Below, piece by piece: positions 1 to 32,854 of a stretch of DNA of 32,854 nt. Made by a program: the position numbers and the translations under genes. This stretch comes from Parcubacteria bacterium C7867-008 (GTDB taxonomy: Bacteria > Patescibacteriota > Minisyncoccia > Phycocordibacterales > Phycocordibacteraceae). Numbering within the stretch: the stretch's first letter is position 1; each line of letters starts with the position of its first letter. Below the pieces are notes generated by a model. It was not told the DNA's origin, searched no databases, and worked only from the letters and a program-made list of their open reading frames with translations. The DNA is taken from NCBI GenBank assembly GCA_001189215.1, contig LFCR01000005.1, positions 1 to 32,854 on the forward strand, written 5' to 3'.

Positions 1-16
1 ACGACTAATGTCGACC

Positions 17-73
17 CATATGCGCACAGAAATAATTTCAATTCGTAATTAAGATTATTTTTGTGCGCGTATG
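17..73. repeat. imperfect inverted repeat / large stem-loop (arms 17-36 and 54-73)
   Basis: catatgcgcacagaaataat ... attatttttgtgcgcgtatg; about 20 bp arms with one mismatch and one G-U pair, AT-rich loop. Confidence 0.6.
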
Positions 74-129
74 TGTTGTGTATACATTATTGCGCGCAAT
101 TAGAAATTTTGTGTGAGAAAAAAAATAAA

Positions 130-138
130 TGTGGATAA
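130..138 (-). promoter_or_regulatory. single perfect DnaA-box match (TTATCCACA on minus strand)
   Basis: tgtggataa in AT-rich non-coding DNA; a lone site can occur by chance. Confidence 0.3.
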
Positions 139-145
139 CTTTATA

Positions 146-185
146 AAAATAAAATTGCATCACTTGTGTGATGCAATTTTATTTT
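146..185 (-). terminator. 18-bp perfect hairpin, terminator downstream of murB
   Basis: aaaataaaattgcatcac-ttgt-gtgatgcaattttatttt, immediately 3' of the murB stop. Confidence 0.8.
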
Positions 186-195
186 GTGCGTATTG

Positions 196-1203
196 TTACG
201 AAAGCGATCGCACTTCTCGTTCAATTTGAATACCTGTTGCATTAAATATTTTCTCTGCAACATTGTTTGCAAGCGCATCAACGTCAACACACGTTGCACC
301 TGCATCTGCAACAAGTACCAATGGTTGGTTTTGAAATAAATATGCATGGCCCATACGAAATCCACGTAGATCAAGTACGTGATCAAGAATCCATGCGAGA
401 GGAATCTTTATACCAGTGCTTGTAGCAAAGCCAGGAAGTTCTGGATACTGTTGCTGTAGCTGGGTGTATTGATCAAGAACGATGGTGGGGTTCTTAAAGA
501 ACGAGCCTGCAGTACCGTACTCTGTAAGGTCTGGGAATTTGGCGCTGCGCACACGACGTACCGCCTCACCTATAGCATGAGGTGTATCAAGTACTTCCCC
601 GGCATCTATGAGACGGGAGAGGTCTGCATACTGTGTCCTAGGACTTCCACTACGCGTAACAGTTAACGCGACGCGCATAATGATACGTCCGGGGTTTTGC
701 TTGAATGTGCTATCTCTGTAGCCAAAAGCACATTCAGCACCAGTGAGTCGTTGGATCGTTTCTGTATCCGGGTCATAGCACTCAAGCCACGAAAAGCTAT
801 CTGCAAGTTCACTTCCATACGCGCCGATGTTTTGAACGGGTGCAGCTCCTACGGTTCCTGGAATACCTGCTAGATTTTCGATTCCCCACAACCCTTTATC
901 AGCACATGCTCGTACAAGCGCATCCCATGACGTTCCTGCATCAGCACATACTTCAACTCCCTCTGAAGTATCAGAGAATGCAATACTATTGTTCTGCATA
1001 AGAAGTAGGACGGCAGCAATGGATGCATCTGACGCAAGTATGTTACTTCCCTGTCCTATGGGATATAGCGGAAGGCGACATTCACGCGCATGCGCAAATG
1101 CCGCCTTCACTGATGCTACTGAGTTCCCTTGAGCGACGTAGCGTGCAGGACCACCGATACGGAATGTAGTTAGCGTGGAGAGCGGTACGTTCTCGCGCAT
1201 CAT
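196..1203 (-). CDS. murB: UDP-N-acetylenolpyruvoylglucosamine reductase
   Basis: 335 aa; MurB FAD-binding pattern (TTFRIGGPARYV, PIGQGSNILASD, GIENLAGIPGTVGAAPVQNIGAYGSEL, YRDSTFK, AGSFFKNP). Confidence 0.95.
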   Translation of the reverse strand: MMRENVPLSTLTTFRIGGPARYVAQGNSVASVKAAFAHARECRLPLYPIGQGSNILASDASIAAVLLLMQNNSIAFSDTSEGVEVCADAGTSWDALVRACADKGLWGIENLAGIPGTVGAAPVQNIGAYGSELADSFSWLECYDPDTETIQRLTGAECAFGYRDSTFKQNPGRIIMRVALTVTRSGSPRTQYADLSRLIDAGEVLDTPHAIGEAVRRVRSAKFPDLTEYGTAGSFFKNPTIVLDQYTQLQQQYPELPGFATSTGIKIPLAWILDHVLDLRGFRMGHAYLFQNQPLVLVADAGATCVDVDALANNVAEKIFNATGIQIEREVRSLS

Positions 1204-1211
1204 ATCGGAGC

Positions 1212-3359
1212 TTATTGTGCGCCGAGCTGTGCAAGGAAGGAGTTCCCTTGTGCCGCTGCTTCTGGATGAGCAGCAATGGTCTCGCGAATAGTTTGGATTG
1301 CTTTATCACGCTGACCAGACTCACTATATGCAGCAGCCAGCTGGAATCCAGAACCAGCATCTTTCGCATTCTTAACGTGCAGCTGGATGAGTGGAATAAT
1401 GTTATTCCAATCTTTGAGTTGGTAGTACGCAGGAACAAGAATCTGTTGATCAACGAGTGTGGTACCGAATTTCTCCTTGAGAATTGCCTGCCCTCCAGCA
1501 ACATCGTTGGTGATGATATGACCCACCGCTGCATAGACTGCGCCAAGTTCATACCGTCTATCAAGAGCATATGCTTCTTCAAAGAATTTGCGGCCACCCA
1601 CTACATCTCCGCTCTGCCAGCGTTCCATACCCTGCTCTAATATGATGGTTTGTTTTGTTGGAGCTAATGAACGCGCCAGATCACTCTGCTTTATAGCGTT
1701 CTGGTAATCCCCTACTGAACGAAGCATGATTGCGTACTGAATGCGTACACGCGCATCACCAGGAGCTTGTTTGAACTGAAGTGCCATTTGTTCATTAGCG
1801 AATACAAGGACCTCCTGCTTAACATTGTTAGGGATTTCCTGAGCTGATACCACGCTACTAGTGAAAGACATGAGTTGTTCACGTACTTCCTGTATAGCGA
1901 ATGGGTTATCGCTCACCGCACGCTTCATAGAGGCAAAGCGTGTATTCACATCTGACGTTGGTGTAAGTCCTTGGATCAGATCCTTACCACCCTGAATAGT
2001 TGGTACATTCACCATCCAAAGAACTAGTACCAGTACTACGAAGGCGACTGGTGTAACGATAGTAGAAGCCGTAGTCTCACTTGCTTCAGGTAGACGTTCA
2101 AGGGTAGGAATAGGTTTGGAGCGTGCAGAATACGCAAGCGCAAACAATGCCGCCAGTGGTATGTAGGTGAAGAGGTTATCGAATACCACCAGCGCCTGTA
2201 CGCCATAGGCAATGAATGCAGACATAACCAGTATGCGTTCTGGACGACTCGCTGCCCCACGGTAGAGCGCGATAATTGCTGCACCAAAGAGACTTAAGAA
2301 TAGAACAAGTGCTGGTATGCCGCCTGCGATCAACCAGTCGAGATAGAGATTGTGCACACGATCGAACCATGGTTCCTGCCCATAGAGAGAAGGATCGTAG
2401 TACTTATTGAATACATAGTTAAAGCCTTCGTGACCCCAACCAGTGATTGGTCGCTCTTCAAAGCCTTTCATTGCCATATTCCAGATAGTGAAGCGGACTT
2501 CCATATCCTTTAGTGAGATTGAGGCGAAACGCGAAAGAATAGCGTTATCTGCAATTACAGGCTGTTCCTTTAGTGCAATGAATCCACCGATAACCACAAG
2601 GATAGTTATGAGTGCGACAGCGGCACCTTGTTTGCCACGCTTTCCTGCTTCAATAAGCCATAGGAACGTACCTGCTACGGCTGCAGCCAAGAAACCAACC
2701 ATCGTACCGCGTGTACCTGTACCAATGAGTACAAGCACTTGTACTGCTGCAAGTATGAAGAGTGAGTAGCGAAGTAGTGCACTGGATTTTCCTTTTGTAT
2801 CGAATGCTAGCCAGAGTGTGGTTGCTATAGCGAAGAGGAGGTAGCCAGCGAGATATTCTGAGTTTCCAAGAGACGCATCGAGACGAGTTGAGCCTTGATG
2901 TATTTGCGCACCACCAAAGAACTGAAGTGCTGCATATGCACACACAAGTGCACTAGCACCTGAAAATGTAAGCCACCACTTACGCCAGAGTTTATCTACA
3001 CCAAATACAGTTCCTGCAACTATAAAGAAGAGGAACAGGTGGATGAGGGTTACCCAACCATCCATGCGTTCAAAGTTACTCCAGAATGCCTTGTGTGGGT
3101 TCACAGCAAGGAAATCTGCAATTGCCATCCATGCGGTGAAGAGCGCAAATAGCACCATCACCCATGAGAACTTGGGACGATAGTGCTTATCCATGATTGC
3201 GAGCACGATCCAAGAAGCCGTGGCAATCTCAACAAGGATTCTAAAACCAAAGTTCTTACCCGCTATAAATGGGAAATAAATGGTCCCGTCTACATATAGA
3301 GCGAGGAATGGGATGGCGAATAAAGCGAGCAGAGTGGTCCAGAGAGCAACTTTTTTCAT
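1212..3359 (-). CDS. O-antigen ligase/polymerase-like (Wzy_C) membrane protein with C-terminal TPR-like region
   Basis: 715 aa; about 10+ TM segments, periplasmic-loop motif (NMAMKGFEERPITGWGHEGFNYVF...DRVHNLYLDWLIAGGIP), soluble helical tail. Confidence 0.85.
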   Translation of the reverse strand: MKKVALWTTLLALFAIPFLALYVDGTIYFPFIAGKNFGFRILVEIATASWIVLAIMDKHYRPKFSWVMVLFALFTAWMAIADFLAVNPHKAFWSNFERMDGWVTLIHLFLFFIVAGTVFGVDKLWRKWWLTFSGASALVCAYAALQFFGGAQIHQGSTRLDASLGNSEYLAGYLLFAIATTLWLAFDTKGKSSALLRYSLFILAAVQVLVLIGTGTRGTMVGFLAAAVAGTFLWLIEAGKRGKQGAAVALITILVVIGGFIALKEQPVIADNAILSRFASISLKDMEVRFTIWNMAMKGFEERPITGWGHEGFNYVFNKYYDPSLYGQEPWFDRVHNLYLDWLIAGGIPALVLFLSLFGAAIIALYRGAASRPERILVMSAFIAYGVQALVVFDNLFTYIPLAALFALAYSARSKPIPTLERLPEASETTASTIVTPVAFVVLVLVLWMVNVPTIQGGKDLIQGLTPTSDVNTRFASMKRAVSDNPFAIQEVREQLMSFTSSVVSAQEIPNNVKQEVLVFANEQMALQFKQAPGDARVRIQYAIMLRSVGDYQNAIKQSDLARSLAPTKQTIILEQGMERWQSGDVVGGRKFFEEAYALDRRYELGAVYAAVGHIITNDVAGGQAILKEKFGTTLVDQQILVPAYYQLKDWNNIIPLIQLHVKNAKDAGSGFQLAAAYSESGQRDKAIQTIRETIAAHPEAAAQGNSFLAQLGAQ

Positions 3360-3401
3360 AGTGCTGATAGTATATACCGTTTATGATAAAATACTGGAAT
3401 A

Positions 3402-4706
3402 ATGCGCTATAAATCCTTACGGGAGCGCTTTCAACCCCTTACCGATACTATCGGCCGAAAGCTGAATACGGACATGAATTATCTGGTCTCTGGAGGATTC
3501 TGGAGCGCGGTAGGTACTGTCCTATCTGCAATAATTGGACTTGCTACAGCGGTTGCTTTCGCAAACCTGCTTCCGAAAGATACCTATGGTACGTATCAGT
3601 ACGTACTCTCTGGAGTCACTCTCCTGGGTCTCCTTTCCCTGCCCGCAATGAAGAGTGCTGTCTTCTACGCAGCTGCACATAATAAGGATGGCTCATTCCT
3701 TGAAGCAATACGCATGAAGATGCGTTGGAATTTTCTCTCAGCAATTGCTGCCTTTGGAGTTGCTGCATACTATTTGATACACGGTAACGTACTACTCGCT
3801 TCCTCCTTCGCTATTGTTGGTCTCTTTATTCCCGTGTGGGAGCTCTATGGTAACTACGTACACTATCTTTTGGGTAAGAAACACTTTAAGGATGGGGTAA
3901 TTTATGAGGCAGTTGCACAGGCAGTAAACGCAGCGACTATTATTATCATCTTACTTCTCACAAAGAATCTATTGATACTGCTGTTTGGATTCTTCGCGAG
4001 TTGGACGATTGCTCGCGTATTCCTATTCCGTAAGGCGCTACGTGCATATCCTCCTAATACTGAGCGTGATCCCGAGATACTGGGGTATGCGAAGCACCTC
4101 TCGCTCATGACGGTGCTTACCACCATTGCTAGTAATGCAGATAAGATGCTTTTGTGGCAGTTCCTTGGTCCCATTGGTATTGCTACCTATAGCTTCTCTT
4201 TAACCGTACCGAGCCGAGCAACAAATGCGCTCGGAAGTATTAATCGTTTGTATTTCCCCAAGGCGGTAGAGCACGAGCTCCCGGTAATACGTAAGGTACT
4301 TATTGGAAGAGTGTTTATTCTCTTCACCTTTGCAGTTGTAGCTGCTGCGATCTATATAGGGATTGCTCCGTACCTCTTCGGTATATTCTTCGCAAAATAT
4401 ATGGAGGCAGTGCCATACACACAGGCACTTGCATTGGTTATTGCTCTTCAACCATTCTCATTATTCAGTACGGCTCTTTCAGCGCATGCCCGCAAGAAAG
4501 AGTTATATATTGCGAACCTAGTGCCCCCAGCAATACAGATTGGACTATTTTTAGTACTTATACCAACACTGCATGTTTGGGGTGCGGTTGTGGGAATCCT
4601 TTGCTCACGTGTTGTTGAAGCTGTTTTATATTTTGTTCTATTTCTTCACGCATCACGCACTCCTACCATTACTTCCGAGCTACATACACCGCCTCTCTCA
4701 AACTAA
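3402..4706 (+). CDS. polysaccharide flippase (Wzx/MATE-like)
   Basis: 434 aa; polytopic, MVSGGFWSAVGTVLSAIIGLATAVAFANLLPKDTYGTYQYVLS-type N-terminus. Confidence 0.85.
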   Translation: MRYKSLRERFQPLTDTIGRKLNTDMNYLVSGGFWSAVGTVLSAIIGLATAVAFANLLPKDTYGTYQYVLSGVTLLGLLSLPAMKSAVFYAAAHNKDGSFLEAIRMKMRWNFLSAIAAFGVAAYYLIHGNVLLASSFAIVGLFIPVWELYGNYVHYLLGKKHFKDGVIYEAVAQAVNAATIIIILLLTKNLLILLFGFFASWTIARVFLFRKALRAYPPNTERDPEILGYAKHLSLMTVLTTIASNADKMLLWQFLGPIGIATYSFSLTVPSRATNALGSINRLYFPKAVEHELPVIRKVLIGRVFILFTFAVVAAAIYIGIAPYLFGIFFAKYMEAVPYTQALALVIALQPFSLFSTALSAHARKKELYIANLVPPAIQIGLFLVLIPTLHVWGAVVGILCSRVVEAVLYFVLFLHASRTPTITSELHTPPLSN

Positions 4707-5478
4707 GACCGAATCGCTCACATTCTTCATTGGTAAATAGTTCCTTTGCCGTTTGCGAAGACACGGTGAATCCTGCTTGAGTTAAGCGCAAGATGTATTC
4801 TGCTTCCGCATAGATGCGAACATGGTCTGCTTGGCCGAAGACTCGAATCCGATCCTCAGGTTCAGAAACATTTGCATCCTCAATAGAGACTTTAGTTTCC
4901 CTAGTTACGGGTACCTGTAAGATCGCCAAACCTCCTGGTTTTAGTACCCGATAGATTTCACTCATTGCTCGTGCATCATCAAGTACATGTTCTAAGACAT
5001 GGTTACAGATGATGTAATCAAAATTATTGTCTTCGGAAGGAAGATCTGTTACATCCATAGAGATTGCATCTCCATATCGCCCATCAAGATACCTCGGGTC
5101 TCCTTCAAACTTGTCTCCAGCAATATAGGTTCCTGTTGGGCGATTTCTGAGCAACCTCATAAGATTCTTTTCAGGTGCAATATGCAGCACATCTGATGAT
5201 GATGTAAATATATCTGTGTGTGTCTTTAAATATAGATATACGAGACGCTCCTTATCACTAGCCCCACACCAGGGACATTGCATTTGCTTACGGGAACCCA
5301 TTGAGACAATCTTGTATCGATCTACAACAGACTGCCCTGCTGTTACTCGGCTTGGCATAAATGATCGCATAGATCTATTACATACCGGACAGTGGTGCCC
5401 CGTGCCCACGTACGCGATCCAAGTCCTGATCTTCACTCGTATACGCTTAACACGAGATATAAGCATTCGCATGATCAT
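4669..5478 (-). CDS. class I SAM-dependent methyltransferase with CxxC zinc-binding-like N-terminus
   Basis: 269 aa; CPVC...CPWC motifs; DYIICNHVLEHVLDDARAMSEIYRVLKPGGLAILQVPV. Confidence 0.85.
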   Translation of the reverse strand: MIMRMLISRVKRIRVKIRTWIAYVGTGHHCPVCNRSMRSFMPSRVTAGQSVVDRYKIVSMGSRKQMQCPWCGASDKERLVYLYLKTHTDIFTSSSDVLHIAPEKNLMRLLRNRPTGTYIAGDKFEGDPRYLDGRYGDAISMDVTDLPSEDNNFDYIICNHVLEHVLDDARAMSEIYRVLKPGGLAILQVPVTRETKVSIEDANVSEPEDRIRVFGQADHVRIYAEAEYILRLTQAGFTVSSQTAKELFTNEECERFGLSLREAVYVARK

Positions 5479-5481
5479 GGA

Positions 5482-6573
5482 TTATAAGCGTCCTTGTATG
5501 AAAGAAACAATCGCATCAGATCGTTGATTCCAGGTATATCGTTCACGTACGAGTTTCTTGGCACGATCTGCACGTTCAGCGCGTTGTGGGTCGCTCTGTG
5601 CTTTCTGTATCCCTTGCGCTAATGCTTCAGCATCATCTGGTTTTACTAATACTGCTAGATCATCCGTAAGTATCTCTCGAAGTGAGGGTAGGTCACTCGC
5701 CACAATCGGTGTTCCGCTTGCCATATATGCAAAGAGTTTAAGTGGGGATGTAGATACACGAGAGATTTCCTGCACGCCCGAGTTAGGTATCACTGCAATA
5801 TCTGCAGCACGTAGGTACTGTGGAAGTGCCGTGTTATAAGGTTTCTGCCCTTCCATGCGCACTGACTCATGCAGTTCGTGTGTACCAAGGAATTCTGTAA
5901 CATGCGGAGGTTTGCCGCCTACAATTACAAAGAGCCATTCAGATCCCATATGTCTGATGCTTTCATAGAACGTATCTGCTCCTTTCCATGGCTCAAGACT
6001 TCCTGCATAAAGTGCAATCTTCTTATCGAGTGGCAGCCCTAGCGCAACACGCGCTTCCTCCTTGGTCTGTGGTATTTCAAATAGTGCAGGGTCTACAGCA
6101 TCAGCGGCAACAAACATGGTTCCTTTATAGCCATAGTCGGATTGAAGAGAGGCTCGCATACCTTCCGTAATAGGTATCACATACGGCATGTGCGAAAGTA
6201 TATATTTGTGCCAGAGCTTTGGTGCATACTCCAGGCGATGCACTTCGTAACAAAAAGTTATATGAGCACTCTTGAAGAACACTCGGGAGAACAGCACTAG
6301 AAAGAAAAGTAGTTTTTCTTCTCGGCAATAGATATGAGTGAAGTTGTTTGCGCTCGCATACCGAAGATAGTTCCATGCAAGATACGGACTCTTTGTCTTT
6401 GTACCCATCTCTACCACATTGCAGCTAAGATTCGTGTGTTCCTTTCCGACACTCATCCCAAGTGTAAAAGAATTCCCAAGTGTATGATCGAAAGCATTTG
6501 CCATACTCACGATCTGGATACGATTTGCGAGTGATGAAGGAAACCGTAATGAGGTAGCGTACAGGAGCTTCAT
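5482..6573 (-). CDS. glycosyltransferase family 4-like
   Basis: 363 aa; KIALYAGSLEPWKGADTFYESI, SPLKLFAYMASGTPIVASDLPSLREIL. Confidence 0.88.
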   Translation of the reverse strand: MKLLYATSLRFPSSLANRIQIVSMANAFDHTLGNSFTLGMSVGKEHTNLSCNVVEMGTKTKSPYLAWNYLRYASANNFTHIYCREEKLLFFLVLFSRVFFKSAHITFCYEVHRLEYAPKLWHKYILSHMPYVIPITEGMRASLQSDYGYKGTMFVAADAVDPALFEIPQTKEEARVALGLPLDKKIALYAGSLEPWKGADTFYESIRHMGSEWLFVIVGGKPPHVTEFLGTHELHESVRMEGQKPYNTALPQYLRAADIAVIPNSGVQEISRVSTSPLKLFAYMASGTPIVASDLPSLREILTDDLAVLVKPDDAEALAQGIQKAQSDPQRAERADRAKKLVRERYTWNQRSDAIVSFIQGRL

Positions 6574-7229
6574 ATCTTTGTGCCCGTTACGAGATACCCT
6601 AGCGCGTAGTCTGCTGGATCATATTTCTTATGGAACAATCGCGCCGCATGAACCATAAGTACGTCTAGTACCTGAACCAGGTATCGGAGGGTGTAGAACG
6701 AAATAAAACGAATCGGCTTTGGAAGGAGTCTGTCTATAAGTACATACGAAGCACTCCACACTCCGCTCCCGAGGGGAATTATGCTGATATTTGATATGCC
6801 CACACCTTCAAGCTCACGTCGGAGAGTACTTGCTGTGAAGCGATGGAAGTCATCCGGTGATGGGTGCACTGGAAATAAAAACGGCACCACCACAAGCATC
6901 TTCCCTCTTGGTGAAAGGACACGAGCAGATTCTTTTAACAGATCACGATATGCGTAGATGTGTTCAAGGACATTAAAAAGTACCACGCCGTCATATGTTG
7001 CGTTATCAATAGGAAGAGGTTCCTCAAGATTGTGGAGAATATCTGGCTTGGTCTTAGGATCAAGGTTTAGACGTGTGGTTGAGAATGTTCCTTGTATAAA
7101 GGTGAGGTATTCAGAATTCGCATCACCACCAAGATCTAGCACCTGTCCTACCAGTGACACTGAACGGAGAGCGCGGTGCTCTGCAAGCCTTAGAAGTGAG
7201 GGTATGCCAGCCATAGTATTAGATGCCAA
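6570..7229 (-). CDS. class I SAM-dependent methyltransferase
   Basis: 219 aa; VLDLGGDANSEYL, YDGVVLFNVLEHIYAYRDLLKESARVLSPRGKMLVVVPF; ATGA overlap with the downstream gene. Confidence 0.85.
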   Translation of the reverse strand: MASNTMAGIPSLLRLAEHRALRSVSLVGQVLDLGGDANSEYLTFIQGTFSTTRLNLDPKTKPDILHNLEEPLPIDNATYDGVVLFNVLEHIYAYRDLLKESARVLSPRGKMLVVVPFLFPVHPSPDDFHRFTASTLRRELEGVGISNISIIPLGSGVWSASYVLIDRLLPKPIRFISFYTLRYLVQVLDVLMVHAARLFHKKYDPADYALGYLVTGTKI

Positions 7230-8418
7230 GCGCTAGTGCGTATTCATCAATAATGCCATCTGCATCGAAGTCTTCTGAACGCTCGCGACTCTTTGCAGCA
7301 TATGCCGCACGCTTTGTAGGATCAGAAAGTAGAGTCTGTATTGCCTCTGTGAGTGCCTCTTCATCGTTTACTGCAGTTAGAACGCCGTAAGTTGCATATT
7401 CAACACCATTCTTCATACGAATCTGGTGGTCTGTATCGGGAGCAATTATTTCACGAGGTCCTGCCCCGCTACAGTCACTAGCAATAACTGGAAGTCCAAC
7501 TACCATTGCTTCAAGCAATGCATTGGGCATACCCTCCCAAAGGGTTGGAAACACAAAAACGTCTGCCTTGCTCATGTACTTGTATGGATTATCTGCATAC
7601 CCAATAAGTTCAATAGAGTCCTCCATGTTGAGTTCAGCAATAAGAGCGCGCACTCTTGCTTCTTCTCGTCCATTACCCACCAGAGCAAGACGCGCAGGCA
7701 TATTTGCGCGTACCGCAGCAAATGAACGAATAAGTACAGGCAGATTCTTCTGCTCACGAAGCCGTCCAACAAATAGAGCAAGTGGGACAGTCTTATCCTT
7801 GAACCACGGGTGATCAACCGGCTCTTGAGCTTTCTCTAGTATTTCTGAGCGTGGCTTTGGTTGATAGATTACCGAAACACGCTCAGGAAGGATATGTGTT
7901 AGTTCAATAATATCGTCACGTACCCCCTTGGATACTGCGATAACACCGTCTGCATATTTATAAAAGGCTCGTATAAGGGTTGGAAGTAATTTACTCTTGA
8001 GGCCTTCATAGCGAGTAAAGAGCTCGGAAAGCATGTTTCCAATACGTAGAACAATGCGAGTATCACTCTTCGTAAGATAGCGTGCAGCTAATGCGAGTAG
8101 ATGAGTGAATTCATCAAGTGCGAGAAGCGTCTCTGGCTTCTCCTCTTTCATGTATCTCATTAAAGGGAACAACGAGAGTGCCATACGACGTCGGTCTAGT
8201 GAACGCACATTCACTCGCTCATCAACATGCTCTGCGTACTGCCCCACGGGCTTCAGTACGAGAAGATCAACATTATATCCACGAGCAGCAAACGTATTAG
8301 CTAACGTGATCATAACGCGCTCTCCCCCTCCTGCACGGAAGGATGATATGAGGAATGCAATCTTTTTAGAGGAAATGGTACGAGGAGAAGTCACAGTATC
8401 TAGCCAACATGCGGGCAA
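7219..8418 (-). CDS. glycosyltransferase (GT4-like)
   Basis: 399 aa; RAGGGERVMITLANTFAARGYNVDLLVL, LFVGRLREQKNLPVLI, EGMPNALLEAMVVGLPVIASDCSGAGPREI. Confidence 0.92.
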   Translation of the reverse strand: MPACWLDTVTSPRTISSKKIAFLISSFRAGGGERVMITLANTFAARGYNVDLLVLKPVGQYAEHVDERVNVRSLDRRRMALSLFPLMRYMKEEKPETLLALDEFTHLLALAARYLTKSDTRIVLRIGNMLSELFTRYEGLKSKLLPTLIRAFYKYADGVIAVSKGVRDDIIELTHILPERVSVIYQPKPRSEILEKAQEPVDHPWFKDKTVPLALFVGRLREQKNLPVLIRSFAAVRANMPARLALVGNGREEARVRALIAELNMEDSIELIGYADNPYKYMSKADVFVFPTLWEGMPNALLEAMVVGLPVIASDCSGAGPREIIAPDTDHQIRMKNGVEYATYGVLTAVNDEEALTEAIQTLLSDPTKRAAYAAKSRERSEDFDADGIIDEYALALGI

Positions 8419-9446
8419 TGAATAGTTTGTTCCAAATCAGATTCAACCATAATTCGAACCAGGTCTTTGAATCCCGTGCGGGGCTCCCATCCAAGTATTT
8501 TCTTTGCTTTTGTTGCGTCACCTCGGAGATAACTAACCTCATTGGGTCGGAAATATCCTGGGTCAACTCGAACCCGCACAGTTCCTGTCTTTGAATCGAT
8601 ACCTACCTCATCAAGCCCAATCCCTTTCCACGTTATATCTACCCCAACGATCCGAAAAGCTTCTTCAACAAACTCACGTATTGTGTGTGTCTCTTCTGTG
8701 GCAATAACGAAATCATTTGGAGTGTCTTGCTGAAGCATCATCCATGCAGCTTCCATGTACTCTGGAGCAAATCCCCAATCTCGAGACGCATCAAGATTCC
8801 CTAATGTAATTGTGTCACGAGTACCTCGTACAATTTCCCCGATACTTAGAGTTACCTTTCTTGATACAAAGTTGAAACCGCGTCGAGGACTTTCGTGATT
8901 AAAAAGAATCCCATTAACAACAAACATACCGTAACTTTCACGATATATACGAGCGGTTTCAAAAGCATATAGCTTTGCAACACCATAAGGGCTTCTTGGT
9001 TTTAGCGGTGTTGTTTCATTTTGTGGGGCTGTAGTTTTGTCTCCAGAAAATAACTCTGAAGTTGAAGCTTGATATACCTTACACTTCAAGTCCAATGCTC
9101 TTATTGCTTCAAGAAGCGACAGTGTGCCTATTGCATCACATTGAGCAGTGTAAAACGGCAATTCAAACGAGACTTTAACATGGGACTGGGCAGCAAGATT
9201 ATATACCTCATCAGGCTGCACCTCTTTTAAGATTCTGATCAGTGAATTAATATCTGTCATATCTCCATAGTGCAGACCACGATCCCGTTGTTCTTCAGAC
9301 CCAAATATATGACTTATGTTTAATCGATTGAAGGTGCTTGAACGGCGAATTATGCCGTGAACCTCATACCCTTTACTGAGAAGTAGCTCAGCAAGATATG
9401 AACCATCTTGACCTGTAATTCCTGTAATAAGTGCTTTCTTTTTCAT
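8400..9446 (-). CDS. gmd: GDP-mannose 4,6-dehydratase
   Basis: 348 aa; KKALITGITGQDGSYLAELLLSKGYEVHGIIRRSSTFN, PLKPRSPYGVAKLYAF, NGILFNHESPRRG..FVSRKVT. Confidence 0.97.
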   Translation of the reverse strand: MKKKALITGITGQDGSYLAELLLSKGYEVHGIIRRSSTFNRLNISHIFGSEEQRDRGLHYGDMTDINSLIRILKEVQPDEVYNLAAQSHVKVSFELPFYTAQCDAIGTLSLLEAIRALDLKCKVYQASTSELFSGDKTTAPQNETTPLKPRSPYGVAKLYAFETARIYRESYGMFVVNGILFNHESPRRGFNFVSRKVTLSIGEIVRGTRDTITLGNLDASRDWGFAPEYMEAAWMMLQQDTPNDFVIATEETHTIREFVEEAFRIVGVDITWKGIGLDEVGIDSKTGTVRVRVDPGYFRPNEVSYLRGDATKAKKILGWEPRTGFKDLVRIMVESDLEQTIHCPHVG

Positions 9447-9448
9447 AG

Positions 9449-10573
9449 TTATGTCGCAAGGCTAGAAATTACTTCTCGAATTTGAGAGACCACGTATACT
9501 TGCTCCTCTTCAGTAATATCTGTGCCACTCGGTATATAGAACCCTTCCCGACCGGCTTCAGATGCAATTGGACAGTCTCCTGCCTGAACGAGACCGCGTT
9601 CAATGAATATTTCCTGGTCATTAAACGGGATAAAGTCTTCACGAGACTCAACGCCACGTGCCTGTAAATCCTTCATTAGTTTCGTACGCTTCCCTGCATA
9701 CTTACCTTCAAGACGCACATTGTACATCCACCACACACTCTTGGTGTCTGGTAACTCAGTTGGAAGGCGTAATCCTTCAATACCTGCAAGATGCTCGTTG
9801 TAGTACGCAGCCATAGTGCGCTTACGACTAAGTATCTCTTCAATGCGACCAAGTTGAGCAACCCCGATTGCAGCCTGGAGATTCGTAAGTCGATAATTGT
9901 ATCCAATATCTGCATGCATAAACTTGTTTGGTGAACCAAAGGCAAGAGCTTTCAAAGATCGTGCTCGTGCTGCGTGCTCTGGATTGTGCATGGTGAGCAT
10001 GCCTCCCTCTCCTGTAGTTATGATTTTGTTGGCATAGAAACTGAAGCATCCAATATCACCGAACGAACCTGCTTTCTTTCCTTTGTACTCTGCACCATGC
10101 GCTTCGGCAGCATCCTCAATAACATAGAGGTTGTGCTTCTTGGCGATAGCCATAATCGGATCCATGTCCGCCACCTGTCCATATATATGGACAACCAGAA
10201 TGGCTTTGGTACGCGGAGTGATCTTACTCTCGAGTAGTGCAGGATCCATATTCAGTGTGTCTGGTTCTGAATCTATAGCAACGGGTGTTGCTCCTTGATA
10301 CAAAATGGCAAAGAAGGTTGCCATGTTAGTGAAGGACGATGCAAGCACTTCGTCTCCAGGGCCGATCTTAAGTGTAGCTAGTGCAAGGTGAAGTGCAGCA
10401 GTACCACTACTTACCGTAACAGCATCTTCCGTACCGCAGAATGCAGCAAACTCTTTTTCGAATCGAGGAATGTAGGTACCGCTAAACCCTGAGATTTCAG
10501 TTCGGTTCAGCGCATCATTCACATATTCACTTTCCTCTTTGCCAAATAGTGGCTTCCCGACAGGTACGTACAT
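9449..10573 (-). CDS. DegT/DnrJ/EryC1/StrS aminotransferase, perosamine-synthase-like
   Basis: 374 aa; HIYGQVADMDPIMAIAKKHNLYVIEDAAEAHGAEYKGKKAGSFGDIGCFSFYANKIITTGEGGM; adjacent to gmd. Confidence 0.9.
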   Translation of the reverse strand: MYVPVGKPLFGKEESEYVNDALNRTEISGFSGTYIPRFEKEFAAFCGTEDAVTVSSGTAALHLALATLKIGPGDEVLASSFTNMATFFAILYQGATPVAIDSEPDTLNMDPALLESKITPRTKAILVVHIYGQVADMDPIMAIAKKHNLYVIEDAAEAHGAEYKGKKAGSFGDIGCFSFYANKIITTGEGGMLTMHNPEHAARARSLKALAFGSPNKFMHADIGYNYRLTNLQAAIGVAQLGRIEEILSRKRTMAAYYNEHLAGIEGLRLPTELPDTKSVWWMYNVRLEGKYAGKRTKLMKDLQARGVESREDFIPFNDQEIFIERGLVQAGDCPIASEAGREGFYIPSGTDITEEEQVYVVSQIREVISSLAT

Positions 10574-10578
10574 ATAGC

Positions 10579-10959
10579 TTAGGAAACGAGAGGAACTTCA
10601 AGACGGATTACGTCTTTCTCATAATCTCCGCCCTTACGAGGACCTTTCGTAAGCGAGAGTGTTGTTGAGGGCTCAAGTGCCTTGAGGGCATGATGTTCAC
10701 CAATCGGATGACGTACGAGATCTCCCGCTTTGATAATTGCCTTCTCAAGTTCGCCATCGTAACCGTCGCGTCCATAACACTCGAGACTCCCTGACAGGAC
10801 ATAATCCCACTGTTCGCTGTGCTCGTGGAAGTGGTTTGCACGTACCGCTCCAGTCTCATAGGTGATGTACGTAACTGCATCCACTTCTACGTGTGTAAGA
10901 ATGTCGCGGATCTCTCCACGTCCGTCAGTAAAGTTTGGGTCTTTGTGATGAATTTCCAT
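10579..10959 (-). CDS. cupin-domain protein (sugar epimerase/isomerase-like)
   Basis: 126 aa; ANHFHEHSEQWDYVLSGSLECYGRD...GDLVRHPIGEHHALKAL. Confidence 0.8.
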   Translation of the reverse strand: MEIHHKDPNFTDGRGEIRDILTHVEVDAVTYITYETGAVRANHFHEHSEQWDYVLSGSLECYGRDGYDGELEKAIIKAGDLVRHPIGEHHALKALEPSTTLSLTKGPRKGGDYEKDVIRLEVPLVS

Positions 10960-10962
10960 AGG

Positions 10963-12237
10963 CTATTGAATAGTTGGGGTTGGGATCGGAATAATAAACT
11001 TACCACCATTAGCAGTGAATTCACTGTTGTTGCGAATAATTTCTGGAGCAAAGTTCCAGGCAAGAAGAAGTGCATAATCAGGTTTCTTCTCCAAGAGCTT
11101 TGCATCGGCATATATAGGAATGTGTGCGCCCGGAGTAAATCGTCCTATCTTAAGCGGTGCTCGCTCAGTAGCGAATGCAACGTGTCGCTTAGTGAAACCA
11201 CAGTAGTTGAGAAGTGTCATGCCCTTTGCTGGGGTAGACACAAGAGCAATGGTCTTACCTTCTGAACGAATCTTTTCTACAAGGGTCATGAGATCTTCCC
11301 TGTTCTTCTCAACTTTCAGTGCAAATGCTTTGAGCATACTAATATCATGCAGTTTGGCCTCAGTTTCCTCTGCAAGAAGATCGTGAACACTATGATCAAT
11401 TTCACGCTGACCTTTCTTTCCAATGTATACGCGAAATGAACCGCCATGAATAGCAGACTTCTCAACAGCGAAGACTTCACGTCCAAACTGCTCTACGAAT
11501 GTAGTTACTGGTTTGAGTGAGAGATACGAGAGATGCTCATGATAGATAGTGTCGTATTCAAGATGCTCGATAAGAGTACCGAAATGTGGTGATTCGAATA
11601 TGAACACTCCATCATCAGTGAGAAGTGTGTCACATGCACTTAGTACAGAGTGTAGATCATCAATGTGTGCAAATACGTTCGTACCGACAATTACCGATGC
11701 CTTTCCGTGCTTCTCTGTAAGAAGATTTGCTGCATCGGGCCCAAAGAAATCACAGTAAGTTGGGATGCCGCGCTCATTAGCAATCTCAACAATGTTTGGC
11801 GCTGGATCTACACCTGCCACATCCATCCCAACATCCTTAAAAGATTGAAGTAGAGTGCCGTCGTTACTTCCTACATCAACCACAAGACTGTCCTTTTTTA
11901 GAGATAGTCGCTCAGCAACTGCTGCGGCAAATGCATCCCAGTGCTTCTTTCCAGTTGCCGTTGTAGAAGACTGATACGGGTAATCAAACTGATAGAGTAC
12001 GCGCGGATCAACCACGTGCGTTAGTTGTGAGAGTCCACAAGCGTTACACAGCATCACTCGTAGTGGATATGAAAGTTCTGGTAGATCTAGTTCTTCAGCG
12101 ACACGGAATTGGTCTGCCGGAGGAGTGTGCCCGAGATCAAGATACTCGATAAGATCAGCACTCTTACACATACGACACGCAGAAAGGGACCGACACAGGT
12201 CTTCAGTTCGTTCGCGTTGTACGTCTTTCATACTCAT
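10963..12237 (-). CDS. C-methyltransferase-type SAM methyltransferase with N-terminal zinc-binding domain
   Basis: 424 aa; CRMCKSADLIEYLDLGHTPPADQF...LCNACGLSQL; VVDVGSNDGTLLQSFK; FEHLEYDTIYHEHLSYLS region as in deoxysugar C-methyltransferases. Confidence 0.85.
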   Translation of the reverse strand: MSMKDVQRERTEDLCRSLSACRMCKSADLIEYLDLGHTPPADQFRVAEELDLPELSYPLRVMLCNACGLSQLTHVVDPRVLYQFDYPYQSSTTATGKKHWDAFAAAVAERLSLKKDSLVVDVGSNDGTLLQSFKDVGMDVAGVDPAPNIVEIANERGIPTYCDFFGPDAANLLTEKHGKASVIVGTNVFAHIDDLHSVLSACDTLLTDDGVFIFESPHFGTLIEHLEYDTIYHEHLSYLSLKPVTTFVEQFGREVFAVEKSAIHGGSFRVYIGKKGQREIDHSVHDLLAEETEAKLHDISMLKAFALKVEKNREDLMTLVEKIRSEGKTIALVSTPAKGMTLLNYCGFTKRHVAFATERAPLKIGRFTPGAHIPIYADAKLLEKKPDYALLLAWNFAPEIIRNNSEFTANGGKFIIPIPTPTIQ

Positions 12238-12248
12238 ATCGTTTCAAA

Positions 12249-13088
12249 TTATGACTGTTTCTTTTCGACCAACTTCTCCCATATAGCTAGGTGGTCTTTG
12301 GTATATTTCTCCCACGTCCAGTCTGCTAGCTTTTGTTTTTGGAGCGTAGCAAAAATTGCATTCAGTTGGTCCTGCGTGGTAAACGGATGATCTACACCGC
12401 TATGGTTATGATACCCATCAAGAGGCGCAATAGTTTCAAGTCCAGCATTCATTGCATCGAGAAGTGCCATTGAACCCTGATCAAGAGCAAAGTACAGGTA
12501 GTACTTAGAATTCATAAGAATCTGATCTTGTACATCACGATCAAATTCAGCATGATATTCGATATTTAACCCTAGAGCTCGTAGTCCATCGACATCCCAG
12601 TTCTTGCCCATGATGCGGAAGATAAATCGTTTTGGATCTATCGTCTTCGCAAGTTCCGTAAGCATTGATTCACGCTTCACTCCATCTGGGTACACGTTGG
12701 TAAGGATTGCAATGGGAATCGGAACGACGTGTTCATCAACTGCAGGAAGCACATATGTTAGTTTGTCTTGTGGGAGTCCTTCTTTTATAAGCTCATCAAC
12801 CATTTGCTGGGACATACAGATACCCATATCTGCGGTCTTCATTCCCTCTTTGAGGAGATCCATTTTCGACTCTGTATTGAGATGCGTCACCATCAAGGTA
12901 TTGATGGAATCAACATGCTTATAACCAATATAGATGATGTGATGGTTGATATCGTACTTTGGATCTGGTACGTCGGTTACGACACTCTTAATCCCAAGCC
13001 TTTCTAGCTCTTCGTTCATTTTCCATGCGAACTTGCTCAAGATGCCGTTGGTAAATGCCATCTCATAGTTGACGAGGTTTACTTGCAT
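12249..13088 (-). CDS. putative glycosyltransferase (GT4-like C-terminal half)
   Basis: 279 aa; KYYLYFALDQGSMALLDAMNAGLETIAPLDGYHNHSGVDHPF acceptor/nucleotide-site-like segment. Confidence 0.65.
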   Translation of the reverse strand: MQVNLVNYEMAFTNGILSKFAWKMNEELERLGIKSVVTDVPDPKYDINHHIIYIGYKHVDSINTLMVTHLNTESKMDLLKEGMKTADMGICMSQQMVDELIKEGLPQDKLTYVLPAVDEHVVPIPIAILTNVYPDGVKRESMLTELAKTIDPKRFIFRIMGKNWDVDGLRALGLNIEYHAEFDRDVQDQILMNSKYYLYFALDQGSMALLDAMNAGLETIAPLDGYHNHSGVDHPFTTQDQLNAIFATLQKQKLADWTWEKYTKDHLAIWEKLVEKKQS

Positions 13089-13157
13089 ACGTACTTATTT
13101 CTTATTGTATCTTTGCTGTCTACCTATGTATAGGTATAGATATAATTGACAAAAATA

Positions 13158-13175
13158 TTATTTCTCGGGAAATAA
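13158..13175 (-). terminator. intrinsic terminator downstream of 13184-13798
   Basis: minus strand TTATTTC-CCGA-GAAATAA followed by TATTTTTG. Confidence 0.75.
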
Positions 13176-13183
13176 GTATTTAA

Positions 13184-13798
13184 TTATCCAGCAGTAACAG
13201 GATACGGATGATACTCAAACATATCGGATGGATAAGTTTTTTTCATATAGTCACAAACATGAGGCCACTCCCAAATAAGTACCTTCTTCTTGCTGATACG
13301 TTCAAGAGTCTGCATTGCGTTGCGTGTGTCATCCGCATGATCAATGAAGAACATAAATACTGCACGGCAGTATGTTACATCCCACTGCTTTGTATGCTGC
13401 TCGAGCCAAGAGGCATTTGGAGATACGAGATCGAGTTGAAATACATCGAGACCACTTTCCTTTGCCTGCGCAACAAATTCTTCTGCAAGGTCTGCCCCTT
13501 GTATTGAGTAATAGGGTTTCAATTGCTCAACAAGTCTTCCATAGCCACATCCCGCCTCTAGAACTGTTTCGGGTGAATGACGATCGAGTGCAGCACGCAA
13601 TTCTTTAATTGTTGGGTGTTTATCAACGGCCGGAAGTTCTGCAATGCGTTTCTTGGTACCTAGGGTGTATTCCTTATCATCTACCCAATAGTGCTTATAT
13701 CCCGAGCGATGTCGTGGGAGTCGCTTATATGCGTATGCGCGAAACGGGGGGAGCTTGTATAGGAAGCTCAATATATGTAACCGGAGTTCAGCCTTCAT
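13184..13798 (-). CDS. class I SAM-dependent methyltransferase
   Basis: 204 aa; SPETVLEAGCGYGRLVEQLKPYYSIQGADLAEEFVAQAKESGLDVFQLDL. Confidence 0.85.
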   Translation of the reverse strand: MKAELRLHILSFLYKLPPFRAYAYKRLPRHRSGYKHYWVDDKEYTLGTKKRIAELPAVDKHPTIKELRAALDRHSPETVLEAGCGYGRLVEQLKPYYSIQGADLAEEFVAQAKESGLDVFQLDLVSPNASWLEQHTKQWDVTYCRAVFMFFIDHADDTRNAMQTLERISKKKVLIWEWPHVCDYMKKTYPSDMFEYHPYPVTAG

Positions 13799-13831
13799 GT
13801 GAGAGATTATAAATGCACGTGGCTGTTTTCC

Positions 13832-14530
13832 CTATTTCACTCCTCTAAGAAACGCATCACGCAATGCACGCATGCGTATATAAGGCGATTCCCAGAAGCG
13901 GAGCCATTTCCAAGCACCACTCCATGCGGAGATCATGGCTACTGAGCCGCTACGAGTTCTATTGCGAGTTCCTGCCAACAACCACTTCCAACCACCACTC
14001 CAGCCTTTTGTTGGGATCCACGCCCACTTACGAGCGCCTGCCCATGCCCACTTACGTGCAAACTGCATTGAAGCAACTCTCTGCTTTTCTCCAACAACAC
14101 TCCATGCGGTAGCAGCGCGATTATATAGGTCTTGCAGTGATTGAGATGGAATGGGAGTACCGTGTAATTCTTCTCGGTACAACGTTACTAACTCTTCACA
14201 GAATCCAAGTAACACATGGTCATTACGAATACCTCGTATATTTTTGAGACCATACGTACGATCTTCAAACTGCCAGAGAACAATATGTGCAGATAGCGCT
14301 GTTAGATCACTACCTACCGATACACGCTTTAAGAATGCTTCAGGAAAACGTGACGCATCTTCAGGAGATAGTTCACCGAGAATGGCGTCTTCCCACTGCC
14401 CTACTTCTTTGGGAATACCTAGAATGGCTTCATATGAAAAGCAATCAATACCATCCTTTCCGATAGGATGCTCTTGTAAGGATGCAAGTGCTTGATCCTT
14501 TTTCTTCTGATCGTTAAAAAATGCTTCCAT
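13832..14530 (-). CDS. uncharacterised protein with Trp-rich repeat C-terminus
   Basis: 232 aa; N-terminal globular region, then ARKWAWAGARKWAWIPTKGWSGGWKWLLAG...AWSGAWKWLRFW; tandemly arranged between cluster genes. Confidence 0.75.
   Translation of the reverse strand: MEAFFNDQKKKDQALASLQEHPIGKDGIDCFSYEAILGIPKEVGQWEDAILGELSPEDASRFPEAFLKRVSVGSDLTALSAHIVLWQFEDRTYGLKNIRGIRNDHVLLGFCEELVTLYREELHGTPIPSQSLQDLYNRAATAWSVVGEKQRVASMQFARKWAWAGARKWAWIPTKGWSGGWKWLLAGTRNRTRSGSVAMISAWSGAWKWLRFWESPYIRMRALRDAFLRGVK
13904..14109. repeat. degenerate in-frame internal repeats encoding W-rich motifs
   Basis: ccatttccaagcaccactccatgc (13904) vs ccacttccaaccaccactccagcc (13982), 78 nt apart; cccacttacg at 14023 and 14047, 24 nt apart; cactccatgcgg at 13918 and 14098, 180 nt apart; all spacings multiples of 3. 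Confidence 0.7.
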
Positions 14531-14535
14531 ACGAA

Positions 14536-15579
14536 TCAGTTATAACGTAAGAGTTCCGTAGCTGCACGTATACACGCTTGCACCGGAACATTGCCAAATG
14601 GTTTAAGTCTGCCTTCACGATGCGCATCTAAATACGCAAGATCGTCATGTGCCTCCTCATCTTCTTGGAGACGATATAAGACACGCGCCGCTGGATGATA
14701 AAACGGGAGCCAGTTGGCCGTGCCTTTGTGCGCAATAGCAAGTACAGGAACTTTAAGGAAACAAGCCAGGTGAGTGATACCGGTGTCCACGCCAATAAAT
14801 AACTTTGAACCACCAATAAGTGCACTGAGTTGCTTACCGTTCATCCCACACGCAGCGATACAACGCTCTGGTGCAGAGCTTTTCGTTATAAGTGTATTGA
14901 TCCATTCCTTTTCTGATGGAGATCCTGAAATAACAAATGTTAGTTCTTTATTGTGCGCCAAGAGAGCATTTAAGAATTCAAGTGCGGCATCGGGTTCAAA
15001 AGAACGTTTCTCGGATGAACCACGCGGATGGATAAACACATACTGCTTACCCTCTAGACCTAGAGTACAGACTATTTCAGTATCTGGTGTGATCTGTAAT
15101 GTGGGAGTTTGTTGCATATTCTCCTCTATCCCAAGTGCCACTGCAACTGAACGAAGAGTGTTCAAGAACGGGACATTTGTGTCGTATACAAGAGTTTTGG
15201 TATACAACTTCTTACTAAGTGAATCATCATCCTCAAATCCAATGAGGCAACTCCCTGGCATGCGCGTAAGAAGCCATGCGGTCCATTTAACCTGCCTTGG
15301 TACTCGTCCGGGTGTTGGTTGAAGTATGGCTAGTCGACCTGGCTGAATAAATTGTATGAGCGTAAAGATAGAAAATATCTTTGAACGAGCAACTTGAACC
15401 ACTCTAAGGAATGGGTACGAGCCAATAAAACCTTTCAAGAAACCTCTATTGCGTGGAATAAGTATGGTTATGTTCGGTGCAACACCACTCTTATGCAAGT
15501 GCTCAGCAAAGTAGACAGCCATTAGAAAATCTCCAATGGATCCATTCTGAAATAGAATTACTTCCTTGTATCGCTTCAT
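14536..15579 (-). CDS. glycosyltransferase family 9 / heptosyltransferase-like
   Basis: 347 aa; QNGSIGDFLMAVYFAEHL, FIHPRGSSEKRSF, LFIGVDTGITHLACFLKVPVLAIAH. Confidence 0.88.
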   Translation of the reverse strand: MKRYKEVILFQNGSIGDFLMAVYFAEHLHKSGVAPNITILIPRNRGFLKGFIGSYPFLRVVQVARSKIFSIFTLIQFIQPGRLAILQPTPGRVPRQVKWTAWLLTRMPGSCLIGFEDDDSLSKKLYTKTLVYDTNVPFLNTLRSVAVALGIEENMQQTPTLQITPDTEIVCTLGLEGKQYVFIHPRGSSEKRSFEPDAALEFLNALLAHNKELTFVISGSPSEKEWINTLITKSSAPERCIAACGMNGKQLSALIGGSKLFIGVDTGITHLACFLKVPVLAIAHKGTANWLPFYHPAARVLYRLQEDEEAHDDLAYLDAHREGRLKPFGNVPVQACIRAATELLRYN

Positions 15580-16595
15580 ATCGTTTTTACCAGGCGATCC
15601 ATAAGAATCTCTAACCCTTCAGCCTTCGCAACTGCTTGCATGTGCGTACGTTGAGCATCTTGATCGTCAGCAGCTAATAGTCGAGAGAGTCTGAATGCAA
15701 GATCCGCTGCATCAGAGAAATAATATTGATCTCCGGCGCGCTCTTTAAAATCTTTGCTTCGTGCAAGCACCAAGCATCCACTTGCTGCTGCTTCGAATAA
15801 TGTCTTATCAAACATACCGCTCGGTGAACAGTTAACAAAAATACTGTGTCTATGAAACATCACCGGTACTTCTGTGTTTGGGACACCTGCCATAAACATA
15901 ACTGATCGATCTGGAAATTGACGCTGCACTCGCTGCTGCAACGTTGCATAGAATGATTCGTACGCAGGAAGTGGTGAGCCAATGAAGGTAGCGGTAAATG
16001 ATGTACCCTTCTTCTTAAGAATCTCAAGCGCATCAATTAATATCTCTGGGTGTTTGGACGGTGCCATGCGCGCAAGAAATAGTATGGACTCTCGCATGCG
16101 GCCCTCAAATATGGGGCTTGAGAACCGTTCTAAATCTACACCCACAGGCATAAGAACTGTTTTCTTGTATTTAGCCGTATATGAATCTTTCGAAGTGCAG
16201 AATACATTCTTACAGAACAACACTGCCAAATCTGTAAGCAACGAACCTGCATAGTGATTCCTCCAAAGGTATGCCGGCTTGTGTAGTAACTTCCATACCC
16301 ATCCAGCAACAAGGAGGTACTCCTGGTTCATGTGTATGAGCACACGGTCGTACTCATATCGCAGACTCAATGTCAGGATCAGAAAACGTAGCGCATACAC
16401 AAACGAAGGAGCTCTACCCTTCTCTTTACCAAGAGAGTGCACACGAACGTTCGCCGGTAGCGTGTGCCTACCCTCCTTTAAACAGATAACGGTAAGTTGA
16501 TCTGTACGTTTTGCTAGGCCTTCCACCCAACCGTGGTACACGCTGAGGGTTGGATCATCGAGATCCAATGCTTGTGTCACAAAGAGCAACTTCAT
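15576..16595 (-). CDS. glycosyltransferase family 4-like
   Basis: 339 aa; VLMPVGVDLERFSSP, ILFLARMAPSKHPEILIDAL, FEAAASGCLVLARS. Confidence 0.88.
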   Translation of the reverse strand: MKLLFVTQALDLDDPTLSVYHGWVEGLAKRTDQLTVICLKEGRHTLPANVRVHSLGKEKGRAPSFVYALRFLILTLSLRYEYDRVLIHMNQEYLLVAGWVWKLLHKPAYLWRNHYAGSLLTDLAVLFCKNVFCTSKDSYTAKYKKTVLMPVGVDLERFSSPIFEGRMRESILFLARMAPSKHPEILIDALEILKKKGTSFTATFIGSPLPAYESFYATLQQRVQRQFPDRSVMFMAGVPNTEVPVMFHRHSIFVNCSPSGMFDKTLFEAAASGCLVLARSKDFKERAGDQYYFSDAADLAFRLSRLLAADDQDAQRTHMQAVAKAEGLEILMDRLVKTI

Positions 16596-17731
16596 ACTGC
16601 AAGACGTGTTATGTCCGCAATAATATCTGCTGGTGTTGAACGTGCAGAAGCAAGATGTGCGAGTACTGCAGCCTCAGCTTGCATAGAGTATTCACTTCTC
16701 ATACGTGAGTCCTCAATCATGTGACGAATATTGTGCAGCAGTTGATTTGCGTCACCAGGAGGTGCTGCAAGTACCGAATCATTGCCTTTCAATACCTCCC
16801 CAACAATTCCAACATCTGAACTTATGATTGGCACCCGTGCGAGTGCAGCTTCAATAAGTGTGATGCTGTACCCCTCATACGCGCTCGCCTGTATGTAGCA
16901 CTGCGCACTGCGCATCAAACCACGGACATCTGTACGCCATCCAAGGAATCGAACACGATTCTCAATGTGCAGTTCTTTAGCGAGCCGTTCAAGTCGTGGA
17001 CGTTCGCTTCCCTCACCTGCGATCACGAGACCTGCAGAAGGATATGAATCTTTGACCCATGCGAGTGCATAGAGAATATCCTCAATACGTTTCTCTGGCT
17101 CAAGACGACTTGCCGTGAACAGCGTAAAGGGGTATACGGGTTCTGGAAATGGAACAGGCTGCACAGCTTCGGGTGTTACTTGTATAGGCAGTACTGATAC
17201 TGATTCCATATCTGATCCATATCGAGCGATCAAAGAATCCTTGATACGCTGAGACACCACCCGTACACCGTGTGCTTTTGGAAGTACGCGGTCTGCAATG
17301 CTCTGACGTATGCGGTTTAGAAGCGGCAGCCGAACCTGCACACTTCTACTCATACCGGTTCGAGTAAACCAAGGTGAAAACACATCTGTATGGAGCTGTA
17401 CGTGGAGTTTGGTATTTGTACCTTGTATGACCTTTAATGCAGCCCATCCATATTCAAAAGGATCCTGTGCTGATACCACTGCAATATTTGCTGTACGCAC
17501 CAATGCTCGTGCACGAGATTTAATAGCGAAGATTACGCTGATCTTATTACCAGTAACACCATGTAGGATGAGCGGACCTTCAGTGATTTCTTGCTGCTTC
17601 TTTGCGCGAGAAAGGATATGTAATACTCCGCCGGTCTTTGCTACTTCTTCCGCATATGCACGCATACGGCTCCGTACAGCAGTACCTTCCTCAAATATTC
17701 CTGGGTCATTTGATACGAAAAGTATGTTCAT
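16592..17731 (-). CDS. glycosyltransferase family 4-like
   Basis: 379 aa; FTLFTASRLEPEKRIEDILYALAWV, VIAGEGSERPRLERLAKELHIENRVRFLGW, EGYSITLIEAALARVPIISSDVGIVGEVL. Confidence 0.93.
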   Translation of the reverse strand: MNILFVSNDPGIFEEGTAVRSRMRAYAEEVAKTGGVLHILSRAKKQQEITEGPLILHGVTGNKISVIFAIKSRARALVRTANIAVVSAQDPFEYGWAALKVIQGTNTKLHVQLHTDVFSPWFTRTGMSRSVQVRLPLLNRIRQSIADRVLPKAHGVRVVSQRIKDSLIARYGSDMESVSVLPIQVTPEAVQPVPFPEPVYPFTLFTASRLEPEKRIEDILYALAWVKDSYPSAGLVIAGEGSERPRLERLAKELHIENRVRFLGWRTDVRGLMRSAQCYIQASAYEGYSITLIEAALARVPIISSDVGIVGEVLKGNDSVLAAPPGDANQLLHNIRHMIEDSRMRSEYSMQAEAAVLAHLASARSTPADIIADITRLAV

Positions 17732-18804
17732 ACGCGTGTAAGTATGTCTGCTGTACCGGCAAGCATAGCATCTAGGGTAAATCGTTCTTGGACAGTAGTA
17801 GTACCTTCAGAAAGCTGTTTTGCAAAGCTTGCATCAATAAGTACTCTGATGATCGCTTCTGCGAGTGCCTGAGTGTTTTTAGTTGGCACAATGATTCCGT
17901 TCTTTCCATCTATAACTAGCTCTGGATTGCCGCCTGCATCACTCGCTACGATTGGTTTACCAAGTAACAGTGCTTCTATCAGCACATGAGATAGTCCTTC
18001 GTACTCTGAATTAAGTACAAACATATCTGCCGCCTGCATGTATGAAAGTGTTTCTGCATGTGGAAGTGAGCCGGTGAACTGAACCACACCAGGAGGCGCA
18101 TATCCCTCAAGCTCTTTACGTTCTGGACCATCTCCAATAATTGTTAGAGTTGCATCTGGAACACTCGTGCGAACAATACTCATTGCGTCAATAAGACCTT
18201 TCATTCCCTTCCAAGGAACAAGGCGCGCAACAGAAACAATGGTGTGGGGAGCAAGCTTTCGTGACGGTATCTCTTCATCGATAGATAGGGCGTTATACAC
18301 CACATGAATCTTTTCTACAGGAATACCCCACGTAGTTACAATCCGTTTTAGGTATTCACTTGGAACAATAATCGTACGTGCACTATGAGCAACGAAACAT
18401 TGTGCTGCTCGCATTGCAGCAACGAAAAGTGGGACATTCTTTGTGCGAACAAATGTATCGAGATTCTGAGTTACTCCAAAACGTTGCACACCCTGCTCCC
18501 ATGCGAAGTCTCCTACGATCTTCACTACAAGTGGCTTATTCAAAAACCATGCAGCAAATGCCGTTGGTACTCCCACTGACGCAGGATCCAGTGCCAGGAT
18601 GACATCTGCTTTCTTACCTGTCTTTAGAACTTTAAAGAAGTACGAAATGTGTCGCATCACGCTTGGAAGATGCTTAACTTCGCTAAATTTCACTAATGAA
18701 ACCGAGATATCTCGCTCAGGTAGACCTAGTTCAAGAGTCCGAGCATAGGTAGCCGGACCTCCTGATTCAGGTGGATATAGGGGGGTGGCTATACAGAGCC
18801 GCAT
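17728..18804 (-). CDS. glycosyltransferase family 4-like
   Basis: 358 aa; MRLCIATPLYPPESGGPATYA, TIVSVARLVPWKGMKGLIDAM, EYEGLSHVLIEALLLGKPIVASDAGGNPELV. Confidence 0.93.
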   Translation of the reverse strand: MRLCIATPLYPPESGGPATYARTLELGLPERDISVSLVKFSEVKHLPSVMRHISYFFKVLKTGKKADVILALDPASVGVPTAFAAWFLNKPLVVKIVGDFAWEQGVQRFGVTQNLDTFVRTKNVPLFVAAMRAAQCFVAHSARTIIVPSEYLKRIVTTWGIPVEKIHVVYNALSIDEEIPSRKLAPHTIVSVARLVPWKGMKGLIDAMSIVRTSVPDATLTIIGDGPERKELEGYAPPGVVQFTGSLPHAETLSYMQAADMFVLNSEYEGLSHVLIEALLLGKPIVASDAGGNPELVIDGKNGIIVPTKNTQALAEAIIRVLIDASFAKQLSEGTTTVQERFTLDAMLAGTADILTRV

Positions 18805-18875
18805 ATAGGAATTGTACCAGCCCCACCCGAAGGAGGTTTCATGGGGATTTATAGCGCGTGGTACATTGTGGCTAC

Positions 18876-19427
18876 ATGAAAATCGTCCTTGCGACGCCTC
18901 TGTATCCTCCTGACGTAGCCGTATCAGCTACTTATGCAAAAGAGCTGTTTGTACGGCTTGCTGGAGCACACCCAGAACACACATTCACGATTGTGACCTA
19001 TACTGCGCTTCCCGAAACCATTCAGAGAGTACGGATTGTTTCAGTGAATAAGGAACTGCCCCTCCCGCTCAGACTCCTTGCCTGTACAGCCACTCTTCTA
19101 AAAGAAACTCGTGGTGCAGACCTGCTCATTATTCATAATGGTGCATCCATGGAACTTCCTGGTGGAATTGCGTCTCTGTTTTCACGAATACGAGTTGCGT
19201 TTCAAATTACAGACACCTCCGCTCATGAACATGCGCAACGTAGTAAGGTTTTTGGAATGATTGAACGATTTGTTTCAAAACGTGCGCAACAAATACGTAT
19301 TCAATTACCGACACAGCGCCCTGAGATACTTCCCTTGCAGGCTTCACCTGAGACTGAACTATCTGCCTATGAAGAATCGTGGAAACGACATGTACTAGAT
19401 TTAGACTCAATCATCTTCCATGGCTAA
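18876..19427 (+). CDS. truncated glycosyltransferase-like protein (N-terminal Rossmann domain only)
   Basis: ATG at 18876 (ORF may also start GTG 18858); MKIVLATPLYPPDVAVSATYAKELFVRLAG resembles the N-terminus of 17728-18804; no C-terminal GT domain. Confidence 0.75.
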   Translation: MKIVLATPLYPPDVAVSATYAKELFVRLAGAHPEHTFTIVTYTALPETIQRVRIVSVNKELPLPLRLLACTATLLKETRGADLLIIHNGASMELPGGIASLFSRIRVAFQITDTSAHEHAQRSKVFGMIERFVSKRAQQIRIQLPTQRPEILPLQASPETELSAYEESWKRHVLDLDSIIFHG

Positions 19428-20520
19428 CAACGAGAAAACAGAATGGGATGCATATATAACGGAAGAGCGTACTCATATTGAACCGTTACTTGCTGAACTT
19501 GGATACACTCTTGAAGAAGATCAGCCACATCTTTCGGGTGAGCGATATCTAATGCAAGCGGTAACAACAACTAGCGGAAGAAAACTTATTCTTATAGGCG
19601 TAGATACGGACGGAACTCGCGTAGTGATCAAGGCTACCCGAGATCCACGCGGCATGGAAGAACTCCTACATGAGCGTTCATGTAGACAGACACTTGAAAC
19701 TATCGATTTCGCCTACGATGTATTTCACACCCCTAAGGAATTAGTTTGGGTGAAAAGGAATGGATATCTAATTGTTATCCATGCGTTTATTGAACAGGAC
19801 TCAACATTTATTTCGCGACCAATTACCGAACAATTCTCTCTTGCCCTTTCAGCGTTTAAAGCTCAGGAGAGTGCTCGTGCAACCACCTACGCGCACATCC
19901 GTCGTGTACGGAATACATTCGGCAGCATGGATGCTACTGGGTATCTCAATACATTTGAAGGGTTCATTAGAAATATAAATACTCAGGAGTCTTCAAGTGA
20001 ATTAGCTAGCTTGTTGGACCAAGCGAAGAACTTACTCACCGAGAACAAAGACCGCATTCAGCAATACGGAGGGTTCCTAACGCACACCGATTTCGTCCCG
20101 CACAATTTCCGAGTTGTTGGTTCAGATATCTATCTTCTAGATACTGCTTCACTTCGATTCGGAAATAAATACGAGGGTTGGGCACGTTTCATAAATTTTA
20201 TGATGCTCTATAACCCTCCACTTGTTGAAGCATTCGTGCAATATGTCCGTGATAACCGTTCCCCAGAAGAATCAGAAGCTTTAAGGCTAATGCGTATTTA
20301 TCGCTTGGGAGAAATACTCTGTTACTACAGTGGCTGGGTTGAACGCGTCGATGAAAACCTCCTTGAGCTTACTCATGCACGTATTACCTTCTGGACTGAA
20401 GCACTCAATGCAGTATTAAAGAATGAATCACTTTCATCAGTCGCTCTGGACACATACCGCTCAAGGCGTGATGAGCTACGTAGTGAAGATGAGAAGCGTA
20501 GACAGGAGAATCTACACTAG
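19420..20520 (+). CDS. aminoglycoside-phosphotransferase (APH)/kinase-fold-like protein
   Basis: 366 aa; VVIKATRDPRGMEELLHE (K...E), GGFLTHTDFVPHNFRVVGSDIYLLDTASLRFG (HxDxxxxN ... D); 8-nt overlap with upstream ORF. Confidence 0.75.
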   Translation: MANNEKTEWDAYITEERTHIEPLLAELGYTLEEDQPHLSGERYLMQAVTTTSGRKLILIGVDTDGTRVVIKATRDPRGMEELLHERSCRQTLETIDFAYDVFHTPKELVWVKRNGYLIVIHAFIEQDSTFISRPITEQFSLALSAFKAQESARATTYAHIRRVRNTFGSMDATGYLNTFEGFIRNINTQESSSELASLLDQAKNLLTENKDRIQQYGGFLTHTDFVPHNFRVVGSDIYLLDTASLRFGNKYEGWARFINFMMLYNPPLVEAFVQYVRDNRSPEESEALRLMRIYRLGEILCYYSGWVERVDENLLELTHARITFWTEALNAVLKNESLSSVALDTYRSRRDELRSEDEKRRQENLH

Positions 20521-21075
20521 TTACGTGAGTGCATTCATTTTCTGAACAAGCGCTTCGTATTCATCTACCAGTGGGTGCTGCCAGGTCTCTTTGAGCATAG
20601 CGAGCATAATGTCCTCAAACCATAGTTTCTTTTCACGGCCTGCGTTAAAGAGTTTCCATAGATCAGTACCTAATCGATCATGTGCACGTATCAGACTTTC
20701 TGCATTATGGATCTTGTCTGCGGTGGCAACCGCTTTCGCATCTTCTGATCCAATACGAACCGTTTCAACATACGCGCGCTTCTTATCCTCCCAGGTCAAA
20801 CCTTCTTGATTGGTCACGCTTGCAACAATGGTTGCTACCTCATCACCCAATTCCTCACGAATCTGATCAATAGTGTATTCAGTATCTTCGACGAGATCGT
20901 GTGTTAAACCTGCTGCAATCACCGTTTCTGAAAAACCGTGCTGTGCCAGTAGGATTGCCACCATTACCGGGTGAACAATATACGGAGAATTATCGTCTTT
21001 ACGTACCTGTATTGCGTGACCATCTACAGCCATACGTGTTGCTCTATCAAGTAGAGAGGATCCTTCAGTATTCAT
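20521..21075 (-). CDS. HD-domain protein, RelA/SpoT-hydrolase-like (small alarmone hydrolase type)
   Basis: LLDRATRMAVDGHAIQVRKDDNSPYIVHPVMVAILLAQHG, THDLVEDTEYT, ATADKIHNAESL; ORF extends to 21111 but ATG 21075 preferred because a terminator hairpin abuts the upstream start. Confidence 0.85.
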   Translation of the reverse strand: MNTEGSSLLDRATRMAVDGHAIQVRKDDNSPYIVHPVMVAILLAQHGFSETVIAAGLTHDLVEDTEYTIDQIREELGDEVATIVASVTNQEGLTWEDKKRAYVETVRIGSEDAKAVATADKIHNAESLIRAHDRLGTDLWKLFNAGREKKLWFEDIMLAMLKETWQHPLVDEYEALVQKMNALT

Positions 21076-21118
21076 ACAAAAAGTATGCCCTTTCAAATAC
21101 AGCATGTCCATAAAGGCA

Positions 21119-21142
21119 AAGGCGCAGCTGGGGCTGCGCCTT
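21119..21142 (-). terminator. GC-rich hairpin downstream of 21161-21625
   Basis: aaggcgcagc-tggg-gctgcgcctt, 10-bp perfect stem, T-rich minus-strand tail. Confidence 0.8.
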
Positions 21143-21160
21143 CATAGGGCCTTGTTGGTC

Positions 21161-21625
21161 CTATTGTCTGTAGTACGCACTCAAGACGGTCCCAGAATCG
21201 GGGAAGATTGCCAGTCTCGCATCGAGATCATGGGCGGGATCCCAGTCACTGGCGCCCTCCGCGCTACCGTGCTTGATCGTCGAGAACACGGTCTCGCTCC
21301 CCACAAATACGTTGTGCGGATGTAGTGCAGAGACTACGAAACTGCATGGCGCTTCGTGGAGCTTGAATTGCAGGTCACCCTCGATGAGTTCAGCGAGGAC
21401 GACCCAGCCCACTTGGACTGCGTAGACCTCGATAATACCCGAGTGATGACTGTGGCTATTTTGCCAGCCACCGGCGCCCTCCGACAGTGTGTCGGTGATG
21501 CTCACCGACAACCCAGACTCTTCATGACGAAGTCCGGCTCGACGTTCACCGTTCGGCATGGTCTTGAGCCTGAGGGTGATGTGATCGTACGGGGGATCTA
21601 GCTTAGCGCGAACGTCTTTGGCCAT
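21161..21625 (-). CDS. orphan cupin-like protein
   Basis: 154 aa; HSHHSGIIEVYAVQVGWVVLAELIEGDLQFKLHEAPCSFVVSALHPHNVFVGSETVFSTIKHG; SD gggagg upstream of ATG; GC-rich relative to neighbours. Confidence 0.75.
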   Translation of the reverse strand: MAKDVRAKLDPPYDHITLRLKTMPNGERRAGLRHEESGLSVSITDTLSEGAGGWQNSHSHHSGIIEVYAVQVGWVVLAELIEGDLQFKLHEAPCSFVVSALHPHNVFVGSETVFSTIKHGSAEGASDWDPAHDLDARLAIFPDSGTVLSAYYRQ

Positions 21626-21674
21626 GTGGCCCTCCCATTTAGAAGATCATTGAGCGGTAGTGCTCTCATTAATT

Positions 21675-21702
21675 ATTATACTATATAAAATTATATAAGC
21701 AA
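21675..21702 (-). promoter_or_regulatory. sigma70-like promoter for 21161-21625
   Basis: minus strand TTGCTT-16 nt-TATAAT. Confidence 0.65.
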
Positions 21703-22878
21703 CTATTGTAGCGTCGGGTTGAATATACGTTCTTGCATCTGCTTTGCAACGAGGTCCCAGTCGTAGTTCTCAAGAACCATAACACGCGCATTCTTAGTTA
21801 CTTGTTTCACCTTCTCTGGATGCGCCAGTATGTCTTTCACTGCTTCTGCAATTTGTTCAGGAGAATCTTTTTCGACTACCCACGCTGTTGGTGTTTTGTC
21901 TGGAGTATATTTCTCATCAAAGACGAACTCAGCAAGACCCCCCTCTCGTGTGGCGACAACCGGCAAACGTGAAGCCATTGCAGACAGGAATGCGTTACCC
22001 AATCCTTCTGAACGTGATGGGCCCACAAAAATATCGGATGCCTTTCTATACGCTGTTACTTCACTACGATCTACGGGCCCAATGAATATAACTCGCTCAT
22101 TGAGATTTAATTCAGTGGCAAGTGTTTTAAGTGCAGCGTCATCTGGTCCACCACCCACGATGACTAATTTTACGTGTTCAGGAAGAGACGTGAGGGCGCA
22201 AATTGTATCTTCGTACCCTTTCTGATGTACCAACCGCGCAGTATTAACGAGCCAGATATCTCCTTCTTTCTTTCCAATCTTTTGTTGGAGTGTGATGATC
22301 TCTTGTTCTGAGACAGACTCATGGAGATCTTTTGGGTTGGCACCGTTGTGGATGAGCTCAATACGTCCCGTATATCCACGTTTCGGTGGCCAGGTACCTA
22401 GGTATGAAGAAATAACTTGTATCACTGACGCAGAACGAATACCTGCGTCGATAAGTGGTGTCAAAGGTTTAATGAAAGTTCGTTCGAAAACCTTTTCATA
22501 GGGATCACCATCCTGGAACGTAATGATGTGCGGTACTCGTACACCAAGAAACTTTGCCAACATGGTGGGCATGGTCATATACGTCATCATTGCCCACATA
22601 CCATTAAACTCGAGTCGTCTGTGCAATGAAGCAGCTTTGAGTGCAGCCAGTGGTATGAATAGTGCTTTAGATAGGAATGCTCCACCAAGTCCAACTCGGT
22701 ATATTTGTGTATTTCCTATCTTCTCAGTGCGAGGAGCTTTTGGTTCAAATAAAAGGGTGATGAGGTGAAACTCAACATCGCTAGGATCAATACGATCGGT
22801 GATTTCTTTTATGGCTGCTTCAGCCCCTGATACAAAGCTCGGGTAGTATGCAAGAGAAAATATGAGTACGCGTTTCAT
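21703..22878 (-). CDS. glycosyltransferase family 4-like
   Basis: 391 aa; LVNTARLVHQKGYEDTICALTSL, VIVGGGPDDAALKTLATELNLNERVIFIGPV, SEGLGNAFLSAMASRLPVVATREGGLAEFV. Confidence 0.93.
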   Translation of the reverse strand: MKRVLIFSLAYYPSFVSGAEAAIKEITDRIDPSDVEFHLITLLFEPKAPRTEKIGNTQIYRVGLGGAFLSKALFIPLAALKAASLHRRLEFNGMWAMMTYMTMPTMLAKFLGVRVPHIITFQDGDPYEKVFERTFIKPLTPLIDAGIRSASVIQVISSYLGTWPPKRGYTGRIELIHNGANPKDLHESVSEQEIITLQQKIGKKEGDIWLVNTARLVHQKGYEDTICALTSLPEHVKLVIVGGGPDDAALKTLATELNLNERVIFIGPVDRSEVTAYRKASDIFVGPSRSEGLGNAFLSAMASRLPVVATREGGLAEFVFDEKYTPDKTPTAWVVEKDSPEQIAEAVKDILAHPEKVKQVTKNARVMVLENYDWDLVAKQMQERIFNPTLQ

Positions 22879-22879
22879 A

Positions 22880-23755
22880 CTATTGGGATTGTTTTACTGA
22901 TTCGATATAGTCCACGAGTGTGTGTTCCTGTTTCCATCCAAGTGCCTCGATCTTTGAGGTATCGTCTGAACTTGATGAACGAGATGATTTAGTTTGTTCA
23001 TGCATCTCAATAGGTCCCCCAAACATCTCCGCCACCTCACGTATTGAGTGAGTCTCTTTGGCACTTATGTTGAAACCATCTCCTTCCCCTTTCTCTCCTG
23101 CAAGGATTATTCCTTCCACCGTATCAAGTACGTGGGTGAATGCTCGGGTCTGTGTACCGGGTGCATTCACTTTATGAGGAACTCCATTGAGTACATTCTG
23201 TCTAAATGTTTCGATGAGTGTTCCGTATACTTCACGACTACGCTCACGTGGGCCGTATACGTTATAGAAATAAACGATGGCATGTGGGAGTTGATACCAG
23301 GAACCGTAATTAGTTACGAGACTAACGTTTGATGCTTTGGCCCAGGTGTAAGGAGAAAGATCCTTTCCTTCTGTGAGACCATCCGTTGCATGGGTAGAAG
23401 TGGACTTTGTTGAAGACGCCGCATACACGAGCTTGCTACCGCGCGCACGACAAAACTCAAGCACAGCCTGAGTCCCAACCGTATTTAGATCCCACACCAA
23501 TGCAGGCTCTTCAAGACTCTTGTTTACTCGCGCATATTCACCAAGATGGTAGACGATGGCTGGCGTCTCTGGAATGAGAGTTTCTATGTCTTTGGTATGC
23601 CCTTCCCGATATTCAACTCCTTCTACGTGATTCTCACGAGACCCGGCGAAATAATTGTCTAGCGAAATAACCTGGTTACCATCAGCAACCAAGCGCTCAC
23701 ACAGATGGGAGCCAACGAATCCGGCACCTCCGGTTACAAGTAAAAGCTTAGACAT
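22880..23755 (-). CDS. NAD-dependent epimerase/dehydratase (extended SDR)
   Basis: MSKLLLVTGGAGFVGSHLCERLVADGNQVISLDNYFAG; start at 23755 preferred over 23797 because the extension enters a terminator hairpin. Confidence 0.92.
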   Translation of the reverse strand: MSKLLLVTGGAGFVGSHLCERLVADGNQVISLDNYFAGSRENHVEGVEYREGHTKDIETLIPETPAIVYHLGEYARVNKSLEEPALVWDLNTVGTQAVLEFCRARGSKLVYAASSTKSTSTHATDGLTEGKDLSPYTWAKASNVSLVTNYGSWYQLPHAIVYFYNVYGPRERSREVYGTLIETFRQNVLNGVPHKVNAPGTQTRAFTHVLDTVEGIILAGEKGEGDGFNISAKETHSIREVAEMFGGPIEMHEQTKSSRSSSSDDTSKIEALGWKQEHTLVDYIESVKQSQ

Positions 23756-23780
23756 AGGGTATGGGAGAAGTATAGCAAGC

Positions 23781-23817
23781 GGCCCGTCCTCCCGCATTTC
23801 GTGCGAGAGGACGGGCC
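23781..23817 (-). terminator. GC-rich hairpin downstream of the VirD4-like gene
   Basis: ggcccgtcctc ... gaggacgggcc, 11-bp perfect arms plus inner CGCA/TGCG. Confidence 0.7.
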
Positions 23818-23900
23818 AACTATGCTCGAATCATGAAAATCTTTGTTAGCTGCTTATATCAATCATTCGCTACTTTGATACCACTCCTCTAGCCCAAAGG

Positions 23901-25742
23901 TTACCGATCTTTAAAAAGATCTCGTAGAGTTTGCTCCGGTACTTCGTATGGAGACTGTGACGCTACTTCAGCAATTGGTTTCCTTTTTTCAACTGGTTCA
24001 TCACTATCGCGTTCTGGCATTGGTGGTTTAGGACGAGGCTTTGGCATAGGTGTTGGTTCTGCCTGCTCCTTCTTCAAGACATCAGCAAGTGCACCCTTGA
24101 GTGATCCTGATGGTTGTTCGGGTTTCGCTTTCGTTCGTTCGTTACTTGCGGTCTCCGCCATACCTCGAAGTATTGCTTTGAGATCTTCCGTTGATTTAGG
24201 TGCAGGCATTTGTTGTTGCGGACGATCCTGACGTGGTGGTCTGGAGTCTGAAGAATGATTATCATCACGACGTGGTCGATCATCTTGGCTGCGGGTAGGA
24301 CGATCTGAAGATGGTCGTGGACGATCATCGGTACGTGGACGGTCCTCACGAGGTCGATCATTTGAAGGACGTGGAGGATATGCATTCTGTCCTCCTGCAG
24401 GCTTTGCATAGGAACGTTTTGCAGGAGGTTCAGGTGGTCCATTTTCTCCTTCTGTTGAAGCGAGTTCTGCAAAGATTGCCTCTTCAATAGCCGCACGGTG
24501 GTTACCAAACTGGGCTCGAGAGGCTGCAATCACTTCCTTTTTAAGTGATACTGGTGGTGGCTCAATAGATGGAATCGATACTGCAGAAAAGGGCCGTGAA
24601 CCTACTCCATTGATCATGAGAGAAAGATATAACTGGAACTGACCGAGATTAACCAGATCTTCTTTCATAAATTCAGGACTGAATACCGTCTCAAGCACTT
24701 CAGCATCGAATGGTCCAACACGGAACGCAACCGTAGTACCCACGTTACCGAACACTGCAGCTCTCACTTGTTCTTCCATCTGCTCCACATACTGATGTGC
24801 AATGACAAGATTCAAATTATATTTACGTGCCTCAGAGAGAATTTCTGCAAACGTCTCATTAGCAAAGTTTTGGAACTCGTCCACATAGAAATAGAAAGGA
24901 ACACTATTCTTAAGTGCTTCCGGATCAAGCTCTGCACGACTCATGGCACCGAGGAAGATGCGTGTGGTAAGCATAGAACCAAGGAGACGCATGTTGGTAT
25001 CACCCACCAATCCTTTGGAAAGATTGATGAGAAGAATCTTCTTGCTGTCCATCAGTTCACGAATATCAAAAGAAGACTTCTCTTGGCCAATGATGTTACG
25101 AATCAACGGGTTGCTGGTGAACTGACCAATCTTGTTCTGAATTGCTGGTGTTGCCTCCTGGGTATATCGGTCACCGTAATTAGCAAATTCCTTCGTCCAG
25201 AAATCTTTCACCACAGGATCCTTGATGTTATCGATCACCTTCTTACGATATGCCTTATCGGTATACATGCGGTTCACACCAAGGAGCGTTGCACCTGGGT
25301 ACTCAAGAAGTGCGAGGAGTGTGTTGGTGAGAATGTACTCCATACGAGCACTCCAGGCGTCCTGCCAAATCTTCTTGAACGTTGCCATGAGGCCAGATAC
25401 TACGAGGTGGCGTTTGTCGTATCCAACGTCCTCCATGATATTGAACGCGATAGGTTGCTCCATATCGAATGGCGCAAAATACACCACATCCTTCATGCGA
25501 TGCTCTGGAATGTATTCAAGAAGCTTCTCTACCGCACTACCGTGTGGGTCGATGAAAGCCATACCCTCACCATTGCGAATATCTTGAATCGCCATGTTCT
25601 CAAGCAGAGTCGACTTACCCATACCCGTCTTACCGATCACATACATGTGTCGGTTACGGTCTTTGGCTTTAAGCCCAAATGGTACGCGTTTGCCACGCGA
25701 GTCTGTCGCGGCGAAATACGTTACGCGATCCTGATTGTCCAT
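23901..25742 (-). CDS. VirD4/TraG/HerA-like P-loop ATPase with disordered Arg/Pro/Asp-rich C-terminal tail
   Basis: MYVIGKTGMGKSTLLENMAIQDIRNGEGMAFIDPHG (Walker A), FYFYVDEFQNFANETFAEILSEARKYNLNLVIAHQY (Walker B/TraM-recognition-like); ATG 25742 preferred. Confidence 0.9.
   Translation of the reverse strand: MDNQDRVTYFAATDSRGKRVPFGLKAKDRNRHMYVIGKTGMGKSTLLENMAIQDIRNGEGMAFIDPHGSAVEKLLEYIPEHRMKDVVYFAPFDMEQPIAFNIMEDVGYDKRHLVVSGLMATFKKIWQDAWSARMEYILTNTLLALLEYPGATLLGVNRMYTDKAYRKKVIDNIKDPVVKDFWTKEFANYGDRYTQEATPAIQNKIGQFTSNPLIRNIIGQEKSSFDIRELMDSKKILLINLSKGLVGDTNMRLLGSMLTTRIFLGAMSRAELDPEALKNSVPFYFYVDEFQNFANETFAEILSEARKYNLNLVIAHQYVEQMEEQVRAAVFGNVGTTVAFRVGPFDAEVLETVFSPEFMKEDLVNLGQFQLYLSLMINGVGSRPFSAVSIPSIEPPPVSLKKEVIAASRAQFGNHRAAIEEAIFAELASTEGENGPPEPPAKRSYAKPAGGQNAYPPRPSNDRPREDRPRTDDRPRPSSDRPTRSQDDRPRRDDNHSSDSRPPRQDRPQQQMPAPKSTEDLKAILRGMAETASNERTKAKPEQPSGSLKGALADVLKKEQAEPTPMPKPRPKPPMPERDSDEPVEKRKPIAEVASQSPYEVPEQTLRDLFKDR
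24210..24385 (-). repeat. low-complexity DRPR/RPSDD coding repeats
   Basis: RPSNDRPREDRPRTDDRPRPSSDRPTRSQDDRPRRDDNHSSDSRPPRQDRPQQQ. Confidence 0.8.
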
Positions 25743-25783
25743 TAATTTATTATAGCGCGTAGTGCTTCGTACGTAACAGGAAA

Positions 25784-25814
25784 GAGCCGCCAAACCAAAT
25801 TGTTTGTGCGGCTC
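25784..25814 (-). terminator. hairpin between small ORF 25838-26026 and the VirD4-like gene
   Basis: gagccgc ... gcggctc arms with inner AAAC/GTTT pairing. Confidence 0.6.
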
Positions 25815-25837
25815 CCCAGATGTAGTTGTGACTACGT

Positions 25838-26026
25838 TCAGGACTTGTCGTCCGTGCCCGCTCCATCAAAGAGATCCGGCTGAGGGTTGGGATTCTGTCG
25901 CAGATTCTCTCCTCCTTCTGCAATAGGCTCTTCCGATGGGCTACCCTTCGGATAGGGTCTGTACCCATCTTCCCATGGTCTGTTGTCTCCCACTGTCTTG
26001 TACTCCGTACTAGTGTTGCGTCCCAC
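25838..26026 (-). CDS. possible small hydrophilic protein
   Basis: 62 aa, GTG start, followed by a hairpin; no clear SD, no homology recognised. Confidence 0.35.
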   Translation of the reverse strand: MGRNTSTEYKTVGDNRPWEDGYRPYPKGSPSEEPIAEGGENLRQNPNPQPDLFDGAGTDDKS

Positions 26027-26059
26027 AAAACTCTACTCTTTCAGAGTTGAGCAGTCCAG

Positions 26060-27184
26060 CTACTGGAACTGAATGAAGAGTGGTTGTGGCGTGAGCTTAA
26101 GAAGTTCTGCAGGTGTGAGGAGGCGTGTAGAAGGTGGCTTTAAGTCGTTCTTGTAGAAGAGTTTAAATCCTGTGAATTGCACCGGCTTATTTGCAATAAA
26201 TTGTTGGTAGGTGTTGAGCTTCTTTGCGGGGGGGCCCCAACCGTCCATATCCATAAGCACCTGAACTTCAGGTACCGGTTTTATGTTCTCAGTACCAGTA
26301 ACCATATTGTTGGTGAAACGATGTATGACAAGTACCTTCGGTGGAAGATTATTATCCTGCACGAGCTTAGCAAGATGACTGATTGCATAATTAACATCAG
26401 CAGAACTAAATGTGCCAATCACCGTACCGGGTTCCTCTCCACCTTTCATGGAGAACTCGGGATCAATCGCAAGGTGCACGTTTGGCATCATGAGGTACTT
26501 ATCAAGGAGTGGCATTTCAGTCTGGAGCGTACTCAAGCCAACCTGGATATCGAGTATGACGATGCCATCCACCTGCTTTGCAAGTTGTACTGCTTTATCT
26601 ATCTCGGTATCTGGCATACGGAAACGATACTTTCCATCTTTACCAGGACTTCCTTGTGCAGTTATTGCGATGTAATCAATCGCCGGGATGGCTGGAGTTG
26701 ATGGGTCTGCTGCATTCCACTTCGCAACTTCAGCCTTTAGTTTAGGAATCATTACCTCTGGTGGGTATTCACCGAGCACACCCATCTTTGTTGAATAGAA
26801 GTTACCGTAGAACGCGATGATGCGCTTGTACGGAAGAATTGCTCCTTGTTTTGGATAGACCCCAACAGCATTCTTTGCAGGCCACAATTTAACCGTGGTG
26901 GTTGAAGTTGTTGAAGCGTAGTTAGCGTTTGCAATGAGACGCTTATCATAGTCTGCGGTATTGAACTTTGGCGCAACCACTTCTGCCACTTTCTTTGTTA
27001 CGGCATCAAGTTTACCTGGTTTGCCGTCGCGATTATATTCAACCGCAAACACGTCTGAGAATCCGATTATATATACGAGTACAAGAAAGATGCCAGTGCA
27101 CAGCGCGAACCATAGATGTCGTGATTGCTTCGCATCTGAAGCGGCATGCGAAGTACGGGAGGAACGAGGTTTTGGAAACGTCAT
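26060..27184 (-). CDS. membrane-anchored uncharacterised extracytoplasmic protein
   Basis: N-terminal signal-anchor (LWFALCTGIFLVLVYIIGF), then a 300-aa domain with alternating beta/alpha pattern (IDYIAITAQ, GIVILDIQVG, VHLAIDPEFSMKGG, VLVIHRFT). Confidence 0.8.
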   Translation of the reverse strand: MTFPKPRSSRTSHAASDAKQSRHLWFALCTGIFLVLVYIIGFSDVFAVEYNRDGKPGKLDAVTKKVAEVVAPKFNTADYDKRLIANANYASTTSTTTVKLWPAKNAVGVYPKQGAILPYKRIIAFYGNFYSTKMGVLGEYPPEVMIPKLKAEVAKWNAADPSTPAIPAIDYIAITAQGSPGKDGKYRFRMPDTEIDKAVQLAKQVDGIVILDIQVGLSTLQTEMPLLDKYLMMPNVHLAIDPEFSMKGGEEPGTVIGTFSSADVNYAISHLAKLVQDNNLPPKVLVIHRFTNNMVTGTENIKPVPEVQVLMDMDGWGPPAKKLNTYQQFIANKPVQFTGFKLFYKNDLKPPSTRLLTPAELLKLTPQPLFIQFQ

Positions 27185-27185
27185 A

Positions 27186-27389
27186 CTATGGTTGTGCAAT
27201 CACCTCTTGAGAGGAGACCACACGGACTGCCTGCTGATTTCTCTTACGAACCACATAAGAGATACCGATAAGTGTTACTATCCCACCAAGGATAGGGAGC
27301 ACCCAAACGAGGATAGCGAGAGGAAGGCCAATAAACGGCGAAAAGACCACAAGCAGACCAACGATAATCAAGAGCCGTTCACGAGACAT
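27186..27389 (-). CDS. small two-TM membrane protein
   Basis: 67 aa; LLIIVGLLVVFSPFIGLPLAILVWVLPILGGIVTLIGISYVV; sits between rsmI and 26060-27184. Confidence 0.6.
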   Translation of the reverse strand: MSRERLLIIVGLLVVFSPFIGLPLAILVWVLPILGGIVTLIGISYVVRKRNQQAVRVVSSQEVIAQP

Positions 27390-27401
27390 GCCCTTAGTGT
27401 A

Positions 27402-28085
27402 TCAAGGTGCAATAATCACGACAAATTCTCCTCGAACTTCTTTCTGGTGGGTAGCGAAGTATTCCTTCACTTCTTCGGCAGATCCACGAACCACTGATTC
27501 AAACAGTTTGGTTAGTTCACGAAGTACCACAACAGTTCGTTCCCCACCCAATACAGCCGTTAGCTCATCAAGTGCCTTCTCGATACGGTGCGTTGATTCA
27601 TAGAAAATGATGGTTCTGTCGCTCTCTGCCACCTCTTTCATTAACGTCTGTCGTCCTTTTTTGTGTGGGAGGAAACCAAGGAATACGAACTGGTCTGTGG
27701 GGACTCCAGCAATAGAGAGAGCGGCAGTTACTGCAGATGGACCCGGGATGGCTTCAATGCGAACATCATCACCGAGCTTTGCTCGGACCTCAGCCACAAG
27801 TGCGGTACCGGGGTCTGATATACCAGGGGTGCCAGCATCAGTAACCAGAGCGATATGTTTCCCTTCCCCGAGCATTGTAAGGATACGGGTAGCAGCGAGA
27901 CGACCACTCTGTGCGTGATACACCAGAAGCGGCTTACTTATCTCGTAGCGTGTGAGGAGCTTTGCGGTCACACGAGTGTCCTCACAAGCAATGGCATCCG
28001 CCTGTTTGAGCGTATCGAGAGCACGTAGGGTGATATCCCCTAAATTTCCTATGGGAGTTGCGACGACGGAAAGCGTGCCATTCAT
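27402..28085 (-). CDS. rsmI: 16S rRNA (cytidine(1402)-2'-O)-methyltransferase
   Basis: 227 aa; LSVVATPIGNLGDITLRALDTLKQADAIACEDTRVTAKLL, ALVTDAGTPGISDPG, IPGPSAVTAALSIAGVPTDQFVFLGFLP. Confidence 0.97.
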   Translation of the reverse strand: MNGTLSVVATPIGNLGDITLRALDTLKQADAIACEDTRVTAKLLTRYEISKPLLVYHAQSGRLAATRILTMLGEGKHIALVTDAGTPGISDPGTALVAEVRAKLGDDVRIEAIPGPSAVTAALSIAGVPTDQFVFLGFLPHKKGRQTLMKEVAESDRTIIFYESTHRIEKALDELTAVLGGERTVVVLRELTKLFESVVRGSAEEVKEYFATHQKEVRGEFVVIIAP

Positions 28086-28114
28086 ATATAGGACTGTATC
28101 AGTTTCAGTCTAAA

Positions 28115-28143
28115 TTGACGATACCTTCCAAAAATAGTATGGT
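28115..28143 (+). promoter_or_regulatory. sigma70-like promoter for 28177-29067
   Basis: ttgacg-17 nt-tatggt. Confidence 0.6.
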
Positions 28144-28176
28144 GCAGTCTGACATTTTGTTCCTGGGGGTATTCGT

Positions 28177-29067
28177 ATGAACGCACTTGCGCCACTCATG
28201 GCTGCACAAGAGCCTTTACAGGCAAAAGTGGCCTATGATGGGGTGCGCGTTACTGGCGTATGCATCCCACCAAGCCTTGAAGATCTAGCCTACAACGGCC
28301 CGACACACTTCGTGAACGGTAACCCAGACTATGTGGGACGGAGGACGGAGGAACTTAGGGAACACGGTGTGACCACTGCTTTGGCACTGAACGTGACCAA
28401 ATCAACCACACGCATCCTGAACCCCGAACTTCTAACCACTAGCGTGTTGCTGAGTTACGGAATCGAGCTTCGAGCGAATCCATCAGAAGAGGCGGACCTT
28501 CTTCCCATGGACCCCGCTGCCAACACCACGTTCTACATGCGGACAGGTGGTTGCGGCGCACTCATCATGATTGCCGATGGAGTATGTCTGGTGGGACACT
28601 TGTCCCGCTGGAACTGCTTTGATCACGAACTCATCAACAGAAATATTAAGAGCCGTGACCATCAGGGCCTGATACATGCGGGGGTCGCATACTTCGATCA
28701 GCTTGGTATTGATCGTTCGAAGATACAGGTGTACCTCTTCTTCCCGATCAGTGCTGAGTCCTTCTCGCACAGCGCAAACACTAAGGATAGGTCGGCCAGG
28801 CGTTTTGCATTGAAGTTTCGGAAACATATCTATTCGTTGGGATACGGCGAACGGGTGTTGACCCGTAAGAAGGGTAACTTCAGCTTTGAGAAGTATGTCT
28901 CGGAAACCTGCAAGAAACTGGGTCTTCGGCCATCAAAGTGTGTCTGCACACTCCCGAATGAAGGGGAATTTGCAGTTACACGGCACAGTGACCCGCGACT
29001 GGCTAATTCCCGCAACACTGTCCTGATTACCATTAGCTACACACCGAAAAGAGCCCGCAAGGGTTAA
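28177..29067 (+). CDS. orphan protein, possibly distant laccase-domain (PgeF/YfiH) fold
   Basis: 296 aa; SD ctgggggt; weak resemblance of overall order (ADGVCLVGHLSRWNCFDHELI, YLFFPISAESFSHS, FAVTRHSDPRLANSRNTVLITI) to multicopper-polyphenol-oxidase-like proteins; fold call uncertain. Confidence 0.6.
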   Translation: MNALAPLMAAQEPLQAKVAYDGVRVTGVCIPPSLEDLAYNGPTHFVNGNPDYVGRRTEELREHGVTTALALNVTKSTTRILNPELLTTSVLLSYGIELRANPSEEADLLPMDPAANTTFYMRTGGCGALIMIADGVCLVGHLSRWNCFDHELINRNIKSRDHQGLIHAGVAYFDQLGIDRSKIQVYLFFPISAESFSHSANTKDRSARRFALKFRKHIYSLGYGERVLTRKKGNFSFEKYVSETCKKLGLRPSKCVCTLPNEGEFAVTRHSDPRLANSRNTVLITISYTPKRARKG

Positions 29068-29092
29068 CTGGCCGGCCCTTCGGGGTCGGCAG
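29068..29092 (+). terminator. UUCG-tetraloop terminator of 28177-29067
   Basis: ctggccggccc-ttcg-gggtcggcag followed by tttcttt. Confidence 0.85.
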
Positions 29093-29115
29093 TTTCTTTG
29101 CTACGATAGAACCAT

Positions 29116-30543
29116 ATGGAGGAACCTCGTCATGCACACGTTATTGGTCTTTGCGGGGTCGGAATGAGTGGTGTTGCCTTACTACTCAAAGAATCCGGCT
29201 GGAGCGTAACTGGCTCAGATGCTGAGTGTTACGGACCTCCTCGTGAGATCTTAAAGCGTGGTGGTCTAGATTCTGTCCTCACTCTTTCATACAGCCCTTC
29301 CAACATTCCAGATCATGTTGATCTGTTCATGATCGGTCGCAACGCAAAACTCTCTCCAACTGAGAATCCAGAAGTACAAGCGGCACATGAGACCGGCGTA
29401 AAGATACAATCATTCCCTGAAGTACTCGGGGACCTTACAAGAGAGCGTGCAAATGTAGTAGTTGCAGGTAGTTACGGAAAGTCCACCACCACAAGCCTTA
29501 TCGCACATATTCTTCGTCATGCCGGTGTTGATGCAGGATATTTCATTGGTGCAGAACCAGTACCTACAGATGCACTCCCCCTTCCCGCTAAACTAGGTAG
29601 CGCAGAAAACTTTGTACTCGAGGGTGATGAGTATCCAAGTGCACATGATGATGCACGTGCGAAGTTTCTTCACTTACATCCCAAGGATCTCGTACTCACC
29701 TCGGTCGTACATGACCACGTGAATGTGTATCCAACATTCGAGAGCTATCAGGCTCCTTTCCAAGAACTCCTCTCCCTCGTACCAGAAGACGGAATTGTGG
29801 TGACATGTGCAGATGAAGCAGGTGCTCGAGAAATGGCAGAAGCGTCGGGAAAGAAGGTTGTTCTCTACGGTCTCAATGATGGTATCTATCGTGCTACAGA
29901 AATTAGCTATGGAGAACGAACAACATTCTCACTCCTCAAGGATGAACAGGTTCTTGTTCAGATGGAGACTGGTCTACTAGGTCGTCACAACGTCGAGGAT
30001 ATAGTTGCAGCAAGTGCGTATGTACTTGCTCGTAACCTTGTTAGCCCCGAAGCTCTTTCTGCGGCAATTGCTGCATTCCCTGGTGTACGACGTCGTTTAG
30101 ATAACATTGCACCAACTTCAACGGTTCCTGTCTTTGAAGGATTCGGGTCATCCTTTGAGAAAGCTCGCGCTGCAATAGACGCTATTCGTTTACACTTCCC
30201 CACTAGACAGCTTGTAATAATGTTTGAGCCACACACTTTTGGATGGAGGAACCGTGCAAACCTTCCTTGGTATGACTCCGTATTTGAGGGTGCCAGTGTA
30301 GTATTCCTTGCAGCTCCCGCGCTTCAGGGTGCAAACACCCATGATCAGCTTTCCTATGATGAGATTGCAGAGCGTATTCAGGATACTGGCATTCGTGTAG
30401 AGCCATATGAAGATGATTCTGTTGGAACAGTGGTCGGTAAGGTAAGTGATTCAGATGTCGTACTTCTTCTCACCTCAGGAGACTTCGAAGGTACTCTGGA
30501 TTCACTCGCAAAGATGATCGCACTGCGATTCCCTACCAACTAG
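29116..30543 (+). CDS. Mur ligase family (UDP-N-acetylmuramate ligase, Mpl/MurC-like)
   Basis: 475 aa; HVIGLCGVGMSGVALLLKESGWSVTGSDAECYGPP, GSYGKSTTTSLIAHIL (P-loop), LLGRHNVEDIVAASA, FPGVRRRLDN, FEPHTFGWRNR. Confidence 0.92.
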   Translation: MEEPRHAHVIGLCGVGMSGVALLLKESGWSVTGSDAECYGPPREILKRGGLDSVLTLSYSPSNIPDHVDLFMIGRNAKLSPTENPEVQAAHETGVKIQSFPEVLGDLTRERANVVVAGSYGKSTTTSLIAHILRHAGVDAGYFIGAEPVPTDALPLPAKLGSAENFVLEGDEYPSAHDDARAKFLHLHPKDLVLTSVVHDHVNVYPTFESYQAPFQELLSLVPEDGIVVTCADEAGAREMAEASGKKVVLYGLNDGIYRATEISYGERTTFSLLKDEQVLVQMETGLLGRHNVEDIVAASAYVLARNLVSPEALSAAIAAFPGVRRRLDNIAPTSTVPVFEGFGSSFEKARAAIDAIRLHFPTRQLVIMFEPHTFGWRNRANLPWYDSVFEGASVVFLAAPALQGANTHDQLSYDEIAERIQDTGIRVEPYEDDSVGTVVGKVSDSDVVLLLTSGDFEGTLDSLAKMIALRFPTN

Positions 30544-30544
30544 C

Positions 30545-31249
30545 ATGCGTCTGCGTTTCGCTGAATTTGGGCACGAATACGATTCATACTCTTTCGGATA
30601 TACGGTTCATGGTGAGCGTGAGGAAAGCGACGCGTTACAGGATATATACGCACAAGGACTGCTTCCGTATTCAGCGGTTGGGATTGATCCCAACTTGTTC
30701 TATATGAGCAGAAGTGTGCGAGTAGCCGTAGCAGCGCATGAACCATCAAGTGAGAATCGTCGTATCCTGCGTAAATTTGATACTCAGTTCACACAGACCT
30801 ACCTAGAAGGTAACGAGCTCCGAACATCTGAATCATTCCGTAGTCTCATGCTCACCTATTTCGCAGAACGGCACGGTGCACAGGTGATGCCCGCTGAGCG
30901 ACTTGAACAGATACTTACTCGGGGCATTCCCCTTCGTGCTGCAGAGTATCGTCATAGTGATACTCCTATTGCATACGTACTTGAGGTTGCTGAGGGCCCG
31001 TTCCTCCACTATTGGTATTCCTGCTATGATCTCTCCCATGCAAACGGATCACTGGGCATGTGGTTGATGTTGGATGCTATACGTCGTGCACAACAAGAAC
31101 AGCGAGACTATGTGTATCTCGGTACTGCGTATGGAGAGAAAGGCCGCTACAAAACAAACATTGCTCCGTTAGAGCATTGGAATGGAAATGAGTGGGACGC
31201 TGATGCGCGCCGTTTGTCTGAGTTGATGAAAAAGGATTCGGGCAGCTAG
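30545..31249 (+). CDS. arginyl-tRNA-protein transferase (ATE/Bpt)-like GNAT-fold protein
   Basis: 234 aa; RRILRKFDTQF, LTYFAERHG, FLHYWYSCYDLSHANGSLGMWLMLDAIRRAQQEQRDYVYLGTAYGEKGRYKTNIAPLEHWNGNEW; 1 nt after the Mur ligase stop. Confidence 0.7.
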   Translation: MRLRFAEFGHEYDSYSFGYTVHGEREESDALQDIYAQGLLPYSAVGIDPNLFYMSRSVRVAVAAHEPSSENRRILRKFDTQFTQTYLEGNELRTSESFRSLMLTYFAERHGAQVMPAERLEQILTRGIPLRAAEYRHSDTPIAYVLEVAEGPFLHYWYSCYDLSHANGSLGMWLMLDAIRRAQQEQRDYVYLGTAYGEKGRYKTNIAPLEHWNGNEWDADARRLSELMKKDSGS

Positions 31250-31746
31250 CAACCTTCAGTTATTACCTCATCCATGTGCGCAAGTGGTAACGGACTCTTC
31301 TTTACCACAACAACTTGATACGGACTTGTTATTGCGTTATTCGTTACACACCCTTCACCCGGGACGATACGGGTGATGTGCACCATACGCGACCCAGCTT
31401 CTTCAGTTATATGCGATACCTCAATGCGATACCCACCCGATGTGTGTGTTCCATCAAATACTGCGAGCACCTCATTCTTACTAAAATCAACGCCTGGGGC
31501 GCTGCCAGGAGTAACATCAAGATAGCCCCATAACTCACTTAGTTTTTGCGGATTCTCAATACGATAGTTCACTCGTTGATCAACCGTAAGCGCATCAGTG
31601 CCGTCTTTTAGAATACGGAATGAGACATCTTTTGGAGTACCGAATCCTGCTGCCGTACGAAATGATTCAGGTCCAAAGAAAAAGAGTCCTGCGCCGATCA
31701 CAATTGCAGCAATGATCATTCCTAGGACCACATACGAATCTTTCAT
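31246..31746 (-). CDS. membrane-anchored protein with PrcB C-terminal-like domain
   Basis: 166 aa; N-terminal TM; NEVLAVFDGTHTSGGYRIEVSHI...VPGEGCVTNNAITSPYQVVVVKKS. Confidence 0.65.
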   Translation of the reverse strand: MKDSYVVLGMIIAAIVIGAGLFFFGPESFRTAAGFGTPKDVSFRILKDGTDALTVDQRVNYRIENPQKLSELWGYLDVTPGSAPGVDFSKNEVLAVFDGTHTSGGYRIEVSHITEEAGSRMVHITRIVPGEGCVTNNAITSPYQVVVVKKSPLPLAHMDEVITEGC

Positions 31747-31785
31747 TACAGAAAGTATACCGCACCACTCCTACACAAACAGAAC

Positions 31786-31814
31786 GTCCACCGCATCGAA
31801 TCGACGCGGTGGAC
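31786..31814 (-). terminator. hairpin downstream of 31840-32400
   Basis: gtccaccgc ... gcggtggac, 9-bp perfect arms, outer GAAC/GTTC. Confidence 0.7.
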
Positions 31815-31839
31815 ATTGTTCAGATAGAAAGGGTTGAAC

Positions 31840-32400
31840 CTAGGCGAAGACGTTCCTGTTCCGGATGCTCTTCGGCCAGGCACCGATATATTCACCGGCA
31901 ACGTTGTACCAAAGTCTCCAGCTAAAGATGCTAAATGACGGCGCGAAGATCCTCCGGATCGTTGTACGCTCACGCAAGTTTGGATCGAGACGAACCTTCA
32001 ACAACCTGCCTGCACGAGGTGCATGCCACCAGCTTGCAGCGACGTACACCTCGAACGTGTCTTCCGGGGATTGTTGTAAATGGTCGCGCATGAAACGAGC
32101 GAGCGCTGTCATTTCTCCGTTGGTGTCGAAATCTTCAGCTACGGGCGAGTAGATCTGGTTGTGATCGATATAGCAGTACCGATTAACGTGTCTGCGCATA
32201 ATATCTGCACCCATGACGACCCCAAAGTCCTCAGATTTACCGGCGGTTACCACCACTGCTTTAGTTCCACGCACGTCACAGGTCTTGAAACGCTTTGCAG
32301 CGCTGCTGCACACGCGAGCTGTATCGAACCCAACAACCACCTTCCCGTGCTCGTCTTTGCGGAGGTCACGAGCCGTGACCATAAAGAGAACATGATGCAC
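31840..32400 (-). CDS. orphan protein, possibly DUF218/YdcF-like
   Basis: 186 aa; GTG start preceded by aaggaggtg SD; KAVVVTAGKSEDFGVVMGADIMRRHV...TNGEMTALARFMRDHL...FEVYVAASWWHAPRAGRLLKVRL resembles the DUF218 order (S/TGG...E...T..N...S..H..RA). Confidence 0.65.
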   Translation of the reverse strand: MHHVLFMVTARDLRKDEHGKVVVGFDTARVCSSAAKRFKTCDVRGTKAVVVTAGKSEDFGVVMGADIMRRHVNRYCYIDHNQIYSPVAEDFDTNGEMTALARFMRDHLQQSPEDTFEVYVAASWWHAPRAGRLLKVRLDPNLRERTTIRRIFAPSFSIFSWRLWYNVAGEYIGAWPKSIRNRNVFA

Positions 32401-32454
32401 TCGGCACCTCCTTTCCTATCTGAATGTGAACGAACACTGCTTTGAGCTAAATGG

Positions 32455-32483
32455 AAAATACTATTAGAAATAGGTATTGTCAA
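32455..32483 (-). promoter_or_regulatory. sigma70-like promoter for 31840-32400
   Basis: minus strand TTGACA-17 nt-TATTTT. Confidence 0.7.
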
Positions 32484-32495
32484 TTGAAGCAAATT

Positions 32496-32528
32496 AGAAA
32501 AGCCACATCAGGATGATGTGGCTTTTCT
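32496..32528 (-). terminator. 15-bp perfect hairpin terminator downstream of tRNA-Ile
   Basis: agaaaagccacatca-gga-tgatgtggcttttct. Confidence 0.85.
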
Positions 32529-32531
32529 CTC

Positions 32532-32607
32532 TGGTGCAAGCGGAAAGATTCGAACTTTCGACCGCCCGAGTATCAGTCGGGTGCTCTACCAACTGAGCTA
32601 CGCTTGC
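32532..32607 (-). tRNA. tRNA-Ile (anticodon GAU), encoded CCA
   Basis: GCAAGCG TA GCTCAGTTGGTAGAGC A CCCGA CTGATAC TCGGG CGGTC GAAAG TTCGAAT CTTTC CGCTTGC ACCA folds as a complete cloverleaf. Confidence 0.95.
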
Positions 32608-32680
32608 GTATTGGTATCTATCGCACGTGAAGGGATAGTATCAGAATTCCTTATTTCGTTCCAGTTCTAGTCCTTCAATA

Positions 32681-32736
32681 CAAAAACCCAGTATGAAGGT
32701 ATCTTCCGAGGAAAATACCTTCATACTGGGTTTTTG
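32681..32736. terminator. 22-bp perfect inverted repeat, likely bidirectional terminator
   Basis: caaaaacccagtatgaaggtat-12 nt-ataccttcatactgggtttttg. Confidence 0.8.
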
Positions 32737-32854
32737 TAGTACTTAAATATCTAGTTGAGTGGAGCAAGAACACGTACTCTTGTGTTCCGCCTATTCAGAG
32801 TGTTAGAAGCTCAATTGATACTTCCAACACCCACCGGTGCGTTTTTCCGGCGTC

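Follow-up and report, generated by a model that had tools for sequence, protein, structure and literature searches.

The window, meaning the whole stretch of 32,854 nucleotides that was analysed, is contig C4 of a genome of 808 kb with a completeness of 97%. Near its end, the gene for RsmI is followed by genes for a PgeF-like protein, an Mpl-type Mur ligase and an ATE-like protein. In an earlier note, the last two had been described as a Mur ligase and an ATE-like transferase in tight coupling, and both open reading frames were indeed found on the plus strand, with 1 nt between the stop of the first and the start of the second. The following features were identified:

196..1203, minus strand: MurB, in the same window (NF000755, 294 bits, cut-off 277)
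27402..28085, minus strand: RsmI (tetrapyrrole methylase family, PF00590), the syntenic anchor
28177..29067, plus strand: divergent PgeF/YfiH-family protein (peptidoglycan editing hydrolase-like), upstream of Mpl and in the same direction
29116..30543, plus strand: Mpl-type Mur ligase of 475 aa with Pfam Mur domains, predicted to join a preformed (di)peptide to UDP-MurNAc
29467..29487, plus strand: P-loop GSYGKST of the ligase, from the motif table
29620..29667, plus strand: Mpl signature EGDEYPSAHDDARAKF in the ligase (compared: Mpl EADEYDxAFFDKRSKF; MurC EADESDxSFL)
30545..31249, plus strand: ATE-like (SEN-type) aminoacyl-tRNA transferase homologue of 234 aa without the N-domain Cys cluster, PF04377 above cut-off
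30647..30775, plus strand: N-domain stretch of the ATE-like protein, in which the Cys-cluster loop of ATE/Bpt is missing and which runs into the SSENRRILRK motif (from the comparison with the Cys-bearing Bpt of L045)
31115..31198, plus strand: C-terminal GNAT core motif YLGTAYGEKGRYKTNIAPLEHWNGNEWD of the ATE-like protein, with residues invariant in 56 homologues

The region from 4669 to 24000 of the window is taken up by a large polysaccharide cluster, in which many glycosyltransferases, NDP-sugar enzymes and methyltransferases were recognised from the ORF translations. An ORF of 232 aa at 13832-14530 on the minus strand has a Trp-rich, repetitive C-terminal half (ARKWAW, GGWKWL, GAWKWL).

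MurC and MurD, which start the cell-wall peptide, serve as antibiotic targets and are generally regarded as near-universal among bacteria with a wall. Only three Mur ligases were identified in the window's genome, namely MurE (290 bits, above cut-off), MurF (with MurF as the best model at a score below the cut-off) and the ligase of the window. The gene for MurF is preceded by a penicillin-binding-protein-like ORF, as read from the sequence. The precursor pathway is also represented at other steps, for example by MurB. The wall pathway is therefore present, but no MurC or MurD could be recognised in it.

The window ligase matches the Pfam domains Mur_ligase, Mur_ligase_M and Mur_ligase_C, with MurC and Mpl as the best curated models; neither TIGR01082 for MurC (220.8 bits, cut-off 335.1) nor TIGR01081 for Mpl (194.3 bits, cut-off 388.7) reached its cut-off. 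A BLAST comparison with E. coli references gave Mpl as the best match, with 163 bits versus 129 for MurC. In a maximum-likelihood tree of 55 ligases (supports written as pairs), E. coli Mpl, true Patescibacteria Mpl and all ATE-linked ligases including that of the window form one clade (99/94), and the window ligase lies outside the MurC clade (95/87) of E. coli, Paraburkholderia and Patescibacteria without the ATE-like gene. For Mpl, a unique Tyr and an (S/T)AFFDKRSK loop have been described (PMC3060825). This Tyr in DEY (Y173) is invariant in the ATE-linked ligases of the order, and the signature DEY...D..KF was identified in nearly all ATE-linked ligases with a readable motif, the corresponding motif of E. 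coli MurC being EADESD. The loop reads SAHDDARAK in the window, with the Tyr and D..KF kept and FF not. G118, G121 and K122 of the P-loop are invariant in 17 ATE-linked ligases. An assignment as MurC was rejected by BLAST, tree and DEY signature, although TIGR01082 outscores TIGR01081. By its sequence, the window ligase thus belongs to the Mpl clade; the earlier note had spoken of an "Mpl/MurC-type" ligase.

Known Mpl (murein peptide ligase, UDP-MurNAc:L-Ala-gamma-D-Glu-mDAP ligase) is a recycling enzyme which works beside MurC and MurD, and its members load a whole peptide on UDP-MurNAc in one step. The window ligase shares its clade and the DEY signature. However, the known enzyme prefers the tripeptide, whereas the window ligase is found without MurC and MurD, with MurE kept and with an altered FFDKRSK loop.

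The ATE-like protein reached 31.8 bits with Pfam ATE_C (PF04377, cut-off 25), in agreement with the ATE/Bpt C-terminal architecture noticed earlier. It also matches Acetyltransf_6 (PF13480); these two were the sole matches up to an E of 10, the FemAB Pfam domain being absent. With the NCBIfam arginyltransferase equivalogs, it scored at most 55.1 bits, below the cut-offs of 170-358 (best model 267). No Cys is present in residues 1-80, where ATE/Bpt carries an N-terminal Cys cluster, and 49 of 56 homologues have 0-1 Cys in this region. The sole Cys of the window protein is located in "YSCYD", at about residue 162 and outside the N-domain, so that "cysteine-less" holds for the metal-binding cluster of the N-domain and not strictly for the protein. 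A Cys-bearing canonical Bpt from the same order (G100, L045) has YFFQPSCPDCSECVPVRVISDEFKPSKSQRRNLKKN versus LFYMSRSVRVAVAAHEPSSENRRILRK in the window, and in the full contrast FFQPSCPDCSECVPVRVISDEFKPSKSQRRNLKK versus FYMSRSVRVAVAAHEPSSENRRILRK. From this comparison, the metal-binding loop is gone and SQRR is changed to SENRR in the window protein, which has SSENRR at the PS+SQRR position of Bpt/ATE. The weak match of G100 was rejected as a third ATE-like subgroup, as it is this canonical Bpt. Invariant residues in the 56 homologues are R56, R59, S69, E70, N71 and R73 in the N-domain/SEN region and G193, Y196, Y202, K203, G214 and W217 in the C-terminal core. The closest named relatives are from Parcubacteria MAGs (L156, 77% identical).

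The AlphaFold2 model of the ATE-like protein (pLDDT 95.6, pTM 0.91) was compared by Foldseek, which placed ATE1 chains first (8tzv, E 1.2e-10, TMq 0.68), followed by L/F transferase, FemX (weaker, TMq 0.43-0.53), alanyl-phosphatidylglycerol synthase and the aminoacyl-tRNA-dependent peptide synthases Sba18/Sbb17. All 50 fold matches listed are aminoacyl-tRNA-dependent transferases. In PDB sequence searches with the protein or its profile no relative was found, the relatives coming from the fold search only. The structural alignment to ATE1 and FemX, proposed in the earlier note as a check, thus gave an ATE1/aminoacyl-tRNA-transferase fold for the model, with ATE1 as the best and FemX as a weaker match. 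As Sba18/Sbb17 and alanyl-phosphatidylglycerol synthase show, non-protein molecules can be acylated by enzymes of this fold. A dependence on tRNA is predicted for the ATE-like protein from fold and homology.

For the PgeF-like protein, the AF2 model has a pLDDT of 85.9, and all 18 Foldseek matches with E<0.001 belong to the YfiH/YlmD family. YfiH has the triad D89-C107-H124 and cleaves UDP-MurNAc-mono- and dipeptides (PMC8844914). D107, C126 and H141 of the window protein are invariant in alignment A4 and line up with this triad. The window copy gave no match to Pfam PF02578, which was reached by three of five other family members tested, and members of the family were identified around Mpl-ATE in 13 other Patescibacteria loci. 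With PgeF/YfiH it therefore shares the fold and the Asp-Cys-His triad, but the window copy is divergent and tied to the Mpl-ATE locus, whereas the known one is tied to MurC errors.

In group A of the family (about 44% identity to the window protein), Mpl lies upstream of the ATE-like gene in 25 of 27 named loci; the remaining two are truncated by contig ends. Group B (22-30% identity) has the opposite order, MraY-ATE-Mpl, with the ligase close by. The pair is thus conserved in both gene orders, and the pairing is far beyond chance. A PLP enzyme often follows Mpl in group B, with an ATP-grasp protein before, and the PLP enzyme is a candidate for a D-amino-acid source. The group B locus L041:6021-12468 codes for a PLP enzyme resembling threonine synthase/serine racemase, an ATP-grasp protein and a weakly NlpC/P60-like protein; the latter two seem to be fused in some genomes. 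The operon of a Shapirobacterium (L216) has the order RsmH ... FtsI-MurE-ATE-Mpl-MurB-MurA-MurF-MraY, and ATE and Mpl are also paired in one Armatimonadota genome and in two Dojkabacteria, one of which has a PLP enzyme after Mpl. In the same-genus relative G129, MurC and MurD are located beside RsmI and the c7 ATPase, and in G061 and G003 they are likewise beside RsmI. Having either MurC-MurD or PgeF-like/Mpl/ATE beside RsmI looks like a swap at one position. In G097 (L032:8002-8451), the ATE-like gene was read from the sequence after an MltG/YceG-like fragment and not after Mpl. L168 is recorded as Alphaproteobacteria bacterium MAG01, probably in error; its Mpl-ATE locus is of the Patescibacteria type.

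The distribution in the order was analysed in 148 genomes with the ATE-like family profile A1 and the MurD model at its cut-off; here as throughout, the evidence comes from genomes, mostly MAGs. The ATE-like gene was identified in 20 of the 148 genomes and MurD in 83, with MurD in 0/20 carriers versus 83/128 non-carriers. Fisher's test gave p=1e-8 for this exclusion, a value uncorrected for phylogeny which overstates independence because the genomes are related and the carriers are not phylogenetically independent. Both states occur within three families, namely f1 (the window genome versus G129 and G061), f15 (G097 versus G014) and f16 (G098 versus G015). By BLAST with E. coli references, Mpl, MurE and MurF were recovered with few gaps from those carriers of the order that were examined (only MurE was found in G097, and MurE was not found in G065), and none of them showed MurC or a canonical MurD. 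In the same test, MurC, MurD, MurE and MurF were identified in seven relatives (G003, G007, G014, G015, G018, G061 and G129), the MurF of G018 being seen in a separate search only and not in the BLAST set. The profile of the ATE-linked ligase scored high in 19 of 20 carriers; among the non-carriers it did so only in two, G122 and G138, whose paired-type Mpl subfamily without the ATE-like gene counts against a replacement. Some 45 genomes of the order reached the cut-off for neither ATE nor MurD, which means that MurD can also be lost in other ways; this too counts against a replacement. Glutamate racemase (MurI) was found in 20 of the 148 genomes; it is rare order-wide and not tied to ATE, no signal of co-occurrence with the ATE-like gene being seen in the order. 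This rarity bears on the source of D-Glu and counts against the proposed route. Two carriers, G067 and G133, keep a degenerate MurD-like ligase, which counts against a replacement. The MurD-like protein of two carriers of family f67 (432 aa; L041:4709-6004 and L036:4876-6171) has an odd P-loop, GVMGxCGK, and does not reach the Mur middle-domain model; it is possibly in decay or has taken on another role.

Outside Patescibacteria, the SEN-type family was identified in Bacteroidota, Verrucomicrobia, KSB1, Calditrichota, Chlorobiota and Acidobacteriota, including genomes of 3-7 Mb from bacteria which are probably free-living. The pattern seen in the order was met again in Dojkabacteria, Shapirobacteria, Armatimonadota, Bacteroidota, Acidobacteriota, Verrucomicrobia and KSB1. 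MurD was above cut-off in one of 47 carriers tested across phyla, Paraburkholderia solisilvae, where the ATE-like gene occurs together with the full MurC/D/E/F set and Mpl; this counts against a replacement. As a control, the class to which the Verrucomicrobia carrier G547 belongs was searched irrespective of ATE status, and MurD was present in 51 of 57 genomes. The Mur sets of the cross-phylum carriers are mostly Mpl and MurF, with or without MurE; MurC was found in Paraburkholderia only, and Mpl was not found in G538 and G540, both MAGs. In Flavobacteriaceae, the ATE-like gene lies beside an EF-G-like gene and not beside wall genes. In two Flavobacteriaceae carriers, all that is left of MurD is a C-terminal fragment of about 180 aa near MurE (L329:3061-3588, L328:1016-1564).

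The Mpl-type ligase and the ATE-like protein appear, with good support, to stand in for MurC and MurD in many small Patescibacteria and in scattered free-living bacteria. The full explanation, that the ATE-like protein makes L-Ala-D-Glu and Mpl loads this dipeptide on UDP-MurNAc, so that MurC and MurD are bypassed, is regarded as fairly probable, the donor (Ala-tRNA), the acceptor (D-Glu), the tRNA dependence and the order of the steps being predicted. It is supported by the fold, the place of the ligase in the Mpl clade, the conserved pair, the mutual exclusion with MurC and MurD and the exchange beside RsmI, and it agrees with the operons, with the cleavage of UDP-MurNAc-dipeptides by YfiH and with the loop pattern of Mpl in genomes with and without normal MurE. 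In the first step, the ATE-like enzyme would move an amino acid, likeliest L-Ala from Ala-tRNA, to the alpha-amine of free D-Glu. ATE and Bpt acylate the amine of N-terminal Asp or Glu by this chemistry, and D-Glu is similar to the acidic N-termini recognised by ATE (PMC10115844). In the second, the Mpl-type ligase would use ATP to activate the lactyl carboxylate of UDP-MurNAc and would attach the dipeptide as a block. This has a precedent in Pseudomonas Mpl, with rates of 260 for the tripeptide, 1.4/min for L-Ala-D-Glu and 0.7/min for L-Ala, although the preference for the tripeptide (260 versus 1.4) counts against the replacement (PMC3060825). The retained MurE and MurF would then add residue 3 and D-Ala-D-Ala, and the PgeF/YfiH-like neighbour would probably hydrolyse wrong or truncated UDP-MurNAc-peptides. 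MurC and MurD add residues singly on the carrier, whereas here the dipeptide would be completed away from it and attached in one piece. That the ATE-like protein takes over the role of MurD directly was rejected for chemical reasons: aminoacyl-tRNA transferases acylate amines and therefore cannot extend the carboxylate of UDP-MurNAc-L-Ala as MurD does.

With the arginyl- and leucyl-tRNA-protein transferases ATE1 and Bpt, whose known acceptors are N-terminal Asp/Glu amines, the window protein shares the ATE_C domain and the fold; it differs in the lost Cys cluster, in SSENRR for PS+SQRR, in the linkage to cell-wall genes and in the MurD exclusion. The earlier suggestion of an aminoacyl-tRNA-dependent step in wall precursors rather than N-degron tagging is supported by the conserved pair, the fold, the neighbours MraY, MurE, Mpl and PgeF and the MurD exclusion, with the use of tRNA predicted from model and homology. 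Of its "synthesis or recycling", synthesis is retained and recycling is not, since an Mpl kind of ligase and the joint replacement of MurC and MurD point to synthesis of the stem dipeptide and not to recycling or a FemX/MurM-like branch. A literature search found no prior report of such a replacement; most subscription journals and bioRxiv were outside its scope, which makes this weak evidence. The protein families themselves are known, and the novelty would be the pathway, only if the proposed mechanism is right.

The cross-bridge transferases FemX/MurM also use aminoacyl-tRNA through a GNAT-type fold in peptidoglycan precursor synthesis, but FemX is a two-GNAT protein which acts on the side chain of the finished UDP-MurNAc-pentapeptide and replaces no Mur ligase. 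On this model, the paired Mpl could act as MurC and add L-Ala, an unrecognised ligase could add D-Glu and the ATE-like protein could acylate a side-chain amine of the precursor for a branch or cross-bridge. FemX is among the fold matches, the group B gene adjoins MraY, overexpressed E. coli Mpl complements a murC mutant and Pseudomonas Mpl uses L-Ala (PMC3060825). However, the MurD exclusion and the choice of Mpl rather than MurC as partner would be left unexplained, and among the group A loci no other conserved ligase for D-Glu was recognised; this explanation is regarded as unlikely.

The same replacement might instead work with other building blocks, such as a Gly- or Ser-charged tRNA, or an L-Glu/Asp-type acceptor with a later epimerisation, so that residue 1 or 2 of the stem would be unusual. 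The rarity of glutamate racemase and the PLP enzyme after Mpl in group B and in one Dojkabacterium would fit, and a peptide-epimerising route is described elsewhere (PMC5808125). However, the retention of MurE and MurF points to an ordinary dipeptide as the substrate, and MurI is rare throughout the order, with no tie to ATE; only a small chance is given to this variant.

Scavenging, in which Mpl attaches peptides salvaged from the wall of a host or prey and the ATE-like protein tags or repairs them, is regarded as very unlikely. Some MurD-less, ATE-less Patescibacteria (G008, G049, G056, G092 and G119; L121-L123, L125, L126) have a true Mpl, as expected of scavengers, and are possible wall-peptide scavengers; in G049, G056 and G119 it is near the RsmI gene. 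However, carriers of 3-7 Mb should not depend on scavenged wall peptides, and MurE and MurF are mostly kept in carriers. That the ATE-like protein is an ordinary N-degron type transferase incidentally placed beside Mpl would agree with its ATE_C homology and ATE1 fold and with its place in Flavobacteriaceae, but is regarded as very unlikely; the MurD exclusion across phyla and the operons led to its rejection as the main explanation, with Mpl in 25 of 27 named group A loci (two at contig ends) and both gene orders, the loss of Cys cluster and SQRR motif and the separate true Bpt in the order also against it.

If the replacement of MurC and MurD is true, the first peptide bond of the wall would be made from aminoacyl-tRNA, outside the Mur ladder, and a large part of the ATE family that is still uncharacterised would gain a function. 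A de novo role would be added to the recycling known so far for Mpl. The replacement would also explain why some Patescibacteria and some larger genomes seem unable to make peptidoglycan, and it predicts bacteria which are insensitive to MurC/MurD inhibitors.

A variant without MurE was seen among carriers outside Patescibacteria. In Verrucomicrobia, KSB1 and Calditrichota, the ATE-like gene is often located after a GARS-like ATP-grasp protein and/or alanine racemase, and the former may act as a peptide ligase in place of MurE. The dcw clusters of G545, G538 and G541 have no murE between ftsI and murF, and that of G545 also has no murD between mraY and ftsW. At the murE position of G546 and G547, a protein was identified which resembles MurE little outside the C-terminal part; for that of G547, the Mur C-terminal Pfam domain was the sole match. 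The Mpl of Verrucomicrobia/KSB1 carriers without normal MurE keeps the canonical FFDK loop known from Mpl that uses the tripeptide, whereas the loop of MurE-keeping carriers is altered, with the exception of G549, which has a canonical Mpl plus MurE elsewhere. Mpl might thus load a tripeptide in the MurE-less variant. Whether a second, tRNA-dependent stem-peptide route exists in many phyla, in which a Cys-cluster-less ATE-like transferase would make the first peptide bond off the nucleotide carrier and Mpl would load the block, a dipeptide if MurE is kept and perhaps a tripeptide via the adjoining ATP-grasp ligase in Verrucomicrobia, KSB1 and Calditrichota, is judged to be evenly balanced. The trio of GARS-like ATP-grasp protein, alanine racemase and ATE-like protein is conserved in Verrucomicrobia and other groups, as at L224:3458-6804 and at the similar loci L196, L226, L229 and L233. 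Clusters of dcw genes with murE deleted or replaced were seen in L330, L331, L332, L333 and L334.
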